DNA of 64,000 nt. It comes from Amphiura filiformis (lineage: Eukaryota > Echinodermata > Ophiuroidea > Amphilepidida > Amphiuridae). Location: positions 33,001,796 to 33,065,795 of the forward strand of contig NC_092629.1 in assembly GCF_039555335.1 (NCBI RefSeq), given 5' to 3'. The notes beneath the pieces are model-generated. The model made no database searches. It saw only the letters and a list, made by a program, of their open reading frames with translations, and had not been told where the DNA came from. Shown piece by piece: positions 1-64,000 of this stretch (positions within the stretch are counted from its first letter, which is position 1; every line of letters begins with the position of its first letter). The position numbers and the translations under genes were made by a program.

Positions 1-288
1 ACTTGATTTGTTTGGGATAATTTAGACCATATCAATGTACAGAGTTTTACGGTATGCAGACACAATAAAGATTTTAATACTATGTCTCTATATTGTTTAC
101 TGGCTTGCATACCGTGCATTTTTTTTTTTTATGTCAAGTTTTGAATCTAATTTGTGAAGAACAGGTCTGAATACCGTGGTTCTCTATTCAATAAGCCAAT
201 TATTATTGCATAAAACAAGTGGATTAGTTTTAAACACTTTTTATTCGTTTATAATGAATCTATAGTACAAAGGTGCACGTAAAATTAC

Positions 289-362
289 AACACCCCAATA
301 GCTCAGTGGATAAGAAGACTGACAGTTAACGGAAGGGCGTGGGTTCAATTCCCGGCATTTTT
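289..362 (+). repeat. tRNA-like segment (pseudo-tRNA or SINE head)
   Basis: An internal RNA polymerase III A box (TAGCTCAGTGG) and B box (GGTTCAATTCC) lie at normal tRNA spacing, followed by a T-run that could terminate Pol III. The acceptor ends do not pair and the T stem is imperfect, so it is unlikely to be a working tRNA. A tRNA-derived SINE head or decayed tRNA copy is the best reading. Confidence 0.4.
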
Positions 363-654
363 TTTCCATTTTTCCAAGTATAACGCTAACGGTCGACACA
401 ATCAGTTTAAAAAGAAATCAATGTAATTTTCTTTCTTTAAATTTTGTCGACCGTGGGGAAGTTAATGAATCAAAATTCCAATTTTATTTTTACAACCCTA
501 AATACATTGCCAACAAATATATTCGGAGTAAACCGATGAAATTATGTCTGTTTGATACGTTTCAGTTAAGTTTTCTATCACGCCGCCACGGACCATACGT
601 ACATTGAATAAGTTAATATACATTATAAATCGATTAAATGTTCAGAGAGTTCCT

Positions 655-735
655 CGTGTTGCAGCGGTAGAGGCTGTGACTTGTGAACTAAAGGTTATAA
701 TGATAGCCATGAGTTCGAATCTTCTGTAGCGCTAT
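655..735 (+). repeat. tRNA-like segment
   Basis: A-box-like TGTTGCAGCGG and B-box GAGTTCGAATC are present at tRNA-like distance. I see no convincing acceptor stem. It is the second of three tRNA-like segments within 650 bp, all on the same strand. Confidence 0.35.
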
Positions 736-802
736 CTTTTAATAATATTACTTTTCCTATCCTCTTCTGTACGATATGTTTAAAAGCTTTTTTACCCAAC
801 TT

Positions 803-852
803 CTTTCTTTCTTTCTTTCTTTCCATCTTTCTTTTTTTCTTTCTTTCTTTCT
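803..852 (+). repeat. (CTTT)n microsatellite
   Basis: An imperfect run of CTTT units lies directly before the third tRNA-like segment. Confidence 0.9.
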
Positions 853-860
853 AAGATTTA

Positions 861-935
861 AAATAGCTCAATTGGTAGAGCGCGTACCAATTAAACGGAA
901 AAATTAACCGCACGGGTTCGAATACTACATGCTAC
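861..935 (+). repeat. tRNA-like segment
   Basis: A box TAGCTCAATTGG and B-box-like GGGTTCGAATA are separated as in a tRNA, followed by T-runs. The arms are degenerate and no functional tRNA can be called. Confidence 0.35.
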
Positions 936-1174
936 CTTTTTTATTTTGATCCCGATATTTTATTTTTCCTTAGTATTTACTTCTACAGAATAAATTTCAG
1001 ATTTTAATGATCGAAATAATATTTTACAATGTGTTTGGTCAATGATGTCTTCTGCTATAAGTATGAAATACTAGGGCTTGGTGTGATAAGCCTTTTGATA
1101 AGTATGAAAACATGTTTAATATTCCGCTAGCTTAGTATGTATTATCAGCTGACTTCAGATATGCAAACTGTAAT

Positions 1175-1835
1175 AACAACATTTATTTTCATTTTAGACT
1201 TTTTTATAGTCTATATTTTCTTCATTTCAGCTTAATTTAGCAGTTGTCATGGTTGTGTGCAAATTCTCACCCCCCCTCCCGCACCCACCAGTCAATGTTG
1301 TTTTGATACTGAGACAGGAACGGACAATTGGTCTAGTATTGGCTCCAACATTGCTTGGGGGGGGTTGCAATATGAAACATTAATGTTTGCCACTCATGTT
1401 ACTTGCAATGTTTAAACAAAGAGCACGTTTCTATATGGTATCAGTCACAGTATATGTTTTTGCTTAACACGTGTGCTATGACCCAAAAATACATCATCTC
1501 CAAATACACAGTTCAGTGACCTCGAGGCCTCCATTCAACAAGAAAGTTAACCTGTTGTTATAGAAGGACATGCATTTATACCCAATACACTCAGAGGTCA
1601 ATTTATGAGTGCACAAACATTATAGGGTCAACAAACTGTGTCTTTATAATCCGAACAACATGTGACATATTTACAGCAAGGGCCCGTGCCAAGGCCAAAT
1701 CGACTTTTACAATGTTTATTGAAGAGATAAGATATGCATAATCTCAGTTTGCGAGTAGATAAGAGGTCAAATTTTCCATGTTAAAAATAGAATTACATGC
1801 TAGGCATGTTTGTTCCTCTTTTTCGTTTGTGTATT

Positions 1836-1881
<46 letters not shown>

Positions 1882-1918
1882 GTCATCGTCATCATTATCA
1901 TCTTTGATTTGATTTGAT

Positions 1919-1969
<51 letters not shown>

Positions 1970-2283
1970 GTCGTCGTCATCGTCATCATTATCATCATCA
2001 TCATCATCGTCGTCGTCGGCGTCGTCGTCGTCGTCATCATCATCATCATCATATCATCATCATTACCTGACTACTAGCCACAAACCCATACCAAGGAAGA
2101 TAAAATATCAATTTTGCTGCAAGCCCTCAGAGAAAAGTAATATACAAATGTTTAAAATCATGTTTTATTACAACGTATCTAATAGTAATAGGAATTTGCA
2201 CACAACCATGATAACTGCTAAATTAAGCTGAAATGAAGAAAATATAGACTATAAAAAAGTCTAAAATGAAAATAAATGTTGTT
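1175..2283. mobile_element. Element with 92-bp terminal inverted repeats
   Basis: Bases 1175-1266 reappear as the reverse complement at 2192-2283 with very few differences. The 1.1-kb unit has no recognisable coding region; its interior holds a long ATC/TCA microsatellite. Its right edge abuts the first recognisable Gypsy gag codons, so it marks the point where the Gypsy element loses its 5' part. No clear target duplication is visible. It is probably a non-autonomous DNA element, but a simple inverted duplication is not excluded. Confidence 0.6.
1836..2066 (+). repeat. (TCA/ATC)n microsatellite
   Basis: Over 200 bp of TCA/TCG trinucleotides are broken by one short unique segment near 1902-1923. 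Apparent poly-Ser or poly-Asp reading frames here are repeat translations, not genes. Confidence 0.95.
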
Positions 2284-2553
2284 CCAATTAGTTTGCAATT
2301 TCTGTAAGAAACCAGGGCATACAGTGACCATGTGTCGGAGCTTAAAAGCCAAACAAGATGCACAAAAACAGCAGCAAACTGCCAGTAATACTGTAGGATG
2401 TGCAGTGTCACTTGAGTCAAAGAAACAAGTCAGTCAAATCAAAAAACAAGAATTCCCACAAAAGAGAGGTGAAACAGACAAGGTGTGTGAAGAATTTGAA
2501 CCATTTGTGTTAGAGGGAGTAGTATCACTTGGTGATAATGGTAGTCCAAAGCC
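2284..2553 (+). pseudogene. Gypsy gag C-terminal fragment with zinc knuckle
   Basis: The frame reads a CCHC knuckle, CNFCKKPGHTVTMC (C-X2-C-X4-H-X4-C), followed by a Gln/Lys-rich stretch that runs toward the protease. In retroelement Gag this knuckle binds RNA. The N-terminal capsid part is missing, and the frame is cut downstream by the non-LTR insertion, after about 90 codons. The opposite side of the cut resumes near 5410. Confidence 0.75.
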
Positions 2554-3455
2554 CACCTGGATATTCTCTTAAACATGCCCCGCGTATTGGTAAAAAACGT
2601 GGAGGAGGGGTAGCACTTCTGTATAAAACTGGTTTGAATATAGACTTTTATGACACTGGACTTGAATTCAAATCATTTGAATTGCTATGTGTAGACATTA
2701 CAAGTGTGAAATCTTCAATATCTCTAGTTGTTTTGTACCGCCCTCAATGCAAATCAACAGGTTGTTCATTTGGTATCTTCATTGAGGAATTTTCTGATCT
2801 AATTGATCACTTTTTATTAAGACCATTGCCTCTTGTCATCACTGGTGATTTTAATATTCATGTAAATGTTCCTGATGATGTGGATGCTAAATTATTCCTC
2901 AATGTGTTATCTGCTACTGGACTCGAACAGCACGTTACTTTCCCAACACACATACATGGAAACACATTAGATTTGCTCATCACACGCATATCTGATCCAC
3001 CAGTCTTCTCCAATCTTCATGGTGTTGACGGACTCTCAGATCATTACGTGGTCAAATGTAATCTCTTTTTAAAGAAACCATCGGCCATCACCAAGTCAAT
3101 TACTGCTCGCAAATTAAATGGAATAGACATTGATTCATTATGTGATGATATTGCTACCATTGACCTTTCAACCTGTTCCTCAAATTTGTCTAGCAAAACA
3201 CAAAAATATGACTTTGAACTTAGCGCATTACTTAATAAACATGCTCCAGCAAAAACGCGAACTGTAACGATCAGACCCAATACCAGCTGGTATAATGATG
3301 AAATCCATGCTGAAAAGCAGAAACGCAGAGAACTAGAGAAAAAGTGGCGGAAATCGCGACTTGAGATTGATCATCAATTGTACAAACAGCAAAAACAAAA
3401 GGTGATATCACTACTAAAAAAGCCAAAGCCAATTATTATAATGACTTATGCGTAG
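2554..3455 (+). pseudogene. Non-LTR retrotransposon endonuclease domain
   Basis: Endonuclease/exonuclease/phosphatase-fold motifs are visible in order: a GGGVALLYK segment, GDFNIHVN (the GDFN motif), LDLLITR and LSDHYVV (the SDH motif). These enzymes nick target DNA to prime reverse transcription. The first catalytic motif is missing. The frame ends at 3455 after [11 protein letters not shown]. Shifting by one base near the A-run at about 3414-3420 gives [17 protein letters not shown], which leads straight into the RT frame, so an indel there is the likely break. Confidence 0.8.
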
Positions 3456-5245
3456 CACATGCCAATGACCAGAAACAGCTTTTTAGCATTGTAAATAAGT
3501 TGCTTCATCATAAGCAGGAGTCCCCTCTCCCAGACTGTGACTCAGATAAAAACCTTGCCAACAAGTTCTGTAACTTCTTCACTGAAAAGATTAATAAAAT
3601 CAGAAATGGTTTTCAGATTGCTGATGACTTATCATGCAATGAACCTGTAGCACCACTTCATCATCTCACCAACTTTGCACCTGCTTCAGAAGAGGAAATC
3701 CAAGACATTTTGTTCAAATCACCAACAAAATCTTGTGAATTAGACCCAGTTCCTACTTCTCTGCTAAAAAAATGTGCCAGTGCTACTGTTCCGCTGATAA
3801 CAGACATTGTAAACCACTCTTTGAAAACGGGTGTTGTGCCACAGGAATTTAAGACTGCGCATGTCCGCCCGCTCATTAAAAAGCAGAATTTGGATCATAA
3901 TACACTTAAAAATTACCGGCCTGTTTCAAACCTAAGCTTCCTCAGCAAGACTCTTGAACGTGTAGTTCTCGCGAGATTAAACCCTTTCCTCCAAGAACAT
4001 GGATTATGTGATGATCACCAGTCAGCATATCGTGCTCACCATAGTACCGAGTCTGCTTTGCTTAAAGTACAAAATGACCTGCTTCAAGCAATGGACAATG
4101 GGAAAATCACACTGCTAGTGCTGTTAGATTTATCTGCAGCGTTTGATACTGTGGACCATGAATTACTTATCCATCGAATGAAATATCAAATTGGAATTGA
4201 TGACGTAGCGTTAGAATGGTTTAAATCATATCTGCATGACAGACATCAGCTTGTGTGCATTAATAATGAAAGGTCCGAAAAAGTACGTCTTGACTATGGC
4301 GTTCCCCAAGGCTCTGTCATCGGACCTAGCGCTTTCTCAATATACACATTACCACTTGGTGACATTATACAAAGCCATGGCCTTGATTACCATTGCTATG
4401 CGGACGATACCCAGATATATATTTCTGTAGACCCTACCCAAAGTAGCGTTGATGCTGCTATCAATCGCTTGGAAACATGTATTGATGAGGTAAAAGTGTG
4501 GATGTCCAATAACTACCTGAAACTGAATGATGACAAAACAGAGTTCATGGTTATTGGTTCAAAATATCAAACTGCAAAAGTCCATGTTGCACATATCAGG
4601 GTAGGAAATGCTAATGTTATCCCATCATCAGAGGTTCGAAACCTGGGTGTTATTTTTGACTCATCCCTTTCTATGGAATACCATATCACAACAGTGTGTA
4701 GAGCCGCATATGCGTCCATTAGAAACATAGGTCGTATTCGTAGAAATGTAAACAGGGTGACTGCTGAAATGATGGTACATGCCTTCATAACATCCAAGAT
4801 AGACATTGGCAACTCTCTGTTGCATGGCATCACAAAGACCCAACTGCACAGACTACAGAGAATTCAAAACATTGCTGCCAGACTTATAACATACACAAAA
4901 CCACGTGAGCACATTACACCTGTTTTACATGACTTGCATTGGCTACCAGTTGAACAAAGAATCACATTTAAAATAGCCTTGTTTGTCTACAAGATCTTGT
5001 ATATATCAGCTCCAGCATATTTAAATGAACTTGTAGAAATGTATTCACCAACTCGTAACCTCCGTTCTACTACAAAAGGACTTCTTCAAGAAACAGTTGC
5101 CAGAAACCAGTGGGGCAGCAGATCATTTCATGTTTCAGCTGCAAACATTTGGAACAATCTGCCATTTTCGGTTCGCTCTGCCAAGAGCTTGTGTAGTTTC
5201 AAAACAAATTTGAAAACACATTTGTTCCAAAATGCTTTTAATTGA
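3416..5245 (+). pseudogene. Non-LTR reverse transcriptase domain
   Basis: This is an RNA-directed DNA polymerase of the L2/CR1 type. Visible motifs include the NYRPVSNLSFLSK region, LLDLSAAFDTVDH with a catalytic Asp, GVPQGSVIGP, and YADDTQIYI with the catalytic YADD pair. The C-terminal part carries HDLHWLPVEQRI and a conserved region ending near SFKTNLKTHLF, as in L2/CR1 proteins. The frame has no stop from about 3416 to TGA at 5243-5245. It lacks its own start because it is the continuation of the endonuclease frame, broken by one indel. Confidence 0.85.
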
Positions 5246-5342
5246 CTCTTTGCATATCATGAACTATACAACACTGATGAACTGTTTTTGTTATTAATTG
5301 TTATAATATGTTTGTATCATTGTACATTGGTTGTTTTTTTGC

Positions 5343-5381
5343 AAAGCGCCATGAGCGTCTCTCGACGGATACCGGCGCTTT
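5343..5381 (+). other. 3' stem-loop of the L2/CR1-like element
   Basis: AAAGCGCC at 5343-5350 pairs perfectly with GGCGCTTT at 5374-5381 around a 23-nt loop, about 10 bp before the (ATT)n tail. L2/CR1-type RTs recognise a 3' hairpin and repeat tail, so this is the probable RNA recognition signal. Confidence 0.75.
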
Positions 5382-5389
5382 ATTAAGTG

Positions 5390-5415
5390 TACATTATTAT
5401 TATTATTATTTATTA
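5390..5415 (+). repeat. (ATT)n tail of the non-LTR element
   Basis: A short ATT microsatellite marks the 3' end of the L2/CR1-like copy, immediately before Gypsy protease codons resume. Confidence 0.8.
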
Positions 5416-7214
5416 AGATTGTGCGAGATACGTGTTGTGCACGGTCTATGATTCTGGAAGGAACTTTGCCCTTTAATGAGGATAGTTCAGCTGGTAATGC
5501 TTTGATCCAGGGTATTGGGATGGAAATACTTAATGTACCTCTCCACAAAATTAACTTGACATCTGACTTGGTTTCTGGTCCTGTAACCATAGGAGTTAGA
5601 CATGAATTGCCAGTCAAGGGAGTGTCCATGTTGCTAGGAAATGATCTGGCAGGGGGGAAGGTTTTTCCTGACCCAATAGTTAAGCCCTGTTTACAGGATG
5701 ACAATAGTGAGGAAAAGGAGATATTTCCTGCATGTGCAGTGACACGGGCAATGAGTAAGAAGGCCTCATTAGAAACAATTGAGGACAACCAAATTGATGA
5801 CTTAGGCTACAATTTGGAAGACACATTTGTGTCAAAGTTGAATGAGAAAGAAGATAAACTTCCTTCTCCTGGGGATAAAAATACCCCTACAAATGACACA
5901 GCCTCTGAGCATGAACAACTTGGGGAAACCATAAAAGACCCATTAAGTCATGACAAGCTAATTCTGGAGCAACAAAATGACCCAGAACTCAAAGAGATCA
6001 ATCAAAGGGCATTGACCCTAGTAGAAGCAGAACAAAATTCTGTCTGTTTTTACAAACAAGATGATGTGCTAATGAGAAAATGGCGGCCCCCTGATGCACC
6101 TGCCGATGAAGAGTGGAAGGTAGTGCGCCAAATTGTGGTACCAAAAGTATACCACACTGAAGTTATTAACATAGCACATGATAGTCCCATGGCAGGGCAT
6201 TTGGGTGTTAAGAAAACTCATGAAAGAATTCTGAGACATTTCTGGTGGCCCACTCTCAGAAAAGATGTTTCTGAATATTGTAAAACATGTCACATATGCC
6301 AAGTAGTAGGGAAGCCAAATCAGAAAATACCTCCTGCTCCATTGAAGCCAATTCCAGCCTTTGATGAACCATTTAGTAGGGTTATTATTGATTGTGTAGG
6401 CCCCCTACCAAAGACTAAGTCAGGTAATCAGTACCTTCTGACAATTATGTGCGCGTCAACACGCTTTCCTGAAGCCATACCCTTGAGAAATATTAAAGCA
6501 GTGACTATAGTGAAAGCTTTAACGAAGTTCTTCACATTTGTGGGGCTCCCCAAGTCCATACAGTCAGACCAAGGATCAAACTTTACTTCTGGAGTATTTC
6601 AGCAGGTCATGTATCAATTAGGTATAGAACAGTATACCTCAAGTGCATACCATCCAGAATCACAAGGTGCACTAGAAAGGTTCCACCAAACATTGAAAAA
6701 CATGATCAGGACATACTGTTTGGAATTTCAGAGGGACTGGGATGAGGGAGTACACTTGTTGTTGTTTGCTGCAAGGGAAGCTGTTCAGGAAACTTTAGGA
6801 TTTAGTCCTTTTGAGTTAGTGTTTGGACACACAGTGCGCGGGCCCTTAAAGTTGTTGAAAGAAAAGTGGCTCAATGAGAAATCAGATATCAATTTATTGG
6901 ATTATGTCTCCAATTTTAAGCATAGGCTTAACAGAGCAACTGATATCGCCAAAGAAAACTTGAAACAAGGTCAGGCCAAAATGAAACAATGGTATGATCA
7001 ACATGCCAAAGAGAGAGTGTTCAAACCAGGTGACAAAGTTCTAGTACTGTTTCCAATTCCAGGACACCCATTACAAGCCAGATATCATGGCCCATGTGAG
7101 GTAGAGTCAAAAGTGGGTGAAGTAGATTATTCGCTACTTGCACGGTTCCGCCATTATGCACTATGTGCGGGAGAGCCTCGAACTGGCAGCATACATGAAT
7201 GGGAATTGAACTAG
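5410..7214 (+). pseudogene. Gypsy protease remnant and integrase
   Basis: The first codons resume an aspartic protease: RDTCCARSMIL occupies the place of the usual D-T-G-A active site, with Gly replaced by Cys. A spacer follows, then integrase. Its HHCC zinc-binding domain shows GHLGVKKTH and CKTCHIC. The DDE core shows VIIDCVGPLP (D), IQSDQGSNF (D) and GALERFHQTLK (E). A C-terminal module with YHGPCEVESKVGEVDY follows. Integrase inserts the cDNA copy into host DNA. All DDE residues are intact, but a fold-back element after about 7129 introduces a TAG at 7212-7214. The frame is the same as that of the RT region downstream. Confidence 0.85.
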
Positions 7215-7321
7215 TCATAACGTTCTGTGTAAGGTTACATAATTCTTCCTTTCATGTATGCTGCCAGTTCGAGGCTCTCCCCGCACATAGTGCATAATGG
7301 CGGAACCGTGCAAGTAGCGAA
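7130..7321. mobile_element. 192-bp fold-back MITE inside Gypsy pol
   Basis: The left arm from TTCGCTACTTGCACGG and the right arm ending CCGTGCAAGTAGCGAA are reverse complements for about 70 bp, around a 45-50-bp centre. It interrupts pol between GEVDY and IIKTPGR. Its length is a multiple of three and the two flanks share a frame, but it carries a stop. TA or ATTAT flanks both ends; neither gives an unambiguous target duplication. Confidence 0.75.
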
Positions 7322-7322
7322 T

Positions 7323-8990
7323 ATTATCAAGACTCCTGGTAGATGCAAGAGCAGGCAGTTATGCCACATAAATATGCTCAAAGAGTATGTTGAAAGAAGT
7401 GACAGTGGCATTCCAAAACCTGTGTGTACAGTAAAACATACTGATAATGTAGACAAACATGCCGATGTATACAAAATCGCCAATGTAGACAAGAGTAAAG
7501 ATGACAATTCTGATGTCACATTTGACCAGGATAAAGAGCTGGAGCACAAAGAGTATAATGTAAAATTGAACAATTCTGATGTGCTCACTAATTTGGACTC
7601 AAAGTTAGGTCATCTTTCTCAAGATCAACAAAGTCAAATTGCAAATTTGATTCACAAATTTGACAATATATTTCCTGATACGCCAAGTAGAACAAATGCT
7701 GCATTTCATGATGTAGATGTTGGTGATACAAAACCAATCAAGCAGCATCCTTACAGAGTCAATCCATTGAAAATGGAACATCTCAAAAATGAGATTAATT
7801 ATATGCTAGACAATGATATCATAGAACCAAGTAGTAGTGAATGGAGTTCACCATGTATTCTTGTTCCCAAGCCTGATGGTTCATACCGATTGGTCGCAGA
7901 CATGAGAGCTGCAAATGTTCATTCAAAGACAGACTCGTACCCAATTCCAAGAATTGATGATTGCATAGACAAAATTGGGAATGCAAAATTTGTTAGCAAA
8001 TTTGATCTTTTGAAAGGGTACTGGCAGGTTCCACTCACAGACCGTGCCAAAGAGATTTCTGCTTTTTGTACACCATTTGGTCTTTACCAATACAAAGTTA
8101 TGCCATTCGGGTTGGAAAACGCGCCAGCGACATTTCAGAGAATGGTGAACCAAATTGTGGCAGGCATAGAGGGATGTGAAGCGTATGTAGATGATTTGAT
8201 TGTTTACAGTCAAACTTGGGAACAACACATGGAACAACTCCAACAATTGTTTAAGAAGCTGTCTGAAGTACAATTGACAGTCAATCTGGTAAAAAGTGAG
8301 TTTTGCCATGCCACAGTCACATACTTAGGATATGTTGTAGGTCAAGGTCAGGTGAAACCTATCAAAGCCAAAGTTGAAGCAATTGAGCAATACCCCACAC
8401 CTGTAAACAAGAAGGCACTCATGAGATTTCTAGGAATGGTCGGCTATTATAGAAAGTTCTGTCCAAACTTTTCAGAGATAGCAAGTCCTATGACTGACTT
8501 GTTGAAGAAGGATGCAAAATTCATTTGGTCAGAACAGTGTGAAAATGCTTTTCACAAAGTCAAATCAATACTCATGAGTTCACCAGTACTTACTGCACCT
8601 GATTTTCAGAAGCAGTTCAAGTTGACTGTTGATGCCAGTGACATAGGCTGTGGAGGTGTTGTGATGCAAGAGGGTGAAGATCAAATAGATCACCCCATTT
8701 GTTACTTTTCAAGGAAATTCAACAAGCACCAGAGAAATTACTCCACAATTGAGAAGGAGTGTCTAGCATTGCTATTAGCATTGCTACATTTTGATGTGTA
8801 TTTGGGTACCACAGTATACCCTGTGCTTGTTTTCACAGATCACAATCCCCTCACCTTCATCAACAGGATGAAGAACAAAAACCAAAGACTGGTGAGGTGG
8901 AGTTTGACCTTGCAAGAGTACAATCTGGACATCAAACATATTAAGGGAAAAGACAATGTAATGGCTGATGCCCTGTCCAGAATTGCTTAA
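7323..8990 (+). pseudogene. Gypsy reverse transcriptase and RNase H
   Basis: After TPGRCKSRQLCHINML, which joins the integrase tail, a linker leads into the RT: PKPDGSYRLVADMRAAN, FDLLKGYWQVPL, PFGLENAPATFQRMV and YVDDLIVYS with the catalytic YVDD. RNase H follows with VDASDIGCGG (D), IEKECLAL (E) and FTDHNPL (D), ending at ADALSRIA before a TAA. The domains are complete and the frame is open, so this half looks recently active. It is part of the pol polyprotein and could not be made from this copy because of the upstream breaks. Confidence 0.9.
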
Positions 8991-9149
8991 AAACTGATAA
9001 ACAAAAAATTCCTTTAAAAGGGAAGTTGTGTGTGACAAGTAGTCACTGTGTATGATGAGTAAATACTCAAAGTTGCTAATATGTTGAAGTTGATGTAAAA
9101 GAAGAAAACATTTAAGAAAGTTTTCATTACATTCAAACTTTCTTCTTTT

Positions 9150-9160
9150 AAGGGGGAGGG
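9150..9160 (+). other. Polypurine tract
   Basis: AAGGGGGAGGG lies directly before the LTR start TGTGATG. It is the expected plus-strand primer site of an LTR element. Confidence 0.75.
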
Positions 9161-10309
9161 TGTGATGTGCCCTGAGTAATTTAATTTGATGATTTATCTT
9201 TGTTTACAAAGTTACATGAGTGATGACATTTTGGGGAATTCCCCTCTCAAATTGAGCAAAACAAGCTGAATCATATCTAATTTGGAATATTTGGAAACCC
9301 CCTGAAAATGATGTAATGGGATTTCCCCTCAGGAAGTGATGTAATGGGATTTCCCCTCAGGAAGTGATGTCATGTGAAAGGTTAATGTTATAATTAAGAC
9401 TTTGGAATTCCCCAGATTGAGCATAATGTGAAGGCAGTAAATGGCCCAGAATAGAATGGGGTTTTTCCCAAGCTTGGTATATAATAAGAAAATGTAAACA
9501 ATGATTCACAGTTGATAGTGTTGATCTGGGCTATGCTTACAGTCCAATTCCTTGAAAGAAAGGAAATTACAAACCAGAAATATTTTATGTAGTCAAAGTA
9601 CTACTATTTACCAGTGTTGTCGGAGAAGATCTAGAATACGTCAAAGAACGTTATTCTTCCAAGAAAGGAAATATATTCTTCTGTCGACTTGCTGAAGTCT
9701 GGTATTTTGATTCAACGCAACTGTCAAAATAAGTGGGGACAGCTGCATCGCAGTCCTGCTTCCTGAAGATATTGTGTGAAAGGAGGAAATAGCACCAAAT
9801 TTGGAGAAAGCAGCGCAAGGAGTTAAATTTGGAGAACTGCGCAAGGAGTTTAGCATAGGAGAACGGCGCAAGGAGTTTAGCATAGGAGGATGGCGCAAGG
9901 AGTTTAGTATAGGATAATTGCGCAAGGAGTTGTAAACGTGTTTGGAGAACACCATTTTCGTGTAAGGATTTTATACGCAAGGAGTTATCAATGCAAGTGT
10001 ACAAAGGACTTCGCTGATTGCCGCAGGACAAGTGAATAGGGATATATTACATCAGTCGTCCAGAACATTACAAGAACTTTATGATCACCAAGAAGAAGAA
10101 TGCTGGCTAAGTACAAAATAGATAAAGAGTGATTATATTTGATTAATGTATATGTGCATTTGTAGTCATTATATTGTACCAAACGAAACTTGCTTTCAAT
10201 TAAAGACTTAGATTTTGTTAGCTTAAACGAACAGTGTATTTGTGTTGTGCATTCGTGTGAGTTCGGGTAAAAGGTGATTTTGGCCTTGAGTCAAGTACGA
10301 CTCGTAACA
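9161..10309 (+). repeat. 3' LTR of the Gmr1-like Gypsy element
   Basis: The LTR runs from TGTGATGTGCCCTGAG to GTACGACTCGTAACA. The same start and end sequences bound the solo LTR at 57907-59275, which fixes both ends. A TATA-like TATATAATAAG lies near 9478. A tandem GCGCAAGGAGTT repeat occupies 9811-9935. No matching 5' LTR lies in the window upstream. Confidence 0.9.
9811..9935 (+). repeat. Minisatellite within the LTR
   Basis: About five units of GCGCAAGGAGTT plus 13-17 bp occur in tandem. The solo LTR has a longer version of the same array at 58495-58680. Confidence 0.85.
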
Positions 10310-10440
10310 CCTTCTAAAGATTCACAAAGTTGGCAATTTTTACCACCATTTTTAGAAAATCCTGATTTTGTCAAATTTGCAAATTCACGGAGCGATAATT
10401 GTGGGAAAAAAACCTAACTGTTGCAAGTATTTTTTAAGGC

Positions 10441-11032
10441 AAATATGTGACTGGACGCGGCGAATCAGCCGTAAAGTCGGCCCGGTCTAATTTTTTTTTT
10501 ATTTCGTGTTTAGAAAATATATACCATAAGCTTTAAAATGGTATATCATTTGACTTCAAACGATATCCAAAAGCGGGGTTATGATTTGTTGAACTCTGTT
10601 CCTTCGACAAAATTGTATTTTTATCGGTTCTACGTGTGTCTCTTTTTCTACATTTCTGGTAATAAATATCCAACAGTCATAATTGGCGGTCATTTCAAAT
10701 CATCCCCAAGTCAACGAGGTTCATAAATATCCTCTCATTGTTCATTGTTGATTATACATACCTAGATAAAATACAATGCTTTGTTATCTACCACTTGAAC
10801 AGGATTTAGCCAAAGCAAACAAAGACAAGAACTAGTCTATAGAAATAGGTAGAAGCTTATTATCCTCTTCAGCAGTAGTATTATTGATTGATTTAAACTG
10901 CGTTTGATAAGATACTTGTCGCAACGAATTGATACACCTATGAATACGACCTTCACATACATTTTACACTTTAACCCAGAATACAATTTGCCGAGTTTAC
11001 GGCTGATTCGCCGCGTCCACTCACATATGTGT
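10441..11032. mobile_element. Inverted-repeat element
   Basis: Bases near 10447-10480 (GGACGCGGCGAATCAGCCGT and flanks) recur inverted at about 10993-11030. Between them lies a roughly 320-bp sequence (10568-10890) found again at 16757-17065 in the same orientation. No coding sequence is recognised. It is probably a non-autonomous element. Confidence 0.55.
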
Positions 11033-11917
11033 GATTTTCAACGGAGGGCGGTATTTTGTGCCATTTATGACCTTCAAAGACCAGTATTTCCTAAACTGCA
11101 CAACCAAATTGTCTGATTTTGCACAGGATTTTGCTATGAGGGTCTAGATTGAAAAAATTAATACATTATAATTGTTTTTGGAAAAATAGTTTTATTTGAT
11201 GACAAAAAATGATTTTGTGCGCAATTTTTTCATGTGTGACCGTACAAAAATGCTGTATTGACCATCGTTTCGAGCAATAATAATAATTTCCAGAATAAAG
11301 TACTACGACACATATTTCTTCTTCTGATTGTTAATATGGGTATTTAGAAATACTATGAGTTGTTAGTGTAGATACTCTAGAACAAGCAATAATAATTTTA
11401 TTTTTGCATGTATGTACCAGTGATGAATTCAAAAAAATATATAAAATGAACAATGGGATTTTGATTCCTTATCTGAAAACGCACTCTAGAGATAAAGGTA
11501 CTCAAAATTGTAGCCCCAGAAGTGATCTAAAGCATGATGCAGTCATGTCTACAGTAGAATTCACCGCGACCTTTGCAGGACTTAAACCCCATTAAAAGCT
11601 ATTAAACCAAGATAACACTCATTGAAAACAGCTCAACTGATTAAATCAGATCTTCTCTGGTTGTGCACATCTGTCTGTTTTATATGTGCGGTATCGCAAT
11701 GAGCTGGTATTTATAGCTTCAGTTGGGTAACCGATTATAAAGGAAACGCAAGGAAACAATGGTATGTGGACCTTTGTTCACGAAATGAGACAATGGCCTG
11801 CTTTTTGTTAACCAGCATTCTTGAAAATGAGCAACATAATGATTGTTGACTTAACACGGTTTGGAAATAATTTCTTCATATTTTTTGGTGTTATCTGTCG
11901 TTTACATATCCTTCCTA
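11033..11917. other. Gene-free AT-rich stretch
   Basis: I see no gene here. Around 11335-11395 there is a short inverted match to 19945-19990 (sharing GAGTATCTACACTAACAA), pointing to another dispersed repeat. Confidence 0.5.
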
Positions 11918-12134
11918 AGGCTGCGATCACATAGAGGTATACTATTCGGGTATACGGTGCACGTTTTGCAGGTGCACGCGTATAGCTTAAATCGGGCAAG
12001 GCAATTCCCTAGTACCGGGTCACATAAGGCTACGATCACATAGAAGTATACTATTCGGGTATACGGTGCGCGTTTTGCAGGTGCACGCGTATATCTTAAA
12101 TCGGGCAAGGTAATTTCATAGTACCGGGTCACAT
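11918..12134 (+). repeat. Two tandem copies of a 108-bp unit
   Basis: The segment from AAGGCTGCGATCACATAGA to the CCGGGTCACAT end is followed at once by a second, slightly diverged copy. The units share TATACTATTCGGGTATACGG and GCAGGTGCACGCGTATA. Confidence 0.85.
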
Positions 12135-12397
12135 CAGGCACTATTCGAAAAGCCGTATACCTGCGTATAGTATAGTATAGTGGGAATCGTGCGTGCTCGA
12201 TTTTAGTGCAGCGTATACCGTCCTAATTTTAAAACTAAACCATATGTGGGTAAATTCATTTTTTTGTAATAGATGCACTATCTAATTCTGCATATTATGA
12301 CACCTCATTCAATGCAATGTGACCTCAAGAAGTAAAGTTACAAGCATTTGATTAGACGAAGAAAATTGGTAAACTGACCTACAAATGTATACTCGCT

Positions 12398-12521
12398 ATT
12401 AGCTATACGAAATACGCTCATTTGATTCAGGCTGAGTTCACATAGTATACTCCTATATGAACTCAGCCTGATCGAATGAGCGTATTTCGTATAGCGAATA
12501 CCGTATACCGTATACTTCTAT
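12398..12521. repeat. Long hairpin-forming inverted repeat
   Basis: The arm with AGCTATACGAAATACGCTCA and CAGGCTGAGTTCA is followed by its reverse complement across a 10-15-bp loop. The arms are nearly 55 bp. Likely a MITE core. Confidence 0.75.
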
Positions 12522-12533
12522 GTGAACTCAGCC

Positions 12534-12846
12534 TAAAACACCAAAGTACGAATATTTCCACACATCTAAATTAGCTAAAATTTAGGACATGTTACAAAAC
12601 TATATTTTCTAGAATTTTAGAAGAGTACTTTTAATATTGGCCGGTTATTTTTCACACAGCGACGTTAACTAGGCAATGTACTATTACCTATAACATACAC
12701 TAAAACACCAAAGTAAGCATATTTCCAAACATCTAAATTAGCTAAAAATTTAGGACATGTTACAAAACTATATTTTCTAGAATTTTAGAAGAGTACTTTT
12801 AATATCGGCCGGTTATTTTTCACACAGCGACGTTAACTAGGCAAAT
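12534..12846 (+). repeat. Direct duplication of about 146 bp
   Basis: A block starting TAAAACACCAAAGTA and ending GCGACGTTAACTAGGCAA occurs twice, separated by about 20 bp, with few differences. Confidence 0.85.
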
Positions 12847-13859
12847 CCCCACACTTCTAACGTACGCTATTTGTAGAGGTCACGCGTCAATGGGAAGAGC
12901 ACTGTGTATTGTGTATAGGAAAACGGACAGTAACTGCAGTATGGTGCCTATACTAACACCAATAGTATTATAAATTAGTTAAAGGTCCGTGACCCGATCG
13001 ACAGCATCATCCCCCCGATATTTTTCATTGTTGGTGAGGTTTTGGTATCACATGATAGTACTATTTTTCTCATTACTATCCTGAAATTTGACGCTCCAAG
13101 TCGATGTATTTCCGGAGAAATCATGAAACACAGCGGTTTTTACAGGCTACCAGTTTGTAAATACTAAAACTTCTTCGGATTTCTGGGCAGGGAATTAATT
13201 GCGAATCATCAGTCTCCTCAACAGCTACTTTGGTTTAGCGTCATACACATTCTGTGTCATACACATTCTCCCTTTTGTTTGCTGAAGTGGTTTGTTGGTA
13301 ACACTTATTACAATAGGCGCTTAGTTTGAATAAACATGGATTACATCTCTTGGCGATGACCAATGCAATGGGAATTAGGCCTATGTTATGAGCTTTACGC
13401 TAATATTATTAGGGATGACCATCATAATTTCATGTTGCCCCTTTTGCTACAAAAGATTGCTTTCTGGAAAGAACTCATCAACAGAAGTATTTTGGTGGTT
13501 AAATGGTCAAAATCGGTCAAAAACTTTTCGAATTATGAATTTTCAAAGTTTCCCATTCTGACCGGTCATTGGAACGAAATAAATTGACAAAGTCTAAATA
13601 TAGCAATGTGAGCAAAATTGGTATAAGCATATATTTACCTTTTTATATTTCTTTATTTTAATATATATGGAAACATGAAACAAGCATATTGTGAAAGTAT
13701 CAAAGGGGTTTCTTATGAAATGGCACTTTACTAGTCAATAGCATTAAGTATTTCTTCAAACCGAGGCACTGAAATCATGCTTTTAGAAAACATTTGCCAA
13801 AAATCATCCATAATGGCCAAAGTGGCACAAAATCAAAAGTCCAGGTGAACTTTTTTCCA
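12847..13859. other. Gene-free stretch
   Basis: No recognisable gene, RNA or repeat structure was seen. Short open frames lack domain features. Confidence 0.5.
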
Positions 13860-14240
13860 CAACAATATACACTACACATAAGAAAAATACTGATGTACTA
13901 CAAGGGATTTTCAACATAGGAATCCAAACAATCAAGTACCAACATGCACTGCTTTGTCCTGATATCACTTCTGGGGTTTTAACAAAATGTTTAACCTCTA
14001 TTGTGATTGGCAGCAGCATAAGGTATCTCTTTGATAGCTGATAATGCCCAGCCATTCAGCAAGTGGCTAATAACAGACCTTGATAGGCTTGAATGAATAC
14101 TGTCATGTGCTACAAAACCATCACACTCCAGGGCCTGGTCACTCTATATGCTACTGGGAGCACAGTACTTTAACAATGGAGTGAAAGACTCATTATTGAT
14201 TAGGCGCGTATTTTAAAAGTACAGCTCCTGTGCGTGTATA
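13860..14240 (+). repeat. Dispersed repeat, uninterrupted copy
   Basis: This 380-bp sequence matches 33526-33628 plus 34528-34811. The second copy is split by a palindromic MITE, so this one shows the empty site. No coding function is seen. Confidence 0.8.
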
Positions 14241-14562
14241 GCAGCAAGTCAGTGCAGATGGTATAAATATAAGAAAATGTTTAGGGTTAAGATCAGGTGA
14301 ATAATACAACAAATGAGCATGAAACTTCACATTTATGTTCCATTACTCGTTGATGGTCGATAAACGTCCCAATAAATCGGACTTAGTCACCGGTCAGTTC
14401 TACAGCATAGATATCCATGGCTAACGATGGTTAACTATGGAAACATGTTAAAGGACATCAAGAAAATTTTCTAAGTTATTTATTTTGAGCTCTTTCGAGA
14501 CGAGTAATGGATATATTCTGTAGATTTAGGTTTTGTCTGTGACTGCTAATGTGAGGCCGTCG

Positions 14563-15345
14563 TAGGTCGTACGGGGCTCAAACTCGGTGGGTGGGTGTAG
14601 TTCTGTCCTGGCAAGAAGAAGTTTATGTTCGTTAAGTCATCCGACCCCAGGGCCCCCTCCCAGGGGTCATTTGAGGTCAAATGACTAAAAACTGCCATAT
14701 GGGCATGAAACTAGGTCCTACGGGACTCAAACTCGGTGGGTGGGTGTAGTTCTGTCCTGGCAAGAAGATGTTTATGTTCGTTAAGTCATCCGACCCCGGG
14801 CCCCCTCCCAGGGGTCATTTGAGGTAAAATGACTAAAAACTGTCATATGGGCATGAAACTAGGTCGTACGGGGCTCAAACTCGGTGGGTGGGTGTAGTTC
14901 TGTCCTGTCAAGAAGATGTTTATGCTCGTTTTAAAGTCATCTGACACCGGGGTCCGCTCCCAGGGGTCATCTGAGGTCAAATTACTAAAAAGTGTCGTAT
15001 GGGCATGAAACTTGGTAGGTACAGTCAACATTTAAAACAACATTTTTTGAAGGTCATTTTGGGGTCATCCAAGGTCACCACGGTCATCTGAGGTCAAATT
15101 AGTAAAAACTCATATATGGGCATGAAACTTGGTGGGTACAGTCAACATTTAGAGTTATAAGTTTAGATCATTTTGGGGTCATCCAAGGTCACCCAGGGGT
15201 CATCTGAGGTCAAATTACTAAAACTGTCGTATGGGCATGAAACTTGGTGGGTACAGTCAACATTTAGAGCCAAATTTTTAGAAGGTCATTTTGGGGTCGC
15301 CAGGGGTCATCTGAGGTCAAATTAGTAAAAACTGTCATATGGACA
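14563..15345 (+). repeat. Tandem repeat, about 150-bp then shorter units
   Basis: Units starting near 14563, 14713 and 14862 share CTCAAACTCGGTGGGTGGGT and a GGGGTCATTTGAGGTCAAAT tail. From about 15010 the units become shorter and share GGTGGGTACAGTCAACATTT and GGTCATTTTGGGGTC. The array is degenerate and non-coding. Confidence 0.85.
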
Positions 15346-15525
15346 TGTCACCATCAGCCTGGTAATCGCGCCCAGCCGAGAACCGCCAAATATGGTAACC
15401 GCCTAGTCTATTTTAAAACTGATGCATCAATGACTATGTTCATCATGTCATTATTGTATCATTCTCACATACATTAGGAAATGAATTTGGAGAATAGAGG
15501 CCTTGCATGTGACATATCATCCCGT

Positions 15526-15676
15526 AAATATGGCGGACTACTCAAATGCATTCAACAAAAGCATGATTGCAATCAAATAGGTTGATGACAACATTTGATT
15601 GAATAACTACGGTGAAGGGACACCGGCTCAAATCCTTTGTTTGGAGCCAATCGATAATTTCATGCAGGGCCTCTAT
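15526..15676 (+). repeat. Dispersed repeat, short copy
   Basis: It shares long runs with 22560-22773, including CTCAAATGCATTCAACAAAA and ATTTCATGCAGGGCCTCTAT. The 22.6k copy has two extra internal segments. The rest of 15346-16123 holds nothing I recognise. Confidence 0.75.
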
Positions 15677-16123
15677 ACTTTCTGTTAATAAAATACTATG
15701 CTGACCTCACACTCCAGTAATTTCAGATCATTGAGCTCAGTAATACATCAAAGAATGTCTTCCAATTCATGAAAACAAATAGATAATCTGCATATCGGAT
15801 TAAAAGCTTGAGGCATTTCAATTGCAAGGCCCATTACTTATACACCAACAACAACATAGGCCTACAAGTGTATATAATGTAGCATGTGCACACATTATCA
15901 TGTTGTGGATGGGGAATCAAGCTGCAGTGCCTACCCATTCCCAAATAAATGCAGTGACCAACCGGTGTTCACTCATGATTGACGTACTGATCATTATGTA
16001 TGATTTAAACTTAAAGGTTTTGGCAATTTGGGAGGGGGTGGGTTCAAAATGACCCCATAGGATTATACGGGGGTAAAAATTTCAAATTGCTCAAATACCC
16101 CTTTCAAATATATCAAATTATTT

Positions 16124-16230
16124 AAATAAATAAATGAATGAATGAATGAATGAATGAATGAATGAATGAATGAATGAATGAATGAATGAATGAATGAATG
16201 AATGAATGAATGAATGAATAAATAAATAAA
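16124..16230 (+). repeat. (AATG)n microsatellite
   Basis: About 100 bp of GAATGAAT units run here. Reverse-strand HSFIHSFI frames are repeat translations. Confidence 0.95.
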
Positions 16231-16280
16231 TGAAAAAAAATTGAACAAATTGTAGCGTAGCATTATAATCATAATAACCA

Positions 16281-16354
16281 TTGCTGGCAGGCGGATTCGA
16301 ACCAACGATATTGACATTACCAGTCTGATGCTCTAACACTGAGCTATGCCATCA
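16281..16354 (-). repeat. tRNA-like segment
   Basis: On the minus strand, GATGGCATAGCTCAGTG (A box) and GGTTCGAATCC (B box) occur with 3' GCCTGCCA. The anticodon loop would read GGT (Thr type), but the anticodon stem has mismatches, so a pseudo-tRNA or SINE head is more likely than a working gene. Confidence 0.45.
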
Positions 16355-16624
16355 TCTAGTAATGAGGGTCGAGTTTTTAGCGTATACAGTGTTTGTCTGT
16401 GAAAATGCCGCCTTGTGAAATAAATAAATATAAAGTCTCAATTTTTAATTTAAATTTATTTGATAATTTTCTAACCTATATTTTCTTTAGAGCAGGGACA
16501 AATATTTCCCTTTTATCCAATTTGGCCGCTAAATAAGAATCTACTTCTTTTATTACTGATTTAATTCCGCGATTTGTTCCATTCAGCAATATCAAAGATT
16601 AATGTCAAGCAACTCACGACAGAT

Positions 16625-16705
16625 ATTTAGTTGGCTTAGTGGTTTTGCACAGTGATTTTTAACCGGGAGGTACCGAGATCGATTCCCACCTCTGCCTGCA
16701 ATTTT
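16625..16705 (+). repeat. tRNA-like segment
   Basis: A box TGGCTTAGTGG and B box GATCGATTCCC are followed by CACCTCTGCC and a T-run. The acceptor stem is not convincing. Confidence 0.4.
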
Positions 16706-16756
16706 TTTTCAAGACTGGGAAATAATAACCTGACATTCGCCGCTGACATTCGTACT

Positions 16757-17065
16757 GCAGAAGCGGAGTTGTAACTTGTTAAACTTTGCTCCTTCCGTAA
16801 AAGGGTACATTATTTTGGCACTACATTATTTCTTTTTTTCCACATTGCTGGTAGGCCCCTATTAAATATCAAATGGTCATAATTGGCGGTCACTTCAAAT
16901 CATCGCCAACTGAACGAGGTTCAGGAATGTACTCTCATTGTTAATTGTTGGTTAATCCACCACTTGAACAGGACTTAACCAAAGCAAACAAAGACTTAAG
17001 CTTTTTTACGAATGCTATACATAAGTATAAGCTTATTATCCTCTTCAACAGTAGGATTAAAGATT
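16757..17065 (+). repeat. Dispersed repeat, second copy
   Basis: It matches 10568-10890 in the same orientation, sharing GGTCATAATTGGCGGTCA-like and CCACTTGAACAGGA segments. Confidence 0.75.
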
Positions 17066-17484
17066 GGTGCTTGACTGGAATTACGTGCTAGTGTCATTGG
17101 TTATTGTTAAAAGGCAATAAGGTGTGTAATTGCAATATTTCCTCTGAATAGGAAAGACTCTCTACATCGAACCATGGATGCTGGTGGTTCGAATTAAGCC
17201 CGATCCTGACTCCACTTCGCAGCGGTATGCGATGCTGCGATGCTTTTCAAACATCTCAGCATCCAGCGATGAAATTAAAATGTACAGGTGGAGTCAGTAT
17301 CGGGCTTTAGGAATAAAAACCCAATTCGAAATGATGCGCTTGAGAATTCAACAATATAAATAATGGTAGCTCTATTATAATACACATTAATGATAAAATT
17401 CCAAAATATAATACTGTTTTCTGTCTTTGCTTGTCACGTGGTAGCGATTATATTTTTAAATAAGTTTCAAATGAATAACAACAA

Positions 17485-17665
17485 GACAAGTGGCCGAGTG
17501 GTCTAAGGCGCTAGGCTCATAGAGTACTAAGCGTTGCGCCGTGAGTTCGAACCCCGCCTCTGCCAAACTTTAAAAGAAGTAAATTAAAATTTGACTTTTT
17601 TAATTTCATATTTGGGAAATGTGACTGGGAGAATTTATGTATGGTGTGGAGTGGTGTGATAGGGC
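17485..17665 (+). mobile_element. tRNA-derived SINE
   Basis: The head has GTGGCCGAGTGGTCTAAGGC (Leu/Ser-type A box) and GAGTTCGAACCCC (B box). A unique tail follows, containing AATTTCATATTTGGGAAATG and GGGAGAATTTATGTATGG. The tail and B box are repeated inverted at 33331-33463, which shows this is an amplified element and not a tRNA gene. Confidence 0.75.
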
Positions 17666-18450
17666 ATGTACTTTAACTGGCCGGCGCGGTCCGGTGACTA
17701 AGTCTTTATTGGGCGTTTTATCGGCAGTCAACGAGTAATGAGAAAGGTGTCTATTCGAAAGGTGTTTGGAAATTCCAAAGGGAAGCTGGTGATTTAATTT
17801 TTAACTCGAGTGTGACTCGAGATCTACTTGTCCGTTTTTTTCCTTTTTACAGAGGGTATGATAGAGGTAATAACAACAACTCTGCCAAATTACAGCTCAG
17901 TAGGTCAAGGTGTTCACCTGATCTTTTCATCTGAATATTTTGTGCCATTCTGAGCAGTGCTGCACTGGGCCACTGGCAATTAAGCGCACTGTGGCGATGG
18001 ACCAATTTTGACTCACACTTACAGAAAAACCAAATAAGTTATGATGCTGTAATTTGCAGGATAGTTACAAAACATAATTGGCATTAACATCTCCAATTTT
18101 TACAGAAAAATTATGAAAAATAAAAGAATGAGCTCAATTTAGAAATGTCTGTGCAAGCAGTGCACAGTTGAGCTCCCTGCATGTCTATGGGAGTGTTCTA
18201 ATCAAGTTGATGGTTCATTGGTCATCCCTAATATTATACTTCTAAACATGTTTCAATTAAATATTCTTGTGATATGCCTATATTATTGTCCCGGATTATT
18301 ATAATAAAAGCTCAATTATTATTCCAGTAAACGTCAGCTTTGTCAATTTTATATTTCCATCAGGACACAAGCCCATTTTATCTGTTTGCTCTCCCTAGCC
18401 CCCCCCACCACCACCATCACCACCTCTCCATATCATCCCCTCCCTCCATC
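17666..18450. other. Gene-free stretch
   Basis: No gene or clear element recognised. A C-rich low-complexity patch lies at about 18400-18450. Confidence 0.5.
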
Positions 18451-18483
18451 CATGGAAATAGTAGATAAACTACTATATCCATG
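18451..18483. mobile_element. 33-bp remnant of the CATGG-ended transposon family
   Basis: The segment begins CATGGAAATAGTAGAT and ends CTACTATATCCATG, so both ends match the termini of the 909-bp element at 23423-24331. It is bounded by a perfect 7-bp duplication CTCCATC (18444-18450 and 18484-18490). It is therefore an extreme internal-deletion form of that family. Confidence 0.75.
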
Positions 18484-18490
18484 CTCCATC

Positions 18491-20256
18491 TATTCATCTA
18501 TCCTCACTTTCCCACTCCCCAGTGGCGTTGCCAGGAGTTTTCTTTTAGGAGGGCAAAGACTCCTCTTTGCATTCTGATCGAATTAAATATATCTCCCCGA
18601 ATGATCCTTATTTTGTTCTTTAAAAACTCCCAGAATTTTGAATTTCAACCAACATATTTCTGGATGCTCCTTTTCTGACATTCTTATTTTTTGTAACAAA
18701 TAGGCCTCCTCTTTTAATAATGAATAATTTGGTTGACATACAATACCCATAGGCCTATAATATGCGTATAATAGCGTGGCACATGTTAGACCAGCTTTCT
18801 GCTGAATTGGGGTACATAATATAGGCCTAAACGAATAAAATAATAATTAAATAAAATACCTGAACAGTACAAACATATTTGGTTATATAGAGGTGTAATT
18901 ATAAGACACGCAACGTTGTAAAAAAATGTTCACAGTAGCTGCAATTCGCAGAAGTTCACTACACTGCTGGGTCCCGTAAAATCAGTCCATTTTACTGGAA
19001 CTTAATCCCCTTGGCGTTGAAGTCAAGCCAAAAACTTGGTTCCGCAAGCTGATTTGGTGTACGTCATGAGCACACACAAATGTATATATCAAGTGTGACG
19101 TTTGGAACAAAATTTATTTTGATCTAATTCAATCAGTAATTTTAGCATCATGTGGCATGTTTTTACCCAAACCAAATTAGATTTCCAATAATTGGTCTAT
19201 TAACTAGACAATACATAAGTGGTAATTATGTAGTCTATGAGGAAATATGCAAACCATTGTTTTAATTATGACGTATTTTCATCATAATTTACGGCACACT
19301 ATAGATTCTGGCGTTAACTTTAACTTCAAGCGGCTTTAATGGCAGAGTGGTTTTGAATACATAATCCTCTATAATCCTCTAGACGTTAAAGTTAAAGTTA
19401 AAGTAACTCCATTTCGCAAGCTCTCTAATGTCGTCATACGAACGGGAATTGTTATTGTTGTTGCTTGCCTGCCCAGAATGCAATTCACATATACCAAGGT
19501 ATTGGATTGCAAATTTGGCTATTCACATTTACGCTGAAAATGCTCTCGTTTTCTCACAAAGCAGCATAAAGGGGGCGATATTTGATATTATTATGTAATT
19601 TTAAAGACAATCCATATCCAAAACCAATAGGGTTACCCCCCTTTAACATTCCTATTCCTTGTATGGAGATATCGTGTGAGATAGGAAACATGGCAACAAT
19701 ATTGTTTGTATTTGGAAACCATTTTGAATGTGCTTCCTTACAGATCTTTCCTGCTCACTTTCCGTTGTTACATTGAACGTTGAGTATCATATCTTGCAAA
19801 AATGTTTGTAAACCGAATGGGTCTGACCGCTGAAATTACCACTTTATGACCTAATAGCCCATTTCATGGGTTTCGTTGGCCGGTTTCAAAACGCCCTCTA
19901 GAGAAAAATGTACCGTAAAATTTGAGTCCACCCCGCCCTCTAACATTGTTCTAGAGTATCTACACTAACAACCCATAGTATCAAAGAATGGTGATTTTGA
20001 CTATTGAATGAACTGGCAATTAATTTCTCGCATGAGATAGTATCCAATCCAACACCATTTTGTGATATTATTTTGGCAGCCATTTTGAAATGTTTTTGAG
20101 CTTTCAGAACGTCCGGCTTTACGTTGTACTGACCGTTGATTATATATCCGTCAAAATATTTACAACTTGAATGGATCTAAACTATTATAAAATAAGTACT
20201 TTATCCTATTGTCCCATAAATGCATTTTGATGGCCAGTTTTGAAAACGCTCTTTAG
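18491..20256. other. Gene-free stretch
   Basis: No gene recognised. A lone CAGTGGCGTTGCCAGG at about 18520 resembles the end of hAT-type MITEs seen at 38120 and 40403, but no partner end was found. A GTTAAAGTTAAAG-type short inverted repeat lies at 19311-19402. Confidence 0.45.
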
Positions 20257-20264
20257 CTAAAAAC

Positions 20265-20568
20265 CCCGGGGGGATCACTCACATAAATGGTCTGTACGCA
20301 TGCGTGACCAAAAAAAACAAGGAAAAGGGTGTGTTTTTTTAGGCAAGGCAAGTTACGCGAGTGACGCATTTTTGGTAAATTACGAGTCCAAAAAGGGTCC
20401 ATTTTTTTATATTTTTACTAGCCAAAAAACTCATTTGGGGGTAAATTTTATATTGAATTACCTTATTAAGGGCCTAAATTTGCTGGTAGGGTAAAACTCG
20501 TTTAGGGGGTGTTTTAAAAAAATTTGGTCACGCATGCGTACACTATCATACTTGAGTGGCCCCCCGGG
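20265..20568. mobile_element. 304-bp MITE with CCCGGGGGG ends
   Basis: It starts CCCGGGGGGATCACTCA and ends GAGTGGCCCCCCGGG, with GTACGCATGCGTGACC-type inverted segments just inside. A perfect 8-bp duplication CTAAAAAC flanks it (20257-20264 and 20569-20576). Non-coding. Confidence 0.85.
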
Positions 20569-21088
20569 CTAAAAACATACCCTACAATTATAGTCAACTA
20601 CCACCCCCCCCAGTGAGCAGTCTATACAACCCATGGTATCAAAGATTGGTAGACATGGGTTTGTAAATCAAAACCCCTTGCTGTTAGACTAGTTCTTATT
20701 TAAACATTTTATTCGTTTAGATCACAGCCTGTCTTTAATGCAGAACACACAAAAAAAAATCATGCCTTCCCACGATATGTGAAACCTTAAACTCTAGAAA
20801 TCTACTAAGAATCTACACATGTGGATAATAGTGGAGGCCAAAATATTTACACAGGGACCGTGTATAAAGGGACTGGGAACTGGCTATATAGGCAGGTCCA
20901 TCCCAGGAAAACAACTAACATCGTTCGCTACCAGAACCATTCATATGCTGCTTGGGTTAATAGGATAAAAAGACGCCCACGGGCCACCTCGATTTTTTCC
21001 TGAATCCAAGGTAGCGGCCAAAAAATCCCCTGTTATGGAACTATTTTAGTTTACATTCAAATTATATACAGATATCGTTTAACAAATG
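20569..21088. other. Gene-free stretch
   Basis: Nothing recognisable beyond a short patch near 20630 that resembles 19975 (both contain TATCAAAGA-TGG). Confidence 0.45.
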
Positions 21089-21102
21089 TGCACAACAAGT
21101 TC

Positions 21103-21910
21103 ATTTCATTCATTCATTCATTCATTCATATTTTATTTCCATAAAAATCAAAGATATTACATAAAAAATAATAAATAAACACGGTACATATGGAGGAAAA
21201 GGCTGTAAGACCAAAAAGGTCTGAAAGTTAGCCTTTCCCTGAAATCAAATGAAATTAACAAAATAAATCAACATCACATAACATAACCAAAAGACAAGGG
21301 AGGGGGGGTGCTCACGGAAAAGATTAATTATATATAGAGATCAGTTTTGTTTTGAATTGATTGCGGAAATGTTTAACAGATTTTGAAGCTTTCAGATTTT
21401 TATCTAAAGAATTCCAAAGAATGGGACCTCTTGTACGTATGGCATGATCAGAAAAGACTCTTATTTTTGGTTAGATTTAGGTCATTTACATATCGTGTCT
21501 TGTAGTTATGTATGTCAGAACGTTTGGTAAAATAATTATCAAATGAACAGGGCAGCTCATTTATTATATTTTAATATGTTATAATTAGCAAACAATGGTG
21601 TTGTGTGGTCTCTATAGTGAACGTTTGCCACTGTTCTAATAGCCCATTTTTTAATTTGTACAATTTTATTTAAGTAAGTTTTACATGTATTTCCCCATAA
21701 AAGTACTCCATAATTTAAATAAGGTAATATTAACGTACAATAAAGTGTAAATAAAATACGACTTGGAACAAAATGTTTCAATTTATTCATGACACCAACA
21801 TTTCTTGAAATTGTTCTAGATACGCAATCTATGTGACATTTCCAAGTGAGACATACATCTATTAGCACACCAAGGAATTTAGTTTGATGCACTCTTTCTA
21901 AAGTCAAGAA
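21103..21910 (-). mobile_element. CR1/L2-like non-LTR element, 5'-truncated
   Basis: On the minus strand an RT C-terminal region is followed by a 3' UTR and a (TGAA)n tail at 21103-21128. Only the 3' third of the element is present, as usual for target-primed insertion. A hairpin-like palindromic patch AGACCTTTTTGGTCT lies in the 3' UTR. Confidence 0.75.
21557..21907 (-). pseudogene. RT C-terminal fragment of a non-LTR element
   Basis: The frame reads HQTKFLGVLIDVCLTWKCHI, VMNKLKHFVPSRILFTLY, LPYLNYGVLLWGN and IVQIKKWAIRTVANV. This is the region after the catalytic domain in CR1/L2/Jockey-type RTs. The YADD core is absent. It stops at 21557 in an AT-rich sequence. About 116 codons remain of the several hundred expected. 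Confidence 0.8.
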
Positions 21911-22559
21911 ATTGGTAATACATTAAATGATGCACCTGTAATTTTTAAACAGAATTACACCATTTGTGCTACAATGCGCTAATAATATAATTTTACTTCT
22001 AAGCATAATAGGCTAATGCAATGGAGCACTAGACCCAGGTGGTGGATGACATGATCGAGCCGGCAACTTGTGAAACCGCCCGGCCGTATGACATTTTCAA
22101 TATACTTGGTTAGTTTTGTGGGGTTCATTGTCGAACCCCAACGGTTTTAGCTTGTATTTATTAAAAACCTCGCGTCGAGGTTTTGCCAAGTTTTAAAAAA
22201 TAACGGTTACTTAATGAAATAACGGTTAGTTCATGAAAAAGAAGAAGTGAAGTTTAGCAAAACGCGACGAGGTTTATTTACCCGTAAGAGAGCTCTATTG
22301 TTCCGCTATTGTATCCACTATTGTATTCTATTCATAAAAGCTACTGCAAGAATCGCGGCAATCCCTGATCTTGCAGGTGTCTACCGCCGGCGTTTCGCAT
22401 TTATTAACATTCAAAATGATCCCATACTCTTACATTTATAGACTTATTCCCGCTTTTTATATAATATTCAGAAATTGCAATTATGAAAACTACAAATTTT
22501 GAAAGTGAAAATATATTACCATCGAAAATATATCATACTTAAATTCTATAGAATTAAAT
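21911..22559. other. Gene-free stretch
   Basis: No gene recognised. A GGGGTTCATTGTCGAACCCC stem occurs near 22120-22140. Confidence 0.45.
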
Positions 22560-22773
22560 AAATATGGCAGACTACTCAAATGCATTCAACAAAAGCATGA
22601 TTGCAATCTACCGTGACAGTTCGTCTCACACACATAACCCTGCACTACGATCAAATAGGTTGATGACAACATTTGATTGAATGGACTGTACTCCGCCATA
22701 ACTACGATGAAGGACACCGGTTCAAATTCTTTGTTTGGAGCCAATCAATAATTTCATGCAGGGCCTCTATAGA
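22560..22773 (+). repeat. Dispersed repeat, long copy
   Basis: Longer version of 15526-15676 with two internal segments absent there. From 22774 to 23415 nothing is recognised. Confidence 0.75.
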
Positions 22774-23422
22774 TACCCAACCCAGAAGTGCCCATTTATT
22801 TTCTAATTTTTTGTAATCGCGCCCAAATATCCCCGCAAATATCTTATACCAGGAGGGTGAAAGTGCATAGGAACAATGCCGGAAACTACGTCACGCTATT
22901 GTTCGACCTAGGCTACATATTTTTAACGCATGCGTGTTCGTCAATACAGCTTTAGACTCCTCCACCTTCGCAACACGGTACGTGGAGTGACTGGAATCAC
23001 ACTGACGGCGGAGGAGAATACTAGCTGGTCAAACAGTTTAATTCTATCAAGCATATAATACCTAAACAATCATCGTCATTTGATCTATTTACTCACAGAA
23101 TATATTGTATACTCAAAATATAATTTTAAAATAGTAAACCTGTTAACTTATATATTTGTGTACTAACATATAAGGACACGTGATGTCGAAGACAAAATGG
23201 CCGCTAATCCGCCTATTGTGAGACCTAGGATACATATTTCGAAAGAGGGCAGCAGACTAGGATGCCTATCCCTTTGTCTATTATTCCTGCTTATACACGG
23301 TTTTATTGATTCATTTTGGGCATTTCAAAAGTTAGAAGTCGTCAAAAATGGCAACATCCATTGATAGCAATGGTTGAGTAAACATTGTCTAAACACTAGA
23401 TAAAAAGACAGCTTTGTACTAC

Positions 23423-24331
23423 CATGGAAATAGTAGATGAGAAGGAATCACAACGAAATCGATCGCCTGTGACTAATCCCGCTTATCTATTCTTCATTAC
23501 AAAGGAAGAGGACTCAACAAATTCCCTTTTGAGGACACTCATATTGCCGCCATCAGCGTGATTTGGTAGCAGAACTGGAAATTCATAGCGATAAATCTTT
23601 GCGCACCAACACATTTTGAACCGGTTGTTGTGACCTTAGTTGATGAAGCGCACTTTTAACGTTCATTTAGACTGGATTTTATAAACATTTGCAACAGATT
23701 TCTGCATTTTCAGATGCAGAGAAGTCAAAACAATACAAATATTGGGAAATTTAATCAAAATACGTTGTATTTTCGACTAAAGACACTTTTACATTTTGTA
23801 AGGATAATCTGACCCCAAATTTAATTAAAATGTAAAGGTATAAAACAAGTTGTTCCGATTGTTTCCGAAAAATGGGAACAGATTCTATCATAAGACAAAC
23901 GGAAAATCAATTCTATCAAATTGCCTTCACATGTGCCCCAGACCGCCCACATAGGTAAATTTGCCCCTAAATGTTTCAAATATATGACTTTCTACTTCCG
24001 ATTTTGGTAATACATCCTTCCCACAAGGCATTATTTTTTGGCTATGTTATCCCATCTGTCCCATAATGCATTCATATTTCCCGCCCTTTCCTGCTCACAA
24101 GGCCGCATTTAGTCCATAAGCATTGGTCGCTTGACTGCAGCTTTAGAATTGAAAATGTCATGTCATAGAAATGTTACGTCACCGATGACCATCGTGTTGG
24201 GATATAATCCCAAGGATTATGATATAACTATAGTGGTTGACGTGTATAGAAACGTCAATGTACATGTCGGCAATGTGTTTGGAACTTTGATGATGGATAG
24301 TTGTGATTCCTTCTCATCTACTATTTCCATG
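23423..24331. mobile_element. CATGG-ended DNA transposon, copy 1 (909 bp)
   Basis: Terminal inverted repeats of at least 31 bp start CATGGAAATAGTAGATGAG. A perfect 7-bp duplication GTACTAC flanks it (23416-23422 and 24332-24338). Copy 2 at 30908-31815 is almost identical over its full length, with only a couple of differences seen. A short open frame near 24131 shows no transposase features and is conserved only because the copies are young. It is non-autonomous. The CATG terminus is reminiscent of P-element ends, but that assignment is a guess. Confidence 0.9.
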
Positions 24332-24509
24332 GTACTACAGAGAAGATGTGAGGAAAAAAATATGTGTGCTGCCGCTCATTCAAAAGTAATCACGCTATTC
24401 TGGTTTAACAATAAAATACAATAAAGGGGTTCGAACCCATGGTGGGTGTGATACACAACTTGCTGCTTAATAGTTTTAGGGAAAGGTCAGTGTCTGTATA
24501 TCATCATAC

Positions 24510-25610
24510 CATGGAGGTATATAAATAAATGGAGAATGATCGCCAGAATTCTAATCTCTTAAGTGGAGATTATCCGATTACCTCTATTCAATGAGTCACC
24601 AAACTTGAATGACTAGCCACTTCAGCCAAGCTATTGATCTCCACGATGGTTATGAGACTCTACCATGGTTCATTGATCGTCACTCCCAAAATTTCCTCAT
24701 AGGAATTGACCCTACATTGACCCGTACCGGAAGGCTTGTAAAAGAGACTGTATAATGACGTCAGCTAGTCAATTAGATGTTCAAAGTCGCCAGTTTTGAT
24801 AGCTTATAGTTTCAATGTATGATTGTGCGAAAACCCGATGAAATTTGGATGTTCTGTTCTCAAGTTATGAAACTGTTTTCAACACTAGTTGTGCCGTAAC
24901 TTGACAAATATACTTAGTTTTCATGTTCATATATTAAGCTTTTAAGGGGGTCTGAAATAGTGCAAATGAAAGCAAAACGTTTTTACCTTCCGATTGTGAA
25001 AAAATTATGTTGGGCCAATTTGGGCCAATTGAGTTACGAGCGAGTAAAATTTACCGGAAGTACTTCGGAATTCAGCTAAAATCTTTTCATCATCATTAAA
25101 CTTCTCATTTTATAATAAATAATTATCAGTATTTAGGCCTAAATTATTATTAATATTATTAGGGGCATCATTTTCTTTGGAGGGGGTTCCAAATAGGCCT
25201 ATACCGGGGGTCATAACTTTTTGGAAAGAAAAATAGGGGGTCATAGCCTAATTTAATTTTTCAAGAATCATGACCAAAATGTAGGGGGGTCACAATATGA
25301 CCACAGATATAGGCCTACAGATAGGGTGTTTATTTTATTCAAAAAGACTGATTTCAATGCAATTTTTTGACGAAAATGACATTTTGATATTAAATTTTCT
25401 GAAGCATGAGCACTTTCCAATAAACATTATAAGTAACTGCATTTAGCACCCCATTGAAATAAATGACCAGTGAAACAGACTTAACAATGTAATCAGCTTA
25501 GCATAATCAACAACCCCTGAAAATGCCTATTCAACAATAATTGGTCATAACCAACGTAGTACAAAAGATGCTTGGCTAGATCATTCTCCATTTATTTATA
25601 TACCTCCATG
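24510..25610. mobile_element. CATGG-ended DNA transposon, related type (1101 bp)
   Basis: 32-bp inverted termini start CATGGAGGTATATAAATAAA. A perfect 7-bp duplication ATCATAC flanks it (24503-24509 and 25611-25617). The interior differs from the 909-bp type and has no recognised coding region. The shared CATGG end and 7-bp duplication suggest the same transposase superfamily. Confidence 0.85.
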
Positions 25611-25617
25611 ATCATAC

Positions 25618-26696
25618 TATGCATACCATGCATGCAGACCCTAACATCCAGTTATATTTCAAATGAAAATATGACCGAAGTTCCATGGCAAATTATAATT
25701 TCTGACGCTTGTTGACTCTTTCAACCTCTACGATTTATGATACAGACTATTTTCAATTATCAAAATATCTTTATTAGGTTTGCAGGAAATGACAGGAAAA
25801 TACATACAACAATAAAATAAACATGATCAACAATCATCCCTTTTCTAACAAAATCCTAAAACACTCTCCCTAAATAATTATAATTCGAAATAATAACACC
25901 TATTCATTTATTCATTATAAACCTCTCGCAAACTGGAATGTGTATGTGGTGAATTGTAATTTTAATAACCGATATGGAAACAAACAGGTACTATAATATT
26001 ATTCAAAATCAAGAATAATATCAAACAAATCCTCCTACTCGAACAGTACACTTAATTTAGGCCCGGGATTTAGGCCTGCATTATGATTATAGACCTAAGG
26101 TAAAAATACTTGAAGAGATAACAAGAAACCTTTCGTGCTTGGCCACTGTAGTGCTTGGCTGATCCTTGCTGGATGAAGGTCAATATTGATCTATTATGTG
26201 AGTGAAATCAAACACCGTGTCCTCGTTGCTACTCCCATGTAATCGAAGGTCGTAAAATTAATCCGATAACAATAGAGGGTATTCATTACTACATCATTGA
26301 TGTGGTTGCTCAATGCTCATGCATAAAATTCTTCCATGGGCTGTTTAGCTTAATCATGTTAATCGGGAAGTGACCTCTTGAAATGATATCATCACAAAGT
26401 GAACGATGTTATAACTTGGAGGGCTAACAAACCAACACCGCCAAATTCGACTGACGTGTGTACAACGTGAGAAGCTATGAGGAAATGGAACACTCGTTGT
26501 CTGATAATGCATGTGTTTATGGTTAGGATAGCGGTTACTTAGCAGCTCTCGTTCCGCTTGGGTTTATTGAATACACTCTATATAATTATAGTCATCAATA
26601 TGTCGTTTCCAGTCCCTGGCTGAACTATAGGGTTCAGCTATTATTTAAATAATTCTTTTACCCCATGCAGCTGATTGGGGTGGTTACAGGTCGTTT
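25618..26696. other. Gene-free stretch
   Basis: AT-rich sequence with no gene, RNA or repeat recognised. Confidence 0.5.
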
Positions 26697-27105
26697 AAAA
26701 ACCACTAACCGCGAAATGAGGATATCGAACATAGGCCCCCGCAGGGCTAACCGCGAAAAACTGCTAACCGCGAAATATGGATATCCAACTAGTTTGCCCT
26801 CGAAGCTGTAAAAACCACTCACCGCGAAATATGGATATCCAACTAGTTTGCCCTTGCAGGGCTACAAAGAACCACAAACCGCGAAATATGGATATCCAAC
26901 AAGTTTGCCCCGCAGGGTACAAAGAACTGCTAACCGCGAAATATGGATATCCAACTAGTTTGCCCCTCGAAGCTTCAAAAACCACTCATCGCGAAATATG
27001 GATATCCAACTAGTTTGCCCCGCAAATCTAAAGAACCATTAACCGCGAAATATGGATATCCAACTACTTCGCCTCGCATGGCTACAAAGAACCACTTACC
27101 GCGCA
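26697..27105 (+). repeat. Minisatellite, about 55-bp unit
   Basis: At least seven units share CGCGAAATATGGATATCCAA and TAGTTTGCCC. Successive starts near 26771, 26825, 26882, 26937, 26992 and 27045 give a period of 53-57 bp. Open frames on both strands (for example MDIQLVCP repeats) are repeat translations. Confidence 0.95.
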
Positions 27106-27131
27106 ATATCTTTTTACCTCAAAAAAAGAAT

Positions 27132-27776
27132 TAATATCTACCAAAACACGTTTCAAAACGTAAAAAGGGGCCAAGTTTAACAAATCTTTCCTGTGTGGCT
27201 TTTCACCCTTTTTTAAACTTGGTCCCATTTATGAAAGTTTCTAAAGACCCATACGAAGTCATCTTTAGGCTACTTGTTTGTTTTCTTAGTTGTCAGTGTT
27301 CATTTTGTAGAGTAAATTAATTAATGTTCGTGCTTGATTGAAGTTTTTCCGTAAAGACGTTATAATGTATTTTGATTAAAGCAAAAGTAGCAAATACTCA
27401 CTTTGTTAAATTCTTCATCGTCTTGTGCGATCCTGCGCCTTATGTACAGATGTAGGGCCTATAATATGTAACAGGTTGACAGACAGTCAATTTGCTAAGT
27501 ATATATAATACTCTACTGCTCTTTATGAACACGCAATATAATGAAACATAAACCTTCAAATGTGTTTGATAATACATAGCCTACGTCATATTGCACCGCT
27601 TTCGAACAGTCTTAAACCTAATTGTTGCATGTAGAAATTAGGACTCATTCTTCATGTTATTACGGTACCACTTTACTGAATGGGACCAAGTTTAAAAAAG
27701 GGTGAAAAGCCACACAGGAAAGATTTTTTAAACTTGGCCCCTTTTTACGTTTTGAAACGTGTTTTGGTAGATATTA
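27132..27776. mobile_element. MITE with about 97-bp inverted repeats
   Basis: The arm starting TAATATCTACCAAAACACG at 27132 recurs inverted, ending at 27776. Both arms contain GGGTGAAAAGCCACACAGGA or its complement. The centre has no coding signal. Confidence 0.8.
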
Positions 27777-28609
27777 CTTATTAACATAGGCCCATTTGTT
27801 TGTGATATTTCAAGCGTTTTAAAATTTCAAAATAATCCCATTCAATTACACGGTTGACGATGAAAATTTACTGAATTTAGGGAATGCAATGCGGCCACCA
27901 CCTGACTAGACCTTTATATATAGTATTGAATAAATTCGCACATACTTATGCTACACTGTCAAAGGGGGCTGTTACCCAAGAAGGCATTTTTTGTTATTTT
28001 GGACTTTTTGGATAGTCAATCATCACTGGCGTATTCCTGTAACAATTCTCAACTCAAAAATCTATTTTTTTCGTCGCCCATCCACCGTTGCCATGGTAAC
28101 GGCGGCCATTTTGTATTTTTACACACCTAATTATTCCGGTTTTTCAGAAAAATTAAAACAACAATTAGTCTGAAACCACCAATATTTAACTGTTAGAAGC
28201 ATAATAAAAAGAAGTACAGAGCTCTTTTTCACAAAATTTGCTCCCTTTTTGTTTTTCAGACGTTTTTAGATCGTGTTTATGCAAAAAGTTCAAAATTTGG
28301 TCATTTTTGGAAAAAATCACCATATTACAAATTTGGAGGGGTTTTGTTTAAAAAAAAGGGCTTTGTACTTCTCTAGATCTACTTAAAATACACCTTTCTG
28401 CCAAGTTTCAAATCATTTGGACTTACAATGGCTGAAAAATCCTGAAATTGCTGGTAAAATTACCATTTTGAAATAAACGCGTTTTTAAAATGACTAATAA
28501 TAGCCAGGTGAAAAACTATGAAATATATTATTAATATACTAGAATATAAATTTGTTGAGGCAAAATTCATATATGAATAATAATAAAGTATATATAAATA
28601 ATAATAAAG
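27777..28609. other. Gene-free stretch
   Basis: No gene recognised. AT-rich with short homopolymers. Confidence 0.5.
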
Positions 28610-28611
28610 TA

Positions 28612-30279
28612 CAGTCATGGACAAAAGTTTGGAATATTTTTTTTGCATAACCCTGTTTTTAAGTGCAGATTTTTTACCATCAATGACCCGTCAGCCATGC
28701 AAAATGGATCACGGATGTCTGTCAAACCATTCCATATCACATAATACCTAATGTAGGACAATGGCTTCATATGCCTGACCAATGAACCATCGGGCATCCT
28801 TTTCGCAGTTATTTTAGCGATATGATTCATAAGGTTACATTGGCTTTTGCATTACGGTGTGAAGAAACCAGTTTTGCTTTGTTGCATCTGTCTGTTGTAT
28901 ACAATATTTCTGACCATGGGGTACGAGTTGAGCGCAAATTTATACGCCCGCGTCATTGACTTACGTAATCGCGGCTACAAACAGAAGGATATTGGTGCCG
29001 CATTAGGAATTACATAAGGTGCAGTCTCTAAATTTTTGAAGAGACGTCGAGAGACCGGAACTACTACACCTAGTCCAAGGTCAGGTCGGCCCCGAAAGAC
29101 AAGCGCCAGGGAAGACCGATCTCTCCTGAGACATTGCCGCAATGGCCGCACAAAGTCTGCATCCCCGCTGCGAACAGAATGGCGGAGGTCCATAAACTCG
29201 CCTGTTACCAGGAAACTTGTGAACAATATACTGGTTAGTGCAGGTTTTCACGCAAGACGATCAATAAGAAAGCCGATACTACTGCAAAGACATCGGCATG
29301 CGCGCTTACTTTGGTCACAGAGACATAGGGATTTGACAGTAGGCTACTGGCATAATGTGATCTTCAGTCAAGAAGCCTGGTTCCTCCTCTACAGACAAGA
29401 TGACCGATTCAAGGTCCGAAGACAGGTTGGTCAAGCCCTGCTTGAGGATTGTATCCTTCCTAGAGTCCAGGGAGATGGTGGTGGAATCACAGTATGGGGA
29501 GCATTCCACAGTAGGTCTAAATCACACCTCTACATGCTAGAAGGACACATGAACCAGGACCAATACCTGTATGTTCTTGATACAGTTATGCTTCCGTTTG
29601 CAAAAGGAGACTTCGGGAACGATTTCGTGATCCTAGATGGCAACACCACGGGGCACAGAGCCCTACGCGTGAGGGAATTCCTTGAAAATGAGAATGTAGA
29701 ACTCCTGGACTGTTCGGATTTGAGCCCGGATATGAATCCTATAGAGAACTTATGGGCAGAAGTATCCTGCAGGATAGGTAACATGGACAACCAACCAATC
29801 ACCCTGCAGGAACTTAGACACGCCCTCATTGCTTGCTGGTGAGATATTCCATAAGGGATCTTGACAAACCTGGTTGAGGGAATGTCACGTCGCGTAAATG
29901 ACCTTGAGCTGGCCAGGGTGGACACACCAAATATTGAGATGTGTTTTCTTAAGCAAGAGACTTACTGAACATGTCACAGTGAGAGTTTACGTTATTGTTT
30001 AAACAATTAAGTTTGCTAGTGTCTTAAATCTCATTTTGTGCGACAAAGAGATGACCACCAAAAAGTGTTGCGATTGTATGATCCTTCCATTGTAATGCGC
30101 TTCCTCTGGTAATTCTTTGTTTAATTGACAAACTATGTAATGTAAACATCAAAGGACATTCATATATTTCAATTAAATTCAACAGAGCACTACTCCAGAA
30201 CAATAAATCTGTTCCTAATATGATTGAAAACTGCATTTGATACAAAAATAAAAATATTCCAAACTTTTGTCCATGACTG
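28612..30279 (+). mobile_element. Tc1-type DNA transposon
   Basis: Inverted ends starting CAGTCATGGACAAAAGTTTG at 28612 and ending at 30279 are flanked by TA on both sides (28610-28611 and 30280-30281). The 1.67-kb length and a single internal transposase gene fit the Tc1/mariner superfamily. The transposase is dead (next entry). Confidence 0.95.
28916..29968 (+). pseudogene. Tc1-type transposase, inactivated
   Basis: 350 codons from an ATG at 28916 to a TGA at 29966 match the usual length. The N-terminal helix-turn-helix reads GYKQKDIGAALGIT then a TAA (codon 34) where Gln is expected, followed by GAVSKFLKR. The DDE domain is recognisable, with SPDMNPIENLW carrying the catalytic Glu. The first catalytic Asp is replaced (SQEAW instead of the usual S-D-E) and the second position reads LDGNTTGHRA, with Gly where Asp normally precedes Asn. 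Further stops lie at 29840 (TGA) and 29852 (TAA). The frame is otherwise continuous, so decay is mainly by substitution. Confidence 0.9.
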
Positions 30280-30281
30280 TA

Positions 30282-30663
30282 AAATAAATGTTAAATTATG
30301 ATTGTAATTGTTATTCTTTTACATATCGCACCTTGAAAAACAATAAAATACATTAAAATTCAATTGCATGTATAGGAATAGGAAACGAACGAATGTTACC
30401 ATATTTCTCTACACCTTGTTCACTTGAAATAGCCGAAACTTTGCAATGAAACATCCGATTTTAATGGGGTAAAAATTATTTTAAAGTTAAACCTCTGCTA
30501 AATTTAATAAGTTGCAAAATTCAAATTACACATAAATACTCATTCTAATCCCTTTCTTGGGTAACAGTCCCCCCTTTTTTTTTTTTAAAGCAATTTGATT
30601 TTAGATTAGAATATAGGGTTTCATTCACTTAATAAATTCACTTTTGTAAAAAAAATCTTAAAT
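30282..30663. other. Gene-free stretch
   Basis: AT-rich sequence with a T-run at about 30572-30585; nothing else recognised. Confidence 0.45.
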
Positions 30664-31829
30664 GTGATGCGATCAAGCAAAATCTGTCGGAACTCGGAAA
30701 TTTTAAATTTTCAGTTTCTTATAGGATAGTAAAAACCATTTACAAAGCTGCATTTTGCAGAAATTCCCATTGAAATTGAGCAACCAGTTCCAAAGATATG
30801 AAGAATTAAAGAGTTTCCAAAACAAGAGGAAACAAAAGGAAATATTTCCTTTGTTTGGCTATATCTCAAAATCAATATTACCGAGTTCCGACTGATTTGG
30901 CTTGATCCATGGAAATAGTAGATGAGAAGGAATCACAACGAAATCGATCGCCTGTGACTAATCCCGCTTATCTATTCTTCATTACAAAGGAAGAGGACTC
31001 AACAAATTCCCTTTTGAGGACACTCATATTGCCGCCATCAGCGTGATTTGGTAGCAGAACTGGAAATTCATAGCGATAAATCTTTGCGCACCAACAAATT
31101 TTGAACCGGTTGTTGTGACCTTAGTTGATGAAGCGCACTTTTAACGTTCATTTAGACTGGATTTTATAAACATTTGCAACAGATTTCTGCATTTTCAGAT
31201 GCAGAGAAGTCAAAACAATACAAATATTGGGAAATTTAATCAAAATACGTTGTATTTTCGACTAAAGACACTTTTACATTTTGTAAGGATAATCTGACCC
31301 CAAATTTAATTAAAATGTAAAGGTATAAAACAAGTTGTTCCGATTGTTTCCGAAAAATGGGAACAGATTCTATCATAAGACAAACGGAAAATCAATTCTA
31401 TCAAATTGCCTTCACATGTGCCCCAGACCGCCCACATAGGTAAATTTGCCCCTAAATGTTTCAAATATATGACTTTCTACTTCCGATTTTGGTAATACAT
31501 CCTTCCCACAAGGCATTATTTTTGGCTATGTTATCCCATCTGTCCCATAATGCATTCATATTTCCCGCCCTTTCCTGCTCACAAGGCCGCATTTAGTCCA
31601 TAAGCATTGGTCGCTTGACTGCAGCTTTAGAATTGAAAATGTCATGTCATAGAAATGTTACGTCACCGATGACCATCGTGTTGGGATATAATCCCAAGGA
31701 TTATGATATAACTATAGTGGTTGACGTGTATAGAAACGTCAATGTACATGTCGGCAATGTGTTTGGAACTTTGATGATGGATAGTTGTGATTCCTTCTCA
31801 TCTACTATTTCCATGCTTGATCGCATCAC
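30664..31829. mobile_element. Palindromic element interrupted by CATGG copy 2
   Basis: Bases 30664-30697 (GTGATGCGATCAAGCAAAAT onward) are inverted at 30881-30907 and continue at 31823-31829 beyond the inserted transposon. Removing the 908-bp insert and one duplicated 7-mer restores one inverted arm, so this is a nested insertion. Confidence 0.75.
30908..31815. mobile_element. CATGG-ended DNA transposon, copy 2 (908 bp)
   Basis: Same ends and interior as 23423-24331. A perfect 7-bp duplication CTTGATC flanks it (30901-30907 and 31816-31822). It differs from copy 1 by a one-base T-run change and a base change in the AACA(C/A)ATTTTG region, so one copy was mobilised recently. Confidence 0.95.
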
Positions 31830-31848
31830 AAATTAGCGACGACATGTA

Positions 31849-32872
31849 CAGGGTGTCCCAAAAAAGAGGCCCCTCATTGCGCCCTCTTTTTCTCCTACTT
31901 CTGACAAGTTGATCAAATATATTTTGGTATGTAAAGAAACCTTGAGTCGTTAGTTTTAATAAACCAAAACAATTATATCAATCGGCTCACAACTTTTGAA
32001 GATATGCTCTTTTAAAGAAATGTACCCGTTTTTCACTCTGTCCACGGAGAAGGTTTGGCTACTTCAAATATTGAAAAGGAGTACACATACCATGAATGAA
32101 TATCAAACATTCCTCAATGATGACTTTATAAAATAACTTTATTTATGGAATGGGCTTTACCGGTTGGTTTATGGGCAATGAATTTTGTTAATAGTGTCAT
32201 TAATTTGTGGGTAAAATGGATGGTGAATGGGACTTCTTTTGCTTTACTTGCAATTACTTATTTTTTTTCTTGGTTATTTATGCCTTTTTCTTTTATTATG
32301 TTTCTTACTTTCTTACTTTGTTGTTTCTTGCTTTCTTTTTTTATTGACAACATAAGTCATTTATCTTTTTAGGATAATAGGTAGCCCTAAAAGGCTGTTT
32401 GGTTTGTCTTTGGTTCTTCTGAAGTGAGTTTACTGTGCTGCTATGCCCTCTACCTGGTTGCCTCCTTGGCGAATACAGGTTTCAGCCCTGGTCCTCATTG
32501 CATCAGTTGCGTTGCGTACCATCCTTGTGCTTCGTATACTTGCGAATGCATTCAGTAATACGTTTGCGAAGATCTTGGATTTTGCCACGAAGGAAAAAAC
32601 CAAGTGGTGTGAGGTCTCGTGATCGTGCAGGCCACTCCACAGCATGAGCCATCCCAACCACTCTGTTTGCTATCCGTGGACAGAGTGAAAAACGGGTACT
32701 TTTATTCAAAAGGGCATATCTTCAAAAGTTGTGAGCCGGTTGAAGTAATTGTTTTGGTTTATTAAGGCTAACGATTAAAGGTTTCTTTACATACCAAAAT
32801 ATATTTAATCAACTTTTCAGAAATAGGAGAAAAAGAGGGCGCAATGAGGGGCCTCTTTTTTGGGACACCCTG
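31849..32872 (-). mobile_element. Mariner-like element with about 200-bp inverted repeats
   Basis: Ends start CAGGGTGTCCCAAAAAAGAG, and the inverted similarity continues for about 200 bp on each side (to about 32045 and from about 32672). TA flanks both ends (31847-31848 and 32873-32874). The centre contains a transposase scrap on the minus strand. Confidence 0.9.
32430..32709 (-). pseudogene. Mariner-type transposase C-terminal scrap
   Basis: The minus strand reads EWPARSRDLTPLGFFLRGKI, close to the mariner motif W-P-x-R-S-P-D-L-T-P-L-D-F-F-L-W-G, with the last catalytic Asp replaced by Gly. A helical tail with DLRKRITECI follows, then continues in another frame (CIRQGGNQVE), so there is a frameshift. 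The N-terminal two thirds are absent. Confidence 0.75.
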
Positions 32873-32928
32873 TATATGCATCATAATCACGTTTTATAGT
32901 TTATGAAGAACATAATCAGGTTTGATTA

Positions 32929-33105
32929 TTAATAGTGAGGCCAGGTTTGTATTTCTGCATACAGGGCGTCACCGGGACAATCTGTAGGCTTGTACCCCTC
33001 TCTCATGTCCCGATGTCCACGTAGGGTGTAATCAGATCGAATCTTTCCTAACTGTACTCCACAGGCTATCATGTTTTGTGCCAAATCACGAGCGGCTTGG
33101 TTGGG
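32929..33105 (-). CDS. PGRP domain, terminal exon
   Basis: The acceptor CTATCTCCAG precedes PNQAARDLAQNMIACGVQLG. The exon contains LRGHRD, whose His is a zinc ligand, and TDCPGD, whose Cys is the ligand that marks amidase-type PGRPs. It ends IQTWPHY then TAA, the normal C-terminus of short PGRPs. The exon is 177 nt and begins in phase 0, matching the donor at 36067. PGRPs bind bacterial peptidoglycan; those with the full zinc set cleave the amide between MurNAc and L-Ala. Confidence 0.92.
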   Translation of the reverse strand, partial: PNQAARDLAQNMIACGVQLGKIRSDYTLRGHRDMREGYKPTDCPGDALYAEIQTWPHY

Positions 33106-33330
33106 CTGGAGATAGGGAGTGAGTGACAGAGAGAGAAAATACAATTAACTTCAGATAGAAATGAGAATTTTAGGCCTTAGTATGTTTACAGTTTACTCCA
33201 GTACTCATGATCGATGCAGAAAAACGATTAAAATGTAATATTCAACGTAATAATGAATGTCCAATCTCTGGCCTACTTCTGAACTTTACCAATCGCAGTG
33301 GAGATGATTCTACGATATGTAGCTTCTGAC

Positions 33331-33463
33331 CACACCACTCGACGCCATACATAAATTCTCCCAGTCACATTTCCCCAATATGAAATTTAAAAAAAGTAAA
33401 ATTTTAATTTCACTTTTGTTTAACAGAAGTTTGACAGAGGCGGGGTTCGAACTCACGGCGCAC
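33331..33463 (-). mobile_element. SINE copy, 5'-truncated
   Basis: The minus strand repeats the B box (GAGTTCGAACCCC) and tail of the SINE at 17485-17665. Similarity ends upstream of GCGCCGTGAG. It lies in the PGRP intron. Confidence 0.75.
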
Positions 33464-33525
33464 CGCTTTGGATATTCTACAGTGCAACAGAGCATAAATG
33501 CCCAAAATTTGAAAGCTATATTTAT

Positions 33526-34811
33526 TTATGAACAATATACACTACACATAAAACAATACTCATACAAGGCATTTCCAACATATAGGAATCCAAACAATCA
33601 AGTACCAACATGCATAGCTTTGTCCTTATAGTCCGGCTGCAAACTATTGTTTTATTTGGTTAGCTGGTTTTGCCAGTTAAAGTGTTTTTCTTTGCTGATT
33701 ATTAATCTATAGGTTGTACAAAATGAGATTATGGGGGATGTAGAATTGTCACCCCTGGGCAATTCAAGATTTCCAAGGTCAAAGTTTATACAGGGGTCAA
33801 AATTCAAAATTGCACAATTTTGTTAAAAGTATAGTTTGACCCACCTCCGACTTATCATTTCGGAGTTATAAGCCAAAAGGTCAAAGGTTAACTTTGCAGA
33901 AGCACAGGGGGTGAAAGAGATACAATGCTCCAATTTGGATGAAAATGGTCTTAAATTGTTGGCAGTGTTATCTCAATCGAATAAAGAATAGTTATAACCA
34001 ACTGTAACGACTCGTTACGTAGGTAAGCATTCAGAGAAGTACCAGTAGGTCAACATCAGTAGGACTCAATTGACAATGACCTATTTTGATGTGTTACCAA
34101 GGCAACAAGTCATTCTAGGTAGTTCAAACTATTCATTATTCGAGTTGTGGTACAGAACGACCAATTTGAGACCATTTTCATCAAAATTGGAGCAATTGTC
34201 AATTTCAACCCCTGTGGGAGTTCTCTATTTAACCTTTGACCTTTTTACTCATAACTCCACAACGATAAGTCGTAGATATGTGAAACTATATATTTTCTGA
34301 ATCCTTATGACAAGAGAAATAATTTGACATATGTTTGGACAAAATTGGACAAGTTTATAATTTTGACCCCTGTATAAACTTTGACCTTGTATATCTCGAA
34401 TTGCCCAGGGGTGACAATTTTACATCCCTGGGAATTTCATTTTGTACTACTCACAGAACAATAATCCAGAAACAAAAACACTTTAACTGGCAAAAGCAAC
34501 CTACCTTGGTCTGCCACCGGACTATTATATCACTTTTGGGTTTTTAACAAAATGTTATCAAACCTCTACTGTGATTGGCAGCTGCATAAGGCATCTCTTT
34601 GTTAGCTGATAATACCCAGCCATTCAGCAAGTGGCTAATAACTGACCTTGATAGGCTTGAATGAACACTGTCATCTGCTACAAAACCATCACACCCTAGG
34701 ACCTGGTCACTCCATAATGCTACAGGGAGCACAGTACTTTAACGATGTAGTGAAAGACTCATTATTGATTAGGCGCGGATTTTTAAAAGTACAGCTCCTG
34801 TGCGTGTATAG
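33526..34811 (+). repeat. Dispersed repeat split by a MITE
   Basis: 33526-33628 and 34528-34811 together match the continuous copy at 13860-14240. The 0.9 kb between them is the palindromic element below. Confidence 0.8.
33631..34522. mobile_element. 892-bp palindromic MITE
   Basis: It starts GTCCGG and ends CCGGAC between TA dinucleotides. Both ends carry inverted segments such as CACTTTAACTGGCAAAA and a GTCAAAATTCAAAAT-type region inside. It is absent from the related repeat at 13.9k, which confirms insertion. Confidence 0.75.
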
Positions 34812-36066
34812 CAAAAATTTGGAATAGAATGTTTGGAATTTTGTAAATAAAATACTAAAAGCATTTTGCAAAATGTGCTCTGACCAATTTATAAAGCATT
34901 TCATTGGCTTTAATTTGACATATTGGTTGACATGTTTGGAATTATGGTAAATCATTAAAAAATATTTATTAATTATGTCCATTAATTAAATGATATTCTC
35001 TGACACAATGGTAGGAGTTGACAAAAGTCAATACTTTGACTTTTTGATAAGTTTAATTCTTATAACATATTCATTTTTGACGATAAAAAAATAAATTCAT
35101 TTTTTTCATACATTTCTTTTTATTATGCTAATTATATGAAAATGTACGAAAACGTGTCAAATTTTGTATACACATTCGATATTTTTATCAATTATTTAAA
35201 AAAATCCACATTAGACCCCATTTTTTTTCAGGAAATAAAAGATTAGATTACCATAAAAAGGAAACATTAATCTTTTTGTGGGGTCTAATGTATTTTTACA
35301 TAGAATTTTCAACGTTTTTTCTATCCTTATTCGTGCTCAATTAAAAAAAAATATTTTGGCCTATATAAAATTGAAATAAAATTCCTCTTAAACGACATCA
35401 AATGTGCCACAATTTGGTATCACGAATCGTTATATATGATGTGCAGTAAATATTCATATATTCTTTTATACATAGGACGCTTCAATTTTGACACACAAAA
35501 TATTTCATTGAAAACCCTCTCACTCGGCTATTTAAATAAGGTAACCACGCTTCCCTAGAATGTGCAACAAATTAGCATTAAAAGTTTTCTATTTTAGCAG
35601 CATTCTAGAAACTCTTGCCGTTTGACGAATAGAGAAGTAGCTTCTGATCACGCGAGATCGGGTCGACCAAAGTAAGTAAGTCGTAACAAGAACTGTCTTT
35701 AAAAAAGACAACGCCATAGATGATGATCATAAATAATATTATAATATACTGAGATGTATTTATTTATTAAAAGGGTCAAATAAGGTAAATTTTTCCAATA
35801 CTACATGTATACGTGTATAAATTATCGCTTTAAATAAATTTGTTGCTTATTTTTGGTTAGGCTGTATAAAATAACTACCGTTTCAGTCCATGACACAAAG
35901 CCAAAGACTCATTTACCAGCCGGGATTGATCTAGCAACTATGAAAGTGAAAAAATAAATGTGCATTTGGATCGGAAAGATGCCAAATTACTGGTAATCAC
36001 AGATGAAAAACTTTTTATAAAGTAAATTTTAGGGTAGAGCTTAGGGTAAAAAACATAGAAACGTAC
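34812..36066. other. PGRP intron sequence
   Basis: No exon recognised. A hairpin at about 35206-35292 has ATTAGACCCC arms inverted as GGGGTCTAAT. The rest is AT-rich. Confidence 0.5.
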
Positions 36067-36215
36067 CAACTCGCTCCTGAAATTACCGATAAAAGAGAAC
36101 GCCAGACCAACGTCATTATAGCCTTTGGTATGAGCCCCTTTTCGATCCCAGCCTCGTCCTTCGTAGGCATTGCCATCTTCACCAATTAGAAAACTATAAC
36201 CGATATCCTTCCAAC
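36067..36215 (-). CDS. PGRP domain, middle exon
   Basis: The acceptor CTCCTAG is followed by a split Gly codon and WKDIGYSFLIGEDGNAYEGR. The Tyr of AYEGRGW is the conserved tyrosine of the PGRP zinc site. GAHTKGYNDVGLAFSFIGNF follows, the conserved core of the domain. The donor is GTACGT after FRSEL, in phase 0. The 149-nt exon joins both neighbours without a frame change. A hydrophobic MVRHFQWLLFILILL frame just upstream is intron, not a signal peptide. Confidence 0.92.
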
Positions 36216-36553
36216 CTAGGAGTATGAGGATGAAAAGAAGCCATTGAAAATGACGCACCAAACTATTCCTTATAGGATCAGATTATACGCTTGTATGGTT
36301 TTTCTTACCAATTTTCATGTTCAGTTTTTAATAAATTACTTTGTTAAGATGTTAATGCTGGTAAATAAGTTTATCATAAATCCCATTAAAGCCTTAATGT
36401 ACGATTTCCGTCAAATTTTGATTTTGTTATTCTTTATTCAAAATGTTGAAATAATATTAGTAATAACTGACGGGAAGGGCTGCTGTCCATTTTAGGTTGA
36501 AATAACAAGGTGAAGTGAAAGAAACTCCACTGGTTATTTTGGCCAGTTGGGAG

Positions 36554-36593
36554 GACATATTATCATATAATTTTAAAATTATGATAATATGTC
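36554..36593. repeat. AT-rich palindrome
   Basis: GACATATTATCATA is mirrored by TGATAATATGTC around an AATTTTAAAATT centre. It could extrude as a hairpin; no function assigned. Confidence 0.8.
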
Positions 36594-37613
36594 AAACTTT
36601 GCTCTGTTGACCTACAAAGACAACAAATTTGGCCGATTCCATTTAGGTGCAAGTTGGGACATGTGTAAACATTACAAATATACAAAAAAATCAGGTTTGA
36701 AAAAAATTAACCAATAAAATCGTACATTATGGCTTTAAGTGTTTTTGTCGCACTCTAAGAAGTCAATAACCTCTTAATCTTGAAATAAAAAGGGCCTCAT
36801 CGTTTACCCCGAAGATCCTGGAAACTGCTAGCAATGTCAATTACTTACGTGAAAACTGCTGTACCAATGTCCCTGCCAAAAAAATTCCACTAGCTCTTAA
36901 AATGGGTGATTTTAAATAATGTGGCATTTGAAGCAGTATTATATATTTGCAATAAATATCATCTTATTTATTTACTAATGTCAATTAAGTGAAAGAAAAA
37001 CATGAAAACTTTTGTTTTTGCTGAGATCTTTGACGATAAGCATGATAGTTCATTTTACGTGGTACAAAGTTCGGCGATTAAGGTGGTACTACACCCCTGA
37101 TAAAGTGTGTGACTAATTTTGCATTTTTCTCAAATGTTGTGTATATTATAGGGGCAAGGAATTCAATTACTTCACCGAAATTTCATAGATTCAAGACAAG
37201 TAGTTCATTATATATGTTAAGATCAGTCTCGCTCACCAACGCTCGGCCAAACTCAATTTCTAGTGAGCGATTTTCCACTCGCCATCGCTCCCGGCGAACC
37301 ATCGCGATCACCCAAAATTGAATCCAATTTACATTCAAGTTTCAGCATTTTAATGTATTCATTCGATTAACGGTAATAAATTATAGCCTTAATCTCTAAA
37401 AACGAAAGAGATGGTGTCTATAAGTTTCTATAGTGCGTACGTGGTCCATATTGGTATGAATTAATGGTCTTTCAGACCTAGAGAGTGACTTGGCCACTAC
37501 ATACAACTAGAGAGTGATTTGACCACTCGCCTAGCATCATACTAGCGAGTGATTGACCACTCGCCATTTTTAAAAAGATTTAAAAATCTAGACGGCAAGG
37601 CCTGCATACCTAC
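36594..37613. other. PGRP intron sequence
   Basis: No exon seen. Short repeats with AGTGATTTGACCACTCGCC occur at about 37480-37565. Confidence 0.45.
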
Positions 37614-37820
37614 CCTTTGTATTCATGTGATAGTTCTGAATGCTCCGCACTCTTGAACTGCATTCTGATTGGTTGGAACACGGAAGCCCGTCCGTATGGT
37701 GTATAATACTGTAAAATACTGATCCCGCTAAGTTCTTAACGGTGGCCGTTGAATTCTCAGCTCCCCAATCGTTACGACTGATTACAGTAACTTGTTGGCA
37801 CGGGTCATCAGCTTCACCGT
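37614..37820 (-). CDS. PGRP domain, first domain exon
   Basis: The acceptor TTTTTCACACAG precedes a split codon, then GEADDPCQQVTVISRNDWGA, the standard start of a PGRP domain. SVFYSIIHHTDG supplies the first zinc-binding His, and CSNQSECSSRV the conserved cysteine pair. The donor GTAGGT follows HMNTKG. The exon is 207 nt, phase 1 on both sides. No signal peptide is encoded here, so an upstream exon is required. The preceding mini-exon at 41056 ends in G, which would make the split codon GAC (Asp). Confidence 0.92.
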
Positions 37821-38119
37821 CTGTGTGAAAAATATGAATTGCAGATACACAAATATCTTTAGTGTACAAACTTTTGGCGTAAATTGATTCCCTAGATATA
37901 ATTAGTGATGATGTACAGCTTATTTTATTCCGTGTGATGGAGGTTTAAACTTGATATGTCCGCCAACAAAATGTAGATTTTTGAAAATAATTTCGGTTAA
38001 TGTTAACAAAATAAATATTAATGTTCTTTTTATGACATGTCTAGATACCATCTACTAGTACCCTGTGAATGTCAAGTTCACAACTTGCATATTTATCCCG
38101 CATTCCATATATTCCTGAG

Positions 38120-38435
38120 CGGCGGCGTAGCTGGGATTTTTTCCAGGGGGGGAGGCAAGCCTGTATGGGGCGGGGGCCCAAAGCCACCAAATTTCCCTGC
38201 ACTTGGGGGGGGGGGGGGGGCCAAATAGAAAATTGTTGCCAGGCTTTTTATAATAATCGTATGGTATTGCATATCGTATGGATTCCCCATCTCTCTGCCC
38301 CTCCTCTCCCTCTCTCTCCTCTCTTTTTTCCTCTTTCTCCCTCCTTTTTCCTCTTTTTTCCTTGCACTAGGGGCCGGGGGCCCTAATTGGCAATTTTTGC
38401 CAGGGGGCAATTGCCCCCCGGCAGCTACGCCACTG
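38120..38435. mobile_element. hAT-type MITE (316 bp)
   Basis: Ends CGGCGGCGTAGCTG and CAGCTACGCCACTG are near-perfect inverted repeats of the CAGTGGCGTAG kind common in hAT elements. A perfect 8-bp duplication TTCCTGAG flanks it (38112-38119 and 38436-38443). G/C homopolymers inside. Non-coding. Confidence 0.88.
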
Positions 38436-38536
38436 TTCCTGAGCAAGATCTTTACGTGACTCATTATGCAACACGAGGTTTATTGCCTATGTTGATGACA
38501 GGAGATAACCTTTTGGTTAGGTTTAGGGTTAGTGTC

Positions 38537-38744
<208 letters not shown>

Positions 38745-38749
38745 GTAAA

Positions 38750-40280
38750 GGGGTACAATGTCCGGATTATTCCGAGCTTATGATCCACGGGATGATTAGA
38801 TGCGAAGTTGAAATATTGGTCCGTGTGTGTGCTCTCGCGATAGATTTGGACTTTGACGAACTGTCCGGTTTCATAACTGACAGGAAGGCACGGGAGTGAT
38901 TTTCCTCTCCTTCAGTAGTAAATTTAATGTCCTGATCCTGGGAGGTCAGATGGTCTGTGAACTTTTGCGAATAACACCTCTTGAGTTTGCAACGAGTGTC
39001 ATCTACATAACGATATCACCACAAAGTGGATTGCTCGTTGTTCCAGGTGTTTCATGTAGATGTTGCACAATATAAGGGGAGTCCCATCGCTTGTTGTTCG
39101 TAAAAGTTTCCACTGAACAAAAGAGATAATTCTGATCTATTAAAAAAACAGATGTAAATGGCGTGGTGACGTCATCGTCCTCTACTCTACTAATTAGATC
39201 AGCAGATAACGCAATTTAATGTTATAGCAAGGCGAATGTGGTAAATCTGTTGAAATCTATCTGTCCAAGATGACCAAAACGTAGGTTTTAAAAGTCAAAA
39301 CCTAAAGTGTTCTTTACAATATTTTTCAAATTTTATGTTATTAAGTGAAAGAGCACACTTACATGTATATTGGCCATATACTAGCTACATTAGAATGAGC
39401 AATGACCAATTCTCTTTAAATTGCAAATCTTGTGCAAAAGTTACTATTTTCGCCTGTTTTGTCATACGGTTGTAAATTCAATGAACTATTACTTTGCTAA
39501 AGAGCGTTTACAAATTGATATGTGGTAGACCATAACATTTTGGGGGATTCTCAGTAGTTGGATATAATTTTCGATATTCGACCCTTTGTGGTATTATACA
39601 GCAATACCATAAGTGCTATCTTATAGCGAGATGTGGGGTCGAGGTTTACCTAATCTCTTGTAAGTGACATTATCACTGAGTAAATTATCACATTTCTGAT
39701 GGTATTCTCTTATATCTAAAATTACACACAAGCGGCCTTTATCAGCAGGTTAAATACGAATGCTCTGATGTTTTCTGAGATTTTGGAGTGCCTTTATTTT
39801 CTCCATTCTACCAAACTAAGATTATAGTCACTTTTCTTGGGTTTACTCACGAGATTGACAACTTTGGATCGCAATTCATTGGCGTGTATCTCTGATAAAT
39901 TCCGACATAAACGTTCGGTCGCTGTAACAACTTCTACAATTGGGATTTTGATGTCAGTGACAGCAAAATTCAAACCACGTGCGAGCAGACACAACTCCGG
40001 GTCGCTAAGAATACGCTGGGAAAAATTCTTAACCCATTTGCTGATACATTCCGAGGCAATGTTACAATTGGAATTAATGTTACAATTAGAATTGCGTTTA
40101 TATGTCTCTGTTCTCTTTTCCACGAGGCGAGCGAATTTCTGTTGTGACGTTGTTTTGACGTTTCGTGCTCTTTGACCTCTGATCTCGTTAATCGTATTTC
40201 TACTTCCGCTTTATCGTCAGCTGACAAATGTCTCGCGCGAAAGACGCGATTTTCAAAGCGATCTTTTTCTTTGTCCAAAT
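38750..40280 (-). mobile_element. Penelope-like element RT remnant
   Basis: Scattered minus-strand frames match Penelope-type RTs in order: KWVKNFSQRILS and LLARGLNFAVTDIKIP near 40000-39900; a degenerate PADKGR-type segment near 39730, followed by CDNLLSDNVTYKRLGKPRP; RYVDDT near 39020; and YRESTHTDQYFNFASNHP with HKLGIIRTLYPF near 38830-38750. Stops and frameshifts are frequent, so it is an old copy. It lies in the interval between the last mini-exon and the PGRP exons. Confidence 0.75.
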
Positions 40281-40402
40281 GAACTCATTTCTGAACAATC
40301 TGTCCAATTCCAACTTTCAAAAGGGAGCGTTCCACTCTTTTTAGTACTATTATCTGCTTTCTATCCTTTTTACGGAGCTTGACAAACGTAAGCTTGCTGG
40401 TG

Positions 40403-40555
40403 CAGTGGCGTAGCGTCATAGGCGCACAGGGGCACGTGCGCCCCCCATCGATTGCAAAATTTATAAAATCCCATAGGAAAATTGCCACAAAACGCCCCCC
40501 CCCCATCATGGTCGGTGCACCCCCACCCAATATGACGACCCACGCTACGCCACTG
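40403..40555. mobile_element. hAT-type MITE (153 bp)
   Basis: It starts CAGTGGCGTAGCGT and ends ACGCTACGCCACTG. The 8-bp flanks TGCTGGTG and TACTGGCG match at six positions, a decayed duplication. Confidence 0.8.
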
Positions 40556-40704
40556 TACTGGCGTGATGTTAGACAGAGACCATAGGTGGTTTGAACGGTA
40601 AATGTGACATTTACGACAAACGACCCCTAACCCTAATCTCTAACCCCTCACCTAATTAGCATATGGAGATGTGTATGTCTTAAATGCCACATATACCGTT
40701 TGAA

Positions 40705-40831
40705 CGGGGAGTCAAGGAGGCAGTGCAAATCAGAGTCAACCAGTCATCTCTCAACAAAGACGGGGGCAGGTTCAAACTTCCAGGAGTCTACGAGACTGTG
40801 ATCAAGTCAAAGGTCAAAAAGGTCACGACCT
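40705..40831 (+). pseudogene. Penelope-like C-terminal fragment
   Basis: The plus strand reads GVKEAVQIRVNQSSLNKDGG and RFKLPGVYETVIKSKV, the C-terminal region after the GIY-YIG endonuclease in Penelope-like elements. Only about 40 codons remain. It is in the opposite orientation to the RT remnant at 38750-40280. Confidence 0.6.
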
Positions 40832-41055
40832 GATGATCAACATCACAGTCTCAGTCACGCTGATGAAAGTTGGAGTAACCGAGAAGTGGGAATTTTCTTG
40901 TGTTTGGATCAAAAGTTAATTAAAGAACGCATTGCTATCAGCGCACACGTTTTTGAATTTTCATTCAAATTGGACCAACTTAAATTTTTTCTCAGATTTC
41001 TCCCTCTCCCCTCCCTCCCGACAAATTCCAGCTATGCTACTGCAATGCCTCTTAC

Positions 41056-41094
41056 CTGTGCTTGTTGGCAGGGTAGTACGTCCATTCGTTTCCT
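41056..41094 (-). CDS. Mini-exon 9 (39 nt)
   Basis: The acceptor TTATTAACGCAG and donor GTAAGAGG bound 39 nt encoding, with the borrowed base, x-ETNGRTTLPTST. Phase 1 on both sides. It is the last mini-exon before the PGRP exons and follows the 43.1k IgGFc exon, after the relic at 41.7k. It lies between two Penelope-like scraps. Confidence 0.7.
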
Positions 41095-41164
41095 CTGCGT
41101 TAATAAAGGGAAAAGAACGTTGTAAACACATAAAAGAAGATCGTCAAACACGTGACTGACATGT

Positions 41165-41465
41165 GCAGGAGAACGACCATATTATAGACTGGGAAGAGGC
41201 TAAGGTAGTAGGTAAAGAGGCTGATAGATACAAGCGGTGGATTAAGGAGGCGATAGAGATCAGAAAACAGGAGACCATCATGAACAGGGACGAGGGGCAA
41301 TACATTCTCAGTCACGTGTTTGACGATCTTCTTGGATAGAGAACTGGCAACCACGTTGCTAAGCAACCATCAACATCAGTGGTACACAGAAGTTCGTCAC
41401 AACAACAATAGTGTAAAAAAGATGTCTGGTAGACATCGAAACGTCCACAGTGAGTACTGTTTATT
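41165..41465 (+). pseudogene. Penelope-like C-terminal fragment and 3' region
   Basis: The frame reads DWEEAKVVGKEADRYKRWIK, AIEIRKQETI and MNRDEGQYILSHVFDDLL to a stop near 41337, typical of the C-terminus of Penelope-like elements. About 60 codons remain. The following 120 bp, including GATGTCTGGTAGACATCGAA, resembles their 3' flanking region. Confidence 0.65.
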
Positions 41466-41689
41466 GGACTAGAAATAAGAAAATTCTACTATTATGTTTC
41501 ATAACAGTCCTGAGGAACATGTTCAGCGTTGTAAACACAATTATAGGAAAACAATGAATTTTAACAATAGGCATATACCAATTAAGCTCGAAAGGTGGTC
41601 ATCATGCATGAAAGAATTAGTTGGGGGAATTACGTGTTACTTGAATGTTGGTACATTGTTGTTATATGGTTCTTAAGGTAGCACAATTT

Positions 41690-41707
41690 AGCTACCATTC
41701 GGTTCCT
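41690..41707 (-). pseudogene. Truncated mini-exon relic
   Basis: The acceptor ATTAACGCAG and first codons (AG GAA CCG AAT GG) of the mini-exon are present, then the sequence jumps to GTAGC-TAA intron-type DNA. The donor is lost, so it cannot act as a normal exon. Confidence 0.65.
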
Positions 41708-41886
41708 CTGCGTTAATATGGTTAACAAAGGAAAAAACAAAACATAGTAAACACAATGTAGGGAAACAATAGGCATACGTACCAATTAAGCTCATATGAA
41801 AGGAGGTCATCATACATCAAAGAATTAGTTGGGGAAATTACGTGTCATTTGGATGTTGGTACATTATTGTTGTTATATAGTCCCTA

Positions 41887-42774
41887 CTCCCAATTCCAGA
41901 AAAATGTAGCACTATTTTTTTGGCATTAAAAATATTAGCAAGTTATGCCAAATGAAACATAGCTCAATCTAGAAATAAAAGAAAAAGTTCACTATTTTAC
42001 TAATTTCTTGACAAAGAGCCAAAACCATGCATTTTCGGCATGTTTTCTGACAATCGAGTCACATAAATCAAAGACTTGGAACAAGTCTAAGCATTCAAAA
42101 TCTTGAGTATAGGCTGAAATTTTGCTCTAATTTTCATTTTTTTTGTGTGTTACTTGAATTAAATTGATGCTTATAAGAAAGAAACAAGTCTTTTTCAAAA
42201 ATTAGAATGTATAAACTGAAGTTAGTCTTAGTACAGAGGCATCAGCGTGGCACACTGGTTAAGGTCTTTGCCTTTGGTGCGAGAGATCCCGGATTCGATT
42301 CCCCGCAGGACCTAAAAAAATCTCCGCTCTCCCCGTGGTTCATCTGGTAATGGCGGGGCGGATGATCCATGATTAAAAGACCTCATTTACAGGCGGTTCC
42401 GATCAGGGTAACGCCCGATTGTCGGCTACACTAGCCTGTCCTGTAAAAATACGACGACCAGGTATCTACGGCGACCCCCTTCGTTCACCAGGTCACCTGG
42501 CCGAGGTATCGTCAACGTTATCTCCAAGATTTCAGCTATTAATGCCTAACTATGCTCGTCTTTGGGCTTGATTGTTACAGCATACGAAAAACACACCAAA
42601 AAAACGTATGTTATTGGCCCTTATCTCCAAAAATTGGCCAAATATTAACATTTGACTTTTATTGCTAGTAAGGACTAGCTAAAGGATTAGGATTTAGCTA
42701 TGTTTCATTTGGCAAAACAGGATAATATTTTTTAATCCCAAAAAAATAGTGCTGTATTTTTCTAGAATGGGGAG
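41887..42774. mobile_element. 888-bp inverted-repeat MITE
   Basis: It starts CTCCCAATTCCAGAAAAATG and ends with the near-complement CTAGAATGGGGAG, between TA dinucleotides. The inner arms contain CACTATTTTTTTGG and its complement, and GCCAAATGAAACATAGCT inverted near 42700. A SINE lies inside. Confidence 0.78.
42240..42600 (+). mobile_element. Putative tRNA-derived SINE
   Basis: GTGGCACACTGGTTAAGG (A box) and GGATTCGATTCCCC (B box) are followed by a unique GC-richer body to about 42600. The segment interrupts an otherwise symmetrical MITE. No second copy is present in the window to prove amplification. Confidence 0.5.
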
Positions 42775-43088
42775 TAAGGTAGTACAATTTTCTGTCTTTA
42801 TATAGTTCTTCATAGCCACTTTGGTCTCGTCTGATATGAACTGGATTTCGCTATACATCATTTGGTCAATTAATATTGATTAACAATAGTCTTTGATCAC
42901 TCGTTTTTACATTACTATTTTATTTTCACTTGCGGCCAAACTTATATATAATATGTGCTTTACTTTTTATGGCTGATCAAATCATCCTGTATATCGTGTA
43001 TTTGAAACTTCAGAAAAAAACATCAGTTTACGTCATGTGTTTAAATTGACAAGCACCAAGCATAAACAAGCAGCTTTGTCACACTTAC

Positions 43089-44315
43089 TTCTAAAATATA
43101 CGTCTGATGCCGGGTAGACGTAGGATGAAGCGCACTCACCACTGCAAATACCATAAACGTAAACAAAGAATAGGGCATTCGGGTTCGCATGCTCTATATA
43201 ATGTTCTCCTGTATCGATGCCTTTCCTGACGCAACACATTTCTTCATTATCTGAAGAAAGCTGATCATCCCAAACTGTTGTTCGATTGTCCAATAAGAGT
43301 CCATTTATGTATGTACACTCCATAACAACATTGATATAATAGAGGGCTAGATGGTCCCTGTTATTATTGCGAAATCCTTTATACCGAAATACAGAGAATG
43401 TTACATTACTGGTGTATGATGTGACCGGTGGAATAACGATCATTGATTCAAAATTTTGACGGCCTCTTCCAGTAAGGTACTGCGAGACCATAACAGGTTG
43501 GTCTGATATCAGTGTGAGGACTTTATCACCTGTTCCTTCGTAAAAGTCTTCTGGAAGAATAGTTACCGTATCAATATTAGAGATGTGCAAAGTTGTGAAC
43601 ATAGTTCCTGCATAAACTCTGAAAACATACAGGTCTGAATAGAGAAACGGTGCTAAAACATAGGTATGTCCCCAACTGCTGACTGGTGGAAGTTGCTCGA
43701 GTGCTCCGTCACCGTATCCAATGTTTTCGTTCCGTGTTGCTACGATACCACCAGCTATCACAGCAACTGGCTTGTTACTTTCTATTCGTGTTCCGGACAG
43801 GTCTTCACCATCACTTCCGTCAAACCTATAACTCTCGTACTGTCTGAGATGATAAATATTATTTTGTTGGAATTTTTTCCTAACTGAAACGACTGTATCG
43901 GGAGAAAGCGCGGTAACACAGAAGAAAGAAGTGTCTGGCGTGTATGTTGCCACATAATACAAATTTCCTAAACGCGAAGATGAATAAACAGTAAATATAT
44001 CACTTTCGATATATCCAGTATCTATAACATGCACAGTTATCATTCCCGAGGATCTTATTATACCGGTTACATTTTGCTTTCCACCGTCAAGATTAAGACG
44101 AAATTCAAATGGCAACGTGATATCGGCGTGATGTTCCCGGTCGATGGTATGATAACTCGCATAATTGAGTGAAGGAATAGAGAGCGTCACAGCAACAGGA
44201 TCTTTTGACGGTGTTGTGATAAATACGTGTGGGTAAAGACGTTTGTACGTAACTGTCGGGCCAACTGTTGGGACAGTAAACACATATTCATTCCTCATTT
44301 CGCTGTCGTCTACTC
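43089..44315 (-). CDS. IgGFc-binding domain exon 3 (409 codons)
   Basis: One 1227-nt exon, phase 1 on both sides, from acceptor TTCTTCTGGTATAG to donor GTAAGT at 43083-43088. It matches the FCGBP N-terminal IgGFc-binding family: NEYVFTVPTVGPT, PHVFITTPSKDPV, RLGNLYYVATYTPDTSFFCV, SNKPVAVIAGG, LEQLPPVSSWGHTY, PVMVSQYLTG and VIPPVTSYTSNVTFSVFRY. A Cys-containing tail (CSGECASSYVYPASDVYF) precedes the donor. In vertebrates the domain is part of mucus-associated FCGBP. Reading through the donor would add about 18 residues and a stop. The frame is intact. Confidence 0.9.
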
Positions 44316-44757
44316 CTATACCAGAAGAAATGATACATAAAAGGTAACATTAACATGGCAGCAAGTTCGGTAACTCGATAAACATAGTAAACAATATCTA
44401 TATAAGCCGTAAGATACAGGCAAATGTCTTTCATTAACGCGACGGTTGCCAGTCCGTAATAATTATTGGATATTCACACTTTCAGTCCATTTGCAATGCG
44501 CAATGGAAACTCAATGAAGATTCGAAACCTCAAAATTTTAATAGATTCTTTACTTTATTTTCTATTATTTGATAACTACAGGTATTATCGACACATCAGG
44601 TGCACAAGTGAAACAAAGAAAACCTACAAAATGTCGCCGTGATATTTTAAATATTTTTGCCCATTTTTTAAATTTCTACCCTCAATCCCTTCAAACTCGC
44701 CTCTTCTCCTCTTATAATCTAGACAAATCCCGGCTATGCCGCTGCAATGCCTCTTAC

Positions 44758-44796
44758 CTGTGCTTGTTGGTAGGGTAGTATGTCCATTCGTTTCCT
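44758..44796 (-). CDS. Mini-exon 8 (39 nt)
   Basis: Encodes x-ETNGHTTLPTST, phase 1-1, donor GTAAGAGG. The acceptor reads CATAACGTAG instead of the usual TTAACGCAG but keeps AG. It lies about 440 bp upstream, in transcription, of the 44.3k IgGFc exon. Confidence 0.72.
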
Positions 44797-45476
44797 CTAC
44801 GTTATGAAAGGAAAAACACAAAACGTAGAAAACACAATATAGAATAAAACAATACAATCTAACAATAGGCATATACCAATATTAAGCTCATATGAAAGGT
44901 GGTCATCATGCATGGAAGAATTAGTTAAGGGGGAATTAGATGTTATTGGGATGTTGGTACATTATTGTTGTCATAATAGTCCCTAAGGTAGCATAATTCT
45001 GCACGTTTCACTCTTCTAATATATAGCTTTTCATAACCACCTGGTCTCGTCTGGTCTATGTCATTCTTACACTTTTCTTTAATTCTCAGAAAGGAATCAA
45101 ATTAGCTCTTTATTTGGAAGCAAATCCTTTTAGTGTATGAAAAACGTTCTGAAAATGTGTACAAATATCGAATTTCTTGCTGCACAAGTCACGGAAAGGG
45201 GAGAAAAGGGGTCCCGCAAATATAAGTAAATAATGCGCGATGGAAACTCAACCAAGATTCGAAACAAATTTTAATAAATGCTTTATTATATTCATTAAAA
45301 TATTATGATAATTATATGTATTATTGATACATCAGATGCTCAAGTAAAACAAAGAAAATGTACAAAATGGCCGCCCTGATATTTTAGATATTGTCAACAA
45401 ACTGTCCCCCTCCCCCATAAAACTCGCCCCACTCCCTCTAGAAAAATCCCGGCTGTGGCACTGCAATGCATCTTAC

Positions 45477-45506
45477 CTGTGCTTGTAGTTCGTACATTCG
45501 TTTCCT
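45477..45506 (-). CDS. Mini-exon 7 (30 nt, 9-nt deletion)
   Basis: Encodes x-ETNVRTTST, phase 1-1, between TTAACGCAG and GTAAGATG. It lacks nine bases relative to the 39-nt form, so the frame is kept. Confidence 0.72.
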
Positions 45507-46853
45507 CTGCGTTAACAAAGGAAGAAAAACAAAACGTAGGAAAACCAATGCAGAGAAACAATACACTATAACAATAGGCATGTACCAATTAAGCTCATAT
45601 GAAAGGTGGTCATCATACATGGAAGAATTGGTTGAGGGAAATTAGGTGTTGCTGGGATGTTGGTACGTTATTGTTGTTATATAGTTCTTAAAAGGTTAGA
45701 CGCTATTTTAAACTGTTGCGATTTGGTAGTTCACAGCATCTTGCGAACGGTAGTGAGCTTTGGGGCAAAAATTGCATTTCTCATTTCATAGCGAGAGCGT
45801 AGAAGAATTCAAATATCACAGACATATTTTTGTAGGTCCTGTGGTTCTTATATGTTGTAAAGAGGGCTGAAACCACAACACTTTTGTAAAACGTAAATAA
45901 CTCATTAACAACAATAAATCAAGCATGTTTTCAAAATATATGATTTGTAGAATGAACTTTTGCAAAACATCAAAGTGTTATTTTCCAATAATATATTGAT
46001 TTAGATAATGAAAATAGATTGTTTGGCTATTTCGACCAACAATACCTAGTCTACCCTAAAGGCAGCACAATTTTGCACTCTTCAGTCTTCATGTAGCTCG
46101 TGATAACCACTCTGGTCAAGTCCTGTATGGACTGGATTTCGCTTTAAAATATTGTTAAAATAATATTGATTAAACATAGCCTTTGAACGCTTGCTTTTAC
46201 ATGAATTTTTTATTTTTACTTATGGGAAAACTTATATCGTAAGGGGGGTGACATTCTATCCATATACTTGGTGTCCTCGCGTAGCGACACTTGATACAAG
46301 AAGGTCGTAAATGCTTGTAGAATTAGGATTTTACACGAGGACAGGAAAGTATCGGGATATTATAAAAAATTACAACAAAAAGTAAAATTCTCATAAAAGA
46401 ATCAAAATTGCTCTATATTTGGATGTTAGAAGTAAATCCTTTTAATGTATAACAAAAGTTTTGAAAAGGTATACAGATATCACATTTCTTTCTGCACATG
46501 TCACGGAAAAGGGAGGAAATTTGTTCTTCACATTATTTTGTGTTCCACATTAATAAAGGGGTCATTTTCATACTTTCAGACCAATTGCAATGCGCAATGA
46601 TAATGCAACCAAGACCCGAAATCTACCCAAATTTTAATAGATTCTTTACTATATTTACTACTTATTGAGATCATTTCTTGTATTATTGTAAAATCCGATG
46701 CACAAGTGAAACAAAGAAAACGTACAAAAATGGCCGCCATGATATTTGAGATATTTTGCCCATTTTAATCAAATTTCTACCCCTCCCTCCTTGAAACTCG
46801 CCTCCCTACTCCCTCTAGAAAAATCCCGGCTATGCCACTGCAATGCCTCTTAC

Positions 46854-46892
46854 CTGTGCTTGTTGGCAGGGTAGTACATCCGTTCGATTCCT
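46854..46892 (-). CDS. Mini-exon 6 (39 nt)
   Basis: Encodes x-ESNGCTTLPTST, phase 1-1, between TTAACGCAG and GTAAGAGG. A Cys replaces the usual Arg. Confidence 0.72.
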
Positions 46893-47339
46893 CTGCGTTA
46901 ACGAAGGAAAAAACAAAACATAGTAAACACAATGTAGGGAAACACAAAAGGCGGCCATCATGCATGAAACAAATAGTTGGAGGAATTAGGTTTTCATGCG
47001 ATGTTGGTACATTATTGTTCTTATTTAGTAGTACAATAATTATGCACTCTTCAGTCTTCATAGAGCTCTTTATAACCACTATGGTCTCGTCTGGTATGGA
47101 CTGGAATTCGCTTTATATCATTTTCGCAATTAATATTGATTAAAAATAGTCTTTGAACGCTTGTTTTCACATTACTATTTTATTATAACTTATGGCCAAT
47201 CTTATATATAATTATGTGCTTTACATTTTACGATCATCCTGTATATCTTGTATTTGAAACTTCAGAGAAAACATCAGTTTACGTCATGTGTTTAAATTGA
47301 CAAGCACCAAGCATAAACAAGCAGCTTTGTCACACTTAC

Positions 47340-48608
47340 TTCTAAAATATACGTCTGATGCCGGGTAGACGTAGGATGAAGCACACTCACCACTGCAAAT
47401 ACCATACACGTAAACAAAGAATTTGGCATTCGGGTTCTCATGCTCTATATAATGTTCTCCTGTATCGATGTCTTTCCTGACGCAACACATTTCTTTATTA
47501 TCTGAAGAAAGCTGATCATCCCAAACTGTTGCCTGATTGTCCAATAAGAGTCCATCTATGTATGTACACTCCATTACAACATTAATATAGTAGCTATCCG
47601 GATGGTACTCACTCGAGTAATCACTTGATTCAAATGATATTCCTTCATACCTAAATACTGAGAATGTTACATTACTGGTGTATGATGTGACTGGTGGAAT
47701 AATGATCATGGATTCAAAATTTTGAATGCCGTTTCCAGTATAGTACTGCGATACCATGACTGGTTGGTTCGAGAGAAGTATGAGAACTTTATCGCCTATT
47801 CCTTCGTAAAAGTCTTCTGGAAGAATAGTTACGGCATCATCATCAGAGATGTGCAAAGTTGTGAGCATAGTTCCTGCATAAACTCTGAAAACATACGGGC
47901 GCGCATAGAGAAACGGTGCTAAAACATGGGTGTGTCCCCAACTGCTGACTGGTGGGAGTTGCTCGAGTGCTTCGTCACCGTATCCAACCCATCCAGTATC
48001 CAACCCAACCCGTCCTATTGCTGCGATACCACCAGCTATCACAGCAACTGGCTTATTGCTTTCTATTCGCGTTCCAGACAGGTCTTCACCACCACTTCCA
48101 TCAAACCTGTAACTCTCGTACTGTCTGAGATGATAAATATTAATTTGTTGGAATTTTTTCCTAACTGAAACGACTGTATCGGGAGAAAGCGCGGTAACAC
48201 AGAAGAATGAAGTGTGTGGCGTGTATGTTGCCACGTAATACACATTTCCTAAACGCGAAGATGAGTAAACAGTAAATATATCACTTTCGATATATCCAGT
48301 ATCTATAACATGAACAGTCACCATTCCCGATGATCTTATTATACCGGTTACATTTTGCTTGCCATCGCCATGATTAAGACGAAATTCAAATGGCAACGTG
48401 ATATCTACGTGATGGTCACGGTCGATGGTACGAAATTTCACATTATTGAGCGAAGGAAAAGAGAGCGTCACATTAACAGGATCTCTTGACGGTGTTGTGA
48501 TAAATACGTGTGGGTAAAAGGAAATCAAGCCATAGCCGAAAACCATGGTCGGACCAACTGTTGGGACAGTAAACACATATTCATTCGTCATTCCATTGTC
48601 GTCCACTC
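47340..48608 (-). CDS. IgGFc-binding domain exon 2 (423 codons)
   Basis: One 1269-nt exon, phase 1 on both sides, from acceptor TTCTGATTTAG to donor GTAAGT at 47334-47339. It is a close paralogue of the 43.1k exon with a few in-frame insertions, for example VGYGDEALEQLPPVSSWGH preceded by an extended GRVGLDTGW segment, and FESSDYSSEYHPDSYY near the C-terminal side. The frame is fully open. Intron sequence on both sides is also shared with the 43.1k and 59.6k copies, showing segmental duplication of exon plus flanks. FCGBP-type family; binding partner unknown. Confidence 0.9.
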
Positions 48609-48949
48609 CTAAATCAGAAGAAATGATACGTAAAAGGTAACATAAACATGGCAGTAAAACCGATGAAGATAGTAAACAATATCTATATAAGCCGTAAGAT
48701 TATATTTAATTAACGCGACGGTTGTCAGTCCGTAATAATTATTGGATATTCACACTTTCAGTCCAATGCGCAATGGATACATGTATTATCGATGCATCAG
48801 ATGCACAAGTGAAACAAAGGAAACGTACACAATGGCCGCTGTGATATTTTACGCCAATTTTTGTCAAATTTCTCCCCCTCCATCCCTTCAAACTCGCCTC
48901 TTTACTCCCTCTAGACAAATCCCGGCTATGCCACTGCAATGCCTCTTAC

Positions 48950-48997
48950 CTGTGCTTTTTGGCAGGGTAGTCATGGTAGTACGTGCATTTGGTTCCT
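48950..48997 (-). CDS. Mini-exon 5 (48 nt, 9-nt insertion)
   Basis: Encodes x-EPNARTTMTTLPKST, phase 1-1, between TTAACGCAG and GTAAGAGG. Nine extra bases give the added residues; the frame is kept. It lies directly upstream, in transcription, of the 48.6k IgGFc exon. Confidence 0.72.
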
Positions 48998-49447
48998 CTG
49001 CGTTAACAAAGGAAAACCACAAAACGTAGTAAACAAAATATAGGAAAACAAGAATCTAACAATAGATCTAATAATCTAACAATACATGTATTAAGCTCAT
49101 ATGGAAGGTGGTCATCATGCAAGAAATAATAAGGGTTTTTTTTTGGGGGGGGGAGATTATGTGGTATTGGGATGTTGGTACATTATTGTTGTTATTATAG
49201 TTCTTAAGGTAGCACAAATATTATGCACGTTTCAATCTTCATACCCACTCTGGTGTCGTCTGGCATGAACTGGATTTCGCTATATTTCATTCGTTTCAAA
49301 AATTAGTCTCTGAACGCTCGTTTTTTTTTTAATTCTCAGAAAGGAATCAAATTTTCTCTTTATTTGGAATTAAATCCTATTAATGTATGAAAAAAGTTCT
49401 GAAATGGTGTACAAATATCAAATTTCTTTCTCCACAAGTGACGAAAA

Positions 49448-52400
49448 TAATCCTGGTCCTGCTCAAGACCTGGTCTACAACTCATCCGCCAGAGAGTTTG
49501 AAAGTTGATTTGTGTTGGTGGACCACTCATCTTTAAGAATCACACAGGTGGATTTTTCAAAGCCCTTGCCAATAAATAAATCCAAGATGGCCGCCGGTGG
49601 CCATATTGAAAATATATAATTTCAGCCTCTAACCCCACGGGTATGTGTAATACCTCATTTTAGGGATTTTTGCACGCGGGGAATCAATTTCTGACATCAT
49701 TTTTACGATTGGAGGTCAAGGTCACGTGATAAGATCAAGTTAAATGTCACAATTCAAGATGGCCGCCAGTAACTACATGAAAGTCTACATTTTCAACCAT
49801 TCGCCATTGAAGAATACATATTCCCCCCTTTTGGTGGTGGTGGTGGTGGGGGGGGGGGGGTAACCTTAAAGGTGCAGAGAATAATGATTTCTAACGTTAT
49901 AATGGGTCGTCAAGGTCATATGTTGCAGTCAAGGCCTAGGTCAGGAATGCGCAAAACAGCTAAAAGTTCCCTTATGTACACATTTAGAAAACTAATAGTC
50001 ATAAAATTACTATGTTTTGCAATTCAGCTCATCTTTTATTTCAACTTTAATACTTCTTTTCAACTTGAATACTTCTTGTTTACCAGAGGCCCAATATTAA
50101 TCAGTCCATTCCCGATTAATCATAATTGATCAATATCAAAGACCCTAGACACAAAATCTACCATTTAAGCGTGCGTCTCATACTTGCGATATTGAGCAAT
50201 ACATAAAAATCTTTTATAGATTGATATTTAATGACATTGACACAATATTGTACACGTTAATGACGGCCAAATCAACAGCACTGTTCTCACCAGCTCTACA
50301 GATCCTCTCTCCCTTCTTAATGCTCTGCTCTCTGTAGCTGTCAAATACTATGTGAGTCATTGCCAGTGATGGACAAACTCGGTGAGCACTCTGGAATACT
50401 TCTTGAATGACTCCACCAAAGTTTGGAAACGCAGATCGCAGATTAGGGAATTGTCGTATTTTCGACATAAAGTCAATCACAACATGTGTTGTTTGAGTAT
50501 TATCCCTCTTGAAATTTGGTAGTCTCCAGGGGTGAGATTACTTTCAAGCTCAGCAACCATTTGCGCTTTGTCAGGCTTTGTTGTAAAGTCCCCCAGAAAT
50601 ATTGGGCTAGACTGGAGAAGGTCATGTGCATATATCTCTTCTGGACCAAGTCCACGTAGTTTAGCAATCTCTGCCTCCCTCTGTGCAGATGCAATGTCCT
50701 TCGTAGAAACATTGGCCTTGGTTGTTTCATTGCTGGTTTTGTTTGTGTCACCCTGTGAGTTGAAGGCTGGAAGAGTCACCTTGGATATTGTGTAACTCAG
50801 CTTCTTGGATCTGTGTACGTAACACTCTTCACGAAACTTCAGATATGCTGCGTCACCATTCTCCAGTGCCTTCAGGAATCTTACCTTGACGATGTCATCG
50901 ACGATTTGTTTTGTTACAAAGTTGAAAAGTGGAACATCAGGTTCCCGCACTATGAAAGGGTTTTCCCGTGCCTTTACGAAGTCTAGAAGTCGTACCACAT
51001 TTTGGTCGAAGATAAGACCCCTGCGTCCCCCAATCTCATGCTGTATGGATGTTTCCAAATGATCCATGAGTCGAACAGTGGTGAGTAACTTGAGAAGATT
51101 GCTGATTGCAAGGATCTCATGAAATAGAAGTCCAAACTCGGCCACGACATCAGCATCTCCAGAGCTTCCAACAATTACATGTCCACCTGGTCCCTGTGAG
51201 AATCTGTTCTGGGACTGTTCCAGCTTTAAGTCCCTTGCCACAGCAGTGAGTATTGCATCAGCTCGGTCCTTCACAACAAAATACCCCATATGGAACCGGC
51301 GGTAAAGGGTGGGGTAGGTGACCTCCAGAACCTGAATCCTCTCCAAATACCATGATGCATACCGCAGATAGTTTATGGCATCAAACTCACGTAAGATCCC
51401 CATGGATGTCTTCACTGTACCAACATGCAACGGCCAGTTGCCATCCCGGTCTGCAACGACCAACTGCTTGATGAGAGAAACGATCTTGCAAAAACTCATA
51501 AAATACTTGCATAATTCTGATTTCTCCTGACACCCTAGGGCAAATGCTTCCAATTGTTGACGGAGAGCCACGGCAGCAACAGATACCTGCTCAAACTTGG
51601 TGACGCATTCCTCACGCTTCATGGTTTGCAACATATTCTTGAGCTCAATAGCTGACTGGACAAAGGGAATAGATGCATGGTCATTGGACTGCCAGAACGC
51701 ACTCCACATGAGTGAGTCAAGGACCTCTGAAACAATAAGCATTCCCTTCAAAGACCTGACATAGTGACCACCAGAGAGAACCGTAGAAACTGTTTTCGGC
51801 CCAAACACTTCACTTTCAATAAGGGCATCGGTCATACCACTGCCAGTAAGGTACTTTCCTGCACATCTAAGGAGGACCTTGGCAAAGTGAAACATTCCCA
51901 GCATGGGAAATAGGTCATTAAAAGTGCCTGGTTCATTCATGACTATATCAACTACTATGTGATACACACCCTCATCAGAAACTATAGCCATAGCTTCTTG
52001 ATTCAACTGCTCTCGGCATGCCATGCAACTCTCATCAGTGGAACATTGGCTGTTGTGATAAGGGCATGGATACCACCCCAAGGGGGTAACTCACCCGGGG
52101 CAGGAGCTGAGTGTGGCAGTCCACAGCGGACAAATGAGGAACTCTGTATTTTGGACCTCTCAACAGCAATCTCAGCATTAGATAAGATTTCACATTGGTA
52201 TTTTCCACCAGTGTAAAGTTGGATGGCAAGGTGGGTCTTACAACAGGTTTGTAGCATGGGGTACCTCCTGACAAGAAAGTTTTTCTTTCGAAGGACAAGA
52301 GAATTTGGAGAGGCCAGTGCTTGATACACAAGGTTTTGACTTAGGTGGGAAAGTTGTATCCTGGTAAAGTGCTTGAGCTGTATAATGTTTGCTTTGTGTA

Positions 52401-53255
52401 CCTTTTGACTTGTCATCAAAGTCTTCATTATTAAAGGCACCAAATGCCCAGCCCTCGTTTAATTCTTTTACTAAACATCCTGTCTGATTGAAGCTGCCCT
52501 TTTAATGCTATCTTTACCGGCTTGTTTCGGTTGAGTTATTTTTTTGGTCTTGTCATGTTTCTGGCAAATGATACAGTTTGACACATACAGGGGGAAACTT
52601 CGGGGTGCTACTCTCTGCCATTATCTTTGTAAATCGCAATGTAGGATCTGGAAAAGTTAGTGGAAGATATCAAGGGGAGGGCTCTCATCCACACTGTAAA
52701 ACCGAAAGAAAAGATTATGAAATTAGCTTTGTTGATATGAACATTGTACATATATATTCAATACTATATTCTGGTTTAACTTGTTAGCATGTCTGTGTGT
52801 ACATGTATTATAGACTGATTTATGACTTTATTTTGACTTAAACTCATGAAAAGAATGTCAGAGATAAAACAAAAAACAAGGTATTACAAACTTCTGCGAA
52901 AAGTGGCAGGAAATCATAATTTTCCATATGGCTACTGGCGGCCATCTTAGATTTTGACCTTGAACTTGATCTTATCACGTGACCTTGACCTCTAATCGTG
53001 AAAATGATGTCAGTAATGGATTCCCCACATGCAAAATCCCCTAAAACAAGGTATTGCACATACTTCTGTGGTTAGAGGCTGAAATTATATATTTTCAATA
53101 TGGCCACCGGCGGCCATCTTGGATTTATTTATTGGCAAGGGCTTTGAAAAATCCACCTGTGTGATTCTTAAAGATGAGTGGTCCACCAACACAAATCAAC
53201 TTCAAACTCTCTGGCGGATGAGTTGTAGACCAGGTCTTGAGCACGACCAGGACTA
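49448..53255. mobile_element. 3.8-kb inverted-repeat element carrying a gene
   Basis: Bases 49448 to about 49790 recur inverted at about 52920-53255, starting TA(A/G)TCCTGGTC at both outer ends. The arms contain CTCAAGACCTGGTCTACAAC and AAGATGGCCGCC. The flanks are mini-exon intron sequence (CACAAGTGACGAAAA on the left and AAAGGGGAGAAAACTTGTTC on the right), so the whole unit was inserted there. TA or AAA may be the target duplication. The only large coding region inside is the unknown gene at 50292-52440. Confidence 0.75.
50292..52440 (-). pseudogene. Unknown multicopy-type gene, frame-broken
   Basis: A 534-codon frame (52081-50477) continues in another frame to about 50292 (IDFMSKIRQFPNLRSAFPNF, HIVFDSYREQSIKKGERICR), ending at a GTGAGA donor-like site. 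Upstream, PCYKPVVRPTLPSNFTLVEN and an earlier segment lie in two further frames. Notable parts are CPYHNSQCSTDESC, FPMLGMFHFAKVLL, GSGMTDALIESEVFG, DRDGNWPLHVG, INYLRYASWYLERI, RFHMGYFVVKDR and ARDLKLEQSQNRFSQGPGG. The layout recalls uncharacterised proteins that are multicopy in cnidarian and other invertebrate genomes; I know no function for them. At least three frame changes suggest decay. It lies inside the inverted-repeat element, so it may be transposon cargo. Confidence 0.6.
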
Positions 53256-53430
53256 AAAGGGGAGAAAACTTGTTCTTCATATTTGAGTTCCGTAAAGGTG
53301 AATCAAAGAAAATGTACAAAATGGCCGCCCTGATATTTTAGATATTGTCAACTTCTCCTCTTCCCCTATAAAACTCGCCTCCCCACTCCCTCTAGAAAAA
53401 TCCCGGCTATGCTATTGCAATGCCTCTTAC

Positions 53431-53469
53431 CTGTGCTTGTTGGCAGGGTGGTACGTCCATTCGTTTCCT
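53431..53469 (-). CDS. Mini-exon 4 (39 nt)
   Basis: Encodes x-ETNGRTTLPTST, phase 1-1, acceptor TTTTAACGCAG, donor GTAAGAGG. It matches mini-exon 9 in protein sequence. Confidence 0.72.
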
Positions 53470-54568
53470 CTGCGTTAAAAATGAAAGGAAATGCAGGGAA
53501 ACAATACAATCTAACAATAGGCATGTACCAATTAAGCTTATATGAAAGGTGGTCATCATGCATGGAAGAATTAGTTGAGGGAATTACGTGTTACTGGGAT
53601 GTTGGTACGTTATTGTTGTTATATAATTCTTACGTTTAGACACTATTTTAAACTGTTGGGATTTGGTAGTTCACAGCATCTTGCGAATGGTAGTGAGCTT
53701 TGGTAAACCTTGCATTTCTCATTTCATAGCGAATGCGTAGAAGAATTCAAATATCACAGATACACTTGTGTAGGTCCTGTGGTTCTTGAGTTATGTTGCT
53801 TCGACCAACAATACCTATTCTACCCTAAAGGCAGCATAATTTCGCACTCTTCAGTCTTCAAATAGCTCAATCACTCTGATCTCGTCTTGTATGGACTGGA
53901 TTTCGTTTTAAAATATTATTAAATTAATTTTGATTAAACACAGTCTTTGAACGTTCGTTTTCACATGATTTTTTTATTTTATTTTTTACTTATGGCAAAA
54001 CTTATATCGTTTGGGGGGATGACATTCTATCCAGATACTTGCTGTCCTCGCGTAGCGACGCTTGTTACAAGAAGGCCGTAAGTGCTTGTAGAATTAGGAT
54101 TCTACATGAGGACAGGAAATTATCATGATATAAAGGTTACATCATAAAATCAAATTATCAAAAAAAGAATCAAATTTGCTATATATTTGGAAGTAAATCC
54201 TATTAATGCATAAGTCACGGAAAAGGGAGGAATTTTGTTCTTTATATTATTTTGTGTTCCACAAATATTAATAAAGGGGTAATTTTTATACTTTCAGTCC
54301 AATTGCAATGCGCAATGATAATGCAACCAAGACCCGAAATCTCCCCAAATTTTAATAGATTCTTTACTATATATATTATCATTGTGATAATTTCATGTAT
54401 TATTGTAAAATCAGATGCACAAATGAAACAAAGAAAACGTACAGAAATGACCACCGTGATATTTGAAATATGTTTGCCCATTTTTGTCATATTTCTCCTC
54501 TCCCCATAAAACTCGCCTCCCCACTCCCTTTAGAAAAATCCCGGCTATGCCACTGCAATTCCTCTTAC

Positions 54569-54607
54569 CTGTGCTTGTTTGCAGGGTAGTACGTTCATTC
54601 GTGTCCT
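54569..54607 (-). CDS. Mini-exon 3 (39 nt)
   Basis: Encodes x-DTNERTTLQTST, phase 1-1, acceptor TTAACGCAG, donor GTAAGAGG. Confidence 0.72.
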
Positions 54608-54661
54608 CTGCGTTAACAAAGGAAAACAAAACAAAACGCAGTAAACACAATGTAGGGAAAC

Positions 54662-56070
54662 GCCGTAATTGAAGGGGAGGCGATCTTTTGTGCGTAATTA
54701 TAGAGAGCCAGGGGATTTACTCTATCATTATAAAAAAATATTTGAAGAAATCAGAGAGCCCTAGGAATAAAAAACTGTGGTGTAATTCACGCCAGACACA
54801 CAATTTTATTTAATGCCAAAAATGAATTTTTGTAATCGATCAAAAACCAAACGTTTTATACCAATTTTGAATTTAGCCTGAATCCGTAAATATGGCACCT
54901 CTCGCCCTTTTTTAGGTCAAGGCTGTTTTTACCATTATGCAGCAAACTATTGTTGAAGAAATTTCACATACATGTTCAAAACACTCGTTTTAACTGTCAT
55001 TAATTTGGTATAAAATGCTAATAAACAGTTCTTGTCTTTGGAGAGATCGAGAAAGACATCACACTTAATAAACTAATGTTGTTACTCCACCCTACACGAT
55101 CCATTTTCGGGCCCATCACCGACTAGTTACTCCTAACCACAGAGGAGTAAGATAAGACAGAGCGCGTACCACCAGTCAAAGTCTCCGCCTCATCCGATAA
55201 TGAGGGCCGATTGTTCTGTGAAATGCGACAGGCGAGACTGCTACGCAATTACCGCGTATTTTCTTGGTCTATCGCGTAATCGCGAAAGCACGCAACGCTC
55301 TATCGCGGATACGCGAAGGCACGCAGCGCTGGCGTGATTGTTAGACACCACACGATCGAACAATCGGCCCTCATGAATATGCGAGAACTTACACCATACA
55401 ATACACGGGGACTTTGACTGATGGTACGCGGTCTGTTTCTCTTTCGTCCATGCTCCTAACTATCTCTGTAATAACAGGCCTACAGAGTGGTATTGCCAAA
55501 AAATGTATCCAGAGCAAATTATAAACTGAATTGAAGTATTAACAACAGAGTTAAAAACTATACTAAATAACTCCTTTATATTGATAAGATTAGTCACACT
55601 GTGCACAACTGAACACAGTATATTAGTCTTATATTTACAAGGTGAGACACACTGTGTACAATTGTACACACCATTTAAAAAAAAATACACCACACATGTT
55701 TGAAGCATTTGATCAAAAATAGTGTTCCCTGTGTTCTACAGGTCTTACACTAACCCCCTGACCAGAATTTAGCTTGTCCACAATGTTATTTCATATAAAA
55801 TTAAAAACGGAAAGTACCAGTCTTTTGGCAATGTGCTGAAGTGGGTGATGCCCTCTTTGATTGTGAAAAGTGACATTCAGCTAGGCGAGGGCGCTCTGCA
55901 CTGGAGGATAGCACATGTATGCACAATTTTGCACATGGTGTTTCTTTGCAGTAATAGGCTTCCCCTGGCATACAGAGCGCAATATAAGTTCACGTGTACA
56001 ATTGTACACAGTATGTACGAAGGGGATTATTATGTGTTGATTTTCACACGCTTGGATTCATCAAAACATA
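54662..56070. other. 1.4-kb insertion in a mini-exon intron
   Basis: Unit similarity breaks at about 54661 and resumes at about 56070. The inserted DNA contains an inverted-repeat element at 55155-55440 and short GTACAATTGTACAC palindromes near 55660 and 56000. No coding region recognised. Confidence 0.6.
55155..55440. mobile_element. MITE with about 30-bp inverted ends
   Basis: GCGCGTACCACCAGTCAAAG on the left is inverted on the right (GACTTTGACTGATGGTACGC). GAGGGCCGATTGTTC and GAACAATCGGCCCTC form a second inverted pair inside. GC-richer than its surroundings. Confidence 0.75.
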
Positions 56071-56701
56071 ATAATGATTAAACATGGTCTTTGAACGCTC
56101 CTTTTCACATTACTTGCTTTATTTTTACTTCTGGCAAAACTTATATATCTTGTTATATATCTATAACATGTTGTCTTTGCAAAGTGACGCTTGATACACG
56201 AATGCCATAATTGCTCTTATTGAGAATTACGATTCTACGCGAGGACAGGAAAGTATCAGGATAGAATATCAAAATTAATTTTTTTTTAATTCTCAGAAAG
56301 GAATCAAACTTGTTCTATATTTGCAAAGCAAATCTTTTTAATGATAATGACAAAAGTTATACAACTATCACATTGCTTTCTGCACAAGTCACGGAAAGAA
56401 AATAAACTTGTTCTTCATATTTGGGTCCCGCAAATATAAGTAAAGGGTCATTTTCACACTTTTAGTGCATTTGTAATGCGCAATGGAAACTCAACCAAGA
56501 TTCGAAACATCACCAAATTTTAGTAGATGTGTTATTATATTCATTAAAATATTATGATAATTACATGCATTATTGATACATCAGATGCTCAAGTGAAACA
56601 AAGAAAATGTACAAAATGGCCGCCCTGGTATTTTAGATATTGTCACCTTTGTCCCAATCGCCTCCCCACTCCCTCGGCTATACCACTGCAATGCCTCTTA
56701 C

Positions 56702-56740
56702 CTGTGCTTGTTGGCAGGGAATTACGTCGATTCGTTTCCT
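56702..56740 (-). CDS. Mini-exon 2 (39 nt)
   Basis: Encodes x-ETNRRNSLPTST, phase 1-1, acceptor GCTAACGCAG, donor GTAAGAGG. Confidence 0.72.
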
Positions 56741-57787
56741 CTGCGTTAGCAATACAATGGAAAAAACAAAACGGAGGAAAGGCAAAATCAAAACGTAGGA
56801 AAGACAATGCAGGGAAACAATACAATTTAAAATAGGCTTGTACAATTAAGCTCATATGAAAGGTGGTCATCATGCATGAAAGAATTAGTTCGGGAGATTA
56901 TATTTTATTGGGATATTGGTACATTATTGTTGTTTTATACTCCCTAATAGTATAATTTTATACTCCCACATTATGTACTCCGTCTTCGTATATGACCAGA
57001 ATGGTCTCATCTGGTATGGACTGGATTTCGTTATACATCATTTGGTCCATTCATATTGATTAAACATAGTCTTTAAACGTTCGTTTTCACATTACTTATT
57101 TTAATTTCATTTATTGCAAAACTTATATTTCGTTTGGATAAAATTGACATTCTATCCAGATACTTGGTGTCATTACGTAGCGGCATTAATTGATACAATG
57201 TCGTAAGTGCTGTAGAATTAGGATTCTACGCGAGGACTTGTGTCAGGATAGAATATCAAAATGTTTTGCGAAAGTTCATTCTACAAATCATATACTTTGA
57301 AAACTTGCTTGATTTATTGTTGTTAATGCGTTATTTACGTTTTATAAAAGTGTTTTTTTTTAATTCTCAGAAAGGAATCAAATTTGCTCTATATTTGGAA
57401 GTAAATCCTTTTAATGTATGATAACAGTTCTGATACGGAAAGGGGCGGAAATTTGTTCTTCATATTATTTTGTGTTCAGCAAATATTAGTAAAGGGGTTA
57501 TTTTCATACTTTCAGTCCAATTGCAATTCGCAATGGAAACGCACTACCAAGATCCGAAACATCCGCAAAATTTAATAGATTCATTACTTTATTTACTATT
57601 ATTACGTGTATTATTTATTAATTTATCAGATGCACAAGTGAAACCCAAAAAAAGATGTTTTAAATGGCCGCCGTGATATTTAAGATATTTTTGCCCATTT
57701 TTTAAAAATTTCTCCTCTCCCTCCTTGAAGCTCGCCTCCCCACTCCCTCTAGAAAAATCACAGCTATGACACTGCAATGCCCCTTAC

Positions 57788-57826
57788 CTGTGCTTGTTGG
57801 TAGGGTAGTACGTCCATTCGGTTCCT
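57788..57826 (-). CDS. Mini-exon 1 (39 nt)
   Basis: Encodes x-EPNGRTTLPTST, phase 1-1, acceptor TTAACGCAG, donor GTAAGG. It is the first mini-exon after the 59.6k IgGFc exon, whose last base A would make the split codon AAG (Lys). Confidence 0.72.
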
Positions 57827-57906
57827 CTGCGTTAACGGGAAAAACAAAACGTAGTAAACACAATATAGGAAAACAATACAATCTAACAATAGGCATAATC
57901 ATATAC

Positions 57907-59275
57907 TGTGATGTGCCCTGAGTAATTTAATTTAATTATTTAACTTTGTTTACAAGCTGAAAGTATTTCATTAGATGGGAAATCCCTTTGTACTTTGTTG
58001 GTGTGGAAAGCCATTTTGGGATTCCCCCAAATTATTGTAAACAAAGTCAGATCTATGTTTGGAACTTGGAAATCACCAGTTCAGTATACATTGCACCATA
58101 AGAAAACCCCAAGGAAGTGATGTAATGTGAAAGTTTAATGTGTATATAAAGTAGATGACATCGTGGGGAATCACACACAGGAAGTGTTGTAATGTATCAG
58201 AATGGTCTATTAATAGATTATGGGTTTTTTGAGGAATGCAAAAGCAGGAGAGAAGTGAGTTTGTTCTTGGCAGAATGTCATTAGAGATTGTAAACTCTCT
58301 ACGTGTTGTCATTTTTGTGTTTCAAAAGAGGTACATTTAAACCAGTATACATAGCCAATAATGTGCTATTTTAATACAGCAACGAAGGAGAGTTTGAGAG
58401 ACTTGCTGGAATCTGGTTTATTATATTAATCAACACATCTGTCAAGTGAAGCAGTGTTAAAGAAGCCTGTTTCCCGGAGGAGTTAAGTGTTAGGATAACG
58501 GCGCAAGGAGTAAAGTGTTTGGAGATCTGCGCAAGGAGTTAAGTGTTAGGATAACGGCGCAAGGGTTTAAGTGTTTGGAGATCTGCGCAAGGAGTTAAGT
58601 GTTAGGAAATCTGCGCAAGGAGTTAAGTGTGAGGATAACGGTGCAAGGAGTTTATTGTTTGGAGAACTGCGCAAGGAGATAAATATGTTATACGCAAGGA
58701 TTTTATACGCAAGGATATATATGCAAGTGTACAATGGACCTCGCTGATTTTCGCAGAACAAGTGAACACCAGAATCAGCCGTCAAGAACATTGTAAATGA
58801 ACAAGATGATCATCAAGGAGAAGACTGCTGGTTAAGTACTGAGTAGTTAAATTAATTATTGTGATTGTGTGATTATTTTTGTATGTGCATATGTTGTCAT
58901 ATATTGTACCAATCATACTCTGTTTTCAATTAAAGGCCCATATAAAATTAACAGATGTGGAAATAGGAGTATAAGCTGCAAGTAGATACCAGTTGTAGTC
59001 CTACTAATTCATGGTATATTGGATGGCCTAGGGGAAAGTTAGCCCATATTAGCAAGACTATCCTTGCCTTCAAGGTGAAACAAACCTACTCATGTTACCC
59101 TCTGGCCATGGGCTGGCCTGGTGTCAGATCTTACCCAGGGAAAGATGACATTCTAATATATGCCTTTAAAGACTTAGATTTTGTTAACTTAATCAAGCAG
59201 TGTATTTGTGTTATGCATTCGTGTGAGTTCGGGTAAAAGGTGGTTTTGGCCTTGAGTCAAGTACGACTCGTAACA
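57907..59275 (+). repeat. Solo LTR of the Gmr1-like Gypsy family
   Basis: Starts TGTGATGTGCCCTGAG and ends GTACGACTCGTAACA like the 3' LTR at 9161-10309. A 4-bp duplication ATAC flanks it (57903-57906 and 59276-59279). The interior differs by indels, a longer GCGCAAGGAGTT array (58495-58680) and a 230-bp insertion. It lies in the intron between an IgGFc exon and mini-exon 1, inverted relative to that gene. Confidence 0.92.
58936..59165. mobile_element. 230-bp insertion inside the solo LTR
   Basis: The insertion is absent from the other LTR copy. TTAAAG flanks both sides (58930-58935 and 59166-59171). Its ends GCCCATATA and TATATGCCT are roughly inverted. Non-coding. Confidence 0.75.
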
Positions 59276-59553
59276 ATACCAATTAAGCTCATATGAAAGG
59301 TGGTGATCATGCATGAAAGAATTAGTTGGGGGAATTACGTGTTATCAGCTGGTTATTGGAATATCGGTACACTCGTTTTACATTACTATTTTATTTTCAC
59401 TTATGGCCAAATTTATATATAATACTTCGGTATGCTTTACTGTTTTGGCTGATACATCCTGTACATCTATTATTTGAAAAGACAAATAAAACGTTAGTTT
59501 ACGTGGTATTTATAAATTGACAAACACCAAGCACAAACAAGCAGATTGCTTAC

Positions 59554-60786
59554 TTCTAAAATATACGTCTGATGCCGGGTAGACGTAGGATGAAGCGCAC
59601 TCACCACTGCAAATACCATACACGTAAACAAAGAATTTGGCATTCGGGTTCGCATGTTCTACATAATGTTCGCCTGTATCGATGTCTTTCCTGACGCAAC
59701 ACATTTCTTTATTATCTGAAGAAAGCTCATCATCCCAAACTGTTGCCTGATTGTCCAATAAGAGTCCATCTATGTATGTACACTCCATTATAACATTGAT
59801 ATAATACCGAGCTGGATGGTATCCAGTAGATTCAAATGTTATTCCTTCATACCTAAATACTGAGAATGTTACATTACTGGTGTATGATGTGACTGGTGGA
59901 ATAATGATCATGGATTCAAAAGTTTGAATGCCGTATCCAGTAAGGTACTGCGATACCATGACTGGTTGGTTCGAGAGAAGTATGAGAACTTTATCGCCTT
60001 TTCCTTCGTAAAAGTCTTCTGGAAGAATAGTTACGGCATCATCATCAGAGATGTGCAAAGTTGTGAGCATAGTTCCTGCATAAACTCTAAAAACATACAG
60101 GTCTGAATAGAGAAACGGTGCTAAAACATAGGTATGTCCCCAACTGCTGACTGGTGGAGTTGCTCGAGTGCTCCGTCACCGTATCCAATGTTTTTCGTTC
60201 CGTGTTGCTACGATACCACCAGCTATCACAGCAACTGGCTTGTTACTTTCTATTCGTGTTCCGGACAGGTCTTCACCATCACTTCCGTCAAACCTATAAC
60301 TCTCGTACTGTCTAAGATGATAAATATTATTTTGTTGGAATTTTTTCTTAACTGAAACGACTGTATCGGGAGAAAGCGCGGTAACACAGAAGAATGAAGT
60401 GTCTGGCGTGTGTGTTGCCACGTAATACACATTTCCTAAACGCGAAGATGAGTAAACAGTAAATACGTCGCCTTCGATAGATTCAGAATCTATAACATGA
60501 ACAGCCACCATTCCTGATGATCTTATTATACCGGTTACATTTTGCTTTCCATCGCCAAGATTAAGACTGATTTCAATCGGTAACGGGATATCGGCGTGAT
60601 GGTCACGGTCGGTGGTATGACAACTCTCATGATTGAGCCCAGGAATAGACAGAGTCACATTAACAGGATCCCGTGAAGGTGTTGTGATAAATACATGTGG
60701 GGGTTCCCATTCCCCAGTCGGATAAAATGTTGGGACAGTAAAAACATATTCATCATGTTCAATCGCCATTCCACTGTCGCAGATTC
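59554..60786 (-). CDS. IgGFc-binding domain exon 1 (411 codons, frame disturbed)
   Basis: A 1233-nt exon, phase 1-1, from acceptor CTTCTGATATAG to donor GTAAGC at 59548-59553. The N-terminal half reads DEYVFTVPTFYPT, HVFITTPSRDPVNVT, RLGNVYYVATHTPDTSFFCV and SNKPVAVIAGG. The C-terminal half reads HISDDDAVTILPEDFYEG, VIPPV-type IIIPPVTSYTSNV and CSGECASSYVYP. Between them one base is gained (an A5 run against A4 in the 43.1k copy, at about 60191) and one lost about 40 bp later (CTCC against CTTCC, at about 60160). The altered frame meets a TGA between the two. Total length stays divisible by three. Either this copy is inactive or there are two sequence errors in short runs. Confidence 0.85.
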
Positions 60787-60821
60787 CTATATCAGAAGAA
60801 TCCGATAATAAAGAATAAAGG

Positions 60822-60972
60822 TATTGCTTTTAGCCACAGAAGTGCATCTATCGTTTCATATAACACAGGCAATATCATTATTTTAAGTAAAACAACGAGG
60901 CAAAGCCAAAAATAATGACGTCGCCCGTGTTATATGAAACAATAAATGCACGGCAGCGGCTAAAAATAGTAC
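60822..60972. repeat. Palindromic intron element
   Basis: GTTTCATATAACAC and AAAATAATG-type arms recur inverted across about 20 bp, with GCTTTTAGCC and GGCTAAAAATAG at the ends. Likely a small fold-back element between an LDLa exon and the IgGFc exon. Confidence 0.7.
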
Positions 60973-61836
60973 CTTTATTCTCATTCTTAAACACTTCAAA
61001 TCAAATCAAAAAATATATATATAAGTATTACAAATATTATTTTAATCAAATTAAATCCTACATTATACAAGGAATTACCTAGGGCTTAAAATTAATCAGT
61101 CCTGTTGTTGCTATGCGCCTACGATTGGTTCAAATAGTCTAATAGCCAGGAGGGGTTCATGAACACCCCCCTTATAACTAAATTCTAACATGAGTTTTAG
61201 CACCTCTAGGACATCACAGTTAGGAATTTTGATGTTACCAGTGAAAAAAAATGTCCCACGGGGATCAAATGGGGGTCATATTTAAAGTAAGGGGGTCAAA
61301 ATTCAAAATTGCTCAGATTTTGGTAAAATGCACATCAAATTATTCCTCTGGTCATAACAATTCAGAAAAAGTATAGTTTAACCTATCTGCGACATACCAT
61401 TCTTGAGTTATAGGCCAAAACGTGAGAGCAAGGGGCGGTCATTATTCTTTTGGCTCCATAGGAGTCAAAAATTAAAAATGCTCCGATTTTGACGAAAATT
61501 GTCTCAAATTGCTCGTCATGCAATATAAAGCCAAATCAGAAATAGTTTATAGTGTCTAGAATGCTTTGTTAGTACCAAAATCTGGCAATAAAGGTTGACC
61601 CCCATTGAATCCTATTGTGAAGTATTAACGGTGACATATTTTCCAATTTTAAAGAACATATGTACCACCTTCACATGTGTTGGTGCAACCTACAAAAATG
61701 ACATCTATATTATGACGTCATTGTGACATCAAATGGGTGTATTGGAGTTTTTTGATATCGAAGGAATGAAAATACTCTACGATATTATTGATACCATTTT
61801 GTAAAAGATTGAATGATAAATGATTGTATTTGGCCT
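60973..61836. other. Intron sequence without recognised exons
   Basis: Contains GGGGGTCAAAATTCAAAATT, a phrase like those in the 33.6k MITE, so probably another dispersed element. No gene seen. Confidence 0.45.
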
Positions 61837-61881
61837 TATTCCTTCATACCTAAATACAGAGAATATTACATTACTGGTGTA
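61837..61881 (-). pseudogene. 45-bp relic of an IgGFc exon
   Basis: The plus strand reads TTATTCCTTCATACCTAAAT and ATTACATTACTGGTGTA, nearly identical to part of the 59.6k exon (59838-59885). It lies about 90 bp beyond the LDLa donor with no splice sites and no further exon around it. Confidence 0.7.
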
Positions 61882-61972
61882 CTGAAAAGAGTATAGGTAT
61901 GCTATCAAAGGCTGCATAGCGATAGCGTTTTTGTTGCAAAATGATAACCTTGAATTTCAATGTGTAACCTAC

Positions 61973-62092
61973 CAGTATGACAATTTTGCTCATCCGAGTA
62001 GTCGCCACAATCATTGTCACCATCACATTCCCATGATCCTCGAATACAGAATCCATCAGAACAACGAAACCCATTGCATGGCACATATCTAG
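61973..62092 (-). CDS. LDL-receptor class A domain exon B (40 codons)
   Basis: A 120-nt exon, phase 1-1, acceptor CACCACCTACAG, donor GTAGGT. It encodes a complete LDLa module: [20 protein letters not shown] then [13 protein letters not shown], with all six cysteines and the acidic D-G-D, D, S-D-E calcium site. LDLa modules bind ligands in a calcium-dependent way on secreted or surface proteins. The final split base G joins GA of the 60786 exon as Gly, linking LDLa to IgGFc in frame. Confidence 0.92.
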
Positions 62093-62485
62093 CTGTAGGT
62101 GGTGAGATATATGACAAAACAGGGTCAACGGTAGCAATAACAATACGAGTCAAAGGTCAATGTTGGAGGAGTTTGTCCGTACGGACACTTGTTATCAAGA
62201 AGCAATGGAAATCACGTGATATTTTTGTGATTGATAACACTACAAAGTCGCAGGGCTCGTTTCTCATGGAGTCTTTGACCTTGGACTCTGGACAAGAAAC
62301 CATGAAAGTATCATCTAGTGGCCATATGCTATATTTGCACCAAAATACGGACCATGAGGAGCGTGTAGTTCTTGAGCTAGCTAGAGGAGAGCAACTATAT
62401 CAGAGATTTGATAAATTAGAAAATAAAATTAAAATTCTCGAAAGGCAGATAATTGTAAAAGAGTATATGTATGCTAACGAGGTTA

Positions 62486-63119
62486 CGGTTCGCTATCTAT
62501 AAGGACCGCTATCTCTAAGGTTCGCTATCTCTAAGGTTCGCTATCTCTAAGGTTCGCTATCTCTAAAGGTTCGCTATCACTAATTTCAAATAAGGTTCGC
62601 TATCTCTAATTTCAAACAAGGTTCGCTATCTCTAATTTATAATAAGGTTCGCTATCTCTAATTTTAAATAAGGTTCGCTATCTCTAATTTTAAATAAGGT
62701 ATAGATAGCGGACCTTAGGTATAGCGCACCCTAATCAAAATTAGTGATAGCGAACCTTAGAGATAGCGAACCTTAATTAATTAGGGATAGCGAATCCTAA
62801 ACAAAATTAGTGATAGCGAACCTTAAGTATAGCGGACCTTTATTGCAATTAGTGATAACGGACCTTAGAGATAGCGAGCCTTCAATATATTAGTGATAGC
62901 TGACCTTATTCAAAATTAGTGATATCGAACCTTAGAACTAGCGAACCTTATTCTAAATTAGTGATATCGAACCTTAGAAGTAGCGGGCCTTTTTAGGTAT
63001 AGCGAACCCTTTTCTATTAGAGATACCGGGATTCTGATCTCCATAGACTTTACACGTTAGTGATAGCGAACCTTAGAGATAGCGAACCTTAGAGATAGCG
63101 GTCCTTAGAGATAGCGGGA
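62486..63119. repeat. Palindromic array of a 16-bp motif
   Basis: GGTTCGCTATCTCTAA units, with or without a short ATTTCAAATAA spacer, repeat from 62486 to about 62700. From there to 63119 the motif appears in the reverse orientation (TTAGAGATAGCGAACC and variants). The whole 630 bp lies in the intron between the two LDLa exons. It could fold into a large cruciform or RNA hairpin. Confidence 0.9.
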
Positions 63120-63141
63120 TGTCACCGCTAACGAAACTTAC

Positions 63142-63264
63142 CAGGACATAAGTTAGATTGCTCATCCGAGTAGTCGCCACAGTCATAGTCTCCATCACAT
63201 ACCCATGATCCTGGTATGCAGTATCCATCGGGACAAAGAAACCCATCGCATGGCGGATCTCTAC
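63142..63264 (-). CDS. LDL-receptor class A domain exon A (41 codons)
   Basis: A 123-nt exon, phase 1-1, acceptor CACCGCCTACAG, donor GTAAGT. It encodes [20 protein letters not shown] then [15 protein letters not shown], a complete six-cysteine LDLa module with the calcium-site acidic residues. It and exon B share about 150 bp of upstream intron, so exon plus flank was duplicated. Its donor base G joins CT of exon B as Ala. The gene continues upstream beyond the window. Confidence 0.92.
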
Positions 63265-63429
63265 CTGTAGGCGGTGAGATATATGACAAAACAGAATCAA
63301 CGGTTGCAATAATAATACGGGTCAACGGTCACAGTTTAGTCAATGTTAGAGGAGTTTGTCCGTACGGATCTTTGTAGCCAAGAAGTAATATCACGTGAAA
63401 TTTGTGTGATTGAAGTCCAGAATCAACTC

Positions 63430-64000
63430 TAATATCATAAACTCATCTCAAAGAATGGGTAAAACCTTTAGTGACAAAAAAGCACCTTACTCAGAAAAGA
63501 ATAATGTGACCAATGACCATCGACCATTTTGCTATAGCTAAAGAACCATACGTCGAAGACATACTAAACTTAACTTGTTCTGAATCGTGTTGACCAGATG
63601 AAAACTTAAGTGCTTTCTGATCAACTTTGAAATTAGTATATTGGTCAAGCTGAATACTTTGTTATAACATTTGGGGTTCCAAGCGATCACACACAAAGTC
63701 TGATTCAAAGAATCATGTATGCCAATATCACACATATGTCTATCCTGCAGAAATCCAATATTTTTCTCTCATTAAGGGATCTAAAATGAGCATTTATTGC
63801 GTTTCGACAGTATTTTTTGTGGGACATGAGAGCACCTCAGACCTATCGAATTGCATTCTGAATACGAAGCATGTCTTTCTGATATCAAATAATTTTCATT
63901 TTTTGAAAATCACAATATAATACAAATTTTCTGACAAATTATAAAAATTTGATATTTTTCAAATTTTTGATATATAACAGTCCTCGAAGTAATTATATAA
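63430..64000. other. Upstream intron, no exon recognised
   Basis: AT-rich sequence. I see no further LDLa exon, signal-peptide exon or other gene up to the window edge. Confidence 0.5.

Follow-up and report, generated by a model that had tools for sequence, protein, structure and literature searches.

A mosaic gene with nine mini-exons

The window, the whole 64-kb stretch of DNA from the brittle star Amphiura filiformis that was analyzed, carries on its minus strand the exons of a gene whose database label is only "uncharacterized protein." The 5′ part of the gene contains an LDL-receptor class A (LDLa) exon at 63142..63264, matched by Pfam PF00057, and a second at 61973..62092, whose 38-aa fragment gave no match at E 0.001 in a Pfam search; both are phase 1-1, are bounded by splice sites, and match the database protein P0005. 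Three IgGFc_binding exons, also phase 1-1 and with splice sites, match PF17517: IgGFc1 (59554..60786, supported by ORFs and by Pfam on both halves), IgGFc2 (47340..48608), and IgGFc3 (43089..44315). Four window ORFs, two of them the halves of IgGFc1, scored 133.9, 120, 69.5, and 45.6 bits for this domain vs. the Pfam curated cutoff of 25.6. Because the IgGFc1 exon of the window contains two small frame-disrupting indels ∼30 nt apart, a sequence error or decay of the gene is possible there. Searching PDB sequences with one of the IgGFc exons gave no matches. A PDB fold search with the model of the paralog P0001 gave one match below E 0.001, 6xi3 (E 5.6e-5, TM-scores 0.09 and 0.11); across the 50 matches listed, TM-scores did not exceed 0.17 (query) and 0.21 (target), and therefore no fold was assigned to the model.

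The coding region ends in three minus-strand PGRP exons. The first (37614..37820) has a phase 1 acceptor, joins the mini-exon at 41056, and is fused to it in the database protein P0012; its ORF gave no Pfam match. The second (36067..36215) gave an Amidase_2 (PF01510) match to its ORF at E 3.9e-5 and 24.4 bits, just under the cutoff of 26 when this exon is taken alone, and the same domain in P0012 scores 59.4 bits, above that cutoff. The third (32929..33105), which includes the stop codon, is 98% identical to the P0012 C terminus. Among PDB entries, the PGRP portion comes nearest to 4z8i and 4zxm, named "peptidoglycan recognition protein 3." Both the PGRP exons of the window and P0012 contain the motifs IHHT, GYSF, GHRD, and TDCPG, which were aligned with 4z8i, and we take these to hold the residues that mark a catalytic PGRP, namely the zinc-binding His, His, and Cys and the active-site Tyr. 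The domain is a putative amidase that would cut the bacterial cell wall.

Nine mini-exons on the minus strand lie between these domain exons; seven are 39 nt long, and the other two measure 30 and 48 nt. The first-pass annotation had listed all nine, and their coordinates, splice sites, and phases were confirmed: each has an intact AG acceptor (CAG in eight, TAG in one) and GTAAG donor, each is phase 1-1, and every length is divisible by 3. Since all are symmetric, any single one could be skipped in frame. They encode Thr/Ser-rich variants of EETNGRTTLPTST, and the same peptides are present in P0012. Linker 1 holds five, in order 57788..57826 (tentatively type A; E-EPNGRTTLPTST), 56702..56740 (type B; E-ETNRRNSLPTST), 54569..54607 (type A; E-DTNERTTLQTST), 53431..53469 (type B; E-ETNGRTTLPTST), and the 48-nt exon 48950..48997 (type C; E-EPNARTTMTTLPKST, from which P0012 differs by one residue). 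Linker 2 holds three, 46854..46892 (type A; ESNGCTTLPTST), the 30-nt exon 45477..45506 (type B; E-ETNVRTTST, again one residue different in P0012), and 44758..44796 (type C; E-ETNGHTTLPTST). The sole mini-exon of linker 3, 41056..41094 (ETNGRTTLPTST), joins IgGFc3 to PGRP. Thus, the placement between IgGFc exons that had been proposed for the whole array holds for eight mini-exons, and the ninth separates IgGFc3 from a PGRP exon. Together they make up 351 of ∼4,853 coding nt within the window (summed from exon coordinates, PGRP exon 3 included, for the exons inside the window).

In a motif-blind scan of the 64 kb for a pyrimidine-rich acceptor, a GT donor (five allowed forms), and an open phase-1 frame rich in T/S/P, the minus strand gave seven candidates, all among the nine, and the plus strand gave none; the two mini-exons not picked up, 48950 and 56702, presumably fell below one of its cut-offs. 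In 60 control sequences, made from the minus strand by dinucleotide shuffling within 4-kb blocks, the scan found 0.08 candidates on average and never more than 2; the seven real candidates are not independent, because the mini-exon copies are duplicates of each other. The introns around the mini-exons are long (0.3–4.4 kb). G-runs occur in the introns downstream of the mini-exon donors and are candidate splicing enhancers.

The mini-exons in database proteins

P0012, a predicted protein, holds all nine mini-exon peptides in the predicted order and frame, arranged as IgGFc1-[5]-IgGFc2-[3]-IgGFc3-[1]-PGRP (mini-exon numbers in brackets). A spliced model of 897 aa, covering five of the nine mini-exons, is 97% identical to it (873/897). 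Since P0012 carries all nine peptides, the mini-exons are modeled coding exons, and the suggestion that annotation had missed them is wrong here. P0012 starts within IgGFc1, and the 5′ portion of the gene is covered by a separate protein, P0005, so that a single transcript running from LDLa to PGRP is putative. Mini-exon peptides also stand directly after an IgGFc domain in four paralogs, P0001, P0002, P0013, and P0014; when just the mini-exon tail of P0001 was used in a search limited by candidate length, P0001 was the sole match out of 18 candidates.

These models bear on whether the segments only resemble exons, belonging instead to a mobile element or to a repeat dispersed in introns, and are never spliced in. 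Homology around the copies reaches up to about 1 kb of intron, one copy is truncated, and transposon ORFs are also present in the window, all of which would suit such an element. However, P0012, P0013, P0001, P0002, and P0014 contain the peptides at the expected place, and within the window the unit is found only in this gene. The idea is set aside because protein models contain the mini-exon peptides; it is very improbable and, at the level of predicted protein sequence, largely refuted by P0012. Rather, the favored reading, which is probable, is that the nine segments are coding exons of a single large, secreted mosaic gene and are most likely spliced constitutively, with disordered hinges whose lengths were set by duplication. 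The array is real, and its mechanism is ordinary.

The first-pass annotation had instead proposed that cells include varying numbers of mini-exons to adjust hinge length. Every mini-exon is indeed symmetric and skippable, P0001 is labeled isoform X2, and a related IgGFc gene, located on a different contig, has the isoform pair P0015 and P0016, the sole pair observed to differ in spacer number, isoform X3 having two copies of a TTVTELPDSYTPP repeat and isoform X2 one copy plus a sushi domain. That repeat, however, looks unrelated by eye to the mini-exon of this gene, P0012 includes all nine peptides, and neither P0012 nor P0013 carries an isoform label. No alternative mini-exon inclusion in this gene was found in the database protein models, and adjustment of the hinge by splicing seems unlikely.

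Duplication history and constraint

The favored reading, constitutive exons in hinges of duplication-set length, draws on the history of the array. Trees of the introns reveal that one IgGFc exon and three mini-exons were duplicated together as a block. In a tree of the repeat unit from eight copies, type B grouped at 99%, the type A pair 54569/46854 at 99%, and type C at 100%; with nine copies the corresponding values were 98, 91, and 95. An nhmmer search with the unit found nine full copies in the window, a truncated tenth on the minus strand (∼41695-41770, E 1.6e-12) whose sequence retains only the acceptor half, and two minus-strand fragments below threshold (56787-56823 and 41523-41553). 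Its sole other match (E 0.0023), at 38122-38191 of the plus strand, lies by eye within G-rich sequence. Mini-exon number differs among the linkers and among paralogs, and therefore spacer length changed by DNA duplication; between the two sequences compared, the window and P0012, the count is the same (5/3/1).

The amino acid sequence of the mini-exons is weakly constrained, with a pN/pS of 0.82. In six copies, the opening 60 nt of the introns that follow are about as conserved as the exons themselves (0.10–0.15 vs. 0.13 for the exons), and thus the conservation of the mini-exons is not exon-specific. Both exon length changes are of 9 nt, and 6 of 19 gap runs in the flanks are multiples of 3. 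When neutral drift at intron rates was simulated, AG and GTAAG remained intact in all copies with P from 0.0008 to 0.022, the four settings, which differ in copies or columns, giving 0.00185, 0.022, 0.0008, and 0.0055. Three settings omit the copy at 41056, and the last of these also omits 48950 and 53431. The setting with P = 0.0008 is the least trustworthy because it still includes 41056, and P = 0.022 comes from the setting least favorable to the segments being real exons. Retention of the core AG/GT alone has P = 0.11 in the most conservative simulation, and absence of stops is expected by chance in 46–68% of simulations. An earlier neutral simulation, which gave lower probabilities, was replaced because its tree assigned 41056 an inflated branch from non-homologous flank.

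The low constraint, the varying copy number among linkers and paralogs, and the shared conservation of introns and exons would also be expected if the mini-exons, once spliced, were simply carried along neutrally by intron duplication, linker length and sequence hardly mattering. Against this, nine copies are intact, with no stop codon, frame-breaking indel, or splice-site loss; T+S content is 40–47% in the three P0012 linkers, compared with 17% in P0012 IgGFc2; and the truncated tenth copy shows that copies can be lost. We regard neutral passage as decidedly unlikely.

A probable hinge function and known systems

As had been proposed, the mini-exons encode spacers that separate IgGFc domains, which follows the P0012 order, and the corresponding paralog spacer is predicted to be disordered. 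AlphaFold2 gave P0001 a pLDDT <50 over residues 433–525, part of which is read-through sequence, with the spacer beginning at residue 434 and the IgGFc domain mostly >85; by extension from this prediction, the spacers of the present protein are probably disordered as well. The linkers thus resemble mucin-like spacers in being Ser/Thr-rich (P0012 composition) and, from the P0001 pLDDT, apparently disordered, and their T+S composition makes O-glycosylation plausible. In the proposed architecture, EGF and LDLa repeats would precede IgGFc1, five mini-exons, IgGFc2, three, IgGFc3, one, and the PGRP amidase domain, with transcription presumably as modeled and each mini-exon adding 10–16 residues to a disordered hinge rich in Thr and Ser. 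Because every junction on the hinge side is phase 1, unequal crossing-over could add or remove mini-exon units and still keep the frame. Linkers came to differ in length through repeated duplication, which also took in the whole block of three mini-exons and an IgGFc exon. The likely mechanical job of such hinges would be to space out the amidase and the IgGFc binding modules on flexible connections, such that several could reach one surface together.

The nearest analogues of the array are the hinge exons of IgG3, the best-known case of repeated hinge exons, and the SRCR spacers of DMBT1. According to PMC8674132 and PMC4202688, the length of the human IgG3 hinge (IGHG3) is set by exon number, from two to five exons and from 32 to 77 aa, and a repetitive element roughly 200 bp in size contains the hinge exons. 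In both systems the folded domains of an immune protein are separated by short hinge exons that were duplicated, and the brittle-star array likewise consists of tandemly duplicated short symmetric exons forming interdomain spacers. In contrast to IgG3, the brittle-star protein is not an immunoglobulin, and its hinges are flanked by PF17517 and PF01510 rather than constant domains. The array also differs in having nine exons in three separate linkers, introns of 0.3–4.4 kb, and a higher-order block that includes a domain exon; as to copy number within the species, the window and P0012 agree.

For DMBT1/gp340, PMC3100851 describes Ser/Thr-rich spacers, the SRCR-interspersed domains (SIDs), of 20–24 residues between the repeated binding domains of a defense protein, presumed to be extended by O-glycans, with a unit number that varies between alleles. 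The brittle-star gene similarly separates repeated binding domains by Ser/Thr-rich spacers, but its binding domain is IgGFc, not SRCR, a spacer has up to five mini-exons, and an amidase lies at the C terminus. In the schistosome micro-exon genes (MEGs), as outlined in PMC5825161, about 80% of the coding sequence lies in symmetric exons of 6–36 bp with varied splicing. Short symmetric exons in secreted proteins are common to both; the brittle-star gene falls outside this class, as its mini-exons account for only the 351 coding nt given above, measure 30–48 nt, and are homologous to each other. The IgGFc-binding proteins (FCGBP) and PGRP amidases are represented by domains that both exceed their Pfam cutoffs in P0012. 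Unlike in those proteins, the IgGFc domains here are strung on mini-exon hinges and end in PGRP, a combination of which we recognized no published description among the matches listed in a literature search.

A broader reading, which is speculative and unlikely as a whole, would make this gene an invertebrate counterpart of the IgG3 hinge. It would be a germline ruler, perhaps also a splicing ruler, in which modular blocks of hinge exons set the reach of multivalent IgGFc-PGRP defense proteins, IgGFc receptor kinases (P0014) use this hinge as their stalk, and exon number varies between individuals in response to microbes. The gene itself, an echinoderm IgGFc-PGRP mosaic, displays IgG3-like repeated hinge exons whose duplication steps are still readable in the introns. 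Within P0012 the natural linkers range from about 13 to 68 residues, a series useful for relating linker length to multivalent binding in innate immunity.

The mini-exons and the surrounding gene

The first-pass annotation had described nine symmetric mini-exons encoding a Thr/Ser-rich repeat, and all nine are present on the minus strand at the low coordinates it gave (41056, 44758, 45477, 46854, 48950, 53431, 54569, 56702 and 57788). Each has an AG acceptor (CAG in eight, TAG in one), a GTAAG donor and phase 1 at both ends. Seven are 39 nt long, the others measuring 30 nt (45477-45506) and 48 nt (48950-48997). The 48-nt mini-exon contains an internal 9-nt near-duplication (ACTACCATG ACTACCCTG), which is a second route to a longer hinge. 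When both strands of the window were scanned for mini-exon-like features without the sequence of the repeat, seven features were found on the minus strand, all among these nine, and none on the plus strand; the same scan of 60 minus-strand shuffles gave a mean of 0.08 and a maximum of 2 features. Because the nine mini-exons are duplicates, this excess shows an unusual kind of feature and not nine independent events.

The array is set among three minus-strand IgGFc_binding (PF17517) exons, IgGFc1 (59554-60786), IgGFc2 (47340-48608) and IgGFc3 (43089-44315), with two LDLa exons upstream of them and three peptidoglycan recognition/amidase (PGRP) exons downstream of IgGFc3, the stop codon lying at ~32929. 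Phase 1 at both ends is shared by the LDLa and IgGFc exons, and the acceptor of the first PGRP exon is also phase 1. Pfam PF00057 was scored by one LDLa exon; the second, searched as a fragment, had no Pfam match. At 32929-37820, together with 41056, a PGRP domain terminates the IgGFc array, and it has the motifs that a zinc amidase should carry.

The predicted protein P0012

The database was searched with a spliced model running from mini-exon 48950 to mini-exon 41056 (897 aa, five of the nine mini-exons, no stop). The best relatives in the database are proteins of the brittle star Amphiura filiformis, and the model matched P0012 (1297 aa, labelled "uncharacterized protein", from this species) with 97% identity across the full length of the model. 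P0012 opens with the C-terminal part of IgGFc1 and closes with PGRP; in between, five mini-exon peptides precede IgGFc2, three lie between IgGFc2 and IgGFc3 and one follows IgGFc3, the order of the peptides being judged by eye from the sequence. Seven of the nine peptides are identical to those of the window and two have one residue changed; at the junctions, the first residue differs from window to P0012 before 41056 (K to N) and at 53431 (E to D). The presence of all nine peptides, in order, in this predicted protein indicates that the mini-exons were correctly identified, as were their order and frame. The earlier structural reading is largely upheld. Exons this short are seldom predicted without read support. 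The expectation that annotation had missed the array failed, as P0012 has every peptide. Because its listing gives P0012 no isoform label and all nine mini-exons are included, the prediction leans towards constitutive use of the whole set.

A fusion of IgGFc to PGRP is present in P0012 and, in a truncated form identified solely from similarity, in the paralog P0013. An N-E-T triplet, which is an N-glycosylation sequon, lies at the IgGFc/mini-exon junction in P0012 (before 41056) and in the relatives P0002 and P0014; the window has K-E-T.

The window IgGFc1 exon (59554-60786) carries two small frame-disrupting indels ~30 nt apart, and its database counterpart is divided within that exon between P0012 and P0005. 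P0005 comprises EGF, six LDLa and the opening part of IgGFc1, and its contig has the same length as that of P0012. We infer that P0005 and P0012 are one gene split at IgGFc1. Since the published A. filiformis nanopore assembly has a heterozygosity of 3.22% and a QV of 31.6 (PMC11310086), both allele differences and residual errors are plausible.

Constraint and duplication history

Under a neutral model of drift at intron rates, the probability that AG and GTAAG would be kept in all copies was 0.00185 and 0.022 with 8 copies (alignment columns 6-139 and 6-64 past the donor, respectively), 0.0008 with 9 copies (columns 6-64) and 0.0055 with 6 copies (columns 6-249); for AG and GT alone the values, in the same sequence, were 0.026, 0.109, 0.017 and 0.046. 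The absence of stop codons alone was uninformative (0.46-0.68). Amino-acid constraint is weak (mini-exon pN/pS = 0.82), and the first 60 nt of intron past the donors, which contain G-runs, are about as conserved as the exons; this stretch is possibly a splicing enhancer. Given the kept splice sites, the pN/pS and the equal conservation of the intron start, the constraint shown by the copies lies on splicing and reading frame and does not extend to the precise sequence, which would fit a hinge and, in part, also a passenger.

Intron homology between mini-exon units extends up to ~1 kb. In the eight-copy unit tree, type A (54569, 46854), type B (56702, 53431, 45477) and type C (48950, 44758) were supported at 99%, 99% and 100%, and in the nine-copy tree at 91%, 98% and 95%. 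Mini-exon 57788 has no supported branch and is tentatively assigned to type A by similarity alone (identity 0.81 and 0.83 to the A pair, 0.80 to 45477); 41056 is not reliably placed because its flank differs. With 57788 taken as A, the array reads A-B-A-B-C-IgGFc2-A-B-C-IgGFc3-41056. Because A-B-C-IgGFc2 and A-B-C-IgGFc3 agree in order, the unit types argue firmly for duplication of a block of three mini-exons and one IgGFc exon.

Relatives, comparable spacers and other features

Mini-exon peptides recur in further A. filiformis proteins. P0013 has two after its first IgGFc and one after its second, followed by the start of a PGRP-like sequence identified by similarity to P0012; its domain search gave no Amidase_2 match. 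P0001 has three after IgGFc, the last continuing into sequence that is intron in the window, P0002 has one after its IgGFc domain, and P0014 has about four (by eye) between IgGFc and a transmembrane-like segment, with kinase domains beyond it. These proteins and P0012 are spread over contigs of three sizes (97.7, 67.5 and 68.9 Mb). The only hint of the splicing-adjusted spacer number proposed earlier comes from P0015 (isoform X3) and P0016 (isoform X2), which agree in their N-terminal part and have two copies and one copy, respectively, of a different Thr/Pro-rich repeat. P0014 and P0018 are apparent IgGFc receptor kinases: in each, a Thr/Ser-rich stalk and what by eye looks like a transmembrane segment link an IgGFc domain to kinase domains, P0018 having an SRCR domain as well.

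In an AlphaFold2 model of P0001 (23 aligned sequences), the IgGFc domain is beta-rich and confidently predicted, whereas pLDDT is < 50 at residues 433-525, the spacer starting at 434. The low values fit disorder, but the tail is partly read-through sequence. A PDB fold search with this model gave no convincing match.

The array would work like the IgG3 hinge exons of people, which number two to five in steps of 15 residues (PMC8674132), and like the Ser/Thr-rich spacers of 20-24 residues that separate the SRCR domains of DMBT1 (PMC3100851). It does not qualify as a schistosome-type micro-exon gene, because mini-exons account for only 351 of the window's ~4853 coding nt. In the literature library that was covered, no paper combined "IgGFc" with "ophiuroid", and among the literature matches listed none was recognised as describing this gene.

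The 4.4-kb intron between mini-exons 53431 and 48950 contains a minus-strand 537-aa ORF (50477-52090) with no Pfam match. Elsewhere, the plus strand carries retroelement remains (2523-8990), with endonuclease and reverse transcriptase ORFs followed by integrase and by a reverse transcriptase/RNase H ORF, and a Tc3-type transposase ORF (29018-29842). A tRNA model match of 44 bits on the minus strand (16282-16353) is either a gene or a tRNA-derived repeat.
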